Of a stretch of DNA of 64,000 nucleotides, positions 1-64,000 are shown piece by piece. The DNA is from Bdellovibrionia bacterium (GTDB lineage: Bacteria > Bdellovibrionota > Bdellovibrionia > Bdellovibrionales > JAGQZY01): assembly GCA_030427805.1 (NCBI GenBank), contig JAUICP010000003.1, forward strand, positions 381,758 to 445,757, given 5' to 3'. A model generated the notes under the pieces. The model had not been told where the DNA came from. It ran no database searches and was given only the letters and a program-made list of their open reading frames with translations. Every line of letters begins with the position of its first letter. Within the stretch, counting starts at the first letter, position 1. Position numbers and translations under genes: made by a program.

Positions 1-896
1 TCGGCCACCGACATTTGATCCGCATTTTTTATCACTGGAACCATTAAGCCCTTAGGGGTACTCACTGCAATCCCGACGTTATAAAAATTGTGGTAAACGA
101 TATCCGTTCCATCGATTTCAGCATTGACGGCTGGATACTCTTTGAGAGCTTCGATACAGGCTTTAACAAAAAGACCCATAAAACCAAGGCGAATGCCGTA
201 TTTCTTTTCAAACTTATCTTTGTACTCCGAGCGAACAGCCATAATTTGCGACATATCGATCTCGTTAAATGTAGTGAGGATCGCCGCCGTTTGCTGGGCT
301 TCAACCAATCGCTCTGCGATGCGCTTGCGAATGGTTGTCATCTTTACCCGCTCGCTCGTACCCTTCGCCGCAGGAGTTTGTACTGCAGGCGTTGACTTGG
401 TTTCCTGGGGACTCGGAGAATTGGTGGCCGCTTCCATGATATCACCCTTGGTAAGGCGACCGCCTCGCCCTGTGCCACTTACCGTACTTGGATCTACACC
501 TGTTTCAGCCACCGCTCTTGAAACCGCAGGGCTCAGATGCTGTTGTAATTCCGGACTGGCTTGAGGACCACCATGACTTCCATTTGAAGATGCAGCCACT
601 GGAGCGGCCTCCTCACTGGTATTTTTGGGCGGCGCTGACTTAGGTTCTTTGGGAACCTGAACGCTGGTATCGATCACGCCAATTACAGTTCCGACTTGAA
701 CCGTTTCATCGGCTTCAACTTTATGTTGGAGTTTGCCGTCGGCCTCGGCAACGACCTCCATACTCGCCTTATCTGTTTCGAGGACCAAGAGGACATCATC
801 GCGCTTAACCAGGTCACCATCTTCCTTGATCCATTCTGCAAGAATGGCTTCGGTCACTGATTCACCGGCTGCTGGTACTTTAATTTCAACTGACAC
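1..896 (-). CDS. sucB: Dihydrolipoamide succinyltransferase (E2 of 2-oxoglutarate dehydrogenase), 3' end cut by window
   Basis: E2 transfers succinyl groups from its lipoyl arm to CoA in the TCA cycle. About 298 codons are visible. The lipoyl domain is residues 1-80 with the lipoyl lysine at K43 in the motif ETDKAS. A Pro/Ala/Ser-rich linker follows, then an E3/E1-binding domain at about 120-155 (SPAVSRAVAE, GTGRGGRLTKGD), then the start of the catalytic acyltransferase domain (ERVKMTTIRKRIAERLVEAQ). The His/Asp active site lies outside the window. The start is GTG at 896 with AGGAG seven bases upstream. The gene follows sucA by 17 bases, so the two are co-transcribed. A pyruvate dehydrogenase E2 is excluded mainly by the adjacent sucA and the single lipoyl domain. 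Confidence 0.95.
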   Translation of the reverse strand, partial: MSVEIKVPAAGESVTEAILAEWIKEDGDLVKRDDVLLVLETDKASMEVVAEADGKLQHKVEADETVQVGTVIGVIDTSVQVPKEPKSAPPKNTSEEAAPVAASSNGSHGGPQASPELQQHLSPAVSRAVAETGVDPSTVSGTGRGGRLTKGDIMEAATNSPSPQETKSTPAVQTPAAKGTSERVKMTTIRKRIAERLVEAQQTAAILTTFNEIDMSQIMAVRSEYKDKFEKKYGIRLGFMGLFVKACIEALKEYPAVNAEIDGTDIVYHNFYNVGIAVSTPKGLMVPVIKNADQMSVA

Positions 897-913
897 TGTT
901 TATCTCCTTGTTC

Positions 914-3628
914 CTAGAAACAATTATCAATAATTTGGTTTTGTTCCTGCATGTGGATCTTTGGATTTCCCGTAGCAGGAGAGGCGCGGAAGGTCCGTCC
1001 CTCATATTTTAATTCAACATCTTTCATGCCGTTGGCATCGAGGCTCTCTCTGATAAACGGAGAAATGTAACGCCAAGATCCCATATTTTTTGGTTCTTCC
1101 TGCGCCCAAATAACCGATTTCAATCCCTTGTATCGCTTTAACTCCGACACCAAAAAGTTCTCAGGATAGGGGTAAAGCTGTTCCACTCGAACAAGTGCAA
1201 CATGTTGTGCGGCAACCCCCAGTGATTCCTTTTTCTCGAGAAGTTCATAGTAAAGTTTCCCTGAAACCAGAACCACACTGTTCACTTTTTTCGGATCCGC
1301 TTCTTTATCACCAATAACTTCAGCAAAGAAACCATCGGTAAGATCGGAAACCGGCGAAACAACCCGTGGATGTCTCAACAATGACTTCGGAGACATAATT
1401 ACGAGTGGCAATCTGAAATCGCGACGCATTTGTCTGCGCATGGCGTGAAAGAGCTGGGCTGGTGTTGTTAAGTTACAAACCTGCATATTCTGCTGGGCAC
1501 ATAATTGTAAGAAACGCTCAAGCCTTGCACTACTGTGCTCGGGCCCTTGCCCCTCGTATCCGTGTGGAAGTAAAAGTGTCAAACCACTCATGCGCATCCA
1601 CTTTTGTTCTGCACTGGCAAGAAACTGATCAATAATGATCTGCGCACCGTTGGCAAAGTCACCAAACTGGGCTTCCCAAATTGTTAAGAACGTTGGGTCA
1701 GAAGACGAATTACCATACTCAAAACCGAGAACACCCATCTCCGAGAGGAACGAGTTATAGACACAGAACTCTTTATCTTCGCGAAGAGTTTTCAGCGGAT
1801 TGTACATCTCCCCCGTATTTTGATCGAAGAAGCAAGAATGTCGGTGGGTAAAAGTTCCTCGAATACAATCCTGGCCCGAAAGTCGAACTGAGTTACCCTC
1901 GAGAATTAACGAACCATAGGCGAGAAGCTCCCCCATTCCCCAATCCACCATTTTGGTTTCTTCGACCATCTTCTTGCGCGTATCAACAAGGCGCTGAAGT
2001 TTTTTGTGAATGGTAAAATTAGGAGGAATCGTCGTCAGAACTTTTCCAACGGTATCGATGTGCTCTTGACTTGCCTTTGTTTCCCAGGTGGTTTCAAAAT
2101 CTTCTGGACGGGGCCTACGCATCCCCTCCCAAACGCCACCAAAAGCGATGGGCTTATTTTTAGGCGGATTCGCTTTAACATCATCGAGAATCTGCTGCAG
2201 GTTATCCATTTTTTCTTGGTAAAAAGACTCAAAGAAAGCTTCATCGATCACTGAATTTTTGATCAGCTCTTTACCATAGATCGTACGCAGGGTCGGATGC
2301 TTTTTAATAATATCGTACATCTGAGGTTGAGTGAACATTGGCTCATCCCCCTCATTATGACCATAGCGGCGATAACAAGTCAGATTAATAAAAATATCTC
2401 TTTTAAACTCTTGGCGGAAACGAATGGCGATGTCCATGGCTCGAACACAGGCTTCAACATCATCACCATTTACATGAATAACGGGAATTTGCTGGGATTT
2501 ACCCACATCCGTCGAATAGGGAGAACTTCGCCCCGACTCTGGATTCGTTGTAAAACCCACTTGGTTATCTATCACCACGTGAATGGTTCCGCCGACGGTA
2601 TAACCTTTAAGCTGGGACATTTGCAGAGTTTCAAACACAACCCCTTGCCCCGCCACAGCGGCATCACCGTGAATCAGCACGGGAACAACCTTTTCGCGAT
2701 TCCCGGTATCTTTTCTCACTCTTTGTTTCGCCCGAGTCATTCCCAAAACAACAGTGTTTACCGCTTCGAGATGGGACGGGTTAAACGCCAGAGAAATATG
2801 ACAATCTCCGTGGGGAGTTTTCTTGTCGGCCGAATAGCCGAGGTGATACTTCACATCGGAATCAAAATTTTCTTCATCGTGAATCGCAGTGCCGGCAAAT
2901 TCAGCCAGAATGTTATCCAGCTCCTTGTCCATGAAATTGGTTAAGACATTAATACGTCCACGGTGGGCCATACCAATTACAATTTCTTCAACTTTGAGGC
3001 TCGTTCCTTTGTTTACAAGTTTATGCAACATCGGAATAAGAGCGTCGGCCCCTTCGATAGAGAAACGCTTTGTCCCCTGGAATCTTCGATGAATAAACAT
3101 CTCTAGGGTTTCGGTGCGGACCAACTGCTGGTAAATCGACTTTTTCTCTTCTTGATCGACTTTATAGTCAACTTGTTCGAATTCTTTTGAGAACCACTCG
3201 CGAATTCGCGGCATGGTATCAGAAGTCTGGCACGAAATTGTACCGCAGTAGCTCTTCTTGAGGTGATTAATAATTTCACCGAGCTCCGCATCTTTTTTTC
3301 CGACGATCGACCCAATAGAAAACTTCTTTTTGAGATCTTCGTCTTTAAGATTGTAGTCTTTGAGTTTAAGAACCCCTTCATTGGCCGGCGCTAAAGAAAG
3401 TGGGTCGAGCTTGGCATCGAAGTGACCATAGTCACGATAGGAAGTTATAAGATTGTAAACATCCAGTTCTTGACTAGAAACCGAGCCGGAGAGGTTCTGG
3501 GCAAACTCGACCCCTTCAAAGAAGGTTCGCCAGTCTTCACTCACCGATTGCGGATCATTGAGAAAACTTTGATAGAGCCCTTCGATATACTCCATATTGG
3601 TGCGACTTAAATAGCCAAACTTGTGCAC
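914..3628 (-). CDS. sucA: 2-oxoglutarate dehydrogenase E1 component
   Basis: Thiamine-diphosphate enzyme that decarboxylates 2-oxoglutarate and passes succinyl to SucB. It has 904 residues, close to the usual 930. The N-terminal E2-binding segment (YLSRTNMEYIEGLY, then DPQSV and W..FF) is at 5-40. TPP and active-site motifs follow: GMAHRGR near 220, HGDAAVAGQG near 320, DNQVGFTT near 355, and RRYGHNEGDEP near 425. The transketolase-like second half includes EAQFGDFANGAQ and LLPHGYEGQGPEHSSAR. The start is GTG at 3628 preceded by GAGG; no upstream alternative is better. The upstream 239 bases hold the divergent promoters of this gene and lgt. Nothing is odd about the protein. Confidence 0.97.
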   Translation of the reverse strand: MHKFGYLSRTNMEYIEGLYQSFLNDPQSVSEDWRTFFEGVEFAQNLSGSVSSQELDVYNLITSYRDYGHFDAKLDPLSLAPANEGVLKLKDYNLKDEDLKKKFSIGSIVGKKDAELGEIINHLKKSYCGTISCQTSDTMPRIREWFSKEFEQVDYKVDQEEKKSIYQQLVRTETLEMFIHRRFQGTKRFSIEGADALIPMLHKLVNKGTSLKVEEIVIGMAHRGRINVLTNFMDKELDNILAEFAGTAIHDEENFDSDVKYHLGYSADKKTPHGDCHISLAFNPSHLEAVNTVVLGMTRAKQRVRKDTGNREKVVPVLIHGDAAVAGQGVVFETLQMSQLKGYTVGGTIHVVIDNQVGFTTNPESGRSSPYSTDVGKSQQIPVIHVNGDDVEACVRAMDIAIRFRQEFKRDIFINLTCYRRYGHNEGDEPMFTQPQMYDIIKKHPTLRTIYGKELIKNSVIDEAFFESFYQEKMDNLQQILDDVKANPPKNKPIAFGGVWEGMRRPRPEDFETTWETKASQEHIDTVGKVLTTIPPNFTIHKKLQRLVDTRKKMVEETKMVDWGMGELLAYGSLILEGNSVRLSGQDCIRGTFTHRHSCFFDQNTGEMYNPLKTLREDKEFCVYNSFLSEMGVLGFEYGNSSSDPTFLTIWEAQFGDFANGAQIIIDQFLASAEQKWMRMSGLTLLLPHGYEGQGPEHSSARLERFLQLCAQQNMQVCNLTTPAQLFHAMRRQMRRDFRLPLVIMSPKSLLRHPRVVSPVSDLTDGFFAEVIGDKEADPKKVNSVVLVSGKLYYELLEKKESLGVAAQHVALVRVEQLYPYPENFLVSELKRYKGLKSVIWAQEEPKNMGSWRYISPFIRESLDANGMKDVELKYEGRTFRASPATGNPKIHMQEQNQIIDNCF

Positions 3629-3867
3629 GGTGACCTCACTCGGTGTAATTTAAAAAAGCCAGTCTTTTCGGGCTTGTTGTACCACTCTTATTATTGATTG
3701 CCAAAGCACTTCATACAGGCTTTTTCGCAGCTGCACAAAGGGATTTCAGTCTTTGATATGGGGAGTAAATTTCCTATGTCTTCAGTCCTAATCCCAAGAG
3801 CCCGAACCGTCCTCACGGAGCCGAAGAATGTCTTGTCAACTAGCCCTTCGATCTAGACAATAAGTCC

Positions 3868-5166
3868 ATGGAAGACACAACTTGGATACACAATCTCGAT
3901 CCGTTTATTATTGATCCTTTTCTCATCCCTCTCCTCAACATGAATTTTCCCGGAGTCCGCTGGTACGGTCTCGCCTATTTTACGGGATTTGTTGCAGGTT
4001 TTTTCATCATCCGCTGGATGGCCGAGCGAAAACTCAGCCCCATGAAAGTAGAAAAGGTCGCCGACTTCATAACCTACATAATTCTTGGCGTCATGATTGG
4101 CGGACGCCTGGGTTACGTCTTCTTCTACAGCCCCGAACTTTTGACCGAGTGGAATAGTGACTTTCCCTTTTGGGGAGCCCTCGCAGTCCACAAAGGAGGG
4201 ATGGCAAGCCACGGTGGAATGATCGGAGTCGTTGTCGCCTGTATATTGTTTGGCAAGCGCCACAATATGAGTCCGCTTCACGTCGGTGATCTCAGCATCC
4301 TCGGTGCCAGTATAGGAATTTTCTTGGGCCGAATTGCCAACTTCATCAACGGCGAACTCATGGGCCGAGTCGCAGAATCTAAAATCGCCTGGGCTGTGAA
4401 GTTCCCTCAAGATATGCATCGCTGGATTAACTTTTCCGATGCCAACTGGGCCACTCAATACAAAGCTAAACTTATGGAGTTAAGTGCGGTGGTTCCCGAA
4501 CTCGGAATTTCGGGAGAACGATGGAAGAGCTGGGTCTCGGATGTCGGTACCTACATTGCCGCCAAATCGCAAAATCTCGGCAACGCCGAATTGAGCAGCA
4601 TGTATCACAAAATTTATTTGCCAGCCCGAGATGAAATTCACTCGGTGGTTTATAAACTTCTCGAAGCTCCAGCTAAAGGCAATGAGGCTCTCACCCAGGC
4701 CCTGGGCACAGTATTGGAAGCACGGCACCCTTCGCAGCTCTACGCTGCACTTTCTGAGGGACTCATTCCGTTTTTGTTTATTGTTTTTCTATGGAGAAAA
4801 CCTCTCAAGCCGGGCGTTATCGGCGGAGCCTTTCTGACTCTCTACCCCATATCGCGAATTATCAATGAGCAGTTCCGCCTCCCCGATGCCCACATTGGCT
4901 ACCAACTCTTTGGCTTAACTCGAGGGCAATGGCTAAGCATCGTCATGTTCTTTATGGCTGGTGGGTATTTGCTTTGGTGCATGAAGCGAGATGCGGCACC
5001 CATTGGCGGCTGGGCAAATATACAACCGCCAAGCGATCCACCTGAAGGAGATGGGAACGCTGCCAAACAAAAACCTAAAAAGTCGGATAAGGACGCTTCT
5101 AAAACTCCTTCTACGACGTCTCAGAAAAAGCGCAAGAAACCTAAAAAGCGTAAAATCAAAAAATAG
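3868..5166 (+). CDS. lgt: Prolipoprotein diacylglyceryl transferase, enlarged form
   Basis: Inner-membrane enzyme that moves diacylglycerol from phosphatidylglycerol to the lipobox cysteine of prolipoproteins, the first step for the many lipoproteins encoded here. Family motifs are clear: RWYGLAYFTGF at 31-41, the essential HGG at 115-117, GRIANFINGELMGR at 154-167, RHPSQLY at 286-292 and EQFRLPD at 334-340. At 432 residues it is about 100 longer than usual. The loop between the NFINGE motif and RHPSQLY (about 175-285) is roughly twice the usual size, and a soluble Pro/Lys-rich tail (385-432) ends in a dense basic stretch. No Shine-Dalgarno sequence is seen before the ATG, but the N-terminus (HNLDPFII) fits the family. 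Catalytic residues appear intact. Confidence 0.95.
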   Translation: MEDTTWIHNLDPFIIDPFLIPLLNMNFPGVRWYGLAYFTGFVAGFFIIRWMAERKLSPMKVEKVADFITYIILGVMIGGRLGYVFFYSPELLTEWNSDFPFWGALAVHKGGMASHGGMIGVVVACILFGKRHNMSPLHVGDLSILGASIGIFLGRIANFINGELMGRVAESKIAWAVKFPQDMHRWINFSDANWATQYKAKLMELSAVVPELGISGERWKSWVSDVGTYIAAKSQNLGNAELSSMYHKIYLPARDEIHSVVYKLLEAPAKGNEALTQALGTVLEARHPSQLYAALSEGLIPFLFIVFLWRKPLKPGVIGGAFLTLYPISRIINEQFRLPDAHIGYQLFGLTRGQWLSIVMFFMAGGYLLWCMKRDAAPIGGWANIQPPSDPPEGDGNAAKQKPKKSDKDASKTPSTTSQKKRKKPKKRKIKK

Positions 5167-5187
5167 TAAATTCTTATTAGAAGATTC

Positions 5188-5211
5188 AAACCCAATTCTT
5201 AATTGGGTTTT
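5188..5211. terminator. Bidirectional hairpin terminator between lgt and the TetR gene
   Basis: AAACCCAATT (5188-5197) pairs with AATTGGGTTT (5201-5210) across a 3-base loop and is followed by a T on the + strand. It lies between convergent genes and covers the TetR-gene stop codon. The A/T-rich arm ends give each strand a short T-run. Confidence 0.7.
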
Positions 5212-5768
5212 ACGTAGGGAGAAAATTCTTTGAAAATTTTCTGTAGGTACTCGGTATTCACGTGAATCGATTCGCGATTAGAAAGCGGACTAAAGATAAT
5301 TCCAAAATAGGTGGCAAATACGGCTCTCGCCTGGGCGTCAGAAAGGCTGGGCATGAATTGTTTTATCTTTTTAAAAAACTCATTTTCAAGATGAAGAAGA
5401 CTTTCACCGATTTCGTTGGGCATGGTTCGGTAATTCAAATAAAAGGCACAGAGAAAGGGCGCTTTCTGGTAGATTTCAAAAGCGTCGAGCATCGACTCTA
5501 AAAACTGCCCTTCTTTCCATTTGCGAATACGTTCTTCAGTAAGACCAACGAGCTCCTCGCCAATCACTTTCACGCCCTCTTTAAGAATGGAAACTTTTGA
5601 TCGTCCGAAGTAATAGTAAATTAGAGAACGGGTCACCTTACTTTTTCGGGATAACTCAGTAATGGTCCATTTTAAATGGCCTTTTTTATACTCAAGCTCG
5701 ATGGCTGAACTCAGCACCGCCCAAAATGCATCATCTTTTTTATTTTTTGTACCGCTCTCACCTGACAT
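5199..5768 (-). CDS. TetR-family transcriptional regulator
   Basis: Predicted dimeric repressor of 189 residues, normal for the family. The N-terminal three-helix DNA-binding domain is at about 14-60: the helix-turn-helix runs over TITELSRKSKVTRSLIYYYF at 35-54, and YYYFGRSK matches the TetR recognition-helix signature. The C-terminal ligand/dimer domain is divergent, so the ligand is unknown. The start is ATG at 5768 with a GAGAGG just upstream. A near-perfect palindrome lies 14 bases upstream of the start (5782-5806), as expected for autoregulation. The gene is divergent from the putative small RNA at 5935-6254, the only other nearby candidate target. Confidence 0.85.
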   Translation of the reverse strand: MSGESGTKNKKDDAFWAVLSSAIELEYKKGHLKWTITELSRKSKVTRSLIYYYFGRSKVSILKEGVKVIGEELVGLTEERIRKWKEGQFLESMLDAFEIYQKAPFLCAFYLNYRTMPNEIGESLLHLENEFFKKIKQFMPSLSDAQARAVFATYFGIIFSPLSNRESIHVNTEYLQKIFKEFSPYVKPN

Positions 5769-5809
5769 GACCTCTCTAGTTTGACAGATGTTTTATGAGT
5801 CTGTCAGGT
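5761..5809. promoter_or_regulatory. Nested inverted repeats, likely TetR-family operator
   Basis: TGACAGA (5782-5788) and TCTGTCA (5800-5806) form a perfect 7-base inverted repeat with an 11-base spacer. A second, wider pair, CCTGACA (5761-5767) and TGTCAGG (5803-5809), surrounds it and reaches into the first codons of the TetR gene. Position and symmetry suit autorepression by the adjacent regulator. Binding is inferred. Confidence 0.5.
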
Positions 5810-5933
5810 CGAATTCTATTTTTGACAAAAGCCCTATGGAGATGTCCAAGGTCCCACCTCTACTGGCAGTTTACTTAGCAATGTGTCAAAGCTTTGCCTT
5901 TCATTCCGGGGCCCTAAGAATTATAACTCTCTG

Positions 5934-5951
5934 TGTCAGGGGGGGCTGACA
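5934..5951. promoter_or_regulatory. Second TGTCAG/CTGACA inverted repeat before the putative small RNA
   Basis: TGTCAG (5934-5939) and CTGACA (5946-5951) are inverted around a G-run. The half-site is the same as in the palindromes beside the TetR start. A possible -10 element TATAAC (5922-5927) lies just upstream, so a bound repressor would sit on the predicted transcription start. I saw no good -35 element at the usual spacing. Confidence 0.35.
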
Positions 5952-6254
5952 AAGAGAAATGAGAGGGATTGAAACCCGTGGAGAGGGGTTTGAATAGCTT
6001 AAATCAAGGACGATTGAAGTCAGGGAGGACCCGCACGAAGAAGAGACCGCCAAGGATGATCGTGCAGGCTATTCAAGAATCGAGCTCTAGTAGGACCAGG
6101 TCCGCCGCCAAGTTTGGGTGATTGCTATTTGTTAAGGGTAAAGGTGAGTTTGGGAGTGAAACAAGGGGTTTATATAGAACTCAAGAGGTTCTGTTTTAAT
6201 ATCCATTTCCTCATTTCTCTGACGGCCACTTCTTAGGAAGTGGCCTATTTTTTT
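5935..6254 (+). ncRNA. Putative structured small RNA, family not recognised
   Basis: No credible coding frame lies in this 490-base gap, yet it has strong RNA structure and its own terminator. AGAGAAATGAG (5953-5963) is exactly complementary to CTCATTTCTCT (6210-6220), closing a domain of about 268 nt. Inside, TTGAATAGC (5990-5998) pairs with GCTATTCAA (6068-6076). GCACGA (6033-6038) pairs with TCGTGC (6060-6065), AAACCC (5972-5977) with GGGTTT (5986-5991, overlapping the previous helix by two bases), and GGAC with GTCC near 6092-6102. At least seven GGA motifs occur, four of them ANGGA, between 5964 and 6160. It lacks the signature sequences of RNase P RNA, tmRNA, SRP RNA and c-di-GMP riboswitches. 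The start is approximate. Confidence 0.5.
6224..6254 (+). terminator. Intrinsic terminator of the putative small RNA
   Basis: GGCCACTTC (6224-6232), a 4-base loop, GAAGTGGCC (6237-6245), then TATTTTTTT. This is a textbook terminator in the + direction only. No protein gene precedes it on that strand back to lgt, which already has its own terminator. Confidence 0.9.
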
Positions 6255-6260
6255 GTGAAA

Positions 6261-6965
6261 TTAGAAGGTCATAAAGAGGCCGGAACTTAAGAGCGTTGTG
6301 AAATAGTTGGCCGCTGCTTTGTACTCTTCAGCCTGGAAGCCGAAGATAAACCCGGACTTAAAGGTTCGGCCCCATTGAAGCTTGAGATTCGCCCCAACCA
6401 CATTATAAGCCGAAAGGGTTTCATCTTCGAAAGTCACAGTCGTGATGGGAGTTTGGTAATAGATATTTACAGCCATTCCCGGACCGCGCCCACTTGAAAC
6501 ATCGATTCGAATTCCAAGACGGGCCTTGACCACATTCTGAGTTTCAACGCTGTAGAGACTCGTGCCCGTTTCTCCGACGAAAATCACGCCATCGTAATCA
6601 ATCGCTAAATAGGGGGTGTAACTCAAACCCATTTTTCTAAGAAGCCCGATTCCATATCGTTGCGCACTGAAGTTCTTTGATTCAACGGTAACGCCTTGGG
6701 GGGGTTCGAAACTATAACTATCAAATGTTCCGTCGACAAAAAATCCCCATTTTTGCCCCGTGCGCTCGATATTGATGGCAGCACCGTAACCCGAGCGCGA
6801 TAAAAAGTTCGTCGACTGACCTGTAGTCAGTCTCTCGAAGCGCGAATAGTTGTAAGTCGTAGCAACATCGTAAACCATACCGCCCGCTCTGGATTGGGCC
6901 TGGGCAAGACTTGAAGCAAAGACAAGCGAAGTAAAACTAATAAACAAAAATAATCTATTTAACAT
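6261..6965 (-). CDS. Probable outer-membrane beta-barrel protein
   Basis: No family recognised. The 234-residue product starts with a typical signal peptide (about 1-23, cleavage after AQA) and then shows alternating polar/aromatic strands rich in Tyr, Phe and Gly (for example YNYSRFERL, WGFFVDGTFDSYSF, MAVNIYYQTPITTVTF). It ends in SGLFMTF with a terminal Phe, as expected for a barrel recognised by the Bam machine. Perhaps 8-12 strands fit this length. ATG at 6965 has AGGAG at good spacing. It is transcribed alone, away from the nfu gene. Confidence 0.65.
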   Translation of the reverse strand: MLNRLFLFISFTSLVFASSLAQAQSRAGGMVYDVATTYNYSRFERLTTGQSTNFLSRSGYGAAINIERTGQKWGFFVDGTFDSYSFEPPQGVTVESKNFSAQRYGIGLLRKMGLSYTPYLAIDYDGVIFVGETGTSLYSVETQNVVKARLGIRIDVSSGRGPGMAVNIYYQTPITTVTFEDETLSAYNVVGANLKLQWGRTFKSGFIFGFQAEEYKAAANYFTTLLSSGLFMTF

Positions 6966-7111
6966 ATCCGACTCCTGATTAGAGTCTATATGAGGGCCTA
7001 CTCTCAGGTAAGTCCGGTTGTTAAGCCTCTATTAAAGACTGTAGCGAAGTCCTGCCCAATGTTAAGATTGGGTCGACTTTAGATGGGCTATTTCAAATTG
7101 GGGTCCTGAAT

Positions 7112-7711
7112 CTAAGAAAAATAAGGATTCGCACCCATGTCGTGATCTGTGACATCGACCACTTCTTCGATTTCTGGAATCTCGGTCTTTAGAGTTGTCT
7201 CGATCCCTTCCTTCAAAGTCGCCATAGACATCGAACAGCCCTGGCATCCGCCCTCAAGACGAACGAAAACTTTATTGTTCTCAACATTGATTAAATTAAT
7301 AAAACCACCGTGTCCGGCAACAGCAGGGTTAATTTGCTGATCGATAATTTCTTTCACTCTTTGGGCTTGTGGACTCGAAAGGTCGACTTGGGACTTGGGG
7401 AGTTCCGGGTTTTCTTCAACGTCCTCGCCTTCAGAAAAAGCGTGATCAAAGTGTTCACCGATGAGGCCTTTGAGGGGCTCTTCTAAAACTTCCCAATCAA
7501 CCCACTCTTGCTTAGTGACGCAGACAAAATCTGTTCCGACAGTGACTCGATCTGTCCAAGGAAAGCCAAATATTTTTCGCGCTATTGGAGAGCGAAAGGC
7601 TTCGCCCGAAGAAGCGTATTCAACCCGCTCTTTAGAAATAGTTTTACCGATGTGAAATTTCATTTCTTGGTGATTTTCTGTAGGCTCGGTTTTAACTTGT
7701 ATTTCTGCCAT
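7112..7711 (-). CDS. Nfu/NifU-type iron-sulfur cluster carrier
   Basis: Delivers Fe-S clusters to apoproteins. It has two domains: an Nfu N-terminal domain (about 17-105, with EAFRSPIARKIFGFPWTDRV) and a C-terminal NifU-like domain (about 115-190). The latter carries the cluster-binding CxxC as C156-C159 (GGCQGCS), after the conserved INPAVAGHGG segment. Length 199 matches NfuA-like and mitochondrial NFU1-like proteins. ATG at 7711 has GAGGAG upstream. The many Fe-S and lipoate-dependent enzymes of central metabolism (such as the neighbouring SucAB pathway) would be clients, but no operon links them. Confidence 0.9.
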   Translation of the reverse strand: MAEIQVKTEPTENHQEMKFHIGKTISKERVEYASSGEAFRSPIARKIFGFPWTDRVTVGTDFVCVTKQEWVDWEVLEEPLKGLIGEHFDHAFSEGEDVEENPELPKSQVDLSSPQAQRVKEIIDQQINPAVAGHGGFINLINVENNKVFVRLEGGCQGCSMSMATLKEGIETTLKTEIPEIEEVVDVTDHDMGANPYFS

Positions 7712-8067
7712 TCTTCGCTCCTCAAGTGAGACTTTTTCAGCGCAATAGCGCTGCTTTATATTACCAGCTTTCGCCCTTTAACTACCATCTATAACACTAT
7801 TTGAAACGAGTAAAGTTGACTTTTAAATCCGCTTTTAGGTGCTGATTAGATGCCAGAAAACTAACTCTAGAGGCATTTTGTAAGGTATTTTGACAGCAAA
7901 AAAATTCTTCTGTCTCAGAATTATCTCATCCGGTGCAAAATTTGACCCTCCAATCGAGACATCTGATCATATAAGTAGGGAAAGTTATTGGGAATTTCTC
8001 AAGAGCGATGAGTGGCTCATTCTCAAAATTAGACGAATTGATTTTGGGAAAAACCAAGGGGTAGAAA
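7712..8067. other. Intergenic control region between divergent genes
   Basis: Holds the promoters of nfu (leftward) and of the NHL-repeat gene (rightward). A perfect small hairpin, CAGCGC-AATA-GCGCTG (7738-7753), lies 27 bases upstream of the nfu start and could be an operator or leader hairpin. I found no tRNA, repeat or convincing -35/-10 pair. Confidence 0.4.
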
Positions 8068-9957
8068 ATGAAGAACAAAACCTATACTGCTGGCATTTGC
8101 CTCAGTCTTCTCGTTTCGATCGTGCTGCTCGGGCAAGCCTGCGAAATCAAGAAGCTTGGCGGCAGCTATGGTGAGCTGTCCTCAAACTCCGAAATTCCTG
8201 GAGGGACTCCGCCCAACCCCGAGGAACTTCCACTAGAAATTATTAGCCTCAACTCGGAACGACTTTATCGTTCGGGCGGTTTTGTCGATCTCGAAATAAA
8301 TAGCTTTCAAATCAATAGCCACCGCATTCGCATTGGTGGATCCCTTTGTTCTGCACTTTTTGCTCTCAATGCTCAGGGGAGTGATTCTCAGAACAAGTAT
8401 CGCTGCTATCTCGGAGCCAACGAAGGTGTTAACTCAAAAGTAGAAATAATAAACGACAATGATGATATTCTCTTCAGCCATGGCAATGACATTCTTTGGA
8501 GAGACTATCTCGAAATTAATTTTATGGCCGGACTCCTGAACAACACGAGTTTGCAGCCACCTTTGCCCGCCGAAGGCATTAAAGGTGATGCTCGTTATTC
8601 AAATATTTCGGGCCTTGCCGTGGATGAAAAAGGGCAATTTGCATACATTTCCGATTCCCAGGCCCACCTGATCCATCAGTTGAACTTGTTGACCGGTGAA
8701 TCGAAAGTCTTTTTGGGAAGTCTCAGCGAAATCAATAGCTATAACCCTGGATATCAAGATGGAGTGGCTGCAGAAGCTGAATTTTCATCACCTTCAGAAC
8801 TCGCTCTAAGGGATGGAAAACTCTACATCGCAGATGAGGGTAACGCTGCCATTCGCGTCTACGATTTTGAATCGAATGAGGTTTCAACCTTTTTGGGAAC
8901 ACCCAACGATCGACAGGTAATCGATTCTGCCAATCGCTCAGAAGTTCGCATTGCAGACCTCTCTTCTCTCTACATCCTTGGCAATCAACTCTTTTTTGCA
9001 GATCTCAACTGCCTTCGAGTTTACAACTTCGCCAGCGATGAAACGCAAACTCTCGTCGGACAAGTGGGACAAAATTTTGATCCCGGCATGACCTCTTGGA
9101 CTGCTACGGATAATTCTACGGTTACGGAATATGTTTTACCTCAAGTTATTGAAAGTCCGAACCCCTACGCGGCCTTCAGTGATATTGATTACGTTGTCAC
9201 ACTCCCAGAGAAGGCTCTTCGAGTTTCTTTGGAGTTTGAGTATGTCGATGTCGAAAATGGCTTTGATTTTGTCAGAATCCTCGGGAAAAAAGGCATTGAG
9301 CTGGATCGCCTCACTGGAAATTCAGGGGGGACACTGATCACAGACTTTTACCCCGTCAACGACACAAAATTAATCGTTAATTTACTCAGCGATGTGTCGG
9401 TCCAGGCAACTGGTTTCCGACTCGTAAAAGTTCACTACATTAAAGAGTCTGATTTCGATCGCCCTTTAAGCCACAGCCTAGATGCTACCTTCGATAACGC
9501 CCTCATAGGTCGTATCGAAAGTATTTCTAGCGATGGTCAAAACCTTTTCATTGGTGATTCCTTGGGTAACTTCATTCGCGAAATCAACTTTCAAGAAGCT
9601 CAAGTAAAAACTCTCTTCGGAAACGGCTTTAACTCGACGGCTACCGTTCTCAGAGCCGACCTCCCCGACAATTCGCAACTCGGCATTAATTCTGGCACCG
9701 CCTTAAATGGACTTTTTGTTGACGGAAAATCCATCTACTTTAGCGATGCCTCTGCAGACCGAGTTTTGAAACTGAGTCGAAGCCATGGCCAAGCTGAAGA
9801 ACTCATTTTTACCAAGTCAGAAGAGGGAATGGCTCCCGGCGAGACAGATGGGGGACTGGGTGAAGAAATTCAGGTCCTCCGTCCAGGGCAGCTTCATTTT
9901 CATCCACAACTAGGCCTCCTTTTGGCCAACCCATGGAATGTAAGAGTCATAGAATAG
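8068..9957 (+). CDS. NHL-propeller exported protein with inserted CUB-like domain
   Basis: Exported, probably lipid-anchored protein of 629 residues. The signal peptide ends LLGQAC with C25; this is not a canonical lipobox, so anchoring is uncertain. NHL/SMP-30-like propeller blades are at about 165-330: NISGLAVDEKG, AYISDSQ, LRDGKLYIADEGNAAIRVYD, NQLFFADLNCLRVYNF. They resume at about 475-600 (GQNLFIGDSLGNFIREI, KSIYFSDASADRVLKL). Between them, about 345-460, lies a segment with the CUB pattern: ESPNPY, a hydrophobic strand, FEYVDVENGFDFVRIL, TGN-G, then LSDVSVQATGF. It is transcribed alone and followed by a terminator. Binding of a sugar or protein ligand is inferred from the folds only. 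Confidence 0.7.
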   Translation: MKNKTYTAGICLSLLVSIVLLGQACEIKKLGGSYGELSSNSEIPGGTPPNPEELPLEIISLNSERLYRSGGFVDLEINSFQINSHRIRIGGSLCSALFALNAQGSDSQNKYRCYLGANEGVNSKVEIINDNDDILFSHGNDILWRDYLEINFMAGLLNNTSLQPPLPAEGIKGDARYSNISGLAVDEKGQFAYISDSQAHLIHQLNLLTGESKVFLGSLSEINSYNPGYQDGVAAEAEFSSPSELALRDGKLYIADEGNAAIRVYDFESNEVSTFLGTPNDRQVIDSANRSEVRIADLSSLYILGNQLFFADLNCLRVYNFASDETQTLVGQVGQNFDPGMTSWTATDNSTVTEYVLPQVIESPNPYAAFSDIDYVVTLPEKALRVSLEFEYVDVENGFDFVRILGKKGIELDRLTGNSGGTLITDFYPVNDTKLIVNLLSDVSVQATGFRLVKVHYIKESDFDRPLSHSLDATFDNALIGRIESISSDGQNLFIGDSLGNFIREINFQEAQVKTLFGNGFNSTATVLRADLPDNSQLGINSGTALNGLFVDGKSIYFSDASADRVLKLSRSHGQAEELIFTKSEEGMAPGETDGGLGEEIQVLRPGQLHFHPQLGLLLANPWNVRVIE

Positions 9958-9969
9958 AGTTCAGTGCTT

Positions 9970-10000
9970 CAGGCTCGACCAAGAGCCTGTTTCAGATTTT
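9970..10000 (+). terminator. Intrinsic terminator after the NHL-repeat gene
   Basis: CAGGCTC (9970-9976), loop GACCAA, GAGCCTG (9983-9989), then TTTCAGATTTT. It separates the NHL gene from the following three-gene operon. Confidence 0.75.
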
Positions 10001-10084
10001 ACCTAGACTTTACGTTGATTCGGAGTCCTGGAGTTCTCTTTTGTAAAAAGAACGGTCAAAGGTCGAGAATCACTGAGCCTTTCA

Positions 10085-10112
10085 TAAAGTCAGCCCCATC
10101 CTTTTCCGAAAA
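10085..10112 (+). promoter_or_regulatory. Possible flagellar-sigma (FliA-like) promoter
   Basis: TAAAGTCA (10085-10092) and TCCGAAAA (10105-10112), 12 bases apart, resemble TAAAGTTT-N11-GCCGATAA with 6 of 8 matches in each half but one extra spacer base. It sits about 40 bases before the motor-like operon. Weak alone. Confidence 0.25.
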
Positions 10113-10153
10113 AGAGACATAGGTGAATACCTAATTTTTGATAGGAAATATTA

Positions 10154-11842
10154 ATGGGATTTCAATACCATAAATCAAAAAAGAAGGTGGACGAGAGTAC
10201 ACAGTGGTCATCTTATAGTGACCTTTTCATGATGCTCGCGGTTGTCTTTTTATTAATGTATGTCACTTCGAGTGTGCGCGAAGGTGCTTTTAGTATTCAA
10301 AAATACCAAGAGTATCAACGCCTTGCTAAAGAAGCTGAGAGCTTAAAGGATCAACTGAGAGTTTATAATACTCTCAAAGATGATTACCTCGAGAAAAAAG
10401 CTTCGCAAGATGAAGTAGAGACCTATGAAGAACTCATGGCTAAACTTGATCTCTTGCAAAACGAGAATAAAGACGAGGCTCGCAAGTTAGAGCAAAAAGC
10501 CCAAGAGAACAAAGCTAAGGCGACAGCTCTTAACAAATACCAACAGATCATTCGCAATATTATCAATAACAACGTGATCGCTCGAGCCCGTGTCGACAAG
10601 AAGAACGAGATCATCACACAGAAGAATGAAGAAATTGAACTTAAAGAAGCTGATATCGACGACCAGCTTATTGCTATTTCAAAACTTGAAAGAAACGTTA
10701 AGCAAAAAGAACAGCAAATTGAACAAAACAAAAGACAAATTGCTAAGGTCCAGAGTCAGCGCGATCAGCAGATCCAAAAGATTAACAAGATGTTCCAGCA
10801 GCAGCGAATCACCAAAAGCCGAATGCGAGAGCAAATTGCTAAACTCAAGCAAGATGCAAATCAGCAAATCCAACAACTCGAGTCCAAGGCACAGCAAACT
10901 CAGAGTGAGTTGAAACAAGTTTCTCGTCAGTTAGCCAATGTGAACACTGAACTCATGCAGGCCAAAGATACCATCGAGGAAGAGAGCAAGAAGAACGAAC
11001 AGCTTGCTGAAGAACTCGCTAGTGCCGCTGACAGAGCAAAAGAGCAGATGGAAACTCTTCAAGCTGAATTTGATGTTAAAAGACGTCTTGATAAGCAAAA
11101 GTTTGAGAAAGCTCTCAAAAGAGAGAAGCTCTCCAAGGCGCAAATCAAGAAACGCCAACAAGAGTTTCAAAAACAGGCGAAGCAAAAAGAAAAAGAACTG
11201 GCAAAGAAGCTTGCCGGCCTAAATACCAAAGTTGAGACGACAGAAAAAGAGCTCAAAAAAGCCCGCGAATTGTTAAAGGCTCGCGAAAAGCTGGCAAAAC
11301 AAATCATAAAGAACTTCAAAAAAGAAGGTATCAAAGCAGGTGTCGACGAAAAGACCGGAGATGTTTTACTAACATTTGGAGATCAATATTTCGACACAGG
11401 TCGTGCAAGTCTTAAAGGTGGAATGATTGAGAAACTCAAAAAGTTTATTCCTATTTATGCTAAATCGCTCATGGAAGACCCTAAGACGGCTGAGAAAATT
11501 GATTCTGTTGAAATCGTCGGTTTTGCATCCCCGACTTTTAAAGGCAAGTATGTCGATCCACGAAGCATGGATGAAGAGACCAAAACAGCTGTAAACTACA
11601 ACCTGCAGCTTAGTTTTGATCGAGCAAAATCAATATTTAACTATATGTTTGATAAATCGAAAATGGATTACCGCTACCAAGGAGACCTTAGGCCTCTTGT
11701 TAAGGTAACGGGTCGAAGCTTTTTAGCTGAAGACATCGAGGGACGCTCTATTGCGAGTAGCCTCAGTCGCAAAGAATATTGCGAAAAATTTGATTGTAAG
11801 AAATCTCAAAGAGTAATTATTAAATTCTCTTTGAAGGATTAA
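10154..11842 (+). CDS. MotB/ZorB-like motor subunit with long coiled coil and OmpA-like domain
   Basis: 562 residues. A short basic cytoplasmic N-terminus precedes a single transmembrane helix (about 22-39) that begins with Asp23 in SDLFMMLAVVF. This is the position of the ion-carrying Asp of MotB, PomB and ZorB. A continuous charged coiled coil runs over about 50-390, against about 50 residues of linker in a normal MotB. The C-terminal 400-562 is OmpA/MotB-like, with YFDTGRASL, VEIVGFAS, N-LS-DRAKSIFNYM and VKVTGRSF, predicted to grip peptidoglycan. AGGA precedes the ATG by seven bases. It is followed 12 bases later by a MotA/TolQ-like gene. A flagellar stator is unlikely given the insert and neighbours. 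Confidence 0.8.
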   Translation: MGFQYHKSKKKVDESTQWSSYSDLFMMLAVVFLLMYVTSSVREGAFSIQKYQEYQRLAKEAESLKDQLRVYNTLKDDYLEKKASQDEVETYEELMAKLDLLQNENKDEARKLEQKAQENKAKATALNKYQQIIRNIINNNVIARARVDKKNEIITQKNEEIELKEADIDDQLIAISKLERNVKQKEQQIEQNKRQIAKVQSQRDQQIQKINKMFQQQRITKSRMREQIAKLKQDANQQIQQLESKAQQTQSELKQVSRQLANVNTELMQAKDTIEEESKKNEQLAEELASAADRAKEQMETLQAEFDVKRRLDKQKFEKALKREKLSKAQIKKRQQEFQKQAKQKEKELAKKLAGLNTKVETTEKELKKARELLKAREKLAKQIIKNFKKEGIKAGVDEKTGDVLLTFGDQYFDTGRASLKGGMIEKLKKFIPIYAKSLMEDPKTAEKIDSVEIVGFASPTFKGKYVDPRSMDEETKTAVNYNLQLSFDRAKSIFNYMFDKSKMDYRYQGDLRPLVKVTGRSFLAEDIEGRSIASSLSRKEYCEKFDCKKSQRVIIKFSLKD

Positions 11843-11854
11843 GGGAGAGGGACA

Positions 11855-12844
11855 ATGTTTTCACAATCGTTTATTCAAGGGATGGTCGATGCACTCGTTG
11901 TATTCGCAACAGATCTCCTGCTACCATTAATGGTTTTCAGCTTTATGCTGGCCCTAGTAGCAAGATCACTCATCTACTACACCGTCTCTAGGCACGAGTG
12001 GTTCACCAAAGAGTTTGAGAAAAGAGTTAACCTCTTTCTTGAAACAGAAGACCATAAAAAAGAGGTCAGCTTCTTTGTAACCGCAAAAAGGATTCTGGAA
12101 AGAACTTTCTATGAGATCTTTGAAATCAGAGACATCATGAAGCGTCGCAAGCCAGACATACTAATGTCTAGAAGCGATCGTCTCTTCCTCATCAAGCAAG
12201 GTTGTGCTTGGCTAGTTAAGGATATGCAAAAGCAAATCAGACACTTACGCCACGGTAAAACAGATGCTCAGCCAAAACTCATGCAGATGACTCGCTCCTC
12301 TCTGCAAAACAACCCTGCATTTAACAAGTTATTCGGAGTTGTCCCCTCTGCTCCAATTAACGAAGTGCTTAACATTCTCCCCGGAATCTTCATCGTCGCC
12401 GGTATTTTTGGAACGTTTTTAGGAATTATGAAGGCCCTACCCGAACTCGGTACTATGGACCTTGCCAACTCTGAGAAGTCAAAAGAAGTCATGGACCAGT
12501 TCTTACTCAAGATCTCATTTGCAATGAGTACTTCTCTTGTTGGTATCATGCTTTCGATCGTAATGAACTTTTTTAATACCCTATTCTCACCAGACAAAAA
12601 ATTCGTTGAGATCGTAGAGCGATTTGAAAATGCCTTGGATCTTCTCTGGAGTCGAAGTAACAACAATGACTTACCAGAAGACATTCCTGATTTTGACGAG
12701 CACAGAGATGCCATCGATGCCCTAGCAGAGAATGCCATTAATCAGACAGTTAAAGAAAATAAAGTTGCAAGTAAACGAACGCCTAATAGTGAGAACAAGC
12801 CACCTGAGCCACCACCCCAGGAGACTGATACTAAGGCGTCATAG
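11855..12844 (+). CDS. MotA/TolQ/ExbB-superfamily (ZorA-like) ion-channel subunit
   Basis: 329 residues with three predicted membrane helices: about 18-42, 172-193 and 217-243. The channel signature is plain: LPGIFIVAGIFGTFLGIM in helix 2, and SFAMSTSLVGIMLSIV in helix 3. The latter resembles the AF-TSL-GI motif of ExbB, TolQ and ZorA. A cytoplasmic domain of about 130 residues separates helices 1 and 2. The tail (270-329) is Pro/Glu-rich and probably disordered. In the family five copies surround two MotB-type helices and convert ion flow to rotation or force; the preceding gene supplies the partner with the Asp. GGGAGAGGG lies before the ATG. Closer assignment (ZorA, TolQ or AglR-like) needs a tree. 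Confidence 0.8.
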   Translation: MFSQSFIQGMVDALVVFATDLLLPLMVFSFMLALVARSLIYYTVSRHEWFTKEFEKRVNLFLETEDHKKEVSFFVTAKRILERTFYEIFEIRDIMKRRKPDILMSRSDRLFLIKQGCAWLVKDMQKQIRHLRHGKTDAQPKLMQMTRSSLQNNPAFNKLFGVVPSAPINEVLNILPGIFIVAGIFGTFLGIMKALPELGTMDLANSEKSKEVMDQFLLKISFAMSTSLVGIMLSIVMNFFNTLFSPDKKFVEIVERFENALDLLWSRSNNNDLPEDIPDFDEHRDAIDALAENAINQTVKENKVASKRTPNSENKPPEPPPQETDTKAS

Positions 12845-12862
12845 CCATAATTGACAGGGAGT

Positions 12863-15800
12863 ATGAGCAGGACGTCTTACCTCTTTCGTATTCTAATAAA
12901 AAATAAAAAGGGAACAGAGGAACACTTTGTTTCATCGAACCCTTTTACCTTCGGGAGATCGGAAGATGCCGACGTATTTTGTAAACACGTCGGCGTTAGC
13001 CGTTTGCACCTCATTGTCAAAGCTGTGGGGAGCAAACTCTATTTTCAAGATCAAGGAACTCGAAACGGAACTCACCTCGGTGGCATGGCGATTGATACAC
13101 AAAAGGATATTGAATACTCACAAGGCCAACAATTTACTCTTGGAACCTGTGAAGATGTTTTTAGTGTCGAAATGTTTCGACAGGGCCTCTCCCCTGAGGA
13201 AGAGGCTTCTGAAGTTTATCAAGAAGCTAAATCTAAAGCCAATAAACTCATTGAGAAGGCTAATAAGCGCATCGAAACGGCCCTTGAATCTTCGGCTGAA
13301 AAAATAGAAGCCCAAGAAAAAGAAGCTGAAGAAGACATTCGAAGTCGTCTCGCTTCAGTGGAAGAAGAAAAAGAAAGAATCGTCGAAAAGGCACGTTTTG
13401 AAGCCGATGAATTGGAGCAAGAAAGTCTCTCGAAGGCTAACAAGCTCACCGAACAAGCCAACCGAGAAGCCAATGAAACTGTTAACAAAGCCCAAGCTGA
13501 AGCCGATGAAATATTAAACGGAGCCAAAGAAAGTGCTTTAAAAACAGTGAACGAGGCTACTGCAGAGGCTACCGAACTCAAAGAAGAGGCTGAGGCCTAC
13601 GCTACCCGCCTCAAACAAGAGATCGATGAAGAGGTAGATCGACTTAGGGCCGACAACCAACTCAAAGTCGATCATATGATTAATGAGGCCGAGACCAAGG
13701 CGGCAGAGATTGTCGAAGCCTCTCGCAGCGAAGCCCAGGTGGTAGGCGACCAAGTTATTGCAGATTCCAAGCAAAAGGCCGTTGACCTCTACGAAGACTA
13801 CGAATCTCGAGGTCAAAAGTTTTTAACGGATGCCGAAGAGCGGGCTAAGATCATCGTGAGTGAGGCCGAAAAGAAGGCTCTTCTTCTGGCCGACGGAGCT
13901 GACTCCCAGGCTAAGCGCACGATTAATGAGTCTGAAGAACAAGCTTCCGAAATTATCACAGCCGCAGAGATTAAAGCTGATCAAATTCTTTCCCAGGCCG
14001 GTTCTGAAGCGCAAAAACAAATCGATGATGCCGATTCATACGCTAATGAAACCATTGATACCGCTACAGACAAAGCCGAAGAAAAAGCTGAATTCGTTCT
14101 TTCTGAGGCAGAAGACAAAGCCCGTCGAATGGAAAAAGAAGCTAAAGAGAAGCTCGATTCGGCCCAGGAGTATTTGGATACTGAGTCACAAAAACTTCGT
14201 GATGAGGCCGAAGATGCCAAAGTGAAACTTCTTCTCGAAGCGGAGCTTAAGGCAAAAGCCATTTCGCAAAAAATGATTGATGAGGCTCAACAGGAGTCCG
14301 ATGATGTTCGTGCCCAAGCGATCCACCAAGCTTTGGAAATCAAAAAAGAAGCTGAACTTAAGGCCGAAAACCTAATTAAAGGGGCCGAACTCAATAGAGA
14401 TGAAATCATTGAACAGGCCAAGGCAGAAGCTCAAACAATAGAAGAAAAAGCCCACGCCCAGGGCGATACGATCATCGAAGAGTACAAGGTTAAAGCCGAT
14501 GACAATTTCGCCGAGGCCAAGAAAGAGGCCGACCTCATAATATTAGAGGCTAAGGGCGAGGCTGCCAATATCGTAGATCGCGCCAAGGGTGAAGCCTCGC
14601 AAACTGCGGACAAGCTCATTGAAGAGGCCCAACATACGGCGAAGGAAATTAAAGACAAGGCCATCGCCCTCAAAGAATCGACTGAGGATGAGGTCTCTGA
14701 ACACAAGGCGCAAATTCTTCTAGAAAAGCAACAACACGAAGTAGAGCTTAAAAACTTACAAGAGGAACTTGACCGTCGCCAAGCTAATCTCAACGAAACC
14801 AATACGCAGATTGAAGAGATTAATCGCAAGCGAGAAGAAGCTCGCGTTCAGTTAGAAAAAGTTACAAAAGACTTAAACAACATTGAAGCCGATTATGAAG
14901 AAAAAGATCGAGAAATGCGCAAGACCCTACTCGATCTCACTACGGACTTGGAGTCGATTAAGACGACAATTACTAAGCAAAGATCTGTACTCTCTGGACT
15001 TGAAGACCAACAGGGGCAAAAAGAAAAAGCACTCTCAAAGCTGAATAAAGAGTTCGAAGAACTCAATGTTGAGTTTGCAGAATTGAAGGCCGAAGCTGAA
15101 ACGATTATTGATAAAGCTCAGGCTGAAAAAGAGGGCTACTTAAAGGATGTGGTTAGCCTCAAAGATCAGAAATCTGATCTCAGTTCGCAGGTCGACGATC
15201 TTAAGCTCGCCCTTGAACAATCAAAGGGCGAACTCGATAAAGTGAATGAGCAGCTGAATCTCGAGCTCTCCGAACGCCGCGAAGCCGTCGAGAAAGAAAT
15301 CGAAGACAATCGTCGAAAAGGCATTGCTGAGATCGAGGCCATGCGCCAAAAGGCCCAAGAGGAATCTGATCAGCTCACTCGCGAGGCCAATGCTTACTTT
15401 GCAGACAAAAAAGATGAAGCCGATCGCCTCAGGGCTGAAGCACTTTCTGGCGCCCAGGAGGAGGCAGAAAATATCATTCATCTCGCTCAGGCTAAAAAGC
15501 TCGAGACCGAAGACAAGATCAAAAAAGATCTCGAAGAAAGTAAACACTATATAGATACTGAGTCGAAGAGGTTCAGAGATCAAATGGATAGTGAAGTGAA
15601 GGCTTTTGAGATCGAGAAGAAGACTTACTACGATCAAGTTCACGCAGAAGTGAGTGCGATTAGAGAAGATCTAGAGCGAAAGCACCAAGAGTTTGATAAC
15701 GAACTCCACAAGCGTCGCGAGGAACTGGAAAGTAGCTTCAACAAAGAGCGCTCTGACTTTTTACGTGACTTCAAACTCGATCAAAAGAAACTCAAAAGTG

Positions 15801-16960
15801 AACGCAAGGAATTCGAAACCACTCGCGATGAGGTTTACGAACAAATGAAACGCGAAGCCGCCGGTGAGGCCTATGACCTCATGGACAAGGCTAAGCAAAT
15901 GATTGAAGACTCGCAAAAAGAAGCCGCAGAGATCAAAGAAAAAGTGTTCAATGAAATTGAAGCCATGCAAGAAGACGTTCGCCAAGAGGTGGTCAAAAAG
16001 CGAACAGAACTGGCCCAAGAAATCGTTCGACTTCGCAAGAACGCTCAAGCTCGCGTTAAAAAGCGCGAAGAAGATGCCGATCAAGCGCTCGCCGCGATTC
16101 GCCTTCAGGCCATTGAGGATGAAAAGGACCGAGTGGCCCGCGCCGAAGAAGAATTCCAAGCTCGAGTCAATAAGTATGTTAAAGAAGCGAGTCTTAAAGT
16201 CGAAATGCTCGTCAGCTCTAAAATCCCCGACTTGATTGCAAATAACGAGGACGCACGCGCGACTAAGACTCTCATGCGTGAAATTCGTGAAACGGTCAAA
16301 AAGATACTTCAGGGTGAAAATACCGATGGTGAAGCAACGGTAAAGAATATTATGGATTACAACCCAGATCAGACCGAGAAGACCAAAATGTGGTGGAAGA
16401 ACAGCTCTAAATTCGCTGCCGCCGCTGCCGTCGTACTCGCTGCTAGTTTTATCTTTAGAGATAGCATTAAAGATGCCGGTGTTGCGATTCTTTCCAGTGA
16501 GGGACCCTCTGCCGAAGACCTTCACCTTAAGAAAATAAAAGAAGAGCGCGAGAAGAGAAAATACAAGCCTAAGAAAACCGGTGATTACAAAAGCTCGTAC
16601 ACTAAGAATATTCTCTATACGACTGACTACTTAAAGATTAAGCAGAGTAAGGACTATCAAGATAAGTGGATTATCGAAGCCAATGACTACTTTGTCGAAA
16701 AGCTGGGATTGAGCGATAATACGGTGGTTTCTTTTATCGCTCTAGAGAATAAGATGATCAACAAGCTCAATAAACTGAGCGAGGATATCGACTCTAGAGA
16801 CATCTCTAAGGGCGTCGATGCCATGATTAAAGAAGAAGAGCAAATGGTGACTCAGCTTATGGTTAAGCTTGAAGGTGAACGGCGCTATAAGAAATTCGCC
16901 AAGTTCCGCGAAAAGTTCTGGGATAATTTCGTTAAAAATAGAAAAGTAAGTTCTGAGTAA
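12863..16960 (+). CDS. Giant FHA-domain coiled-coil protein with C-terminal membrane anchor
   Basis: About 1,365 residues (numbers here count from an alternative TTG at 12851). The FHA phosphothreonine-binding domain is at about 10-105, with FGRS at 34-37, the SRLH motif and GTRNGT intact. About 120-660 is an Ala/Glu-rich coiled coil built from 11-residue units (for example KAQAEADEILN, GAKESALKTVN, EATAEATELKE from residue 213). About 660-1170 is a heptad-type coiled coil. One membrane helix (FAAAAAVVLAASFIF, about 1188-1202) is followed by about 167 residues predicted to be periplasmic. Lys-rich flank before the helix supports N-in topology. The ATG at 12863 has GGGAG only one base away; the TTG has no Shine-Dalgarno. 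It forms an operon with the MotB-like and MotA-like genes. Confidence 0.8.
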   Translation: MSRTSYLFRILIKNKKGTEEHFVSSNPFTFGRSEDADVFCKHVGVSRLHLIVKAVGSKLYFQDQGTRNGTHLGGMAIDTQKDIEYSQGQQFTLGTCEDVFSVEMFRQGLSPEEEASEVYQEAKSKANKLIEKANKRIETALESSAEKIEAQEKEAEEDIRSRLASVEEEKERIVEKARFEADELEQESLSKANKLTEQANREANETVNKAQAEADEILNGAKESALKTVNEATAEATELKEEAEAYATRLKQEIDEEVDRLRADNQLKVDHMINEAETKAAEIVEASRSEAQVVGDQVIADSKQKAVDLYEDYESRGQKFLTDAEERAKIIVSEAEKKALLLADGADSQAKRTINESEEQASEIITAAEIKADQILSQAGSEAQKQIDDADSYANETIDTATDKAEEKAEFVLSEAEDKARRMEKEAKEKLDSAQEYLDTESQKLRDEAEDAKVKLLLEAELKAKAISQKMIDEAQQESDDVRAQAIHQALEIKKEAELKAENLIKGAELNRDEIIEQAKAEAQTIEEKAHAQGDTIIEEYKVKADDNFAEAKKEADLIILEAKGEAANIVDRAKGEASQTADKLIEEAQHTAKEIKDKAIALKESTEDEVSEHKAQILLEKQQHEVELKNLQEELDRRQANLNETNTQIEEINRKREEARVQLEKVTKDLNNIEADYEEKDREMRKTLLDLTTDLESIKTTITKQRSVLSGLEDQQGQKEKALSKLNKEFEELNVEFAELKAEAETIIDKAQAEKEGYLKDVVSLKDQKSDLSSQVDDLKLALEQSKGELDKVNEQLNLELSERREAVEKEIEDNRRKGIAEIEAMRQKAQEESDQLTREANAYFADKKDEADRLRAEALSGAQEEAENIIHLAQAKKLETEDKIKKDLEESKHYIDTESKRFRDQMDSEVKAFEIEKKTYYDQVHAEVSAIREDLERKHQEFDNELHKRREELESSFNKERSDFLRDFKLDQKKLKSERKEFETTRDEVYEQMKREAAGEAYDLMDKAKQMIEDSQKEAAEIKEKVFNEIEAMQEDVRQEVVKKRTELAQEIVRLRKNAQARVKKREEDADQALAAIRLQAIEDEKDRVARAEEEFQARVNKYVKEASLKVEMLVSSKIPDLIANNEDARATKTLMREIRETVKKILQGENTDGEATVKNIMDYNPDQTEKTKMWWKNSSKFAAAAAVVLAASFIFRDSIKDAGVAILSSEGPSAEDLHLKKIKEEREKRKYKPKKTGDYKSSYTKNILYTTDYLKIKQSKDYQDKWIIEANDYFVEKLGLSDNTVVSFIALENKMINKLNKLSEDIDSRDISKGVDAMIKEEEQMVTQLMVKLEGERRYKKFAKFREKFWDNFVKNRKVSSE

Positions 16961-16971
16961 TACGATTACTC
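16955..16971. terminator. Hairpin containing both convergent stop codons
   Basis: GAGTAAT (16955-16961), loop ACG, ATTACTC (16965-16971). The two converging genes end only five bases apart and both stops lie in the stem. There is no T-run, so intrinsic termination is doubtful. Confidence 0.35.
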
Positions 16972-18585
16972 AACAACGGATTCGTCGGGTGCGCGGCGTA
17001 GATCGTCAATAAATTCGGTGGTACAGTATTCGAAGTCAATTTCTTCAACGTCTCTGAATGAGCGACTAATGGTTTGCCCGCGCGTGAGGCCAAAGGTACC
17101 CGGCCCGTAATCGCCTCTAAATCGAAAACTCTCTTTGTAGACCTTGAGAACCTCACCATCTTTGATTTCGACAAAGATGCGAGCTGCTTCTTGCACCCCA
17201 CTCAAATATTCATAATCGGTCTCGAGTTCTAGATACTTACTGAGAGGGATTTTGATTTTAAACCTAAATTTCTGGGGAATCATAAATTCGACGACGGTAT
17301 TAGGTAGGTCGATTCGGTCACTACTAAACTGATTCCCTTCTGAATAGCCATTCAGGTGAAAACTGTAAAGAGGCTCCTCTTCAGAGCGACTCTTCTCAAA
17401 GAAGGGCTGAAAAAGCTCTTCTTCAAAGCAAACTTTTTGTAGATTCTGGGTATAATCGCTGCGAAACGTTTCGGAGTCCCTGTCTTTGGGCTCCCCTTTG
17501 TATTTATAGTTCATGTGAACAAAATCAGGGACACCAAAGTTTTCTTTAAACTGATCATAGTCCGTAATCTCGCTGGCATAGGCATAGGCATCTAGCACAG
17601 CGCGAATAAATGTATTGTCATCGAGAGTCGCCACTTCACATTCTGGATGGGGGCTTCGCCCCGCAAATTCGAGACATTGGGCATTCGTAAAAGAAAGGTT
17701 ATTGGGAACTTCTGCATAGCGATCGAAATCAAAACTAATTCCTTCGACGATTTCGACTTTATTCCAATGTCGCAATATCCCGATCATGGCTTGAGTCACT
17801 CCAGATTGAATAATGCCGACCAACTCACCATCGCTATTGAGAATGGGACTCCCTGAATTTCCTTTTGTAATCGTACAGCGGTAAGAATAATCGGGATACT
17901 CTGAGTAGGGATACTCTACTGCGAGTAGAGTTTCTGAATAGGGACCTAAGTAATCCATATTGAGAAGACTATTCCCTTGCACCCGACAGTAATTAATATC
18001 CATACGACCTTCGATCGAATACTGTCCAGGATCGACTTTTATAACTTTTAACTGATCATTGACTTGTACGGGTCTGTCACTGATTTGAAAGGGCTCTCGA
18101 TCAACGGGGTCAATTTCGATGATCGCGTAATCCATAATGGTTCCTGGGATTCTATCGTGCTCACTGTACTTGATGAGCCTTTTACAGTTTCTACTGACTT
18201 TGGGTAAATTCCCCTGCTTTGGAAACTTAATAGCAATGTAATTGGCACACTGACCGGGATTTTCTTTAATCAAATCACTGAGGCAGTGGGCATTGAAAGC
18301 AACAAGGTTTTTCTTTTCTAAAAGAAAGCCCGTACACTGGGCCATTTGTGCACTCTGAACAAAGCCCGCTTCTTCGTGAACCAGAAGTGTTACACCCACC
18401 GATGCCGAACAGGCATCTTGGTCAGCACAGTATGTGAGAGGGATGGATTTTATTTTTTCATCTAACTCAGATCGGGTGCGAAAGGTTGGAGTGGGCTTAT
18501 TGTTTTCTTCATAGCCATCATCTCCAGCACATGACACCAGAAACGCCATCGAGACTATAAATAAAACTTTAAGAGTTGATTTCAA
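16966..18585 (-). CDS. Trypsin-like (S1 family) serine protease lipoprotein
   Basis: 539 residues. The lipoprotein signal peptide ends in LVSC (C19). The protease domain is about 50-265 with a complete triad: H100 in NAHC (normally AAHC), D152 in DYAIIEID, and S244 in GNSGSP. Paired cysteines flank the triad, fitting periplasmic or surface disulfides. The C-terminal half (about 290-539) is not recognised, apart from a beta-rich region with EIDFEYCTTEF near the end, and may bind substrate or partner. The start is TTG at 18585 with GGGAG six bases upstream. It converges on the FHA operon; no functional link is implied. Confidence 0.85.
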   Translation of the reverse strand: MKSTLKVLFIVSMAFLVSCAGDDGYEENNKPTPTFRTRSELDEKIKSIPLTYCADQDACSASVGVTLLVHEEAGFVQSAQMAQCTGFLLEKKNLVAFNAHCLSDLIKENPGQCANYIAIKFPKQGNLPKVSRNCKRLIKYSEHDRIPGTIMDYAIIEIDPVDREPFQISDRPVQVNDQLKVIKVDPGQYSIEGRMDINYCRVQGNSLLNMDYLGPYSETLLAVEYPYSEYPDYSYRCTITKGNSGSPILNSDGELVGIIQSGVTQAMIGILRHWNKVEIVEGISFDFDRYAEVPNNLSFTNAQCLEFAGRSPHPECEVATLDDNTFIRAVLDAYAYASEITDYDQFKENFGVPDFVHMNYKYKGEPKDRDSETFRSDYTQNLQKVCFEEELFQPFFEKSRSEEEPLYSFHLNGYSEGNQFSSDRIDLPNTVVEFMIPQKFRFKIKIPLSKYLELETDYEYLSGVQEAARIFVEIKDGEVLKVYKESFRFRGDYGPGTFGLTRGQTISRSFRDVEEIDFEYCTTEFIDDLRRAPDESVVE

Positions 18586-18736
18586 AACTCACTCCCTCTA
18601 ACCACCCGCTTTCACTCAGACAAGCAGGCCTCTTTTGTAGAGGGCCCCGCCCTAAAACTCAAGTTGAATCAGGCTTCAGTGATCCAAACTGAAAAAAAGG
18701 CAAAGCAGGTAACAAATTACAGGGTGCAGGGAGTAT

Positions 18737-19651
18737 TTATGGCAGCTTCATTGCAAATAATTGAGGTTTCTCGGTCTGACGGTCGCCAAAGGACTCGACC
18801 CGAGTTCGAGCAAAAAACACCAGGTGCCCTTCAAAAAGGTATAAAAAGACCGGAGAAAGCTCCATTCCATGGCGACTTTCGTGGCTGGTTTGAAAGCTAT
18901 ACCGAATATAATTGACCTTTGGTTTTGTAGGTTTTTGGGCCATTTTTTTAGCAGGTTCCTTCGCCTTATTCTTAGTCGGGTTAATAGCCTTTTCCTTCAA
19001 GTTTTTTTCCTGTTTGGGGCGCTCACTCATCTTAAAATCAAAATTGACCAAAAACTCGGAGCTGGTTTTTTTCTTTGATGTTTTTGCCTTGAAGCTGAGA
19101 AAGTAATCAAAGTTTTGATGGTGAATCCACTGCTCGCCTTGACACTTTTCATTGGCCTTATTTTGACAAATGAGTGAGCTAATATAAGGCAAATTGAACT
19201 GCAATTCCTTAAGCCCTAAAGCACTGTCAGTCGCGATTTGCTCACTACCCAAGAGCAGAATATTGTCTTTGAGTTGATCCAATTTTTTTGCCGAAAATGG
19301 AAGTTTCTTGAGTTCATCGCGAAAGTTTTTGAGTCGAGTTTGTATTTGTTCTTTAGAGTCGCAACTTCCCGCCTGAACTCGATCACTCCTTAATTCAAAG
19401 CTCTTTGCTAATTGAAAATCACCTTTTTTCTCTAACTTAAAGAGGTGAATTCTTCGTCCCGGAAACTCGTCTTCTTCAAAGAGGCAGAGGTTTTCGGGGT
19501 CCTCATCGGAACTGGAATATTTCTCCCACAAGAGAAGGTAAGGGGCTTCAAATGAGAGGACTTCAAACTGATTGCGGTCGAGACCATTTTTGGGCGCTGC
19601 TGAGGCTCCAGTTGAAACTAAAAAACTCAATAATATCAATATCTTTAGCAT
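18737..19651 (-). CDS. Secreted protein of unknown function with Lys-rich linker
   Basis: No family recognised. ATG at 19651 is chosen over an earlier in-frame start because GGGGAG lies five bases upstream and the product then begins with a clean signal peptide (about 1-18, TGASA). The mature protein (about 285 residues) has five cysteines (positions about 56, 96, 162, 169 and others), suggesting disulfides. A Lys/Pro-rich low-complexity stretch (KNKAKEPAKKMAQK) at about 222-245 separates two folded parts. It is downstream of nothing on its strand within 80 bases and may share no operon. Confidence 0.6.
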   Translation of the reverse strand: MLKILILLSFLVSTGASAAPKNGLDRNQFEVLSFEAPYLLLWEKYSSSDEDPENLCLFEEDEFPGRRIHLFKLEKKGDFQLAKSFELRSDRVQAGSCDSKEQIQTRLKNFRDELKKLPFSAKKLDQLKDNILLLGSEQIATDSALGLKELQFNLPYISSLICQNKANEKCQGEQWIHHQNFDYFLSFKAKTSKKKTSSEFLVNFDFKMSERPKQEKNLKEKAINPTKNKAKEPAKKMAQKPTKPKVNYIRYSFQTSHESRHGMELSPVFLYLFEGHLVFFARTRVESFGDRQTEKPQLFAMKLP

Positions 19652-19753
19652 GAGCTCTCCCCTCTGCTCATTTATTATAGATTTCTTACAGGTCATAAAA
19701 CAAATGTGGACCCAAGGCTCATGACGCGGTAAATCATACTCCTAGGAGGCCCT

Positions 19754-20392
19754 ATGAAAGCTCTATTTGGAATTTTACTCGTTCTCTTTTCAGCCAATTT
19801 GGGGGTTTGCCAAACCTTAGCGGACCAGCTCGACGCTGTTATCGAAAGCGAAGCCGTCGGCCTCCATTCGTCGGTTCTTAACAATGCCCAACTTCAACCC
19901 ATGCCCCAGGCTAACTATGTCATGATCAATATTGATTATGGACCGATCAATGCACTCAAACAGAAAATTGAACTCGGTTTTGGCCAACCTTTAGTCGATC
20001 GTGGTGAGGCCCATATCACGGTGATTACTCCTCCCGAGTACGACATTCTTAAAGAGCATTTGAGTATTCAGCAAATAAATCAGTTTGCCTTCATTGATTT
20101 CCGCCTTCAGGAAATTAACTTTCAGCCTCTTTGTGTGGGACAAGCGGCAAAGGTCGAAGGTGGAACGACTCTTCTCGCTTACTATGTTGTCATCGAATCC
20201 CAAGAACTTCTGGAATTTAGAAAAGAGCTCCATGCTGCCTATGTTTTAAATGGTGGTCACCGGTCAAAATTTGATCCCGAAGCCTTTTGGCCCCATATCA
20301 CAGTGGGTTTCACTGATAGAGACATCCACCTCAGCGATGGTGTTTATAAAGGCGAGAATTCGTGTTTGCTAAAAGTCGTACTCACTCGATAA
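19754..20392 (+). CDS. Exported 2H-superfamily phosphoesterase-like protein
   Basis: 212 residues beginning with a signal peptide (about 1-19). Two H-x-T motifs, HITV at 87-90 and HITV at 181-184, are about 94 residues apart, the hallmark of the 2H phosphoesterases (LigT, CPDase, AKAP18-like). These act on 2',5'- or 2',3'-cyclic phosphate bonds of RNA ends and nucleotides. Most are cytosolic; this one should be periplasmic or secreted. GGAGG precedes the ATG by four bases. The gene is alone and converges on the dehydrogenase gene. Substrate unknown. Confidence 0.75.
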   Translation: MKALFGILLVLFSANLGVCQTLADQLDAVIESEAVGLHSSVLNNAQLQPMPQANYVMINIDYGPINALKQKIELGFGQPLVDRGEAHITVITPPEYDILKEHLSIQQINQFAFIDFRLQEINFQPLCVGQAAKVEGGTTLLAYYVVIESQELLEFRKELHAAYVLNGGHRSKFDPEAFWPHITVGFTDRDIHLSDGVYKGENSCLLKVVLTR

Positions 20393-20402
20393 TTGAAGAG
20401 TC

Positions 20403-21365
20403 CTAACCAATTCCTACCGAGCGCAAGAGCCGGCGTATAAAGGCTTGGGGTCTTTTGTTAGTGTATTGCTTGGCCCAGCGAACGGAACCGGGCAACATCC
20501 AAAATAGGACGTGGTGTAGAAGACGCCGTGGAAGTAATCGCCGTAGGTAATAAAAGAAAACCGCATCTGGAGAAGCAGGAATACGCAAGGGTGGATTTTG
20601 TTTTTGAATCGCCCAATAAATCTTTTGTGCTACTTTTTCTGGCGTCGTTGTTGTTAATCCCATAACTTTGGCAACAAAGGGTTCCATACTATCGTAATAG
20701 TCTTTATAAAAAGTGCCACGACCCTTTGGATTGGAGCTCTCTGAAAAATAAACATTTTTAAATGAATTCGAATTAACAAAACCCGGCTGCACCAAGCAGA
20801 CATTAATACCAAGGGGTTTTACTTCGTACCACAGGGCTTCACTCGCTCCTTCGACGGCATACTTCGAAGCACTATAGGATGACATCGTTGGCATGGCCAA
20901 CATTCCGGATACACTAGAGACATTAATGATTTTTCCTCGCCCCCTCCGACGCATAGAAGGCAAAGCTTTGCGGATCAAAGCCATGGGGCCTAAGTAATTC
21001 ACCTGCATTTGATGAAGCTCTGAATCCGGATCCATGTGCTCCACAACACCACGATAACTAATTCCCGCATTGTTAACTAAAATATCAATCACATTCCAAT
21101 CTAAATGGAGCTTTGAAAAAAAGGAGTCAATACTCTGCATAGAGTTGAGATCGAGAGGCCAAATTCGCACAGTATCAGATTCGCTGACGCCCCCTTCTCT
21201 GATTCTATTGAGGCTTCCCTCTCGAGCCGTGAGAATGAGTCGGTAATCTCCCTTCTCGATGAGGAGTTTAGCCAGGGCAAGACCAATCCCTGAACTGCAA
21301 CCGGTGATCAAAATCACCGGCTTATAGTCTTTTGAATTGTCACTCTCGTGTTTGAAGTAGGACAA
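20403..21365 (-). CDS. Short-chain dehydrogenase/reductase
   Basis: NAD(P)-dependent oxidoreductase, 320 residues. Rossmann motif TGCSSGIG at 21-28, NNAG at 98-101, catalytic Ser near 151, and YSASK with Y164 and K168. The C-terminal 80 residues are basic and hydrophobic (YYLRRLLPRRLLHHVLFWMLPG), as in membrane-associated DHRS7-like or lipid-acting SDRs, so a lipid or steroid-like substrate is possible. The start is TTG at 21365 with GAGGGG five bases upstream. Transcribed alone. Confidence 0.9.
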   Translation of the reverse strand: MSYFKHESDNSKDYKPVILITGCSSGIGLALAKLLIEKGDYRLILTAREGSLNRIREGGVSESDTVRIWPLDLNSMQSIDSFFSKLHLDWNVIDILVNNAGISYRGVVEHMDPDSELHQMQVNYLGPMALIRKALPSMRRRGRGKIINVSSVSGMLAMPTMSSYSASKYAVEGASEALWYEVKPLGINVCLVQPGFVNSNSFKNVYFSESSNPKGRGTFYKDYYDSMEPFVAKVMGLTTTTPEKVAQKIYWAIQKQNPPLRIPASPDAVFFYYLRRLLPRRLLHHVLFWMLPGSVRWAKQYTNKRPQAFIRRLLRSVGIG

Positions 21366-21539
21366 GTAAACCCCTCTAAACAGTATCCGTTTAAACTACT
21401 ATTATGGGGGAAATAGGGGTTCTTTAAAACGTGATTCAGTCCTAAAATTAGTCAGCTGCAAATCATTTAACTTCACTTTTGAACTGTTCAGATTTGAGAC
21501 ATCCTAAAGCATTAAAAAAATTAGACATTTTTCTGCAAA

Positions 21540-24275
21540 TTAATCAAAGCCGAAAAGGACGCTCTCATCGTTATTAGCGGCTCCAGTATTTGAGTTGGTC
21601 TCGTACCAAGCAGCGGCAGGAACCGTAGAAACAAAGCGCGTACCGGCCGGTAGATTGGTTAAATAGACTTTATAAGGAACATTGGCATTCTCACTACCGC
21701 GAGCGAAATCAACACTCGATGAGGAACCATCGGGAAGAATCACCTGAACCGAGCCCGGTAAAACAGATACCAATGCCACATATTGAGCGGCCACGTTGAT
21801 GGCGTACTTCTTCTTCATTCTAGATACCGGAACAAATGGAGCCGAACAATACCCATCGGCATCGGCATTACTATTACCGACTAGGGCTTGATCCGATTGA
21901 ATTCGCAAAGCCTCGGCCGTGTAATCCTGACCCCGGTCACCGGGGCCAACGCCATTGATCGAGTAGGAACTCCCCGAGCTAATCGTCGGTGTTAAAACCG
22001 TTCCTCCCGAATGGGTGATGGTTATATTCGCTGAGGCTGCCGACGTCGTAATTTCTCCGGTACGCGACGGGATACCGACAATGTCTGTACTTTCTGGCAA
22101 AAGAGGTTTCGGATCGATAACCGTTCCTCCACCACTACTGTACATGTGGGCAATAATGAGTCCCGTTGAAACCAATTCAAATCCACCGTAGTCATTAACC
22201 GAAAAAGTGTGAGCTTGGCCACCGAGAACGGCTTGATCCACTAAGACGGATCCACCCTTTTTAATTGTCACCTGCGAGTCCTCAAAGGCGTAGACACTAA
22301 TAATATGAGGTTTATTTCTTGTACCGGTAAAATAGAAATTCTTCCCAGACCACTCAACGTAAGACCAAACCATATTCCCTTTGAAATTATCACCGGCACT
22401 CGCTGAGCCCCTGCGGCCGGCCACAAAAACTGGCTTGTCGGCCTCAATCACATCACTTTGACTCGATGAAAAGACGTGGGTTTCGCCGGCATTAAGAGTC
22501 ACTAATGGCGTAGTATTTAGGCTGATCACCGTATTATCTTCAAAGGCCACAACAGCACTTTCTACAGCCCCACCGAGATTCATTGCTTTATAGACATCGG
22601 GTTCAAAAAATGGATCGTCCACGGCCGTCTCTTTACTGACGATATTAGAAAGCGCTGAAGAAGCTCCATTATAGGCGATGACCGCAAATTCATACTCAGT
22701 CGAGTCATCCAAGTTCATAACTTCAGCTGATGTTAGAGTACTCACACCATCCTCAAACGAGATCCATGCCGAATCCCCTTTAACGCGATATCTTAGCAAG
22801 TAATCCGTGATCGCTCGACCGTTGTCAGAGGGAGCGGACCAAGTCAGCTCCACACTCGTGGTATAGGCAGATCGGGCCAGCAAGTCTGTAATCGCTTCCG
22901 GTGGACCGGGAATGGTCCACGCCGAAGAATGAATCGGATCACTTTCGTTACCGGCAACATCAACAGCACGAATCGATGTAATATAGGATTCTAGTGGCAC
23001 TAAGCTGAGGCCCGTTGCTTGGTAGGTCAGGACATTCCCAATATCCGTCCACAGGAGAACATCTTGGGCACCAGCCGTTTTGCCAATTGAAATTTCGTAT
23101 GACTTTAAATCCGTTTCGTCAGCTCCACTATTCCACGAGTGACTGGGAGAGCGACTTTCAGTCATATTATCAGAAGAACTCACAGGTCCGGTCAGGGTTG
23201 GCTTCGTATTGTCGAGGACCAACTGAATGCTCTGGACCGCCCCTTCCGCTCCACTAGCTTGATCTTTGGCTTGAATATGAAAATAAAAGCTTCCAGTTCC
23301 CGACGTTATACTGTGACTTGTTTTATTCTCATAGGCTAAAGCACCGAGAGCCGGTGTATCGCTGGCGGATACCTGAAAGCGGTAGTGACAATTTAAGTTA
23401 CAGGACCAACTCAGTGACTTCGTTTTTGTCGGACTCATATCGTCTGTTAGGCCTGAGATGATCGGCACCGGAAGGGCGACACCGCTTCCTCTGAAATTTT
23501 GCTGTAAATTTCTATCTTCTATTCCGCTATTCAACGACAAAGCAAATGCAGTGTTATATTCGCCAACACTCGAAGGCGCAAATTCCACTAGAATTTTACA
23601 ACTTGCTCCAGGGGCGAGTTCTGTTCCGCAATCCCCTCCATCTCCAGGGTAGGTACCACCTTTGATTTTAAATGGGAGATTGATTTCTTCGATGGCCAGA
23701 TCAGTCGCTCTAAAACCTCCATTATTTTGCAGAGTCATTTCGAGGTCTTTAGACTGCCCTACGTAAACATCGCCTAGGTGGTCTTCCGAGAGACTGAGTA
23801 AAACATCCGCCGGTGGTATAGCGACTCCCGATAAATTAACACTAAAATCTTTTGTCGCATCAAAACCATTATAATAGTTAATAGAAAGGCGGGCCGAAAG
23901 GCTTTCGCTACTGACTTGTGCAAGACGAATCACCATTTGGCAGGTTGAACCACCCGCAAGCGTTTCTCCACAGTCACCGCCTTCTCCGGGGTAAGCTCCA
24001 CCTTTAAATTGAAAAGCCGATCCGTCGAGATCAATGGCGATGTCAGTAGCCCCAAGAAGTCCCGTATTTTTTAGAGTGAGTGTTTTGTCAGAATAACCTG
24101 AATCCGAATCGAGACTTCCCACCTCGAGAGAGGTTCCTTCGACGATCGTGAGATTTGCTAATTGTGAGGGAATCAGTGACTCTTCTTCGGGGTCACCTTC
24201 AGGTTGAGCACTACAGGACAACAATATGCCGAGCATAGATAAAATGATATATAATTTAAAGTCTGAAACTTTCAT
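21540..24275 (-). CDS. Surface lipoprotein with ASH-like repeats, FN3 and IgGFc-binding-type domain
   Basis: 911 residues from ATG 24275; an in-frame TTG 24 bases upstream is less likely. Lipobox ILLSC, C21. Two tandem choice-of-anchor/ASH-like domains (about 50-150 and 165-265) share the pattern YPG-GGDCG--L--G--C. Ig-like domains follow (272-460), the first ending in an L-DNTKP linker, then an FN3 domain (about 465-555). The C-terminal 340 residues match the IgGFc-binding-domain pattern (AVVAFEDNTVISLN, HIISVYAFEDSQVTI, then PLLPESTDIVGIP). Related domains occur in bacterial surface adhesins. Probably on the cell surface and adhesive; partner unknown. Monocistronic. Confidence 0.75.
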   Translation of the reverse strand: MKVSDFKLYIILSMLGILLSCSAQPEGDPEEESLIPSQLANLTIVEGTSLEVGSLDSDSGYSDKTLTLKNTGLLGATDIAIDLDGSAFQFKGGAYPGEGGDCGETLAGGSTCQMVIRLAQVSSESLSARLSINYYNGFDATKDFSVNLSGVAIPPADVLLSLSEDHLGDVYVGQSKDLEMTLQNNGGFRATDLAIEEINLPFKIKGGTYPGDGGDCGTELAPGASCKILVEFAPSSVGEYNTAFALSLNSGIEDRNLQQNFRGSGVALPVPIISGLTDDMSPTKTKSLSWSCNLNCHYRFQVSASDTPALGALAYENKTSHSITSGTGSFYFHIQAKDQASGAEGAVQSIQLVLDNTKPTLTGPVSSSDNMTESRSPSHSWNSGADETDLKSYEISIGKTAGAQDVLLWTDIGNVLTYQATGLSLVPLESYITSIRAVDVAGNESDPIHSSAWTIPGPPEAITDLLARSAYTTSVELTWSAPSDNGRAITDYLLRYRVKGDSAWISFEDGVSTLTSAEVMNLDDSTEYEFAVIAYNGASSALSNIVSKETAVDDPFFEPDVYKAMNLGGAVESAVVAFEDNTVISLNTTPLVTLNAGETHVFSSSQSDVIEADKPVFVAGRRGSASAGDNFKGNMVWSYVEWSGKNFYFTGTRNKPHIISVYAFEDSQVTIKKGGSVLVDQAVLGGQAHTFSVNDYGGFELVSTGLIIAHMYSSGGGTVIDPKPLLPESTDIVGIPSRTGEITTSAASANITITHSGGTVLTPTISSGSSYSINGVGPGDRGQDYTAEALRIQSDQALVGNSNADADGYCSAPFVPVSRMKKKYAINVAAQYVALVSVLPGSVQVILPDGSSSSVDFARGSENANVPYKVYLTNLPAGTRFVSTVPAAAWYETNSNTGAANNDESVLFGFD

Positions 24276-24689
24276 ATATCCTATTGTCCTTATCGCCAAC
24301 GTACTACGTGTCTATAATTATAAAAGAACTCAGTTGCTAAACCAAACTTATGGAGGGTGTTTCATTTCATAGTGAAACATCTTTTAGAAATTTTAACGTT
24401 CTTTAGGCGAGTGTTGTAAATTGACAACGTAACGACTGATATTCGAACAATTTGCAATACTTAAGTCTTTTTTTAAAAAAATCATAACAAGAAACAAACA
24501 CATTTTCTCATCCTTACTCGCGTTTTATAAAAGTACATTCAGCAGAAATCCCCGGGATTACTGAACAATGCTAAAAAGTCCCTTCGTTAATAAAAAATTA
24601 GCCTTTAACCCTCCTATTATTCATAGGATTCTATGGCCTGAGTTAACAACCAAATTTGATTTTGAACGTTTGTGAATGGGGTTTTGATT
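24276..24689. other. Divergent intergenic region, nothing clear found
   Basis: An A/T-rich 414-base gap between two divergent lipoprotein genes. TTGACA at 24421-24426 has no matching -10 at 16-18 bases. No hairpin with a T-run, tRNA or repeat was seen. Confidence 0.4.
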
Positions 24690-27600
24690 ATGAGAAAGCA
24701 TCTCTTTTCCTTTATCTTTTATTTCCTAGGAATTATGGCCTCACTTGCACTCACCGCTTGCGGTGGTGGAGGTGGAAGTAACGGCGGAGGCTCTGGTGGC
24801 GGTGACGCTGGTGGTGCCATCGACAATATCTCAGGGCTTGTCAGTGAAAGTGCGGGCTCGTCGACTATTGGTGGCCAAAGAATCAATAATAAAGTCGGCA
24901 CCATGAGTGTTTCAGGGTGTACCGCTACTGCCTACGACATTGATACCAATGCCGTGGTCGCAACGGCAACAACGGATGCCTCGGGTAAGTACATCATTGA
25001 AGGTGTCACTGCGGGATCTACTTATAAAGTTGTTGTGACCTGTGGAAGCAATAGCTTCTCAGTGGTTGCTTCGGCAGAAAATTCTGACCCAGCCGAAAAA
25101 GATGACGATGAATTTGTTCCAACTAACCCGAGAACGACGATCATCGCCGCCTATATTGTTAAGTCTATTAAAGAGGCCGTTGATGAGGCCACTGATGGAT
25201 TGCCAGCAGCCGCTCAAGATGCCGTAAAAAATGCGATCTTGGCAGCTCTCGATAATATCGTTCAAACGATTACAGAGACCATCGAAGAAGCCATTGAATC
25301 AGGTGCCATGGAAGAACCAAGCCTTGGTACAGCAAAGACCGTAGCCGATGGCTTGAAGGATGCCAACGATGCTGGAGCGGTTGATACCACTCTTGGTAAT
25401 GCGAGTGTGAGCGCCCCCAAGTCAGTTGATCAAGCCATCAATGGTGCTCGCCAAGCTTCGAAATTAAAGTCAGCTTGTGATTCATCGCTTGCCGGTGCAG
25501 ACATCAATAAATGTCGCAGAGCCATGGCTCAATTTATGTATAATGCCCTTGGATTCGCCGTCGTTCTTCTCAACGACGGAAACGGTATATTTGCAAATAC
25601 AGGCGCTGGTGATTGTGCCGGATCTGATACAGTTAATGGCGGATCTGACACTCTAGACGATATGTTCCCCAATGGTGAATACGCCGATCCCAATGATTTC
25701 GACAGTGGAATTACTGATGGTCTTCTTTGTTTGATTCAACCGAAATTAGGACGACCTAATCGCAATCGTGGTTATAAAGACGGTGGTGGCGACGACGGTG
25801 GACCCATTTTCGCTGAAACGGCCGACATGGATAATGATGCGAGTGCGGACGTTGGTGTTATCACGGCCATCGCCGATTCACTATATAACGGCAACACTTA
25901 TAATTTAAAATCAATGGATCGCCTTGTATTCGACCACTCCAATGGTTCGGGTATGAATATGCGCATGGTTAAAATGAGCCGTGAGTTTAATGAAAACGGT
26001 GGTGACCCATACATCGGTAATGTCATGGCGGCTTGGAACGGAACGGCTTGGGCTAATATGGACACGTCAACTGCGTGCCAAGGTGGAAACCCTTGTTGGG
26101 GACCTTGGGACCTTATCGAGTCTTTTAACTTTAGTGATATGACTTGGGCATCGGCGCAGGCCAATGGCACACTAGCAAGTGCTGTCAATGCCGCAAGCCA
26201 CGTGGACTTCAATGTTTTCTATCACCAGTATGCTGGCCCCGTGCCCACTCAATCGCAACTCGACCAATCTATTGACAACGAGCGCGTGCACAAAGACTAC
26301 AATATCTCTGGTGAAAAAGAATTCTATGTTTTAACAAACGCGGCACCTAAGTTTTCAAATGATGGATCAAATCCTTGTTACGACAGAGATCCTGGAACCC
26401 CTTGTGTTGATGATAGTGACAACCCCATTTCTGCGGTTCGCTTAAATCTCACTCTTGGGGCCGAAGATGCTGAAGGCTTTAAGCCAGTGACAGCCATCGA
26501 ATCAAATGCCAGTGGTTCAGCCATGCTTCGCCCAGTCTGGGGTTACCAAGGCTTTACCGGTGTTTTTGAACTCGTAAACTTTCAAACAGGACGCCTCTTA
26601 CAAGATGAACTCATGCGAGTTCGCGCCCTCAAACTCGTATTTGATGGAAGCGAGTGTGGAAGTAACGGACTTCCTGCCCAGGGTGGAAGCTGTGATGCCG
26701 GCTTTGTCTTCAACGTTGAACCCGACTGGAGTGGTTGTAACGGTCCTGGTGATCCTTGCCCTGGTATCTCTGCGAAGAGTGCAACTCCTATTACTGTAAA
26801 TGGTGGTGATCCCTTTAATCTGAGAAAGGATTACCTTCAAACTTGGATTGATTTGAGCGGAAACGGTAGTGGCCCCCATGCGGGATTTGTTTCTGCCGGA
26901 ACATGGGATAATCCAACCATTGCCGATGTCATCGTAACTGTAAATGGTGGATCTGAAGACACCTTCGGAGCTGGTAATGGTAATGGCGACATTGATGCCG
27001 GTGAACATGGAGTCGTCATTAATTGGAATTGCCCAGGTGCAAACCAACCTTGTGTACCAGACGGTTTTGTTCTGATCAATAACGCTGGAACCCCACTTGT
27101 CGACGATACACTCTGTGCCGGATGTTCTGCTCTAGGCGACTTCCAAGGCTTGGGAGCGGCGACAAGATGGCCTGCCAATGTGATTGAAGCTATTGCCGTA
27201 AATGGCGGAGGAGATATCTCTTCGAATTCTGTAACTTACCATGTTTTCACTGGTCCTGTTCGCAACCCGAACTTTTCTTGTGAAGCAGAACCTTTCTTTG
27301 TCGATGGCAACGGAAACGGTCGACTCGATTGCGGTATCGTAAACGGAGTCAGTTCTGCCATCAATGGCGATAAGTCCTATTCTGGTGAATGGGAATTTAG
27401 AGACGCACTCAATTCATCGGCGATTCCCGCCGGCACGGTCCTAAGACCTCGCGAGAACGCTTTTGTTTATGGCGACCCCATCGGAACAAAGAAACTTCTT
27501 TCAAACGCCTTTAACGGTTGGTTTGATGGACAACACACCATTGATCAAAACACGAGCTTTGACTCCATCCAGGTATTTGCTCTGATCTTCCTTTTCTTTG

Positions 27601-27773
27601 AAGCCGATTCTGAAAAGCACATGGAAGAACTTTGTAATGGTGGAGCCATCGGCGGAACGACTGCCAGTTGCGATGGATCTTTTGTTCCCGTGGGACCATT
27701 CGATGCGAACTTCTCTTTGAAGAATATGAATGGAACGATTGGCGGAGCCATCGTCGATTTTAAAACGAATTAA
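24690..27773 (+). CDS. Large lipoprotein of unknown function with carboxypeptidase-regulatory-like domain
   Basis: 1,027 residues from ATG 24690; an upstream GTG at 24672 has no ribosome binding site. Lipobox LTAC (C24) is followed by a Gly-rich flexible linker. About 55-120 looks like a carboxypeptidase regulatory-like beta sandwich (SGCTATAYDID, TTDASGKYIIEGVTAGSTYKV). About 130-200 is helical and Ala-rich. The long remainder is beta-rich with many Asn/Gly/Asp turns (GNGNGDIDAGE, DGNGNGRLDCG, calcium-loop-like) and many cysteines in pairs. No family recognised for it. It has its own terminator and precedes the TonB-dependent receptor, so it could be that receptor's surface partner, which is inference. 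Confidence 0.65.
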   Translation: MRKHLFSFIFYFLGIMASLALTACGGGGGSNGGGSGGGDAGGAIDNISGLVSESAGSSTIGGQRINNKVGTMSVSGCTATAYDIDTNAVVATATTDASGKYIIEGVTAGSTYKVVVTCGSNSFSVVASAENSDPAEKDDDEFVPTNPRTTIIAAYIVKSIKEAVDEATDGLPAAAQDAVKNAILAALDNIVQTITETIEEAIESGAMEEPSLGTAKTVADGLKDANDAGAVDTTLGNASVSAPKSVDQAINGARQASKLKSACDSSLAGADINKCRRAMAQFMYNALGFAVVLLNDGNGIFANTGAGDCAGSDTVNGGSDTLDDMFPNGEYADPNDFDSGITDGLLCLIQPKLGRPNRNRGYKDGGGDDGGPIFAETADMDNDASADVGVITAIADSLYNGNTYNLKSMDRLVFDHSNGSGMNMRMVKMSREFNENGGDPYIGNVMAAWNGTAWANMDTSTACQGGNPCWGPWDLIESFNFSDMTWASAQANGTLASAVNAASHVDFNVFYHQYAGPVPTQSQLDQSIDNERVHKDYNISGEKEFYVLTNAAPKFSNDGSNPCYDRDPGTPCVDDSDNPISAVRLNLTLGAEDAEGFKPVTAIESNASGSAMLRPVWGYQGFTGVFELVNFQTGRLLQDELMRVRALKLVFDGSECGSNGLPAQGGSCDAGFVFNVEPDWSGCNGPGDPCPGISAKSATPITVNGGDPFNLRKDYLQTWIDLSGNGSGPHAGFVSAGTWDNPTIADVIVTVNGGSEDTFGAGNGNGDIDAGEHGVVINWNCPGANQPCVPDGFVLINNAGTPLVDDTLCAGCSALGDFQGLGAATRWPANVIEAIAVNGGGDISSNSVTYHVFTGPVRNPNFSCEAEPFFVDGNGNGRLDCGIVNGVSSAINGDKSYSGEWEFRDALNSSAIPAGTVLRPRENAFVYGDPIGTKKLLSNAFNGWFDGQHTIDQNTSFDSIQVFALIFLFFEADSEKHMEELCNGGAIGGTTASCDGSFVPVGPFDANFSLKNMNGTIGGAIVDFKTN

Positions 27774-27801
27774 TTCCTAAGTGTTCAAAACTTCTTTTTT
27801 T

Positions 27802-27830
27802 AGAGGGCCTATGTGGGCCCTCTTCTTTTT
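27802..27830 (+). terminator. Intrinsic terminator after the large lipoprotein gene
   Basis: AGAGGGCC (27802-27809), a short loop, GGCCCTCT (27816-27823), then TCTTTTT. The 3' arm and T-run can also pair with AAAAAGAGGG downstream (27833-27842). Confidence 0.85.
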
Positions 27831-28227
27831 GCAAAAAGAGGGCTCCTTTATGTCCACCCAGACAATTCAATTCCACTCAGCCCATGTATAGAATAACAAA
27901 CTGCCACTTCAATCCCACTGACATAAAACAATGGCTAAAGGCCAATTAAATGCCTTCTAGAACGGAAAGTGTCTCATATTGACAGGGCCGGGATCGACGC
28001 GACCAGTCGCTCTGCCGGTGGAATTTCGCACCAACCGCGTGATTGAACTAGAGCCAAAGTGTCCAATAAACTGCATTAGCAGTGCATCATTGTCCAGTCA
28101 GGTCTTGGTGATAATCCCTTCAGAGTTTTGTTAAGCCGCAATATTAAAGAGATATTTACAATTCGTGAGTTTTTTTCAAGACTATCGTCGTAGGACGGTA
28201 CTTTTATTGCTACCGGCAATTATTGGA

Positions 28228-28254
28228 CCGGAGTTTTTCAAACTTCGGAGGGGG
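28228..28254 (+). promoter_or_regulatory. Hairpin abutting the receptor ribosome binding site
   Basis: CCGGAGTTT (28228-28236) pairs with AAACTTCGG (28240-28248), one G-T wobble, loop of three bases. The 3' arm ends in the first bases of the strong GGAGGGGG Shine-Dalgarno (28247-28254), so folding could limit ribosome access. Confidence 0.4.
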
Positions 28255-28263
28255 TAAACAAAA

Positions 28264-30933
28264 ATGAAAAAATCTTTACTGCAGGGTCTCAAAACCTGGG
28301 GTCTTGGTTCCATCTGCGCTTCAGCTCTTGTTTTTGCTACGACAATTGCCAGTGGGCAAAGCGCTACATCTATAGATATGAGTGATATTGGCGGAACTGA
28401 TTCTTCAGAAATCAGAGCACCGCAACCAGAAACAACAAAAAAGACCGACGATATCGAAAAACTCGAAGTTACTGGATCTTTGATTAAGAGAATTCAAGTT
28501 GAGGGACCTGAAACTCTTATCACCATCGACAAAGAGGCTTTGGATCGCTCTGGCTACAACTCTCTTTCTGACGTTCTTCGTGAAGTCACAGTTTCTGCCT
28601 TTGGTGGTCCTCGTGAGCAATCCGGAAGCAATGCTGCTGGTGTTGCCTCTGTTAACTTAAGAGGTCTTGGGCCCGAGAGAACTCTCGTACTTCTCAACGG
28701 AACGCGCCTACCAAAAGATCCAATTACAGGTGCTGTGGACTTAAACTTAGTTCCAATGGCCGCTGTCGCTAAAATCGAAATCCTACCCGATGGAGCTTCT
28801 GCAACCTACGGTTCTGATGCCCTCGGTGGAGTTGTAAATATCATTACTCGCAAGGACTGGTCGGGAACGGAAGCGACTGTTCGCCAAACGATTCCTGAAA
28901 ATACAGGCGGAACACGAACTGATATTTCTGTCGTTAATGGAATTAATTTCGGTAAAACAAATGTTACGACAACGGTTTACTACCGTAAAAACCGTCCTCT
29001 TTGGGCGATCCACAGGGACTATACCGATGATGGTTTTAGTGCCACTGGAAGCCCGGGTACAGCGCAAAAGCTCAGTACAACGAAGCGTACTAAAGCCGGC
29101 GGCCCCGTGGGAGAAGGCCCTCTCGTAGCGTCTGAGTTCTGCCCAGAAGCTGATCGCATCGAATTCAATTCACCGACAACGGGTGCTAACAGTTACTGTC
29201 AGTACAAGTGGTCCGATCGTGCCACTTCTCTTCCTGAAATTGAGCAACTCTCAATTATGAATGAAGTGAAATCTGAGTTTAATGCTTCAACTCGCTTCTT
29301 CACGCGAATCATCGCCAACCAAAAGTACACGACTTGGCAATACGCTCCGGCTCCAGGAAATTTAGAAATTCCATCTGGTGCAGCAAGCAAATTGAACAAG
29401 GGCCAACCACTCCAAGGCTTTGCTGCTGGCGACTCTCTTCTTTACAAATACAGAATGAACGAACTCGGAGACCGAATCTCTGATATCGACACTCTTTCTT
29501 ACAGCACGACGGCTGGAATCGAGCGCGATCTCGGCGAAACGTGGGAAGCTAAATTCACCCTTTCACACAATCGCCTACGCAAAGAAGATATCGGATCGAG
29601 CGGTTACGCCGATATCCGTGTCCTCAATGAACTGATCGAAACAGGAAGATTCAATCCTTCGGCTGCAGAGGGGCAACGTGGAAGTCTAGAGGCTGCTCGA
29701 TATGTTCCTTTTGAAAACTCCATGTCTGAGCTTAACCAAGTTGAGCTTCGCGCTTCTGGTGAAATTTTCGAAATGGCTTCTGGCCCCGTTGCAATGGCGA
29801 TCGGTACCCAGTTCACTTCTGAAACCTACCAAGATATTTTTGATAGCTTGAGCGTTCAAGGACTTGTGTTTGGTAACGCCGGAAGCTCTGGTGGTGGATC
29901 ACGTTCGATCTATTCTGGTTTCACAGAATTCGTTGTTCCCCTTGCCAAAACTTGGGAACTTCAATTGGCTGGACGCTATGACAACTTTAGCGACTTTGGT
30001 TCTACTTTTAATCCCAAAATCTCTACCCTCTACAGACCAAGTAACTCTTGGCTCCTAAGAGCTTCTGGTGGAACCGGCTTTAAAGCTCCTAAAATGGTTG
30101 ATCTTTATGCCGCTACTTCAAACGGCTTCCCAACCTTTCTTGACAAAGTCGCCTGTGCGAAGAATGGCGGAAACGATTGTAACCCGGCACAGTGGAATGT
30201 GACTTCTGGAGGTAACCCAGGTCTTAAAGAAGAAAAGTCAGTCTTTGCGAGCATGGGAGCTGCTTATCAACCGAGCCAAAATTTCATGATTGGTTTCGAC
30301 ACGTTCTACGTAAAAATGGATAACGTTGTTGATATCGACTTTGAGAAAGCGACAGAAGCCGAGCAACAAGGAATTGATGTTCAAAGTTTTGGAATCACTA
30401 TCACTCGTGATGCCAACAACCAAATCGTTAATATGGACGCTCAATTGCAAAACCTTGCAAGCCGCGAACTCGCCGGTATCGATTTCAAAACCGATGCCAG
30501 TACGAGAACTGATATCGGTCGCTTCAGCGCTGCCATGACTCACTCTCACCTTTTCTTTTACAAGCAAGAGCTTTTTCCAGGTCTTGGAACTGAAAATATC
30601 CTTGGTAGAAATAGCTATCCGCGCTTTAGAAACGTAATGAGCTTTGGTTACACGCCGAATGGTGCAAATCTTACATCATTCTTTACTGCTAGAACCATTG
30701 ATCGTCACGAGAAAGCAATTGCTGAACCAAACCACGAGATTCGTCGTTATACGGAATACGACATCACTGTAAATTATGCAGCCCCATGGAATGCAGATAT
30801 TTCCCTAGGAGTGAAAAATGTATTCGGGACAACTGCGCCATTGGATGATACAAATGGAAACAACCAGCTGGACCCAGATTTGTATGACCAGGTGGGAAGA
30901 CTCGTTTTTGCGGGTTATACGCAAAATTTTTAA
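28264..30933 (+). CDS. TonB-dependent outer-membrane receptor
   Basis: Active-transport receptor of 889 residues. Signal peptide about 1-32 (IASGQS). A TonB-box-like stretch IEKLEVTGS is at 64-72. The plug domain is about 85-196 with NLRGLGPERTLVLLNG at 131-146, VEILPDGAS-type motif IEILPDGASATYGSDALGG at 171-189 and NIITR. The barrel then runs to the C-terminal YTQNF, with GGNPGLKEEKS (the usual N-P-LKPE-S motif) near 650. This type resembles the large OMR/Oar-like and CirA-like receptors; substrate unknown. It is the first gene of an operon encoding its likely energy source (TtpC, ExbB, ExbD and TonB). Confidence 0.93.
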   Translation: MKKSLLQGLKTWGLGSICASALVFATTIASGQSATSIDMSDIGGTDSSEIRAPQPETTKKTDDIEKLEVTGSLIKRIQVEGPETLITIDKEALDRSGYNSLSDVLREVTVSAFGGPREQSGSNAAGVASVNLRGLGPERTLVLLNGTRLPKDPITGAVDLNLVPMAAVAKIEILPDGASATYGSDALGGVVNIITRKDWSGTEATVRQTIPENTGGTRTDISVVNGINFGKTNVTTTVYYRKNRPLWAIHRDYTDDGFSATGSPGTAQKLSTTKRTKAGGPVGEGPLVASEFCPEADRIEFNSPTTGANSYCQYKWSDRATSLPEIEQLSIMNEVKSEFNASTRFFTRIIANQKYTTWQYAPAPGNLEIPSGAASKLNKGQPLQGFAAGDSLLYKYRMNELGDRISDIDTLSYSTTAGIERDLGETWEAKFTLSHNRLRKEDIGSSGYADIRVLNELIETGRFNPSAAEGQRGSLEAARYVPFENSMSELNQVELRASGEIFEMASGPVAMAIGTQFTSETYQDIFDSLSVQGLVFGNAGSSGGGSRSIYSGFTEFVVPLAKTWELQLAGRYDNFSDFGSTFNPKISTLYRPSNSWLLRASGGTGFKAPKMVDLYAATSNGFPTFLDKVACAKNGGNDCNPAQWNVTSGGNPGLKEEKSVFASMGAAYQPSQNFMIGFDTFYVKMDNVVDIDFEKATEAEQQGIDVQSFGITITRDANNQIVNMDAQLQNLASRELAGIDFKTDASTRTDIGRFSAAMTHSHLFFYKQELFPGLGTENILGRNSYPRFRNVMSFGYTPNGANLTSFFTARTIDRHEKAIAEPNHEIRRYTEYDITVNYAAPWNADISLGVKNVFGTTAPLDDTNGNNQLDPDLYDQVGRLVFAGYTQNF

Positions 30934-30952
30934 GGACAAGGGGTCAATTCGT

Positions 30953-31720
30953 ATGAGAAACATTCGTACATTGTTAGTCATTGTCTCTCTTTTCAGCATG
31001 GGTTCGGCATTCGCGAACCCATCTGCTAAAGTTGACAAAACCAAAGCTGAACAAGCTAAGAACCACGACCAAGCAGCGGCTTCTCAAAAGAAAGTCACTC
31101 AGGTAGCAAGTCAAACTCGCACCATCACTGATGACTACCGCATGGTCCTCAAGCGCATTGAGAATACAAAAGTCTACAACCAACAGTTGCGGGACTTTAT
31201 CAAATCGCAAAATGAGGAAATGGTTAGTATCGGACAAAAGATCGAGAGCTTAAAAACTACCAATAAGGACATCATTCCTTTGATGGTTCGCATGCTCGAA
31301 ACTCTTGAAAAGTTTGTCAATCTCGACACACCTTTCTTGCCAGAGGAACGATCTAACCGTCTGACTCAGCTGAAAGCTATGATGAAACGTGCGGATGTTT
31401 CGACTTCCGAAAAATACCGCAGAATCCTTGAAGCTTATCAGGTCGAAAATGAATACGGCCGAACAATTGAAGCTTATCGTGGAGTTCACAAAGTCGGTGA
31501 AAAAGACCTCACTGTGGACTTCCTTAGAGTTGGTCGGGTTGCTCTCATGTATCAATCTCTCGATGGTGAAGTCAGCGGACTTTGGAGCCAGAAAGAGAAA
31601 AAATGGGTTGAGCTTCCTTCTAGCTACAAGCGCACTATTACTAAAGGTTTAAGAATCGCCAAGAAGCAACAAGCTCCTGACTTGATTCCGATGCCTATTA
31701 CAACGCCGGAGGTTCTCTAA
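30953..31720 (+). CDS. DUF3450 family periplasmic protein
   Basis: 255 residues from ATG 30953, which has AAGGACAAGGGG upstream and gives a signal peptide (about 1-21, SAFA). It is mostly helical: a coiled coil at about 40-105 is followed by PFLPEERSNRLTQLKAMMKRADVSTSEKYRRILEAYQVENEYGRTIEAY in short conserved blocks, the DUF3450 pattern. The C-terminal part (DFLRVGRVALMYQS, SGLWSQKEKKWV) is beta-rich. In vibrios a DUF3450 gene stands beside ttpC in TonB2 clusters; the protein probably assists TtpC in the periplasm. Its stop overlaps the ttpC start by one base (TAATG). Confidence 0.85.
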   Translation: MRNIRTLLVIVSLFSMGSAFANPSAKVDKTKAEQAKNHDQAAASQKKVTQVASQTRTITDDYRMVLKRIENTKVYNQQLRDFIKSQNEEMVSIGQKIESLKTTNKDIIPLMVRMLETLEKFVNLDTPFLPEERSNRLTQLKAMMKRADVSTSEKYRRILEAYQVENEYGRTIEAYRGVHKVGEKDLTVDFLRVGRVALMYQSLDGEVSGLWSQKEKKWVELPSSYKRTITKGLRIAKKQQAPDLIPMPITTPEVL

Positions 31721-33069
31721 TGATTAAAAAGATCCTTTTACCATTAGTCTCTTTGGTGATTGCCTTTTCAGCACATGCTGAAGGCGAAAAACAAACATTA
31801 GATGGTCTTCTAAAACAGGTTCTTTCTGAACGAAATGTCCAGTCAAAAGAACTGAAAGAGCGCGAGCAAGAGTTTATTAACAAAAAGGCTCAGCAGAAGA
31901 CTTTACTCAATAAAGCACAAAAAGAACTCGCTGCCCTCGAAGCGGAATCAAAACGCCTCAATGGAATCTTTGAAAAGAACGAGAAGAAACTCTCGGTTCT
32001 CGAAGAAGAACTCAATATTGCAGTGGGAACTCTTGGAGAACTCTTTGGAGTGGTCAGACAAGTTTCTGGCGATTTCGCAGGAACCGTTCAAACTTCAGTG
32101 ATTTCTTCACAGTTTAAAGGCCGTGAACCCTTTTTGAGAACGATGGCCGAAACGAAAAACCTTCCAGATATCCCTCAGCTCGAAAAACTTTGGTTCGAAC
32201 TTCAGCAAGAAATGACTGAGTCTGGTAAGGTTGTTACATACAAAACAACTGTAGTTAAGCCCAGCGGAGAAAAAGTAGAACTTCCCGTCACTCGTGTCGG
32301 AAGCTTTAACCTCGTAGCTGATGGCAAGTATTACGTTTATCAAGGCGAAACTCAGCAAATCACCGAGCTCGCTCGTCAGCCTTCTGGCCGCTACCTTTCC
32401 CTCGCTGATGACTTCGCAGACGAAGATGATGCCTTTGCACCTTTTGCCATTGACCCGAGCCGAGGAACAATTCTCTCCATGCTCGTGAATGCTCCTAGCC
32501 TGAGCGAACGTATTCAACAAGGTGGTCTCGTTGGTTATGTGATTCTCGCTCTTCTTTTACTGGGTCTCGTTTTAGCTGGTGAGCGTTTTGTCACTCTACG
32601 CAAGCAAAAAGCCATGATCGACGAACAGTTAACTACTGATGAGCCGATCGAAGGCAACCCTCTTGGATCTATTCTTAAAACTTTTAACGAGTTTAAAGAC
32701 AAAGACCTTGAGACATTAGAACTCAAAATCGACGAGACGGTTATTAAATCGACTCCGCCGATTACAAAAGGGATTTCTACTCTGAAAATTCTTTCAGCAG
32801 TGGCTCCCTTATTGGGACTACTCGGAACAGTAACTGGTATGATCCAAACGTTTCAGTCGATCACTTTATTTGGAACTGGAGATCCTAAGCTTATGGCCGG
32901 TGGTATCTCTCAAGCTTTGATCACAACGGTTCTCGGACTTGTTTGCGCCATTCCTCTTCTACTCATCCACAATTATATTAATGGAAAGAGTAAAGGGATC
33001 CTGCAAATTCTCGAAGAGCAGAGTGCAGGCTTAATGGCCCAAAAAACACAAATGGTTAAAAAGGACTAG
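31720..33069 (+). CDS. ttpC: TtpC-like TonB2-system protein (MotA/TolQ/ExbB family)
   Basis: 449 residues. Signal peptide or first helix 1-20, a periplasmic coiled coil at about 38-100, and a periplasmic domain to about 265. Three membrane helices follow at about 269-287, 354-374 and 395-419 with the ExbB signature APLLGLLGTVTGMIQTF and GGISQALITTVLGL. TtpC is the extra component that some TonB2 systems need for energy transfer. The coding overlap with the DUF3450 gene and the 3-base gap to exbB indicate tight co-expression. The gene name is from architecture plus context. Confidence 0.88.
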   Translation: MIKKILLPLVSLVIAFSAHAEGEKQTLDGLLKQVLSERNVQSKELKEREQEFINKKAQQKTLLNKAQKELAALEAESKRLNGIFEKNEKKLSVLEEELNIAVGTLGELFGVVRQVSGDFAGTVQTSVISSQFKGREPFLRTMAETKNLPDIPQLEKLWFELQQEMTESGKVVTYKTTVVKPSGEKVELPVTRVGSFNLVADGKYYVYQGETQQITELARQPSGRYLSLADDFADEDDAFAPFAIDPSRGTILSMLVNAPSLSERIQQGGLVGYVILALLLLGLVLAGERFVTLRKQKAMIDEQLTTDEPIEGNPLGSILKTFNEFKDKDLETLELKIDETVIKSTPPITKGISTLKILSAVAPLLGLLGTVTGMIQTFQSITLFGTGDPKLMAGGISQALITTVLGLVCAIPLLLIHNYINGKSKGILQILEEQSAGLMAQKTQMVKKD

Positions 33070-33072
33070 CCT

Positions 33073-33585
33073 GTGGGATATATCCTTGAGCTCGTTCAAA
33101 ACTTTATGGATGCCGGTGGGCAAGTATTGTGGGTGATTTTCTTCACAACGCTTGCTCTTTGGGCCCTTATTCTAGAGCGCTTTGCCTTTTTCAAATTCGA
33201 AATGCCAAAGCTTAAAGAACAGGCCCAAGAACACTGGAAGGGAGTTGGTTCCCACGAGTCGTGGTCGGCCCATAGAGTGCGCGAAATGATCATTTCTCAG
33301 GCGCGATCTGAGATCTTTCGCTTTGTTCCCGCCATCAAGACCTTAGTGGCCCTATGTCCACTGCTCGGATTATTGGGAACAGTAACAGGAATGATTGCAG
33401 TATTCGATATAATGGCCATAGCCGGTACCGGAAATGCTCGAATGATGGCCAGTGGTATATCCATGGCCACTATTCCGACCATGGCGGGTATGGTTGCCGC
33501 GCTCTCAGGACTCTATTTTGGAAGTCTTTTAGAGAAAAAGGCAAAAAGAGAAACAGAATTTCTTTCTGAAAAACTCACTTTTTAG
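33073..33585 (+). CDS. exbB: ExbB-like proton-channel subunit
   Basis: 170 residues, the short ExbB2 type. Three helices at about 17-36, 88-110 and 132-152. CPLLGLLGTVTGMIAVFD at 95-112 and SGISMATIPTMAGMVAAL at 127-144 are the conserved channel motifs. The start is GTG at 33073 with AAGGA upstream. It forms the pentamer that encloses ExbD helices and powers TonB. Third gene of the TonB2-like block. Confidence 0.93.
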   Translation: MGYILELVQNFMDAGGQVLWVIFFTTLALWALILERFAFFKFEMPKLKEQAQEHWKGVGSHESWSAHRVREMIISQARSEIFRFVPAIKTLVALCPLLGLLGTVTGMIAVFDIMAIAGTGNARMMASGISMATIPTMAGMVAALSGLYFGSLLEKKAKRETEFLSEKLTF

Positions 33586-33599
33586 TCGAGGATAAATTT

Positions 33600-34010
33600 A
33601 TGAGACGTAAGAGACGTTTAAATAATGAAGAAGAAACAAGTATTGATTTAACACCCATGCTCGACGTGGTTTTTATCATGCTTATATTCTTTATCGTGAC
33701 GACTTCATTTGTTAAGGAATCGGGAATTCAAGTGAATCGCCCGAGTGCAGCGACTGCTGAAAAGAAAGAGCGAGCCAATATTATGATCGCTATTTCTGAG
33801 TCGGGAGAAATTTGGATTCAAAAGCGTCGAATTGATATTCGTTCGGTTCGGGCCAATGTTGAAAGACTGCACGCAGAAAGCCCCGAGGGCTCTGTCGTCA
33901 TTCAGGCCGACAAAGATTCAAAGAATGGCCTACTCGTTCAGGTCATGGACCAAGTAAAGCTTGCTGGTGTTCAATCTATTTCTCTAGCTGCAAAACCTGG
34001 AGTGAACTAG
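33600..34010 (+). CDS. exbD: ExbD-like energy-transduction protein
   Basis: 136 residues, normal length. The single membrane helix (about 18-38) carries the essential ion-binding Asp as D22 in PMLDVVFIMLIFF. The periplasmic domain is about 40-136 (IQVNRPSAAT, VVIQADKDSKNGLLVQVMDQVKLAGV). GAGG precedes the ATG. It works with the adjacent ExbB and TonB. Confidence 0.95.
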   Translation: MRRKRRLNNEEETSIDLTPMLDVVFIMLIFFIVTTSFVKESGIQVNRPSAATAEKKERANIMIAISESGEIWIQKRRIDIRSVRANVERLHAESPEGSVVIQADKDSKNGLLVQVMDQVKLAGVQSISLAAKPGVN

Positions 34011-34011
34011 T

Positions 34012-34638
34012 ATGAAGCGATTAGGCTTAGCCTTTTTAGCAGCCTGTGGGGTCAGCTTTGGCCTTTTCTTTTTAATGGCATCACTCATTAGCGGTGGCCA
34101 TAAGGCGATTGAAAAGTCAGATAGCGAAAACTTTATTGAGTTCTTGCGCGTAAAAAATGATGAGAACCTTCAAGCTCGGGATCGAAAGCGCCCTAAAAAG
34201 CCACCCGAGCCGAAAGAAGCTCCGCAGAGACCAAAGCTACAAATCGCTCAAGACCAAACTCCGCAAAAACCGCAAATGTCTATGCAAGCCCCACAACTCG
34301 CCGACAATTTAGCCCTGGGTGACGGTCCTTATTTAGGTTCTGCTGCTGCTGGTGGCAGTAGCGACTCTGACGTTGTGCCATTGGTTCGCATCGAACCTCA
34401 GTACCCGCGCAAAGCAGCCATGCAGGGTAAGCAGGGTTTTGTTGTACTCTCTTTCGACATCACCGAGACAGGTGCCGTAGAAAACGTAAACGTCTTGCAG
34501 TCCCAGCCGAGACGAATTTTTGATTCAGCGGCCAAAAGGGCACTCCGCAAGTGGAAGTACAAGCCCCAAGTAATTGATGGAAAACCGACCAAGAGGAAAA
34601 ACCTCAAAGTCCAACTAGACTTTAAACTCCAAGGTTAA
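34012..34638 (+). CDS. tonB: TonB-like energy transducer
   Basis: 208 residues. Membrane anchor about 7-28, a short Pro/Lys/Gln-rich linker about 60-95, and the TonB C-terminal domain at about 125-208: EPQYPRKAAMQGKQGFVVLSF, GAVENVNVLQSQP, AAKRALRKWKYKP. The linker is much shorter than in E. coli TonB, as in TonB2 types. The ATG is one base after the exbD stop, with GGAG inside the exbD end. It probably serves the receptor encoded at the start of this operon, and perhaps others. Confidence 0.94.
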   Translation: MKRLGLAFLAACGVSFGLFFLMASLISGGHKAIEKSDSENFIEFLRVKNDENLQARDRKRPKKPPEPKEAPQRPKLQIAQDQTPQKPQMSMQAPQLADNLALGDGPYLGSAAAGGSSDSDVVPLVRIEPQYPRKAAMQGKQGFVVLSFDITETGAVENVNVLQSQPRRIFDSAAKRALRKWKYKPQVIDGKPTKRKNLKVQLDFKLQG

Positions 34639-34645
34639 GGCAGAA

Positions 34646-35959
34646 ATGTTTAGCCAATTAAAAGGTTTAAGAATTATGAGACAAAATTTTATTACTCAAA
34701 TTCTATTAGGAATGATCCTCGTACTTTTCACACTCGAGGGTTTTGCTTCTCTTCCCAAAATTGGTGTGAGCCAAAAAGTTTCGGCCCTAAAAAGTAGAAG
34801 AGCGGCCCTCACTTCTAAGAACGTCTTCAAGAAATTACAAAGAGCTAACGAGCTCTCAACCAGTGAAAACTACGACAAAGCCCTATCAATTCTTGATAAG
34901 CTTCTCAGCCAGACAAAAGAGCGCCCCTACGAGTATTCCCAAGCCCTGCAATCCAGAGCCTTTGTTTTCGCTTCTCAAGGAAAATATAAAAAAGCGATCG
35001 CTGACTTTGAGGAAGTTCTCAAGGTTGGAGCTCTTCCCTACGGCCCTACCGTGTCTAGCATGTACACCCTTTCTCAACTTTACGGACAAATTGGGAATTC
35101 CAAAAAGGCCCTTAAGATTCTTATGGAATGGTTTCAGAGCGTGGAAGAAGCAAAACCACAGGCCTATGTCTTTTATGCGTCTATGCTCTTTGAGCAGGGT
35201 AAGAAAAAACAAGCTCTTGAAAATGTTGATTATGCCATTTCTAAAAGTTCGAATCCCAAAGAGAATTGGTTGAAATTAAGCGTAGCCCTCAACTTTGAAT
35301 TAAATCAGTTTAAAAATGCTGAACGCAGCCTTCGTATTTTAACGCAAATGAAGCCTGGTAATAAGCAATACTGGAAGCAACTGGCGGGCACCTATATTAA
35401 TCTCAATGACTTTAAACAAGCCCTTGCCACTTTTGAACTCGCCTATAAGTGGGGTCACCTCGAAGACGAGAAAGATCTTATGAATCTGGTGAGTCTTTAT
35501 ATCGAGCGAGGTATTCCTTTAAAGGCTGCACAAATTCTTGAGAAGCACATGAAAAGTGGCCAGATCAAGAAAACTAAGAAAACCAATAAGCTTCTTTCAC
35601 AAGCCTATTACCAGGCCGAAGAAATCGAAAAAAGCATCCCCCCTATGAAGCTTGCGGCCGAACAAGCAAAAGATGGACAGCTGTTTTTTCAGTTAGGACA
35701 GCTCTATCTCGAGAAAGAAGATTTTAAAACGGCTATTAAGTACCTCAATAATTCAGTCGCCAAGGGCGGCCTTAAAAAGCCCGGCTACGCATTTCTGAGT
35801 CTTGGTATTGCCCAATACCAAACAAAGGATATCAATAAATCTTTAGAATTTTTGCGTAAAGCTCGCAAGCATGAGGAATCTGAAAGTGCGGCCACTTCTT
35901 GGATCAACTTTATCTCAGCCGAAACTGGAGCCTCAGACTCTGGCCAGATGAAGCTGTAA
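34646..35959 (+). CDS. TPR-repeat protein of the TonB2 locus
   Basis: 437 residues with a signal-peptide-like N-terminus (about 11-34; a second ATG at 34676 would give a shorter one, but AAGG lies five bases before 34646). About ten tetratricopeptide repeats follow from residue 65, with motifs such as ALQSRAFVFASQGKYKKAIADF, YVFYASMLFEQGKKKQAL and LGIAQYQTKDINKSLEFL. TPR solenoids act as docking scaffolds. A TPR gene closes TonB2 clusters in vibrios as well. It starts seven bases after tonB and is last in the operon. Confidence 0.88.
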   Translation: MFSQLKGLRIMRQNFITQILLGMILVLFTLEGFASLPKIGVSQKVSALKSRRAALTSKNVFKKLQRANELSTSENYDKALSILDKLLSQTKERPYEYSQALQSRAFVFASQGKYKKAIADFEEVLKVGALPYGPTVSSMYTLSQLYGQIGNSKKALKILMEWFQSVEEAKPQAYVFYASMLFEQGKKKQALENVDYAISKSSNPKENWLKLSVALNFELNQFKNAERSLRILTQMKPGNKQYWKQLAGTYINLNDFKQALATFELAYKWGHLEDEKDLMNLVSLYIERGIPLKAAQILEKHMKSGQIKKTKKTNKLLSQAYYQAEEIEKSIPPMKLAAEQAKDGQLFFQLGQLYLEKEDFKTAIKYLNNSVAKGGLKKPGYAFLSLGIAQYQTKDINKSLEFLRKARKHEESESAATSWINFISAETGASDSGQMKL

Positions 35960-35972
35960 TCATCAGCTTCAT
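35948..35972 (+). terminator. Hairpin at the end of the TonB operon
   Basis: ATGAAGCTG (35948-35956) and CAGCTTCAT (35964-35972) pair perfectly with a 7-base loop that holds the stop codon. There is no T-run, so it may protect the 3' end rather than terminate. Confidence 0.4.
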
Positions 35973-36166
35973 CAACCTCTTGAGATATTCTGACTGATAA
36001 TTCTGTATCAAATTGAAACTGACGGGCTCAAATTCAAATGGGCTGCTCCCGCATAAACCATTAGTATTATTGATCATTTCAAATGTTAAGAAGTCTTGAT
36101 AGCTCAACTATTGGGTCTTCGCGCCGCTTTTTGTAAACTAAGAGTGTTCAAAACTAGAGGTTTATT

Positions 36167-37378
36167 ATGCGGAACGTTTGCTCAAAAAATATGAATTCTC
36201 TTCTCTTTTTCTCAGGGCATTTTTTTAAGTCCTTGTTTCTTAATCTTATTTTACTTCTCTTTGCTCTCAGTGTGATTGGCTGTAGTGCGCAGCCAACTGA
36301 TGATGTCGAAGATGTTCTCGAGCAAATTCCTGGCGGTGTGAATCCCGCTGGTCCTTCTAACCCCGGCAACGATGATTCAAGCCCTGCCCCTGCAGAGCCT
36401 CCTGTAATTAGCTATAAGTTTTTCTACGATGAGGACTCAGACTCTTGTGTTAACGCAAAAGGCGAAACGGGCTATAACTCGGAACTGGGTGAGTGCTCTA
36501 ACCTCGAAGGATTAAGTCTTTCTGCCGAGGATTTTAAAGCACGCAACTTTCGAGGAGCTAATTTTAAAGGGGCCCTTCTTGAGGGAATCGACTTTTCAGA
36601 GGCCGATCTTTCGGGGGCCGACTTCAGTAACTCTGTTCTTGATGAAATTAGCTTGTTTTCTGCCAACCTTGAGAAAACCAAATTTAATTTGGCAGTGATT
36701 CACAACAGTGATCTGAGTCTCGTTAAGATTCTCGAGCTCCTTAAACTCAAGGGTATTAAACTCGGCAAACGCAATCGCCTCCCTAAACTCAATGTGATTA
36801 TCGAGGATGTCGTTAGCCTCCCTCACATCGAAGAACCCATCACAGAAATGGATTTTTTAGAAAATGATATTCGCGCCATTCACCGCGAAGTCGTTTCTAT
36901 TTCCGAAGAGAAAGAAAAGATTGAAAATGCCATTGCGGTGACCAAAGAAAAGCGCAATGAAGTCCGCAATGAAGTGGTCGCTTACAGAGATGCAATCAAA
37001 GCCAATCGAACTGAATACAAAGCCATTCGAGAGCAATTTGTTGAAGCAAGAGGACTTCGCAAGATTATTGCCCGCGACCTAAGAAAAGCCGACAGTGCCG
37101 ATCTCGAACTTGTAGAGGCCCTCAATCAACGCTTAAATGAAGCCAAAACAATTGAAAATGAGCTTAAGTCAAAAATGAATGTTCTCAATTTTGATAAAAA
37201 TGAACTCAAGGCCGAGCAAAAGCTAAAAAGTGCCGAACAGAAGGCCCTACAAGCTGACATTAAGGCCCTTAACCTTGAGCGCAAGGCGAAGATAAAAGAA
37301 CTCAAGCCCCTGCTAAAAAGCGAAAAGCTTCTTGCTCGGGACCTGAGAAAGCTCGCTGCTAAAATGGCTCGAAATTAA
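36167..37378 (+). CDS. Lipoprotein with pentapeptide repeats and coiled coil
   Basis: 403 residues. Lipobox VIGC (C39); ATG at 36191 could also be the start. A Pro/Gly/Asn linker follows, then about eight pentapeptide-repeat units at about 122-170 (FRGANFKGALLEGIDFSEAD, LSGADF). The C-terminal half (about 225-403) is a Lys/Glu-rich coiled coil with alternating basic and acidic blocks. Pentapeptide repeats fold as a right-handed square helix; the coil may span outwards or bind another protein. AGAGG before the ATG. No operon partner. Confidence 0.7.
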   Translation: MRNVCSKNMNSLLFFSGHFFKSLFLNLILLLFALSVIGCSAQPTDDVEDVLEQIPGGVNPAGPSNPGNDDSSPAPAEPPVISYKFFYDEDSDSCVNAKGETGYNSELGECSNLEGLSLSAEDFKARNFRGANFKGALLEGIDFSEADLSGADFSNSVLDEISLFSANLEKTKFNLAVIHNSDLSLVKILELLKLKGIKLGKRNRLPKLNVIIEDVVSLPHIEEPITEMDFLENDIRAIHREVVSISEEKEKIENAIAVTKEKRNEVRNEVVAYRDAIKANRTEYKAIREQFVEARGLRKIIARDLRKADSADLELVEALNQRLNEAKTIENELKSKMNVLNFDKNELKAEQKLKSAEQKALQADIKALNLERKAKIKELKPLLKSEKLLARDLRKLAAKMARN

Positions 37379-37440
37379 GATTCCCACCCTAAACTATTAA
37401 AATTACAGGTTTTTATCATAGGTCTCCCGAAAAAGAATGA

Positions 37441-37469
37441 TTGACATGGAGACCCTATTTCAGTATTTA
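37441..37469 (+). promoter_or_regulatory. Sigma-70-type promoter of the tRNA gene
   Basis: A perfect -35 TTGACA (37441-37446), a 17-base spacer and TATTTA (37464-37469) end 13 bases before the mature tRNA. A GGTCTCC/GGAGACC inverted repeat (37421-37427, 37448-37454) flanks the -35. Confidence 0.6.
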
Positions 37470-37482
37470 TCTTCATTCACGT

Positions 37483-37559
37483 GGCGAGGTAGCTCAGCTG
37501 GTTAGAGCACCGGAATCATAATCCGGGTGTCGGGGGTTCAAGTCCCTCTCTCGCTACCA
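37483..37559 (+). tRNA. tRNA-Met (CAU), elongator type
   Basis: 77 nt with CCA encoded. The acceptor GGCGAGG pairs with TCTCGCT with wobbles at both ends; the D arm is GCTCAGCTGGTTAGAGC; the anticodon stem CCGGA/TCCGG closes loop ATCATAA with anticodon CAT at 37517-37519; the T arm is GGGGG-TTCAAGT-CCCTC. It lacks the 1-72 mismatch and GGG/CCC anticodon stem of initiator tRNA. A CAU anticodon can also be tRNA-Ile2; the A5-U68 and G4-C69 pairs look less like that class. Confidence 0.92.
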
Positions 37560-37599
37560 TTTTTTATCTAAGTAATCATACAAACTCACAGTTGATCCC

Positions 37600-37839
37600 A
37601 TGAAACTAGTAACCTTTATCGTCTTCGCCTTATTACTTAGCTTCTTCCCGTCACGTTCAGAATACGCCCACGCCAAGCAATATTGGGATTGCGAAATATT
37701 CGTAGAGGGTGTTGGAGTCTTTAGTGGTTATGGCCTTACAGAAGATGAGGCCTATGACGATGCTCTGAACCACTGTTACGAGGCTGGATTACCGACTCAT
37801 CCTAATATTTGCTTTAATTCGCGATTCCAGTGTTACTGA
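37600..37839 (+). CDS. Small secreted four-cysteine protein
   Basis: 79 residues with a signal peptide (about 1-25, AHA). The mature 54 residues hold four cysteines (C31, C59, C71, C78) that could form two disulfides, and a LTEDEAYDDALNHC helix. This WxC ... eA...Al..C pattern is common in small secreted proteins of unknown role. The gene starts 41 bases after the tRNA and may be read through from it. No Shine-Dalgarno is obvious. Confidence 0.6.
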   Translation: MKLVTFIVFALLLSFFPSRSEYAHAKQYWDCEIFVEGVGVFSGYGLTEDEAYDDALNHCYEAGLPTHPNICFNSRFQCY

Positions 37840-37890
37840 GCTTGAGAAGCTCCAATTTTTAGTCAGAGCCTCATTTCTTTGCCAATAGTC

Positions 37891-40788
37891 TTATAAGAAA
37901 TAACTCTCGCAAAGGGGTCTGACGAGTAGAGGCCGTAGGTCACGTCCTTCTATTCCTTCGTCTCGCATTAATTCGATAGCCGCTCCTCCAGTAACGACAC
38001 TCGATGGAGTGACGACGTAGGGGTGGGCCGCCCGAGTCCCATGTACAAAACGAACAAGGCCCTCTGATTGATGGAGTCTTGAGTTGGCAAAGCGCTCAGG
38101 CTTAACGATGACAGGAGAAGCCTCGCCTCTATTTTGATTGGCCCTGTTTTCGAAACTCTGTCGCATTTGAGCCACCCATGCATCGTCCTTATCAACTTCA
38201 CCATTGGGCACTTCAACCAGTGGTAGAAGCTCAGCCGTTAATTCTCCCTCTTCATTGCCAAGCATATAAGGAAGAACATTTGTTTGCACTTCGAGTACGA
38301 AGACTTTCTTTTGCTCTCTTAACTTATGGGCCGTACGCCTCGCTAAAACAAATCCTCCTGATTTTGCGACGAGCGGGAACTGAGCAAACCAGTAGGGAAT
38401 AGTCCCTTCAGGAAAAAGATTAAAAACAGTCCGTCCCTCAGTTTCCCCCATCCTCGCTAGGGCCTTTTTCATCCACGAACGATCTTCAATAAAGAAGGTA
38501 TTTGGATCGGTATTCTTTCTTACAAAGAAATGGGGATAGACAACCTTCATCGTCAAAAACATGGTTTCTCTGGCTTCGAGCTGCTTCGCTAGCTCGTCGA
38601 GAACTTTAGCATCAAGAGGGGCATAGTCGTGATTTGCGACAACAATAACCACGGCATCATCCGGGAGCGATCGCTTTATTTCTTCTACCGGAATCCCTGT
38701 AAAGTGGGCAGGCTTTCCGGTTCTACTGATGTCTGCGTAGGTCAGTCGGTTTCTAACGAAGTCAGTTAAAGGTTGGTTTTTAATACACAGCTTCGTGATA
38801 TAAGTACAAAGGTTCCCGAAAATTCGAGCTTTTGCCGGAAACTGATCGAGGATTTCTTGAATAACAGGCATGTGCACTAATGTTCCAGCATTCAAGTCAG
38901 CAATCGTGCGCCTTATGGTCGCAAGGGGCCTTCTCAGCTTACGTCTTCGGCTATCGAGATTATTCGATATTTCAATCATGGCTTTAAAGTTCTGGTGCAG
39001 AGACCGCGACAAATTAGACTCTAGTTGTGACATTTTAACGGCTGCTTTCGCCTTATCATCACTCGCTTCAATCTTTAGGAACTCTTGGCTGTAGCGATTT
39101 ATGGCTTGGCTCACCTTTTGACTAAAAATCTCTAAGTATTCGCTCATCGAAGTTCTAATAGAGTTCTTAATGTCATCTGGCAAATTCGAATTTTCTACCA
39201 TGGGAAGAAACGTATTGTTAACCCGATGAAAAACAGCATCTCTCAGGCTAACAAGCCTTTGGATATAGTCCATTTCTCTGGGAGCATCTATAACAATAGG
39301 GCTCAGATCTACACCGGGATTGTCAGTTGACGTTTTTAATCTAAGAGTTCCTGCCTGGGACCAATCATGTCCCAAAGCACTCAGCCTCTCTCTGTGGGTT
39401 CGATTCACTTGATCAATATCTGCAAGCCTCAAAGCCTGGAGAACCTTTTCTTCTTTCTGCTGCTTAGGCTTGATAAAACTTCTTTCTTCGGCAAGAAATT
39501 CCTGGGGAATTTGAGAATTAATAGAGCGACTCGCAACAAGGCTCTGCAAGGTATCCTCATAAACCGATTCAAGCCGACTTAGCTCCTCTTCGTCACTAGA
39601 GCTGCCAATAATTTCTCTGCGAAGTTCGCCCAGAAACTGTAAATGAGTAGGAGTATCAAACTCGCTGAACCCATTACTCCTTAGTTGGTAGAGTTTAAAG
39701 GCCAGTCTCTGTACCTTTTGAATTAATCGTTGTTTTCTTCCTTCTAGCTGGAGATCCCCTTCAGAAACCTCATTTTGAAATGGGAACTGATTGGAGCTAA
39801 ACATTTGAATTTTTTCATCCAGATCCGCCTCCCATGTGCTGAGCTCAGTACCCAATCCCATTTGCTCAGAAAAGCTCACAAACTCACCTTCCATTAAAAG
39901 ATCAGCAAGGTTCATTGCTAAAACCTCGTAGGTCGCGAATGAAGACTGGGGCGTCATAATTACATTCATTTCTCCCACAGCTTCCGGTGAGGTATTAAGG
40001 GCTAACTCCTCTCCAAGAGTTGTAAAATCTGATGGCCCAATAAAATCCAGGGTCGGCAATCCGGCATTTATAAGAGGACCATTGATAGCAGATCTGATAA
40101 TTCCTTGGGACTTTTTGGCCTCACCAGTCGCTGCACCCAGTGCAACATCAAAAAGATGTTCTGAATTTTTAAATTGCTGAACAAAAGATAAAGTTGAGTC
40201 CTCAGAGGTTTGCAAGGCATAGGAGTTACGGGCCGCCCAACTATAAAACCAATCTAAATCATATCGTTGCGAAAGTGCTGCGACGAAAGCAATTCTCTTA
40301 GTCAGTGCTCGAACAAGTTGTTCTTTAGTCGCAATACGATTCTCAGAACTGATATCCTGTAGTGAAACTCTCGGGAACCCTAGTATTCCATTGAATACTT
40401 GGTGAGCCGCAAAGAAAAACTTGAAGTCTTCTGATCGGAGGTTCTCTCTTGGGAGTATGAGCTTCGCTTGATCAGTCAACAAGTGAACCTTTGGCAAATA
40501 CAGATCAATAAGAGTTTGTGGAGAGAAATCTTGTCCATAAAAATTGAACGGAATCCCCTTCCCTTCAGCAATATTCATCGCTTCTAAAATTTCGAGCTCG
40601 GTTTGACTGTAATCATCTGTAGAAGAAATGAGACTTGCGCCCGAAAAGACATCGGTCGCTGTTAGTTCTGATTGGGCATGAGAAACAGCGGTAAAGCTCA
40701 ACACAAATGCAATTTTAAAAATCAGAGTTTTTTTAGCGAATAGCAATCGATGCACGAGAGTACGTACTACAAGAATGGGAGTGGACAC
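37891..40788 (-). CDS. Exported protein with C-terminal PlsC-like acyltransferase domain
   Basis: 965 residues from GTG 40788, which has AAGGAAGG five bases upstream; an in-frame TTG 21 bases earlier is weaker. A signal peptide or membrane anchor covers about 15-38 (SHA-Q). About 40-680 is a helical region of no known family. The last 270 residues resemble 1-acylglycerol-3-phosphate acyltransferases: NHDYAPLD at 719-726 for the NH-x4-D motif (here with five residues between H720 and D726) and FPEGT near 792-796. Typical PlsC works at the cytoplasmic face; the signal sequence puts this domain in the periplasm unless the anchor is not cleaved. Substrate unknown. Monocistronic. Confidence 0.65.
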   Translation of the reverse strand: MSTPILVVRTLVHRLLFAKKTLIFKIAFVLSFTAVSHAQSELTATDVFSGASLISSTDDYSQTELEILEAMNIAEGKGIPFNFYGQDFSPQTLIDLYLPKVHLLTDQAKLILPRENLRSEDFKFFFAAHQVFNGILGFPRVSLQDISSENRIATKEQLVRALTKRIAFVAALSQRYDLDWFYSWAARNSYALQTSEDSTLSFVQQFKNSEHLFDVALGAATGEAKKSQGIIRSAINGPLINAGLPTLDFIGPSDFTTLGEELALNTSPEAVGEMNVIMTPQSSFATYEVLAMNLADLLMEGEFVSFSEQMGLGTELSTWEADLDEKIQMFSSNQFPFQNEVSEGDLQLEGRKQRLIQKVQRLAFKLYQLRSNGFSEFDTPTHLQFLGELRREIIGSSSDEEELSRLESVYEDTLQSLVASRSINSQIPQEFLAEERSFIKPKQQKEEKVLQALRLADIDQVNRTHRERLSALGHDWSQAGTLRLKTSTDNPGVDLSPIVIDAPREMDYIQRLVSLRDAVFHRVNNTFLPMVENSNLPDDIKNSIRTSMSEYLEIFSQKVSQAINRYSQEFLKIEASDDKAKAAVKMSQLESNLSRSLHQNFKAMIEISNNLDSRRRKLRRPLATIRRTIADLNAGTLVHMPVIQEILDQFPAKARIFGNLCTYITKLCIKNQPLTDFVRNRLTYADISRTGKPAHFTGIPVEEIKRSLPDDAVVIVVANHDYAPLDAKVLDELAKQLEARETMFLTMKVVYPHFFVRKNTDPNTFFIEDRSWMKKALARMGETEGRTVFNLFPEGTIPYWFAQFPLVAKSGGFVLARRTAHKLREQKKVFVLEVQTNVLPYMLGNEEGELTAELLPLVEVPNGEVDKDDAWVAQMRQSFENRANQNRGEASPVIVKPERFANSRLHQSEGLVRFVHGTRAAHPYVVTPSSVVTGGAAIELMRDEGIEGRDLRPLLVRPLCESYFL

Positions 40789-41030
40789 CGTAACCTTCCT
40801 TACTTTCAAACACTGCTCAAAGACGTTAACCCCTCGTCTTTACTCCGTATCCACTCGAAAATTCGTTCGTGACGCACTGTATCTTATTCATACTGATAAG
40901 TCCAGAAAAACCTGCATCGGCGTCTTAAGGATCTTTCGCAGACCCGCCAGTTAATCATGGGAAAGCTAGATTATGAATTTATTTTCATGATCTGCATGAG
41001 TAGGTCATAATAGGGGCAAAAGGATTGATC

Positions 41031-41558
41031 TTGATATACCTTCTCGCTGGCCTCGCCGCTCTTCTATTGGTGTGGATTATCTTGTACTTCAACAAGATGG
41101 TCCGGCTCAGTAATCACCTCAGTGAAGCCCATAGCAATATCGACGTTCAACTTAAAAAGAGAATGGACTTGATTCCTAACCTCGTTGAAATTGCCAAAAG
41201 CTATGGTGTCTATGAAAAGACAACTCTTGAAGAAGTCGTCAAGCTTCGCTCCGGCGAAGGTGACCAAGAACAAACCGAGCGCCTCGTGTCTAAAGGGCTT
41301 AAAAGTTTGCTCGTTCTGGTTGAAGACTACCCAGATATCAAAGCAGACGAAGTCTATAATAATTTGTTTAAGCAACTGGTTGAAGTCGAAGAGGCTATTC
41401 AACTCACGAGGCGCTATTACAATGGCACTGTTAGAGAATTTAATATTGCCAAAGAAGTCTTCCCCAATGTTCTTCTCGCAGGACTATTCGGATACACACA
41501 GAGGCATTACCTCGAATTTGAAACAGCCACCGAAAAAATCAACTTTAGTGAAAAATAA
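41031..41558 (+). CDS. LemA family protein
   Basis: About 175 residues. N-terminal membrane helix (2-20), then a helical bundle with the LemA pattern RLSNHLSEAHSNIDVQLKKR in its usual place followed by DLIPNLVEIAKSY. TTG at 41031 is preferred to TTG at 41025 because AAGGA lies six bases upstream of the former. It precedes a DUF2207 gene by 18 bases; LemA and DUF2207 proteins are often encoded together, but their role is poorly known. Confidence 0.88.
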   Translation: MIYLLAGLAALLLVWIILYFNKMVRLSNHLSEAHSNIDVQLKKRMDLIPNLVEIAKSYGVYEKTTLEEVVKLRSGEGDQEQTERLVSKGLKSLLVLVEDYPDIKADEVYNNLFKQLVEVEEAIQLTRRYYNGTVREFNIAKEVFPNVLLAGLFGYTQRHYLEFETATEKINFSEK

Positions 41559-41576
41559 CAGAGAAGGAATATCGAC

Positions 41577-43571
41577 GTGACTATTCTCCCTAGAACCTTC
41601 CACCCCTTATCGATCTTGATCGGTTTTGTTTTTCTCCTCCTTTCGGCCCAATGGACTCTCGCTGCGGAATCGATTGAATCCTTTGATGTTGACATTTTCG
41701 TCGGCTCCGATCGCTCTATTCGTGTCGAAGAGACCATAAGAGTTAAAGCAGAACGAAGAAATATAAAACGGGGAATCTACAGAGAAATCCCCATGTTTTA
41801 TCGAAGAAATGATGGCTCCACTCGATTTATTAAATTCAATGTTATCGACGTTAAAAAAGACGGTGGTTACGTCTCCTGGTTTCTCGATGGCTCTGGCGGA
41901 ACATTGAAAATTTATGTTGGTGATCGCTACCGAGAGCTCGACCCTGGTTATTACGAGTACACGATTATCTATGAAGTAAAAGACTATATCTCTGACTACC
42001 AAGAAAAAGAACGAATTTACTGGAATGTGACCGGTAACTATTGGCAGTTCTACATTAAAAAGGCGAGTGTTCGAGTCCATTTTCCGCAAGTGATTACCGC
42101 TGAATCCATCCACTTTGTAGCAGGCTTTACGGGTCTCTACGGCGCCAATGAAGAGGACTCAGAGTATCGGCTCACTGAGTCTGGAGAGCTCGAACTCTTC
42201 ACCACCAGGGAGCTGAATCCTCGAGAAGGACTCACGCTCTCAATGACTTTTGATAAAAACCTGCTCACCCCAAGCGACAATGAAATACAAAAATACGCTG
42301 GTCTCTCTACCGACTACTTTCTGCGCTACTTCTATGCTCTTTGCATTGCGCTCGCCTTTGCCCTGATATGTTTTGCGATATGGTTTACAGTCGGTGTCGA
42401 TTACGCCGGAGACACCATCATTCCTCGGTTTGAACCACCTAAAGGAGTTTCTCCTGGGGCCGCTCGAATGATTCATCAAATGAAGTATGATCCCGTTTGC
42501 TTGACGGCGAACATTCTCAATCTTGCCGCCAAAAAATATCTCCATCTAAAACTAGATGGCAGCACCTACGAAGTCGAGTCTCGCCCCGCTTCTTCTGAGC
42601 AAACATTCGAAGGCCCCGACGAGAGCAATCTCTTTAACAAGCTATTTATGTCTAGTGATAAACTCAGATTCTCAAATGCCGTTCATTCAAAAATATCAGG
42701 TATTCTGAATAGCCATCGAAAAGCCGTCACCAAGGTCGTCAACGCAAACTACGTGGTACAAAATGGGTTTTTTAGGGCAATCGCCAATTTTCTTTACCTT
42801 TTGACCCTACTGGGAATGTCGCAATTTCTACCCTTTACTTCTATGGCTAATTTTTCGATTGCCATCGCCTCTTATTTTTTAATTTCGATACCACTCAGCC
42901 AAAAACTGCCTGGGGCCCTTTTGTCGGATCGATCCAATTATTTTACGACTCTTTCAGCCTCGGGAGTCAGCTTCTTTTATTTTGGCTTTATCTATGTCTT
43001 GGCGACCATACAGTTCACTGGAGACGTTTCATCAGTTTCGGTATTCTCCTGGGCATTTTCCTGGGCCACTCAAGAATTCATTCTTGTGTTTCTACTGGTC
43101 AGTATTCTCAACATCGTGCAAATTAGCTTCAGCGTACTTGTCAAAAGACGAACGCCTGCTGGCTACAAACAATTTCTACATATCGAGGGTCTTCGCATGT
43201 ACCTGAGCTACGCTGACAATGGTGAAATTAAGAATATCTCCCCCCCCGAAATGAGCGATGAACACTTCGAAAAACTCCTTCCCTACGCCGTGGCCCTTGG
43301 CTGTGAAAACACTTGGACCCAGAGGTTTGAAAATCATTTATTGAAATCAAGTCGAAGTGGCGACACCAGTTCCCACTATCCGCGCTGGTATAATAGCTCT
43401 TTCGCCGATGACTCGAGAAGCTTCTCTAGTTTTGCAGCGGCGGGAGGTATGGCTGCAGCGATGACCTCGCAAATTTCAAGTTCCGCTGTGGATCCGAGTA
43501 GTTCTTCGGGCGGCGGCGGTGGTGGCTTCTCCGGCGGCGGCGGGGGAGGCGGCGGGGGCGGCGGCTGGTAA
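41577..43571 (+). CDS. DUF2207 membrane protein
   Basis: 664 residues. Signal peptide about 10-30, then a periplasmic beta-rich DUF2207 domain (about 32-240; IKRGIYREIPMFY, RIYWNVTGNYWQFYI). A membrane helix follows near 247-270, a cytoplasmic segment, and two further hydrophobic hairpins near 400-440 and 460-510. The C-terminus is a Ser/Gly tail of nearly pure glycine ending in W, typical of this family. That tail explains the G/C-only run at 43504-43568. GTG start with AAGGA upstream. Operon with LemA. Confidence 0.85.
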   Translation: MTILPRTFHPLSILIGFVFLLLSAQWTLAAESIESFDVDIFVGSDRSIRVEETIRVKAERRNIKRGIYREIPMFYRRNDGSTRFIKFNVIDVKKDGGYVSWFLDGSGGTLKIYVGDRYRELDPGYYEYTIIYEVKDYISDYQEKERIYWNVTGNYWQFYIKKASVRVHFPQVITAESIHFVAGFTGLYGANEEDSEYRLTESGELELFTTRELNPREGLTLSMTFDKNLLTPSDNEIQKYAGLSTDYFLRYFYALCIALAFALICFAIWFTVGVDYAGDTIIPRFEPPKGVSPGAARMIHQMKYDPVCLTANILNLAAKKYLHLKLDGSTYEVESRPASSEQTFEGPDESNLFNKLFMSSDKLRFSNAVHSKISGILNSHRKAVTKVVNANYVVQNGFFRAIANFLYLLTLLGMSQFLPFTSMANFSIAIASYFLISIPLSQKLPGALLSDRSNYFTTLSASGVSFFYFGFIYVLATIQFTGDVSSVSVFSWAFSWATQEFILVFLLVSILNIVQISFSVLVKRRTPAGYKQFLHIEGLRMYLSYADNGEIKNISPPEMSDEHFEKLLPYAVALGCENTWTQRFENHLLKSSRSGDTSSHYPRWYNSSFADDSRSFSSFAAAGGMAAAMTSQISSSAVDPSSSSGGGGGGFSGGGGGGGGGGGW

Positions 43572-43647
43572 AGGTCCGAGAGAGTTATTTTACCAAACTC
43601 GTCAAAACTTCTTGAACTTCCCTTCACAATGGACTTTAAAGCCATTT

Positions 43648-44469
43648 ATGGGCCAATTAACTGCAGAACAAAGTCTCTCTCATATTGAAATTCTCATTCA
43701 ATCAAAAAGCCTGTCTGAGTTTCTAGAGCGATTTATCGATTCAAAAAAGCAATCCCGACCGGGCTTTTCAATGCGGTCCTTTGCCAGTAAACTCGGATAC
43801 AATTCCCCTTCCCTGCTCTCTGATATCGTTAATGGCAAACGAAAGGCTTCTGAGGATTTTTTAGATCGCTTGAGTCAGTATCTCAGTCTCAACTCACTGG
43901 AGAGTCGATATCTAAAAAACCTGGTTAAGATTCAAAATCTTTCGGATCAAGAGGAGATGAGAGAGACACTGGTGGAAAACAATAAGTGTATTAGGGAAGT
44001 CCTACTTGGCCCCATCGTTTTACACGAAAACTTAGAACCCCTGGATCTATTGTTTATTGAACACCTTCGGCAAAACCAAAGAGTGAGTGAAAAGGATTTT
44101 TATTTTTTCTGGAACGATCTCTTTACAACTGATGAATGCAGACAACGAGTTGAAAAACTGCAAAATCTAAAAATTATCGAGATCGAAAAGCAGCAAATCA
44201 CATTTTTAAAGCTTCCCAAGCGATTTAGTTTTCAAGGAAAAGACTTTAAGTCCCTTCTAGATGTCCTTTCGCAGCTCATCGATCGAGATCAAATTAAAAG
44301 CAACTCGATCCTGGTGAGTTCGCTCTCATCTGAAGACTTTAAATTGGCCGAAAACTACCTAATGACGGCCTATAACCAAATCGCCATGTTGGCACAGGCC
44401 TCCGAAGAAAAGAAAACTGCTGAAGACGCAAAAATCAGGGTTTTCAGCAGTCATTACTTTAGCCTTTAA
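43648..44469 (+). CDS. TIGR02147-family protein with HTH (DUF4423-type)
   Basis: 273 residues from ATG 43648; upstream sequence in the same frame is only the Gly-tail DNA of the previous gene read in another frame. The N-terminal helix-turn-helix is at about 42-66 (SFASKLGYNSPSLLSDIVNGKRK), then FLDRLSQYLSLNSLESRYLKNLV, the order seen in TIGR02147/DUF4423 proteins. These are abundant in Fibrobacter and Bdellovibrio-like bacteria. Probably a DNA-binding regulator; targets unknown. Its stop overlaps the stop of the converging gene. Confidence 0.75.
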   Translation: MGQLTAEQSLSHIEILIQSKSLSEFLERFIDSKKQSRPGFSMRSFASKLGYNSPSLLSDIVNGKRKASEDFLDRLSQYLSLNSLESRYLKNLVKIQNLSDQEEMRETLVENNKCIREVLLGPIVLHENLEPLDLLFIEHLRQNQRVSEKDFYFFWNDLFTTDECRQRVEKLQNLKIIEIEKQQITFLKLPKRFSFQGKDFKSLLDVLSQLIDRDQIKSNSILVSSLSSEDFKLAENYLMTAYNQIAMLAQASEEKKTAEDAKIRVFSSHYFSL

Positions 44470-44870
44470 AGCGCTTGCTCAAGAGTCGATTGAATAGAAT
44501 CTGTACGCGTACTCACAGCATGCTCATTAGAGTAACCCGTGTCGATTTCAAGAACTCCGTTTGCAAACTTAGCTGTGTAGCAGTCACTTCGTCCTTCTAC
44601 GTTTTTAATTTCAATTTTCTTCAACGCCTCTTTAAGGGCCTCGGCTCCCATATCGTCCTGTGTAATGCTACTAAGAGCCTTTACCAGGGGAGTAAAATAA
44701 ATGGCCGGTAAGGCTTCGGTGTAGCGATGACCTTGGTTGTCCACTGCCAAAGATTCCCAATTGATTTCGATGGGCACATCAGTTTTTAAAGCCGCTTTCA
44801 GCTCTGTTTCAATTCCCGGGTAAATATTGTCTTGAAAGTCTTTGATAGCACGTTTTTCAGCTAGTCCCAT
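44466..44870 (-). CDS. Conserved-looking small cytosolic protein, unknown
   Basis: 134 residues, no signal peptide or membrane helix. Mixed alpha/beta composition: an N-terminal amphipathic helix (RAIKDFQDNIYPGIETELKAAL), then VPIEINWESL, an alpha segment, and a beta hairpin near 95-115 (CYTAKFANGVLEIDTGY). Strong AAGGAG before ATG 44870. Family not recognised. It stands between a converging regulator gene and the terminator of the large lipoprotein operon. Confidence 0.6.
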   Translation of the reverse strand: MGLAEKRAIKDFQDNIYPGIETELKAALKTDVPIEINWESLAVDNQGHRYTEALPAIYFTPLVKALSSITQDDMGAEALKEALKKIEIKNVEGRSDCYTAKFANGVLEIDTGYSNEHAVSTRTDSIQSTLEQAL

Positions 44871-44963
44871 GATTTCTCCTTCTAGGTGAATTTATAAAAT
44901 ACCTGTAGGTTGAAATTCTAAAAGACAATTTCCGCCAAGCAACAAGCTTTTGTACCTATGAAA

Positions 44964-45003
44964 AGTCCTGGGCCTTTCGCTGTCCGCAGACGCGAACAGG
45001 ACT
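44964..45003. terminator. Two-stem terminator of the metzincin operon
   Basis: AGTCCTG (44964-44970) pairs with CAGGACT (44997-45003). A second inner stem, TTCGC/GCGAA, lies in between. On the minus strand the hairpin is followed by TTTTC, 20 bases after the last stop; on the plus strand by CACTTTT. Confidence 0.7.
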
Positions 45004-45019
45004 CACTTTTAGACGAGGC

Positions 45020-48000
45020 TTATTCGAAAAGCCCCTCAGTATCCTCGTTGAAAGTCTCAAAGGCCGTTTCGCTGGAAAGGTTATTACTCTCCAACCAAGG
45101 GACTTGAAGTGCTTCTGAGTTAAGCATTAGGTTGAGTTGAAAATGGGTAGAACTATGGCGATCACTTTCTGTGGCAATCTCTTGAATCGCCAAATTCATT
45201 TCTCGCTCGAAAGTCGCTATCTGATTAAAATTATGGTGAACCCGCGCTTTTAGGTCAGAAAAAATATCCTGCTTAATACCAAGCGCTACTGGAAAGAAAA
45301 AGATTTTCTTTAATCCTTCGGTCAGGTGGTAATCCTTCGCACGCTTCAGATCCCCCACCCGGGTTACGGCCGCATCACACCCTTTATCACTCAGACAAGC
45401 AAAACTATTGCCGAGAAGCTCCTGAGAAAGCCCAGTCATTATGTAATTAAAAACACCAAGCGGCTGTTGTGATTTCGGATTAAAGAGAGTTGGTGCTAAC
45501 CCCTCGTAGGGGTTCATTGTATCGGGACGCATCCTTCGCTTTAAATACCCGTAGACTTCTACCTCTTCTGGCTCCGAAATATCGGCAAAGAGAAAGGGTT
45601 TTAGAGACGCCCTGACCAGGTCACTGGCCTCTATTCGATAGGTTTTTAGGCAGGAACTCGGGTTGAGACTCGACTCCTTAAGACACTCTGGTCGCTGGTA
45701 GTCATATATAGGGATATCGCCCATTTTATAGAGAATGAGCTGGAAGTGGGCCGAATAGTACTGAACCTTAAAAAAGGCTTCAGAGAGCTGATCTTGCCAC
45801 TTCCCCATTTGATTTTTAAAGCTCGCAGTCTCTTCGGCTGCGGGCCGAGAGTTATACAATTCCAAGGCTTCACCGAGAAACTGCTCCTCACTCGTTCCCG
45901 ATTCAATTTGAAAACTAATGCGAGGAAACTTATTACTAAAATAGCTATAGGGCTTTCCATCAATCTGTACTTGGAGACCCGAATTGTTTCTCAATCGACC
46001 AGGAATAGAAATTTCAACTCGCGGGCGAATCTCCTTACTACCATCAAAGCTCCAGGGCTTGAGATAACTGTTTGTGGCCTCAAATTTGGTCGGGTGATAA
46101 TAAAGCGCAATGGCTGGCAAGCTTTCACCTGAAGAATTCTGATATCCAGTCGAAAGGTGGTTCCTCACTCTTCTCATGAGATCGAGCTTGTGAAAGTGAT
46201 AAACGACCTTGTTCCCGATTTTTTCAAAATGATCAAACCCCTTATAATTGTCGGGGTACCCCTCATCAAATTTTAAACTCTCATTGGCACTTTCGAGACT
46301 AACCTCACCCTTTTGGATTCCTTGAGCCAACTTATAGATATCTTTCAGGTACTCCCTTTCATACTTGATAAGGGCCACTTGCCTTTTTCTTTCGGTCTCA
46401 ATACGCAAGCTCTGACAAGCTTCAGAAATTTCGTGGATCTGTACAACGCGAGTGATAAATAGATTCGACACCTTTTCGGCCTCATCAATTTTACTTTGAA
46501 AGGCTGATAAGTCCTCTTGAGAATGCTCTTTGGCAATCTGATAGAATCGCTTAATCAACTTCATTCTGTCTAAAAATTCGGTTCGATGACTATCGAGCAA
46601 TTCGGCAAAGGGTACAATATACATGCCGTCTTCTTCAGCATCAATATCAGAGAAAACCTCTGAGTAGTAATTGTATCCGGAGGGAGCTCCTGGGCTACTG
46701 CCACCTTTAAAATAGGTTTCAAAAGAACCTTGGGTAAAGTCATCGAGATCTTCGAATCGCAGGCTCTCGGTGTAATTGGGATTAAAACAAAACCCAATCA
46801 AATTCTGAAATTCACCGGTACTGAGATAGGTGTCAATCAACTGATTTGTGTAAATTCGGTAACGATTTATATTCTGTTGAATCAATCTCTCGTAGGCTTG
46901 GTCAAGAAACTCCTTAACCGATGTATTGAAAGCTGAATATCCGTCAATGGCGATCGAGTAGTAAAATGATAGTATCAGTTCGTGGGGATAGAGCCTATTC
47001 AGTTCCGTAGTAAATTTGAACCATGGCCTACGGTAGCCCCTAAAAAATTGGGCCATAATACTTCGCGCCGAAATAACGAATTCAAACCAAAGGATCTTTA
47101 TTCTCTGGTTATAATTCATCTTAGACATTTGCACCATTAAAGGCATCATTAAGGCGTAGGTAACCACCATTTCGATATTGCGATCGACACTGGCAAAGTA
47201 CTTATTGATTTCCGAAAGCTGGCTTGAAGGAGCCAGGCTCAAACTCAAATCCTTTAATAGATTCGTATTTTCTGTAAACTGCATCCACTCTTCGCCGATG
47301 AGCTGTGCTTCGTAGAGAAAGTTATCAAAGATGGTCGAGTTAATGGCCTCCTCACTCAATGACGAGCTGGTTTTCTCAATAAACTTCCGACGCATGAACT
47401 CATTGGTCGCTTTGACTTGTTCGGCCATCTTTAGCTGCAGACCGGATTGGGCGATGGGGTAGAAGTTCGTTTGAATGCCGAGCGCTTCCCGCATCTCCAC
47501 AACTTCTTGGATGCCAAAATCGGCTTTGTAGATACTCATAGCGAAGAAGAAATCGACCCGAGAGTTTTCGCTCTTCAAGAATTCGAGATCGATGTTTAAT
47601 TTCTCAATCATATTAATGCCGAGCGGGGTTCTCTTTTTCAGGGCCCCTAGTTGAGTTTCTTCATAGGTATTGATGGTATTATTAATATACGCTCTAAAAG
47701 CATTCTTCAGCTCAGGTGACTTTTTTAAGTGATTCGTAAAAAGCCCAAAACTCATCGCCTTAAGGGAATTCTCAATTTCATCATTCGTCTCACTGCGAGG
47801 TTTCCAAGGCTCGATATAAAGTAAAAAAGATAGTATATTTCCATCTGAAAGAGACTCACTCTTTTCGGCCACCTCACCAAGAAGAATCATATGGCGACGG
47901 TAGAAAAATTCATCATTGCCAGTTTTAAAGAGGTCTGATTGAGCCAGTTCCTTGAACCGAGCAAAATAGGCATCTAACACAAAAGTAGGAGCTCTTGAAT

Positions 48001-48553
48001 TACCCAAGTCGAAGGCGATAAACATTATTTTATAATAATCGACGAGCGAGGTTTCATGGGCGGTCGCAGCGATTACCACAAGCTCATCCAGGTAAGGCGT
48101 GCCCCTGAGTTCACCAAGGGATCGACATTGGGACTCATCACTCATACATGGGTTTACATAAATTTTCTTAAACTCACTCAGGTCACTCCCATTGAGCTGA
48201 GAGGATTTATGTTGTTCCGTAAGAATTCGACTTAATAATGAGAGCGCTTTTATAAAGCCACGTGTTTTAGGCGCTTCACCAGATTGAAAAACCTCAGAGT
48301 TGAGAACCCGTGGTCGCAAGACTTCTAGACACTCCTCAGCTGACTTCTCTCCACCTTCAAAATCCCTTAAAAGCTGATCAATTTCTTCGTCACCTGATTG
48401 GGCAGTTAACTTATCGGAAGTTTCAAAAGAAACTTCCGGCGCTGGGCTTTGATGATCATAGAGCGGATCACTGTAATCAACTGAACAAGCGCTGCTCAGA
48501 AGTAAAATAGAAAGTCCTATAAGGTGCCAAAGGCACTTATTCAACTTCTTCAG
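45020..48553 (-). CDS. Giant lipoprotein, paralogue of the upstream gene product
   Basis: About 1,177 residues. From a CTG at 48553 the product begins (M)KKLNKCLWHLIG with lipobox SSAC, and GGAGGG lies eight bases upstream inside the end of the preceding gene. The ATG at 48604 in the same frame lacks a ribosome binding site. No known family. It is helical, with a pair of cysteines and an AATAHETSLVDYYK block near 140-160 that aligns with AIATAQDDVISYYR in the upstream protein. A MPLMVQMSK ... RRPWFKF block also matches PNMMMLIYLMAK ... LSPWFSF. It is the third gene of a leftward operon headed by a metzincin gene. Confidence 0.65.
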   Translation of the reverse strand: MKKLNKCLWHLIGLSILLLSSACSVDYSDPLYDHQSPAPEVSFETSDKLTAQSGDEEIDQLLRDFEGGEKSAEECLEVLRPRVLNSEVFQSGEAPKTRGFIKALSLLSRILTEQHKSSQLNGSDLSEFKKIYVNPCMSDESQCRSLGELRGTPYLDELVVIAATAHETSLVDYYKIMFIAFDLGNSRAPTFVLDAYFARFKELAQSDLFKTGNDEFFYRRHMILLGEVAEKSESLSDGNILSFLLYIEPWKPRSETNDEIENSLKAMSFGLFTNHLKKSPELKNAFRAYINNTINTYEETQLGALKKRTPLGINMIEKLNIDLEFLKSENSRVDFFFAMSIYKADFGIQEVVEMREALGIQTNFYPIAQSGLQLKMAEQVKATNEFMRRKFIEKTSSSLSEEAINSTIFDNFLYEAQLIGEEWMQFTENTNLLKDLSLSLAPSSQLSEINKYFASVDRNIEMVVTYALMMPLMVQMSKMNYNQRIKILWFEFVISARSIMAQFFRGYRRPWFKFTTELNRLYPHELILSFYYSIAIDGYSAFNTSVKEFLDQAYERLIQQNINRYRIYTNQLIDTYLSTGEFQNLIGFCFNPNYTESLRFEDLDDFTQGSFETYFKGGSSPGAPSGYNYYSEVFSDIDAEEDGMYIVPFAELLDSHRTEFLDRMKLIKRFYQIAKEHSQEDLSAFQSKIDEAEKVSNLFITRVVQIHEISEACQSLRIETERKRQVALIKYEREYLKDIYKLAQGIQKGEVSLESANESLKFDEGYPDNYKGFDHFEKIGNKVVYHFHKLDLMRRVRNHLSTGYQNSSGESLPAIALYYHPTKFEATNSYLKPWSFDGSKEIRPRVEISIPGRLRNNSGLQVQIDGKPYSYFSNKFPRISFQIESGTSEEQFLGEALELYNSRPAAEETASFKNQMGKWQDQLSEAFFKVQYYSAHFQLILYKMGDIPIYDYQRPECLKESSLNPSSCLKTYRIEASDLVRASLKPFLFADISEPEEVEVYGYLKRRMRPDTMNPYEGLAPTLFNPKSQQPLGVFNYIMTGLSQELLGNSFACLSDKGCDAAVTRVGDLKRAKDYHLTEGLKKIFFFPVALGIKQDIFSDLKARVHHNFNQIATFEREMNLAIQEIATESDRHSSTHFQLNLMLNSEALQVPWLESNNLSSETAFETFNEDTEGLFE

Positions 48554-51500
48554 TGTACTTCCCTCCAAATTCAGCAGGTAAAAACTGACCATCAGTAGAG
48601 TCATTAACTGTGGTCAATTGACTGGTGAAGTCACTCAACTTAGTGGTCGAAATATAAATGGGAGCCTCGACAGTGGTACCTGAAACAGTGATCGTTTCTT
48701 TATCGACGACGACACTCTCCTCTAAATTAATTTTGAACTCAGAAATTTGATACTTTGGGTCGATTCTATAACTATTCAAGGTATCCATAAACTGCTGAGC
48801 CTTTCGCGCATAGTCAATTGTCTTCGGTAGGTACTCGCTTTTAATGCGCACCTTGATCTCAGAAGAGGGCTTAAAGAAGAAATTAACAAGAGACGTTTCT
48901 GTCTCGTAGTAACTCACGGCCTCATCGAGCCAGAGAGTTTCAACTTTCGTAAAATCGGGATCATCCGAAATAATCAAATGAAAGATTTTGTCAAACAATG
49001 GAAGCTTCCTTTTTGACTTCTTCTCCATTATGAACTCATCAAGAAGGGCACTAACCGGATACTTCTCATGGGTTCCCGTCCATTGAAGATTCTCGATATC
49101 AAACTGATCAAGATTGAGTAAATTCAAAACCTTAAAGCCCTCTTCGACGATATCAGCCGAAGTCACATTCATACACCCTGAAGCATCCAGGTCTTCACAG
49201 GCTCCTGGTGTTAAAGAATAGGGACTCATCTTATAGAGCTCCGCGAGCATTTCGAGCTTGCTCTTAAAGAAAAAGACATTGGTCGTTTGCTCATACCAGT
49301 CCAGTTTACTAAAAAAGAATGAAAGGCCCCTTTTAATAAAGTCTTCTTTTCTCTCGGCTTCTTCGAGGGTGAAGTCCACACGCACAGGGTCTACATCAGA
49401 ACTGGTCAGTACCGACCACGTGTCGAAGTCTGGCAACATAACTCGCAATTGCGGATAAACGTCTTTCAAATAGGACTTCATGCGCACAAGCATGTCGAAT
49501 TTTCTGAATTCGTAGATCCGTTCAGTGACCTTGCCACGAAAGCCCCGATTCCTGATTCCATCAGGAAAATCTGTATCACTCAATTTATGATGATCTTGAT
49601 CGAGTACTTCCTGACGGAGTCGATTGTAGGTATCATCATCGATGCCATCCCAAGTCTGAATACTCGGGAAACTGGATTGTAGCGAAGAAATCTTTTCTGA
49701 TTTCTCCTGCCCTTCCAATTTCGAAAGCGCATTTTTTTCCTGGAGAACTCGCAATTCAATGATGTCGTCGTAGACCTTCGCCATAAACTCTCGCTCTTTA
49801 CGAATAAGAGCGTTTTGCAACATGTATTCACGCTTCACCAGCAAATGATCACATCCATCGAGTCGTAAGTGCATTTGATGAGTACTTCGAATAAGACTGG
49901 CCTGAAGATCTTCTATTTGTTTAAAAAGGGCCATTAAACCCGGCATTTCCTTTTTCTCATACTCAGCCACCATATTTATCATATGCTTCATGTGTATGAT
50001 TTTCTTTTGCAGGTGAGTGCGTATTTTTCGAATTTGTAGGGTTAAGGATTGACCGCGGTAAAACTCATTAATGAGTTTAAAGTAGGTTCCACTGGTCGTG
50101 ATTGTACCCATTGAAACGTATTGAGTGAGACTATCAATATCTGTAAACAGTGTCTGACTTCTCTGTTCAAACTCATAGTCACCAGAATCCATGAGATGAG
50201 CCAATTCATCGGCTTGAAAACGCCTTTCTTCGCCGCAAGCGAGCTCCAGGTCACGGTAGTCTTTCGAATTCTGTGTGAGAAAGGAGTTAAACTTACTGAC
50301 TTTATCAACGAGCCCATCAGCTGCCGTAATCTCTTTCTGAAAATACTCTTCAATGAAAGCCTTAAAGAAACTGTCGTAATCAATGGGTATTCTCTTATTA
50401 TTCGAAAAGGTACTAAAAATCTCCGTTGTCAGTGCAAAGTGAAAGGCATACAGAAGCTGCATCTGATTAAGACCCACTTTATTGTTACCAAAACTAAACC
50501 AAGGCGAGAGATTTCCATCTAAAAAGAGGCCGATAATGAGAGCGGGGTCAATGACATAGGTTCCCCAAAAGGTTTGAATCTCTCCTCGGAACTTTTCTTT
50601 GGCCATAAGATAAATCAACATCATCATATTCGGATAAACAGCCAAGTATTTAATATTCTGTGAAAGACTCTCAAAACGCCCTTCCAACAACTGGTAAGGA
50701 TCATTTTGAATAAGGCTAGCACTTCCATAGCGCTTGAACTGTCGATCTAAAAAAGTTCGAAGTCTTCTTATTCTATTATTAAGAAGGCTATCCCACTGGG
50801 TGTGAAGATTCAGAGTTTCGTTAACAGCTCTCCTTAAAAGTACTAAGCTATCCGCATAGCGCTCACTATTGTCAAAAAACGATCGCATCCGACGATTCGT
50901 CTTAATGATCATGTAGACAACCTGTACCTCAACATAGTCTGTGACCACTTGAATAATAGCCTCTTTGTCTTTGTTAGTATTTCTCCAAAACTTAGAGGCT
51001 TGATCGATAGTCATATGATCATTGAATAAACGATCAACAATGTAAAAGTATTCGTTGGCAGGAAAGACCTTTGTGAGTTCGAGGTTTTCAAGTGTTTTAG
51101 CTAAGTCGCCGTCACCCTGGATATCTTCAATGATAAAGCGAATTCCCTCATTTTCTAGATCCATTTGCCGATCGATAGTGTCAACGAGAAGCTGATTCAC
51201 CTGCTCGTCTTCGTAGAGATAATAGCGACTGGCTTGATCGATGAGGTGTTGAGCACTTTCTTTAAAAAGATCATCTCCGTGACGAGAAAATTCCCAAGGA
51301 TTAAAGTTATCTATAAATTCTCGGTAGGACACAGAGTTGGGGTCAGCCCCTTTGAAGTCGATTAGAATATTGTGAAATACTCGAGAGAGCCGTGTTAATG
51401 ACCACTGGGGAAAGGCCTCTGGCTGTTGAGCCAAGAGTCTACCGTACTCTTGGGCGCGCTTAATAAAGTAGAAATCGAGTTCTTGATCCCGAGTCCTATT

Positions 51501-52043
51501 ACTCATGTCCATTGCCATCATGAGATAGCGGTAGTAAGAAATGACGTCATCTTGGGCTGTGGCAATTGCGACAGCTACTTTGCGGCTGCTCGGGTCCATG
51601 GCAAGAAGTCGAATATTTTCACATCCGCCTTCAAGATTCTCATCACAAGAGCGATCGAGCATCCCTTTGTAGTGATCCAGTACCGAATTTTCTTTCAGAA
51701 GCTCAGGGTTTTTACTATTCACTCGCAAGATCGCTTCGTTATAGATCCCAAGCAAATCAATAAAAGACTGCTGTTGATTGAGGTCGGGCTTAAGGTACAT
51801 CTCACTATCAAAATAGTCTCGCTTAATAGGCAAAATGACTTTTTGTAAAAGTTCATTAGAATCATCTGTCGCCAGAGCATCGCGATACATGGCGTTTTGC
51901 TCTAAAACCAGCTGCGAAACCACCTCTGGGCTTTGTTCAAAATCAATTTGCGTATCGCCGACCGGCCCATGGGTAATGCGGTGAACCTCTTGCGTACAAG
52001 ATAAAAACAAACTACTAAGTATAAGTAATAATATAAGTCTCAT
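48537..52043 (-). CDS. Giant lipoprotein, first of two tandem paralogues
   Basis: 1,168 residues from ATG 52043, five bases after the metzincin stop. Earlier in-frame codons overlap the previous gene. Signal peptide MRLILLLILSSLFLSC with C16. Mostly helical, with many Tyr, Phe and Met; no known domain. Conserved features shared with the next gene include a CDEN...C pair, the AIATAQDDVISYYR block, a PWFSF block and CEDLDASGC near the C-terminal third. Lipid anchoring to the outer membrane is likely (Ser/Thr after Cys, no Asp at +2). Co-transcription with a protease suggests a joint outer-surface or periplasmic complex. Confidence 0.7.
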   Translation of the reverse strand: MRLILLLILSSLFLSCTQEVHRITHGPVGDTQIDFEQSPEVVSQLVLEQNAMYRDALATDDSNELLQKVILPIKRDYFDSEMYLKPDLNQQQSFIDLLGIYNEAILRVNSKNPELLKENSVLDHYKGMLDRSCDENLEGGCENIRLLAMDPSSRKVAVAIATAQDDVISYYRYLMMAMDMSNRTRDQELDFYFIKRAQEYGRLLAQQPEAFPQWSLTRLSRVFHNILIDFKGADPNSVSYREFIDNFNPWEFSRHGDDLFKESAQHLIDQASRYYLYEDEQVNQLLVDTIDRQMDLENEGIRFIIEDIQGDGDLAKTLENLELTKVFPANEYFYIVDRLFNDHMTIDQASKFWRNTNKDKEAIIQVVTDYVEVQVVYMIIKTNRRMRSFFDNSERYADSLVLLRRAVNETLNLHTQWDSLLNNRIRRLRTFLDRQFKRYGSASLIQNDPYQLLEGRFESLSQNIKYLAVYPNMMMLIYLMAKEKFRGEIQTFWGTYVIDPALIIGLFLDGNLSPWFSFGNNKVGLNQMQLLYAFHFALTTEIFSTFSNNKRIPIDYDSFFKAFIEEYFQKEITAADGLVDKVSKFNSFLTQNSKDYRDLELACGEERRFQADELAHLMDSGDYEFEQRSQTLFTDIDSLTQYVSMGTITTSGTYFKLINEFYRGQSLTLQIRKIRTHLQKKIIHMKHMINMVAEYEKKEMPGLMALFKQIEDLQASLIRSTHQMHLRLDGCDHLLVKREYMLQNALIRKEREFMAKVYDDIIELRVLQEKNALSKLEGQEKSEKISSLQSSFPSIQTWDGIDDDTYNRLRQEVLDQDHHKLSDTDFPDGIRNRGFRGKVTERIYEFRKFDMLVRMKSYLKDVYPQLRVMLPDFDTWSVLTSSDVDPVRVDFTLEEAERKEDFIKRGLSFFFSKLDWYEQTTNVFFFKSKLEMLAELYKMSPYSLTPGACEDLDASGCMNVTSADIVEEGFKVLNLLNLDQFDIENLQWTGTHEKYPVSALLDEFIMEKKSKRKLPLFDKIFHLIISDDPDFTKVETLWLDEAVSYYETETSLVNFFFKPSSEIKVRIKSEYLPKTIDYARKAQQFMDTLNSYRIDPKYQISEFKINLEESVVVDKETITVSGTTVEAPIYISTTKLSDFTSQLTTVNDSTDGQFLPAEFGGKYTEEVE

Positions 52044-52048
52044 AGCGC

Positions 52049-55000
52049 CTACCACAGTATATAGTCGAATGCTTCTTGGGTGAAAAATCCATTGAGAAGG
52101 GCCGAAGAACTGATAATCAAACCAATCCCCTTCATCGTCTCTTCGCAAACTTGTGGATTACTTTCTTGCCAATAGGTTTCAAATGAAGTTTTCACAGAAT
52201 CCTCAAATCGGATTCTAAGTCCCTTGTCAGTCGCTATACCACTGAGAACCTCAAATCCGACGAAGTCATTATTTGTTTCATTAAAGAAGGCGTTCAAGCC
52301 ATCTCCATCTCCATATACGCAGTTCCGTAGGATTGACTGGTATTCTTCGTCGATTCCCGCACGCACGGAAACTCCAGTGAGTGGGTCGTCATGCTTAGAA
52401 GTATAATTCATCTCTAACGACCAAATGTATCCAAAGGCATCATTCACAAAACGAAATCGAGTCATTGGTAAAAAGAACTGACCCTCTAGCCCCTTCGCCA
52501 ACACTCGCCCCTCAGGAAGCAAGAAGGCGTATGGTAAGTCAATTTCTTGTCTCTTCGCAAAGTCCATATAAGTGGTTTTAAATTTGAAGACTCTGGTTGG
52601 TGTTCTTCCTTGAGGCGGATCTAATTTAGAGAGAAGGACCGGTGTCATTCTAAAGTTAAATTGCGTCTGAGATCGAAGATTATCGATATAATCTTGAGGA
52701 AAGCGATTGGTCTTATCATTACTCAAATAATTACTGCTAAACAAGAACGATGGCAGATAAAACATGAGACGACCCATTTCGGCCGATTCCTGATCAATGG
52801 TTCCACCAAATCTTAAACTATTTTTAACGGCAGCATTAATGGCACCCATGAATTCGTATGGAAAGAGGGTCTGCATGGAGTAACGAGCATCTGTATTACT
52901 GTACCTTTGAATCGGTACTTGCCATGGCCCCCACATAAACCAAGGAGTCGGAGTACTGATTGCCAAAAGTGCTGACAGCCGAACCGGGAGGAAGCTAATT
53001 TCTCTATAGCGTCCGAAAATACTCCCCCAGTCTCTGGCAATATCTCCACCACCGATTCCAGAGGCTACATAACCAGCATCATAATCAACAATATTGTAAT
53101 CACTCCCCTTGCGTTCAAGAAGTTTCTTAAACTCAAGAAGAACATACTGACTCGCTCGACAAAGATTGTGGATTTCAGACTTTTCTTGCGAGTTACCATC
53201 GACATAGCTCAGGGTTTTAAAGGCATCTTTTGTTGATGCTGGAGCGAGCTCTGGATTCAGACAGTACTTCGAGAAGTTATAGAGGCTATCCTGGCTGGCG
53301 CGAATCGCACTAAAGGCGTTAGCGTACTGCGGATTATTGTCGATTCGCACCCTCATCTCATCGTAAAAACTTCGAGCATGGGAAAACGACCTCAAACTAT
53401 GGTACCAAAGATAGTACAGTCTGCGATCAGGATTATCACCACGTGCACTCGTAAACGCATTGAGACTGTATACAAGACTCTCTTTGTAATCTTCCATAAT
53501 AGATTCAGCAATCGTGAAAGCATCGTAACCACGATCCCACCTTCGACAATAGGGATCCATTGCTAGGGAAGCTTCAATGTCAGAACACGCTTCAAAGTAA
53601 GTGGTTTTCATGCCCTCATAGTCTGAATCAGGTGGAACATCAGGAATTTTACCGTTATCAGGAACCTTCGCGAATTTAAAATCATCCATACCCGGCTTAA
53701 AAACGGGGTACTTTTGATTGTAAAGATACTCCACCACTAAGCGATCGTGGGGCCCAGGTACAAGCTCATCCTTGTCGTATAAAATTTCGGTACGACCACT
53801 ACTGTAATCCATAACGGTTGTGTAGTTCTTGTAGTTGTCTTGAGCCATTGTCGTTAGGGTTTCCATGTATTTTTCAGGAACAGTTCCTTTTTTAGGAAGG
53901 TAGTTACCTTTAAACTGGTGACCGAGACCAAGAAAATGACCGATCTCGTGAAGAGTTAATCCCTTTACGACCGCATCAGCTGCTTTTTGCTGGTCGATGC
54001 GATTTCCGCGGGCGATTTGCGAAGCAATTCCAGCATGCCACTGGGGTACAACTTCGTTAAAACTCCGATCGGCGTCAAAAATATGGGAGAACCTAGAACT
54101 ATTAATTTCTTCACTGACAACTTGATAACGTCTTTGCTCCTGCTCCACCGCCGACATTTCACTAAAGCCGTCGCCCAAATAGAATTTGGCAAAATTTTGC
54201 GAACCCGCCGAAGAAAGATTAAAATCCCTTTCGAATAACTCATTCTGATTCGGCAATACTCCATCTGATTCTTTGTAAAGATAGTCATCTTGAATGTAGC
54301 GGGAGAAGTCGAAAGAACTGAGAAAACTAGAAAAATCGGTCGTCTGAGGTCCCGCTCCAGCGATTGAACTCAGGCTCGAAGTCAATTCAGCAATTCGTGA
54401 CTCTCTTTGCTCGCGCTCGGCATCGGTTTCATTGGCTGGGGCATTTCGCAAAGACTCAAGCTCCTGAAGTCTCGCGCTATAGGCCATTGAAAGAGTCGAA
54501 TTCAGTTTATCGAGCCCTTCTGGAGAAAGCATGTATTCGAGACTGGAGTCACCAAATAGTCCGCGTAGAGGTTTTTCAGAATTTTGCAAATTAAAAAACT
54601 TATGCAAGTGGAGTCCGTCGATCGGTGCGCGAGCGGCGTAACTCGCACTCGGGGTATAAGCTCTTACAAAGCGATCAATCAAACCACCGTAAAGAACAAC
54701 TCCTCCCCAAAGAATCTCACCATTTCGTACATCGGCTGATGCTAAACCAATTCCAAGCCCAGAATGGGCTGAAATTTTGCGGTCATCGACCCAGTTAATT
54801 GTTGGGTATCGAAGATCTAATGGGTACTCAAGCTCCTTATCGGCAACCACAAATGGTTTGTGTCCTTCGGGAGAAGCCCCCGTATTTTTGAAGAGGGTGT
54901 TCCAATCTTCAACGGCTTCGACGGCAATTTTTCGATAGTGGTCGGGAAAGCCGTTAAGATAGATCGTATGTGTTTTAGAAAGGTCCCAGTGCCCGGCATA

Positions 55001-55774
55001 AAGAACGGGTTCCGTTCCCTCTACTTTTTTACCAAGAATATGGAGTGCATTGAGAAACCTAGAGTTTCTTTCATCATAGGGCGTTTTCTTAAAATCAGGA
55101 TTGTGCTTAAAGGTTTTAAAGTTGACGCGAAACTGTCCCTGAAGCTCAGAAGAAAAGCCAGAGTGCATGGCTTCGACGGTAAAGCCAAGAAATCCATTTT
55201 CATGATCCCATTCAATTTCTCGTACATCGATAGTTCGGGTACTTCGCCCAAAAAAGTTCATATAACCAGCGTGAAACTGAATGTTTTTTAAGTTGAGATC
55301 CATGTAGGGTCTGCGGTTCCAAGGATCTCTTTGCGTGTTTTTTATATATTTGTTGGTATCCCGTCCGCGACTATCGATTGCAGGTTCGTAGTGGTAATGG
55401 GACTCAATGGGAATAGAAATAATCTTAGTCCACTGACTCCGATCATCGGGATAACTGGGGTTAATCTGATGACCAACAACGGCCGACTCAGTAATGACCC
55501 ACTCCACATTACAGTGCATGGTTTGGGTAGCAGCACCGTGGGAGAACCAGTAATGAGCGTACTCCCTTTCGCGAATAGGCGCCCAAGCACAAAGAAACGT
55601 CTTCGGCTCCGTTTTGCCATTGGCCTTTGCCGAATTCACAAAAAAAGTTTTTGGAATTCTCTCATCCAAATTGTTAATGGGTGGCTCTTCAATACCCGGT
55701 CGTGTGAACGTACAACTCGCGAGCAAAGTCAGCGCTATGAATCCAATTGATAAACCTAAAAGACGATCTCTCAT
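52049..55774 (-). CDS. Metzincin-type zinc metalloprotease lipoprotein
   Basis: 1,241 residues from ATG 55774 (AGGGA five bases upstream). Lipobox LASC. The zinc motif HEIGHFLGLGH is complete: H609, E610, H613 and H619, followed about 45 residues later by TTVMDYSS, a Met-turn. The region before it (DLRYPTINWVDD, LASADVRNGEILWGG) resembles the DUF4953/DUF5117 type of large secreted metalloproteases. No signal for self-cleavage was seen. A long C-terminal part (about 750-1241) is unknown. First gene of the operon with the two giant paralogous lipoproteins. Confidence 0.88.
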   Translation of the reverse strand: MRDRLLGLSIGFIALTLLASCTFTRPGIEEPPINNLDERIPKTFFVNSAKANGKTEPKTFLCAWAPIREREYAHYWFSHGAATQTMHCNVEWVITESAVVGHQINPSYPDDRSQWTKIISIPIESHYHYEPAIDSRGRDTNKYIKNTQRDPWNRRPYMDLNLKNIQFHAGYMNFFGRSTRTIDVREIEWDHENGFLGFTVEAMHSGFSSELQGQFRVNFKTFKHNPDFKKTPYDERNSRFLNALHILGKKVEGTEPVLYAGHWDLSKTHTIYLNGFPDHYRKIAVEAVEDWNTLFKNTGASPEGHKPFVVADKELEYPLDLRYPTINWVDDRKISAHSGLGIGLASADVRNGEILWGGVVLYGGLIDRFVRAYTPSASYAARAPIDGLHLHKFFNLQNSEKPLRGLFGDSSLEYMLSPEGLDKLNSTLSMAYSARLQELESLRNAPANETDAEREQRESRIAELTSSLSSIAGAGPQTTDFSSFLSSFDFSRYIQDDYLYKESDGVLPNQNELFERDFNLSSAGSQNFAKFYLGDGFSEMSAVEQEQRRYQVVSEEINSSRFSHIFDADRSFNEVVPQWHAGIASQIARGNRIDQQKAADAVVKGLTLHEIGHFLGLGHQFKGNYLPKKGTVPEKYMETLTTMAQDNYKNYTTVMDYSSGRTEILYDKDELVPGPHDRLVVEYLYNQKYPVFKPGMDDFKFAKVPDNGKIPDVPPDSDYEGMKTTYFEACSDIEASLAMDPYCRRWDRGYDAFTIAESIMEDYKESLVYSLNAFTSARGDNPDRRLYYLWYHSLRSFSHARSFYDEMRVRIDNNPQYANAFSAIRASQDSLYNFSKYCLNPELAPASTKDAFKTLSYVDGNSQEKSEIHNLCRASQYVLLEFKKLLERKGSDYNIVDYDAGYVASGIGGGDIARDWGSIFGRYREISFLPVRLSALLAISTPTPWFMWGPWQVPIQRYSNTDARYSMQTLFPYEFMGAINAAVKNSLRFGGTIDQESAEMGRLMFYLPSFLFSSNYLSNDKTNRFPQDYIDNLRSQTQFNFRMTPVLLSKLDPPQGRTPTRVFKFKTTYMDFAKRQEIDLPYAFLLPEGRVLAKGLEGQFFLPMTRFRFVNDAFGYIWSLEMNYTSKHDDPLTGVSVRAGIDEEYQSILRNCVYGDGDGLNAFFNETNNDFVGFEVLSGIATDKGLRIRFEDSVKTSFETYWQESNPQVCEETMKGIGLIISSSALLNGFFTQEAFDYILW

Positions 55775-56065
55775 AAATATCCCTAAAACCGATGGGCTCT
55801 TTCGAACCCTTTTGTGCATCGCGCAAATGTACGGCATTTTTAAGATTTTTAAAAGAAATCAGTGATTTAACTCACCTGAGGGGGAAAAAAATTCTAGAAA
55901 GAACCCCAGAGTGCCTATTTATGTCTCTCCTATAAGCACCTGTTTGATTTTCTATAAAGAGAAGGAGGATCGCCCTATTGAACTGGAGAAATTACAAGTT
56001 CCAGCCCAAAAATGTCACGATCTGCATTGGAGTTTTTTAGGAGGGATCGGCATAGAATAACCGTC

Positions 56066-56602
56066 TTAATTTTCGCCCTCTTTAAAAAAGTGGAAGCGAA
56101 AGGGGTAATCAGAAGGCTCACCATTACTGGCTCGAAAGGTATTTACCAAAGCCATAATGAGTTCATAAAAATAAGAGAGAGTTGCGAAGAGCCCTAAACC
56201 TAGAAAAAGAAAAACAACAATTATGGCTAAAATACCAACTCCAGCCGGAGCTAATTGCTTAATGGCGCCGATGGTATCTTGGCTAAAATCGATGGCAGCA
56301 CCACCGGCGGCGAGTCCGAGCCCCATAAAAAGAAACATCAAGTAACCGACGACAATTCCGACTCCAATTCCAAATTGCACGAGCGTCCACGTAATGTGAA
56401 AATTTAAAACTTGTCGCCCTTCGCGATCAAACTCTGGGATCTCTCTTTTCTTTATAGACCAAAGTACAAGGGGCCCTAAAATACTACCAAGGGGAACCAT
56501 AAACCCGGCAAAAGTCGAGAGATGGAGGGCAACAAACCATGAATCGTCTTTGCTGTCTCGCTTCACATTTTTGTTCTGAAAGTCACTTTGATTGGTGCTC
56601 AT
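56066..56602 (-). CDS. DUF4870 family membrane protein
   Basis: 178 residues from ATG 56602; a TTG at 56638 with AGGA just upstream is an alternative that would add 12 residues. Three membrane helices at about 22-50, 72-100 and 118-148. Family features: WFVALHLSTFAGF, FDREGRQVLNFHITW and the C-terminal ending YPFRFHFF. These resemble the Tic20/DUF4870 proteins; function is unknown. Separate from its neighbours. Confidence 0.85.
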   Translation of the reverse strand: MSTNQSDFQNKNVKRDSKDDSWFVALHLSTFAGFMVPLGSILGPLVLWSIKKREIPEFDREGRQVLNFHITWTLVQFGIGVGIVVGYLMFLFMGLGLAAGGAAIDFSQDTIGAIKQLAPAGVGILAIIVVFLFLGLGLFATLSYFYELIMALVNTFRASNGEPSDYPFRFHFFKEGEN

Positions 56603-56739
56603 AGAACGCAAGCTATACAAGCTTTCAACTAAAGACAAGTTTCCTGTGAAATACTCGATTAAGGTGGGAGTCCGATGAAAGCCTAATTTGACAGCAGTAG
56701 GGCCTCCCAGGGGAAAATAGAGATTAGGGAAGGTGCCAT

Positions 56740-58203
56740 ATGAAAAAACTTAGCGTTTTATTATTAATTCTAATAGTCACTTCAATTTCTTGTTCTTCTG
56801 AAAAAGAAAAACAACCAGAAGAACCACGCAAAGATAAACTCAGCCCTTTAAGCACCATCGTCGTTAGTGATGAATATGGACAACCTATTGCTGGTGCAAA
56901 AATTCTTATTGGCTCCGAAGAAGATGTTCCCTTCAACGACAATGTTCTGACTTCAAAAGCAAACGGTACTATCGAAATCCCGAGTGCTTGGGTTTCACCT
57001 GAGGATGTCACTGTTCGTGCCCCCGGCTATGTCACTACTACTTACAAGAGCCAGCCCCCTGGAGCCTTTAACTTTATGATCAAACACGAGCAGGGCGAGA
57101 GAAACATTGTTCACAACACCCAGCTTAAAAACTTTCAAGATGTCACCGGCGACGGCAATATCGATGTGGGCCTCACCTTCCCCGCTTTTTACAAAAGTCA
57201 GTTTATCGACTTTGACTTAACCGACTATGTCAGCCTAAAGATGGACGAAATAAAAATCGTCGGGCAAAGCGTTGAAATTCCGAGTAATCTCGGAATGCCA
57301 AATCAGACAGAATGGTGGGGTTTTATCCGTGTCCGTCTCAATAAACCGAATACAAGTATGACGTTTTCAGATTCTGGCCTACAAAAACTCGCTGCCGTAC
57401 AGGCTCGATTCGATTTGAGCGATATGATCAAAGAGGTTCGCTCCAATGATTTAGAACCCTTTTCACTTCTCGAACTGATTGAATTTAAAAATGGTGGTGT
57501 CAAAGAGGTCAATGTCATTGAGAACCAACCGACCCCCTCTAAAGTTGAATTGGATCTTTATAAGTTTAACCAAAAGTTCTCTGTTTACGCTCCAATTTAC
57601 GATTCTAAAGAAGTTCTACTGGCGATGGCCCTTGAGCGAACCGGAGGCCAATACTTTCCTTCGGATATCAAACCTCTCGAAAGCGGACAACAGCGCGAGC
57701 TGAAAACGAGGGGGCACAATGATGGGATTGTCCTTACACTCATGCGTTCGAAAGACCTTGAAAGTGGGAACGCAGAAAAAGTTGCGCGCCTTAGTGGTCG
57801 CATCTATAAACAAAATCAGTCCAACCAAATTGAATTGCTTCCAATCATAGAGCCTCCTGTCCTCACCAACGATGGGCTTAAGCTCGATCTACCAACTCAA
57901 TACTCAAACGAAATCCATCCCTCGGGTATCTACCTCAGTCTGAGCAAGGTGACGAGCGAGAACAACCAAGGTGTCATCTACGACCTCAAAAAGGTTCTCT
58001 GGGAGGTTCACATCCCTGACTGGAAAGAAGATATTGAACTTCCGAATTGGACTGAGCTCCCTGACTTGCAAAAAGACCAGCGATACCTTTGGGAAGTCGT
58101 ACTCCTTGCACAAAGTGATGCCAGCCAGGCCCTTGACATCGGACCACAAAAACTGGAATTCACTGACATTTTCTCTAAAAATGCACTAGAATTTACTAAG
58201 TAG
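56740..58203 (+). CDS. Lipoprotein with carboxypeptidase-regulatory-like domain
   Basis: 487 residues. Lipobox SISC (C18). A beta-sandwich of the carboxypeptidase-regulatory type is at about 38-112 (TIVVSDEYGQPIAGAKILIG, TIEIPSAWVSPEDVTVRAPGY). A dockerin/calcium-loop-like DVTGDGNIDVGL lies at 133-144. The rest is beta-rich without a known family. GGAAGG precedes the ATG. The next lipoprotein gene begins 17 bases downstream, so they form an operon. Confidence 0.65.
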   Translation: MKKLSVLLLILIVTSISCSSEKEKQPEEPRKDKLSPLSTIVVSDEYGQPIAGAKILIGSEEDVPFNDNVLTSKANGTIEIPSAWVSPEDVTVRAPGYVTTTYKSQPPGAFNFMIKHEQGERNIVHNTQLKNFQDVTGDGNIDVGLTFPAFYKSQFIDFDLTDYVSLKMDEIKIVGQSVEIPSNLGMPNQTEWWGFIRVRLNKPNTSMTFSDSGLQKLAAVQARFDLSDMIKEVRSNDLEPFSLLELIEFKNGGVKEVNVIENQPTPSKVELDLYKFNQKFSVYAPIYDSKEVLLAMALERTGGQYFPSDIKPLESGQQRELKTRGHNDGIVLTLMRSKDLESGNAEKVARLSGRIYKQNQSNQIELLPIIEPPVLTNDGLKLDLPTQYSNEIHPSGIYLSLSKVTSENNQGVIYDLKKVLWEVHIPDWKEDIELPNWTELPDLQKDQRYLWEVVLLAQSDASQALDIGPQKLEFTDIFSKNALEFTK

Positions 58204-58220
58204 CATCTAGAGGAATTGCT

Positions 58221-58709
58221 TTGAGAAAGAGAATTCTGTTTTTCATTTCACTTATTTTTTTAAGTTCATGTGCTTCAACACCTGAGCCAGCTCCCCTATC
58301 TTATTCCCGTGTTTTCAAAGCCAAGTTTGAAGAGGTTTGGAGAGCGTGCCAGCAGGCCTTGATCAAATACCCCATGAGAATTAACAACATGGATACCGCC
58401 GTCTTACAGACAGAGTATATCAAGGGACGCAGGGCCTTTAGGCCACCGACCAAGCAAGGGGAATACCCAAGCTCCTATCGTTATCGGCTGCAGATCCGTC
58501 TTGTAAGAGGGAATCTCAACCCCCAGGAAGAGGCCATCAAAGTTACCATTGCGAAAGACGCTGAAGCCAAAAAAGACTTCTTCTCGGACCCCAAAAAACT
58601 AGAGTCTGACGGTCTCGAAGAGAACGTTATTCTCTACCGAATTGAAAGAGAAATTCAAATCGAACGGGTTTTACAAAAAGTCCAAAAGAAAATGAATAAC
58701 TCTAGGTAG
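58221..58709 (+). CDS. Small lipoprotein, possibly BamC/helix-grip-like
   Basis: 162 residues. TTG start at 58221 with GAGGAA upstream. Lipobox LSSC (C17). The mature part begins with a FKAKFEEVWRACQQALIKYPM helix followed by strands (AVLQTEYIKG, YRYRLQIRLV, AIKVTIAKDA), an order seen in BamC-like helix-grip domains; this is a guess from layout. A C-terminal coiled helix ends the protein. Second gene of a two-gene operon. Confidence 0.6.
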   Translation: MRKRILFFISLIFLSSCASTPEPAPLSYSRVFKAKFEEVWRACQQALIKYPMRINNMDTAVLQTEYIKGRRAFRPPTKQGEYPSSYRYRLQIRLVRGNLNPQEEAIKVTIAKDAEAKKDFFSDPKKLESDGLEENVILYRIEREIQIERVLQKVQKKMNNSR

Positions 58710-58757
58710 AAGCTTCCTTTTACTCACAAGATCACAGCAAACTTTGCGAGAAGCTTC

Positions 58758-59552
58758 CTAGAAGTTAGTTTTGAGCCAGTTTTTCCAATAACTCACTTTG
58801 AAAGACGTCGGTTCTTTAACCTTGCCCAGTCGAACTTTATTGATTTGCTCCAGGGCAGCAACACCTGCTTCTTGGACTTTTGGGTCTTTGTCGTTCAGTA
58901 CTCGCAAGAAACGCATGCTTTCTTCGGGGCGAGTCACTTTAGACAGAGCCTCGACAATTTTTCGTCGAATGAAAAGTCCTTGGCCACGATGAAAATTCTT
59001 TTTGTCGTCCAGTCTCTGCCACAAGATCGCCGTTGAACTCGCATCACGGTGTTGTCCAATAACTTTAGTAGCCGCCGCACGCACTAACAATGAACTATCA
59101 TTCATCAACAGTTGCTTGGCCCAGAGAAGTGCTTTTGACTTATCGATGCGCGAAAGCGAATGAATCGCTGCCGATCTCATAAACCACTGTTCACTGACGA
59201 GAGCTTTTTCGACCTCGGGCATGGCTAAATCATTTCCGATTCGAGCCATGAGAGTTAATGCTCGCCAGCGAGCTTCCATGGATGATTTTTTGTTAAAAGC
59301 TATAAATTGCAAATTCTTATAACCACGCGGACCTTGCTTTAAAACCACATCGAGTCGATTGCGAAAAGGCATGGCAAGAGCCGCCTCTGTTCGACCTAAA
59401 GGAACTTCCCGTGGGTAGATGGCGATATTTTTTTTGATTTCTTGTTTTTTAAGATCAATCTTTGGTGGATCTACTACGATTCCTCGTTCCGAGGCAAAAG
59501 ACGCACTAACTAATAAGAGAGAAATAACAAAGCTGATTAGTCCTTGAAGCAT
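58758..59552 (-). CDS. Exported HEAT-repeat protein
   Basis: 264 residues from ATG 59552, which has GGGGA six bases upstream. Signal peptide about 1-20 (SASFA). About five HEAT-like helical repeats at 90-245: EARWRALTLMARIG, WFMRSAAIHSLSRI, LLVRAAATKVIGQH, FIRRKIVEALSKV and PKVQEAGVAALEQI. HEAT arrays bind proteins. It lies 26 bases downstream of the acidic membrane protein gene and is probably in one operon with it. Confidence 0.78.
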   Translation of the reverse strand: MLQGLISFVISLLLVSASFASERGIVVDPPKIDLKKQEIKKNIAIYPREVPLGRTEAALAMPFRNRLDVVLKQGPRGYKNLQFIAFNKKSSMEARWRALTLMARIGNDLAMPEVEKALVSEQWFMRSAAIHSLSRIDKSKALLWAKQLLMNDSSLLVRAAATKVIGQHRDASSTAILWQRLDDKKNFHRGQGLFIRRKIVEALSKVTRPEESMRFLRVLNDKDPKVQEAGVAALEQINKVRLGKVKEPTSFKVSYWKNWLKTNF

Positions 59553-59584
59553 AATCAATCCCCTTTCCCTGGGATCAAAGAGAT

Positions 59585-60748
59585 CTACTCTTTTGAATCA
59601 TCCATTTCTGAAGCTTCTGCGACAAGTTTATCCGTATCTAGAGTAGATTCCAAGGCATTATCATCATCTGAGTCCTCCGCTTCACCAAAAGAAGCCAATT
59701 CACTAAGAACAGCATCGGCATCGACAGCTGGCCCTTCGTCTTGCTCAGGGGAGTCTTCTCCTGCGGCTTCCTGGGTTGGAGTATTTTCTTCGGCAAATTC
59801 AGCCATGATTTTGGGATTTTCTGGTTCTTCAGCCACTGGGGTCGTTGCTTCACTAGAGCTGCCCTCGGAGGCTTCAATATCGGCCATTGCAGCCTCAACC
59901 ATCGCTTGGGAGTCAGAGGGATCAACTGCTGCTGATTCTGCTGGCGACTCAGCCTTTAACTCGCTTGGTTCATCCGTTTTTTTTTTGGTTTCGTCCTCTA
60001 GGGAATCTGCATCTTCAAGATCTCCCGCCTTTTGATTTTCGACAGCGGCCGCAAACTCAGCCATGATATCATCGTCAACGCCACCGTCATCGGCCGCTTC
60101 TGCTTCTACTGCAGGCTCTTCAACTTTCTTGTCTTCAGCTAATGCCTCTTCAATACTCGCCGGTTCCTCAGCTCCTCCCACTTCGGGAGAGGACGATCTC
60201 AAGGCTTCGATTTCAGCTTTAAGCTGGGCATTCTCTTCTTTGTACATCGAGAGATCGGCAATATCGTCTTCGATAATTTCATATTCGGCGAGGCGAGCTT
60301 CTAGCTCTTCAATCTTAGCCTTAATATCATCTGGAAGCTCTCCGTCGCCAGATGAGTTTTGTGCTTCATTGCGGAGAGTTTCCATGTTTGTTTTTAATTT
60401 TTCGATCTCGGCTTCTTTGGCTGCGATGGCACTTTCTAATTGTTCTTTTTCTTCATTCGGAAGTTCTTTATAAACAGTTTCGACGTTACCGTCTGGAGTG
60501 ACCTGTGTACTCACTCCCGCAGCTCGAACTTCTGTCGACTCCAAAACTTTTTTAAGAGTTCCTTCGAGTTCTCCCATGTCAGGAAAGGATCCACTGCCGG
60601 AACTCGCAGACGCACCCCTTTTTCCTGCACGCATTGAAACGACCAATATTCCAATACCGGTAACACAGATTAAAATCAGCAATACCGGGACGACAATGGC
60701 GCTGTATTCGGAAATGGTAGATAAAATCATATCTAAATTTGAAGACAT
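59585..60748 (-). CDS. Membrane-anchored coiled-coil protein with long acidic tail
   Basis: 387 residues. One membrane helix at about 18-38, then a basic stretch, a coiled coil at about 97-185, and a 200-residue tail of Glu, Asp, Ala and Ser that must be disordered. The tail carries two copies of IMAEFA (228-233 and 314-319) and a related VLSELASFG (347-355), which look like short binding motifs. N-terminus probably periplasmic, tail cytoplasmic, judged by the RAGKR after the helix. Family not recognised. Probable operon with the HEAT-repeat gene. Confidence 0.7.
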   Translation of the reverse strand: MSSNLDMILSTISEYSAIVVPVLLILICVTGIGILVVSMRAGKRGASASSGSGSFPDMGELEGTLKKVLESTEVRAAGVSTQVTPDGNVETVYKELPNEEKEQLESAIAAKEAEIEKLKTNMETLRNEAQNSSGDGELPDDIKAKIEELEARLAEYEIIEDDIADLSMYKEENAQLKAEIEALRSSSPEVGGAEEPASIEEALAEDKKVEEPAVEAEAADDGGVDDDIMAEFAAAVENQKAGDLEDADSLEDETKKKTDEPSELKAESPAESAAVDPSDSQAMVEAAMADIEASEGSSSEATTPVAEEPENPKIMAEFAEENTPTQEAAGEDSPEQDEGPAVDADAVLSELASFGEAEDSDDDNALESTLDTDKLVAEASEMDDSKE

Positions 60749-60865
60749 AGGATTATTCTCAGAGTTATTTCAAAAAAATTCAAGAATTCTCGGACTTTAC
60801 TAACATTGGTAGAGTGTCCCATGTCCTTTTGATTTTACGGCTCCGCCTGTGCTAAAGTCTGTGCC

Positions 60866-62236
60866 ATGAATACAGAATCCAAATCCCTATTGATTAAAAA
60901 CGGACGTGTCCATAGTGCCCAATTTGACGGCAAGCTTTATCAACATTCATGGATCCAGGTCGACCTCCTCTGCGAGGGAGGCAAAATCAAAGAAATGGGC
61001 CCCAGCCTCAGTGCCAAGGCCGATGAAGTGATCGATGCCAAGGGACTTCATGTCCTACCCGGCTTAATAGATAGTCAGGTCCACTTCAGAGAACCGGGAA
61101 TGGAACACAAAGAAGACCTTGAAACCGGGACTTTAGGCGCTGTGCTTGGAGGCATTACCTCAGTCTACGAGATGCCCAACACCAATCCCCTGACAATTAG
61201 TCAGGAGCAGATCGAAGACAAAATCCAGAGGGCCAGCCAAAAAGCTTGGTGTGATTTTGCCTTCTTTGTTGGAGCAACGCCGACCAATGCCGAAGAACTC
61301 GTCGCCCTTGAAAAACTTCCGGGTGTGTCAGGTATCAAGATTTTTATGGGGAGCTCAACAGGAGACCTACTCGTCGAAGAGGATCAACACCTTTTAAATG
61401 TTTTGAGTCATGGTCAGCGCCGGATTGCCATTCACTGTGAAGATGAGGAGCGCCTACGCAGTCGTTTTGAAATCGTGAAAAACGGAGCCCCTGTGAGTTA
61501 CCATAGAATTTGGCGAGATGAAGAGTCCGCGCTCAAGGCGACCCAAAGAATCGTAAGTATCTCGCAAAAAACGGGGCGCCCTATTCACTGCTTGCACATT
61601 ACGACCAACCAAGAAATTCACTACCTTGGACAAATGAAAAACAAATTGCCTCCGGGACAACTGACTGTTGAGGTAACCCCACAGCATTTGAGCCTTATGG
61701 CCGAAACAGCCTATGATGAGCTCGGCACTAAAGCACAGATGAATCCTCCGATTCGCTCTTCGTACCACCAAAGAGGTCTTTGGGAGGGAATAAAAAACCG
61801 TACAGTTGATGTCATCGGGTCTGACCACGCTCCACACACCCTAGAAGAAAAAGCAAAACCTTATCCGAATAGCCCTTCAGGGATGACAGGAGTTCAAACC
61901 ATTGCTCCGATCATGCTCAATCATGTTAACAACGGAAAACTCAGTCTTGAACGTTTTGTAGAACTCTTAAGTCTTGAGCCTGCTCGAATATACAAAGCTA
62001 AAAACCTGGGACCACTTCATGAGGGAAGAAAAGCAAACATCACCCTGGTCGATATGAATAAAGAAAGAGTCATTGAAGACTCTTGGATTGCTAGCCGCTC
62101 TGGATGGACCCCCTACCACAATTGGAAGACTCGAGGCTGGCCCGTTTACACGGTCATCAATGGACAAATTGCCATGAAAGATTTCGAAGCTGCAAACTCT
62201 CACCTTGGGCAAGCCACACTTTTCGATTTTGAATAG
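60866..62236 (+). CDS. pyrC: Dihydroorotase (PyrC-like amidohydrolase)
   Basis: Catalyses ring closure of carbamoyl-aspartate to dihydroorotate in pyrimidine synthesis. 456 residues. Metal and substrate motifs: DSQVHFREPG at 69-78, MPNTNP at 103-108, GIKIFMGSSTG at 156-166, IHCED at 189-193, HITT at 244-247, and GSDHAPHT at 318-325. The first histidine of the usual H-x-H is Gln71; from memory a large natural subgroup has DTQVHFREPG, so this is not necessarily a defect. Other cyclic amidohydrolases (allantoinase, hydantoinase) are possible but MPNTNP and HAPHTLEEK favour dihydroorotase. No Shine-Dalgarno is seen. Monocistronic. Confidence 0.88.
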   Translation: MNTESKSLLIKNGRVHSAQFDGKLYQHSWIQVDLLCEGGKIKEMGPSLSAKADEVIDAKGLHVLPGLIDSQVHFREPGMEHKEDLETGTLGAVLGGITSVYEMPNTNPLTISQEQIEDKIQRASQKAWCDFAFFVGATPTNAEELVALEKLPGVSGIKIFMGSSTGDLLVEEDQHLLNVLSHGQRRIAIHCEDEERLRSRFEIVKNGAPVSYHRIWRDEESALKATQRIVSISQKTGRPIHCLHITTNQEIHYLGQMKNKLPPGQLTVEVTPQHLSLMAETAYDELGTKAQMNPPIRSSYHQRGLWEGIKNRTVDVIGSDHAPHTLEEKAKPYPNSPSGMTGVQTIAPIMLNHVNNGKLSLERFVELLSLEPARIYKAKNLGPLHEGRKANITLVDMNKERVIEDSWIASRSGWTPYHNWKTRGWPVYTVINGQIAMKDFEAANSHLGQATLFDFE

Positions 62237-62260
62237 ATGGAAAAATAGATGAAAAACTGG

Positions 62261-62289
62261 AGAGTCTGATGAAGAAAAGTTCAGACTCT
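62261..62289 (-). terminator. Terminator of the 62300 gene
   Basis: AGAGTCTGA (62261-62269) and TCAGACTCT (62281-62289) pair perfectly. On the minus strand CCAGTTTTT follows, so termination is mainly leftward; it may also end pyrC transcripts. Confidence 0.65.
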
Positions 62290-62299
62290 ATAGTAACCC

Positions 62300-62908
62300 T
62301 TAGATATCACAAGACTGAAGCTGAGAATTAATCTTCACCTTGCCACCCTCGTAGCAAACAACGTCGCAGCTCCCTTGAGCTTTCTCAATAAAACATCTTC
62401 CAGATCCTGAGGCTAACTCCTGAGTGAGCTGATCATCGACAACTTTAGCAAGTGGAGCACATCGCCTTTTGATGATGATACTATCTACAGCCTTGGCCCC
62501 TAAAGAGGCTTCGAGCAGGTACTCTTCTCCACAATTCAGTTTTCCTAGGTCACTGAGTTCTAATTGAAAACCACCAAGGTCACAGGGAACTCTTCCTTTA
62601 TCCATAACGAAACCATCTTCATTTAAAACGACCCAACCTAATTGGGCCTCTCTGTTTTTAGAGTCACATAGACCATCAAAGGCCATTTCACTGGCATCGT
62701 CCTTAAACTCGACGAAGTCTTCAACGAATGAAACTTTAAAACTTGATTGGGGATCTATAATGCTAACTGGGGAGCCCTCATCGACAGGAATAAAATCCTC
62801 AGAATCGAGGTGAGCGCTTTGGCTTTGGGCACAGTTTTGGTATTTTGTAACGAGAATAAAACTAAACAACACAAGCGAACTGACACTAATCCACTTTCTA
62901 TAGTTCAT
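62300..62908 (-). CDS. Exported cysteine-containing protein, unusual lipobox-like signal
   Basis: 202 residues from ATG 62908, which has GGAGG four bases upstream; the frame is open for 39 codons further but without a site. The signal sequence MNYRKWISVSSLVLFSFI runs into KYQNCAQS: a Cys at the cleavage position but without the usual LAGC/LASC pattern. The mature part is beta-rich (GWVVLNEDGFVMDKGRVPCD) with about eight cysteines in pairs, ending CDVVCYEGGKV. Family not recognised. Monocistronic. Confidence 0.65.
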   Translation of the reverse strand: MNYRKWISVSSLVLFSFILVTKYQNCAQSQSAHLDSEDFIPVDEGSPVSIIDPQSSFKVSFVEDFVEFKDDASEMAFDGLCDSKNREAQLGWVVLNEDGFVMDKGRVPCDLGGFQLELSDLGKLNCGEEYLLEASLGAKAVDSIIIKRRCAPLAKVVDDQLTQELASGSGRCFIEKAQGSCDVVCYEGGKVKINSQLQSCDI

Positions 62909-63091
62909 CCAACCTCCAACAGATGTATCCTTATCGGACGGATCAGGACGATCATCCAGTCCACAAAGACAAATTGTCGAACTTTTTAGATCGCCCTGAT
63001 TTGATTTGGAGCTCATATCCAGCAAAGGGAAAGCAACTGTCTCATTTTAGGATTGATGATTTACCCATGCAGCCGAGATGGAGGCTTCCAA

Positions 63092-63967
63092 TTACTCTCT
63101 TTTGCGAAGGAGGCTCCAATAGAGTGGGCCGAAAGAGTAGGTTCCTCCCGGCAAAATCTGGCGACCGAATTCGGTTTCCTGTGAAAAAGGGTCTTCATCG
63201 AGGCTCAGTAACTCAAGATCAGCCCCTTTTTTATCGAGGAGCCTCCCAATGACCCCATCGTTTTCAAGTGGAGAAATTGAACAGGTTGAATAAAGAATCG
63301 AAGCTCCAGGCCGAGCCGCCAACAAGGCCGAAGTCAAAAGACCATACTGACGTTTCGCTAAACGTTTTGTTCTCTGGGGCGTCCATTCACTGATTTCACT
63401 GGGGGTATTTATGAGATGCCTTTCACCCGAACAAGGGGCATCGACTAGAATCGCATCAAAAGTTTCTGGGTATTTTAATCCAATTTTTGCTCCGTCGTGC
63501 CCCTTCAAGAACAACCCCTCCCTCTGCTCCCTTGGAATATGAGATCGAAGCACTATTTTTAAGCGATTCCGACGTTTTTCTGAGAACTCATTAGAAATTA
63601 ACTCCCCTCGGTTATCCATAGCTTGCCAAAGAACTAAAGTTTTTCCTCCTGGAGCAGCACACATATCGAGAACTCGCTGTCCCGGCTGGGGCTTAAGGGC
63701 GCGCGCCGCAATGACCGACGCTAAATCCATTTCGTAATAACATGCAATTCCCCTTGCATCCTGCTTTTCATGCCCCGAAGTCAGAGAAAGAAAACAATCG
63801 TCATAATGAATTGTCTCACCCGATAAATTGCACTCTGCAAATGAGTTCCCGCGAAAGATTTTCTGATCATTTTCTTTGAGAGAGGCAAATAGCTGGGACC
63901 AACTCTCCTTATAAATTTCCCCATAAAAATCCGTAAAGACCTGAAGGCCACGCTCTTTCTTTGCCAT
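63092..63967 (-). CDS. RNA cytosine-5 methyltransferase (NOP2/NSUN family, compact)
   Basis: S-adenosylmethionine-dependent methylase of cytosine in RNA, probably rRNA. 291 residues. SAM-binding LDMCAAPGGKT at 100-110, the proposed catalytic pair C179 (VDAPCSG) and C229 (YSTCSISPLENDGVI), all intact. It lacks the N-terminal NusB-like domain of RsmB and the C-terminal PUA-like domain of RsmF, as in NSUN4-like enzymes. The ATG has no strong ribosome binding site. Confidence 0.9.
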   Translation of the reverse strand: MAKKERGLQVFTDFYGEIYKESWSQLFASLKENDQKIFRGNSFAECNLSGETIHYDDCFLSLTSGHEKQDARGIACYYEMDLASVIAARALKPQPGQRVLDMCAAPGGKTLVLWQAMDNRGELISNEFSEKRRNRLKIVLRSHIPREQREGLFLKGHDGAKIGLKYPETFDAILVDAPCSGERHLINTPSEISEWTPQRTKRLAKRQYGLLTSALLAARPGASILYSTCSISPLENDGVIGRLLDKKGADLELLSLDEDPFSQETEFGRQILPGGTYSFGPLYWSLLRKRE

Positions 63968-64000
63968 GACTGTTCATACCAAATCTTCGGGCATAAAAAA

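Follow-up and report, generated by a model that had tools for sequence, protein, structure and literature searches.

An FHA-bearing coiled-coil protein paired with a ZorAB/MotAB-type gene pair: a candidate ion-driven membrane motor of Bdellovibrionota

The window, that is the whole stretch of 64,000 nucleotides analysed here, contains three consecutive open reading frames on the + strand, termed B, A and F. They raise the question whether a MotA/MotB-type pair and a giant FHA protein form one machine, and of which kind. Few ion-driven membrane motors of this class are known, namely those of the flagellum, of the Ton and Tol systems, of gliding and of Zorya. The genes and the parts of F are as follows:

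10154..11842, + strand: gene B, MotB/ZorB-like, 562 aa
11855..12844, + strand: gene A, MotA/TolQ/ZorA-like, 329 aa
12863..16960, + strand: gene F, with FHA domain, coil, membrane helix and C-terminal domain, 1365 aa from ATG 12863
12947..13144, + strand: FHA domain of F, residues 33-98 counted from TTG 12851
13196..16390, + strand: coil of F, residues 116-1180 counted from TTG 12851
16412..16468, + strand: single predicted membrane helix of F, residues 1188-1206 counted from TTG 12851
16466..16957, + strand: helical C-terminal domain of F, predicted periplasmic, AlphaFold2 pLDDT 94

The reading frame of F is open from TTG 12851 to 16960. ATG 12863 is most likely the start and is favoured over the TTG, since a ribosome-binding-type site (GGGAG) lies in front of it. 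With this start, B and A are spaced by 12 bases and A and F by 18 bases. The positions and gaps given in the first-pass annotation, which was made from the letters and reading frames, were confirmed when the ORFs were re-read. According to Pfam, an NHL/CUB-domain protein and a trypsin-like protein are the neighbours of the operon in the window. Just upstream on the same strand (8068-9957), NHL repeats and a CUB-like stretch follow a lipoprotein-signal-like start.

B has a sole membrane helix (about residues 23-41) with Asp23 at its start. This residue was invariant in 13 of 13 aligned sequences and agrees in position and motif with the Asp of ZorB in the alignment; thus, B is a single-helix protein with a conserved Asp at the membrane helix, as expected for the superfamily. 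The peptidoglycan-binding-type domain (about residues 383-562) is marked by an invariant YN..LS..R motif and by Cys543/Cys548, and the C-terminal end matched the PADLOC model ZorB1 with E 2e-26. Both the Asp23 and the OmpA-like end described at first reading therefore hold. When the profile of B was compared with solved structures, the motor-type matches were ZorB chains. Furthermore, B contains an unusually long coil that the first-pass annotation had not mentioned. It comprises 335 residues (about 46-380) with one Gly and no Pro, shows a hydrophobic period of 3.54 and lies on the predicted periplasmic side. If straight, it would measure about 50 nm. The periplasm is usually thought to be shallower, hence the coil must tilt or fold back.

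For A three membrane helices are predicted. The protein ends within about 90 residues after the last of them, and this final part is of low confidence in the structure model (pLDDT 79.5). A matched Pfam MotA_ExbB (PF01618) above the cut-off with E 1.1e-5, and Foldseek ranked ZorA first (E 2.5e-4), followed by ExbB and TolQ, with modest TM scores; A is thus a subunit of the MotA/ExbB family. The ZorA models fitted better than this general model (E 3e-9), the best of them reaching 36 bits and thereby remaining below its cut-off of 100. None of the TolQ/ExbB models of NCBIfam matched A, and its profile found ZorA only among solved structures, plus one chance-level match. Thr187 and Ser227 are invariant and align with T147 and S184 of E. 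coli ZorA. In the tree, all A proteins of the family form one clade (support 96/99), which adjoins ZorA and is separate from it. The MotA-, TolQ- and ExbB-type homologues (PF01618) of the same genomes fall on a different branch (support 99/97); the firm clustering with flagellar stators that, according to the first-pass annotation, would have refuted its reading was not observed. The adjacency to ZorA is suggestive, because the tree rests on only 106 usable columns and contains some long branches. Taken together, the ion-path residues (Asp23 of B, Thr187 and Ser227 of A) and the peptidoglycan-binding-type end of B are the sequence evidence for a motor, and the motor class of the B-A pair is well supported.

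Further members of the family and further large genes were noticed. Genome G000 has 18 PF01618 matches of the MotA/ExbB family; five relatives have 4 to 12. At 28264-35959 of the window, a TonB-dependent receptor, a DUF3450 protein, two ExbB/TolQ-like proteins (449 and 170 aa), a TonB-like protein and a TPR protein are encoded in a row, apparently an energised outer-membrane transport cluster of known kind. On the - strand (45020-55837), three consecutive ORFs of about 1200 aa gave almost no Pfam match, one being weakly Met-zincin-like.

A scan of named genomes yielded 80 loci, nearly all titled Bdellovibrionota, among them Bdellovibrio bacteriovorus (L069), Bacteriovorax, Halobacteriovorax, Pseudobacteriovorax and Oligoflexia bacteria. 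B was located directly upstream of A in 79 of the 80 loci, the contig of the last one beginning at A, and F came next after A in 77 of 79. At L066 an F without FHA is placed divergently upstream of B, and at L046 no F was seen at the locus. Many of these loci belong to close relatives and are hence not independent. Among 241 genomes sampled evenly over the phylum, A was found in 87 (strong matches), the C-terminal domain of F in 76 and both in 75 (Fisher p ~3e-48). The one genome with this domain and no A holds a fragment of 131 aa. The first-pass annotation had proposed synteny as a check, and the neighbourhood proved to be conserved, with F hardly ever occurring without A. Flanking genes vary between families and are not conserved beyond close relatives, nor is there a conserved fourth gene beyond them; hence, the linkage of B, A and F is not passive synteny. 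Both A and F are under strong purifying selection, with dN/dS of ~0.018 and ~0.026, respectively, when the genome of the window is compared with another one from its genus.

This pairing bears on the question whether F and an ordinary MotA/MotB pair merely sit side by side with no functional relation. Beside some A-B pairs there are other genes, and in G108 of genus g16 (L188, L189) F stands 0.9 Mb away from A-B, the first strands of its FHA domain being lost. The latter case looks as if a rearrangement broke the operon. Given the joint occurrence of A and F and the 71 of 79 F copies within 6 kb downstream of A on the same strand, we consider mere neighbourhood extremely improbable. The near-obligate pairing is the sequence evidence that F belongs to the motor.

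Two further readings can be weighed against the distribution. As an auxiliary stator, the operon would serve the flagellum or gliding of the Agl/Glt type. Most genomes of the phylum carry FliG, Bdellovibrio glides, and there is a precedent in that AglR interacts in two-hybrid assays with GltG, a bitopic membrane protein with a cytosolic FHA domain (PMC3169522). However, G123 and G199, which have no detectable FliG, retain A and F, the operon of G123 being intact, and many genomes with FliG are without the operon. Since, in addition, A branches apart from the MotA/TolQ/ExbB types and the C-terminal domain of F gave no TonB-like match, a stator is improbable.

Somewhat more improbable still is a divergent phage defence of the Zorya type with lost or replaced effectors, in which a disturbance of the cell wall by infection would make the motor turn and F would stand for the ZorA tail. 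A and B match ZorA and ZorB best by sequence and structure, and F supplies a long cytoplasmic rod like that tail (PMC11890865). In contrast, no ZorC, ZorD or ZorE was found beside the operon, and no copy of it was found on the plasmids, phages and viral contigs searched, so that a mobile or viral origin was discarded; ZorA itself does occur on plasmids. The operon was present in 16 of the 17 sampled genomes of genus g16, which is steady rather than patchy, smc, ftsY and uvrD-like genes are among those beside it in relatives, and A forms its own clade. The NCBIfam model ZorA1 gave no matches in the phylum, a result of little weight as its controls were equally silent. Thus, the phage-defence option raised in the first-pass annotation is unlikely, and its statement that no Zorya or Agl/Glt partners are adjacent applies to the window and to the neighbours in relatives. 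A resident envelope machine thus suits the data better than either a flagellar stator or a defence system: the operon is retained in two genomes with no detectable FliG and missing from many that have it, no copies were found on mobile elements, Zorya effectors are lacking, and its presence in g16 is steady.

Which part could F play in such an envelope machine? Its FHA domain matched PF00498 with E 1.8e-8, and at the sequence level the window copy has Arg, Ser and Asn at the predicted phosphothreonine-binding positions. This set was intact in 57 of 80 F sequences. In several loci of Bacteriovoracaceae the FHA domain is degenerate, and in L053, L091 and L113 it is missing. The tip appears, from these sequences, to be dispensable and not essential. 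Recruitment of phosphothreonine proteins, proposed at first reading as the role of the tip, can hence not be a universal function of F. Behind the tip, the coil extends over about 1065 residues with two Pro and a hendecad-like hydrophobic period of 3.68; as one straight helix it would measure about 158 nm. The membrane helix was located from hydropathy, both in the window sequence and in the near-identical copies L018/L034. The C-terminal domain has a confident AlphaFold2 fold. Its window copy gave no Pfam match, the fold search gave no match in the PDB (best E 2.9), and no viral match was below E 0.3. A match of its profile to colicin E7 was marginal and not supported by the fold search. F variants without intact FHA retain the coil, the helix and the C-terminal domain, and this domain is a more constant signature of F than FHA.

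Such variants would also suit a scaffold for polarity or the envelope. F would then be a long filament that is pulled or positioned by the motor, a structural element and not a receiver of signals. Weak scores link the coil of F to DivIVA/Wag31 and Scy, but they are far below the cut-offs and may reflect coiled-coil composition only; the likeness was rejected. As the full phosphothreonine-binding set is kept in the majority of F sequences counted above, we regard a purely structural F as rather unlikely. Ser/Thr kinases are uninformative as discriminating partners, as 111 of 114 genomes have them, whether or not they carry the operon. F is probably not Bd0474, an FHA gene required for the killing of prey (PMC6561027): in B. 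bacteriovorus, F lies between genes named from their sequence as smc-like and ftsY-like, while Bd0474 is numerically near tadC (Bd0470).

Where F is absent, other proteins occupy the third place in related motors. An ankyrin-repeat membrane protein, divergently transcribed, stands beside B in G015, G020, G091, G124, G111 and G151 (domain match E 2e-21). Loci of this ankyrin variant are L031, L032, L182-L184 and L190, where the repeats form the C-terminal part of the divergent membrane protein. A small cyclic-nucleotide-binding protein (E 6e-20) follows directly after A in the divergent group L144-L147, L149 and L150; B of this group can exceed 1000 aa. At a single locus, L186, a receiver-domain protein follows A (E 7e-26). 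The ankyrin and the cyclic-nucleotide groups each form one clade inside the same A family in the tree. A of the cyclic-nucleotide group is much more divergent, hence its third gene is not established as equivalent to F in role. As sensor-type or adaptor-type proteins take this place in related motors, the timing or the target of motor action is probably set by the third gene.

We consider it probable that the products of the three genes make up a single ion-driven membrane motor, of the ZorAB/MotAB class. Sequence and co-occurrence thus support the motor-type module with a separate coiled-coil arm that the first-pass annotation had suggested. Five A would surround two B, and ion flow past Asp23 would turn A relative to B, which would be pinned to the cell wall via its long periplasmic coil. 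The single helix of F would anchor it in the membrane next to the motor, with the C-terminal domain reaching the periplasmic side near the coil of B. From the analogy to GltG and the exchange of third genes, we infer that a distinct ion motor receives signals through F, whose long, FHA-tipped cytoplasmic coil would serve as an arm linking the motor to a phosphorylated partner. The arm would recruit this partner, which would either load onto the motor or release the motor. Candidate outputs in the cell are envelope work, polarity and predation.

More tentatively, these operons may represent a distinct motor class centred on Bdellovibrionota, linked to signalling by an exchangeable third protein, the FHA version of which would reach up to about 150 nm into the cytoplasm. 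In the literature searched, no paper described the B-A-F operon. A conserved, uncharacterised motor of Bdellovibrio and its relatives, with a third subunit of its own and a domain unmatched among solved structures, would be a lineage between Zorya and the envelope motors. If so, it would help to learn how signalling switches motors of this kind, and this can be tested in the cultivated Bdellovibrio bacteriovorus, which carries the operon.

Compared with known systems, flagellar MotAB stators likewise pair a polytopic A with a B that has one Asp-bearing helix and a wall-binding end. A differs from MotA in its three-helix ZorA/TolQ layout and its place on another branch, apart from all PF01618 rows including the MotA type, in a tree of few columns and long branches. 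TolQR and ExbBD resemble the operon in the general fold of A; B is instead ZorB-like with a long coil.

In the gliding system AglRQS/GltG of Myxococcus, a bitopic cytosolic-FHA protein works with a MotA/TolQ-like subunit, as proposed for F. The novelty of an FHA arm beside a MotA-like subunit is tempered by this precedent. GltG has a TonB-like motif, unlike F, and no giant coil is described for it in PMC3169522. The partners of AglR further include two ExbD/TolR-like proteins and numerous Glt proteins, whereas no AglQ, AglS or Glt genes are adjacent to the operon and A lies outside the TolQ/ExbB-like branch.

The closest likeness is to Zorya type I, whose ZorA and ZorB are the best matches of A and B, share the ion-path residues and have the same peptidoglycan-binding-type end on B. 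A long cytoplasmic rod is associated with the motor in both. In Zorya this rod is the cytoplasmic tail of ZorA (PMC11890865); A has no such long C-terminal tail, and another protein, F, supplies the rod and carries a membrane helix of its own. The gene order is B-A-F in place of A-B-C-D, and B carries the 335-residue coil that is absent from ZorB. No ZorC, ZorD or ZorE is adjacent, and the operon is chromosomal and steadily kept, with A as a clade of its own beside ZorA.
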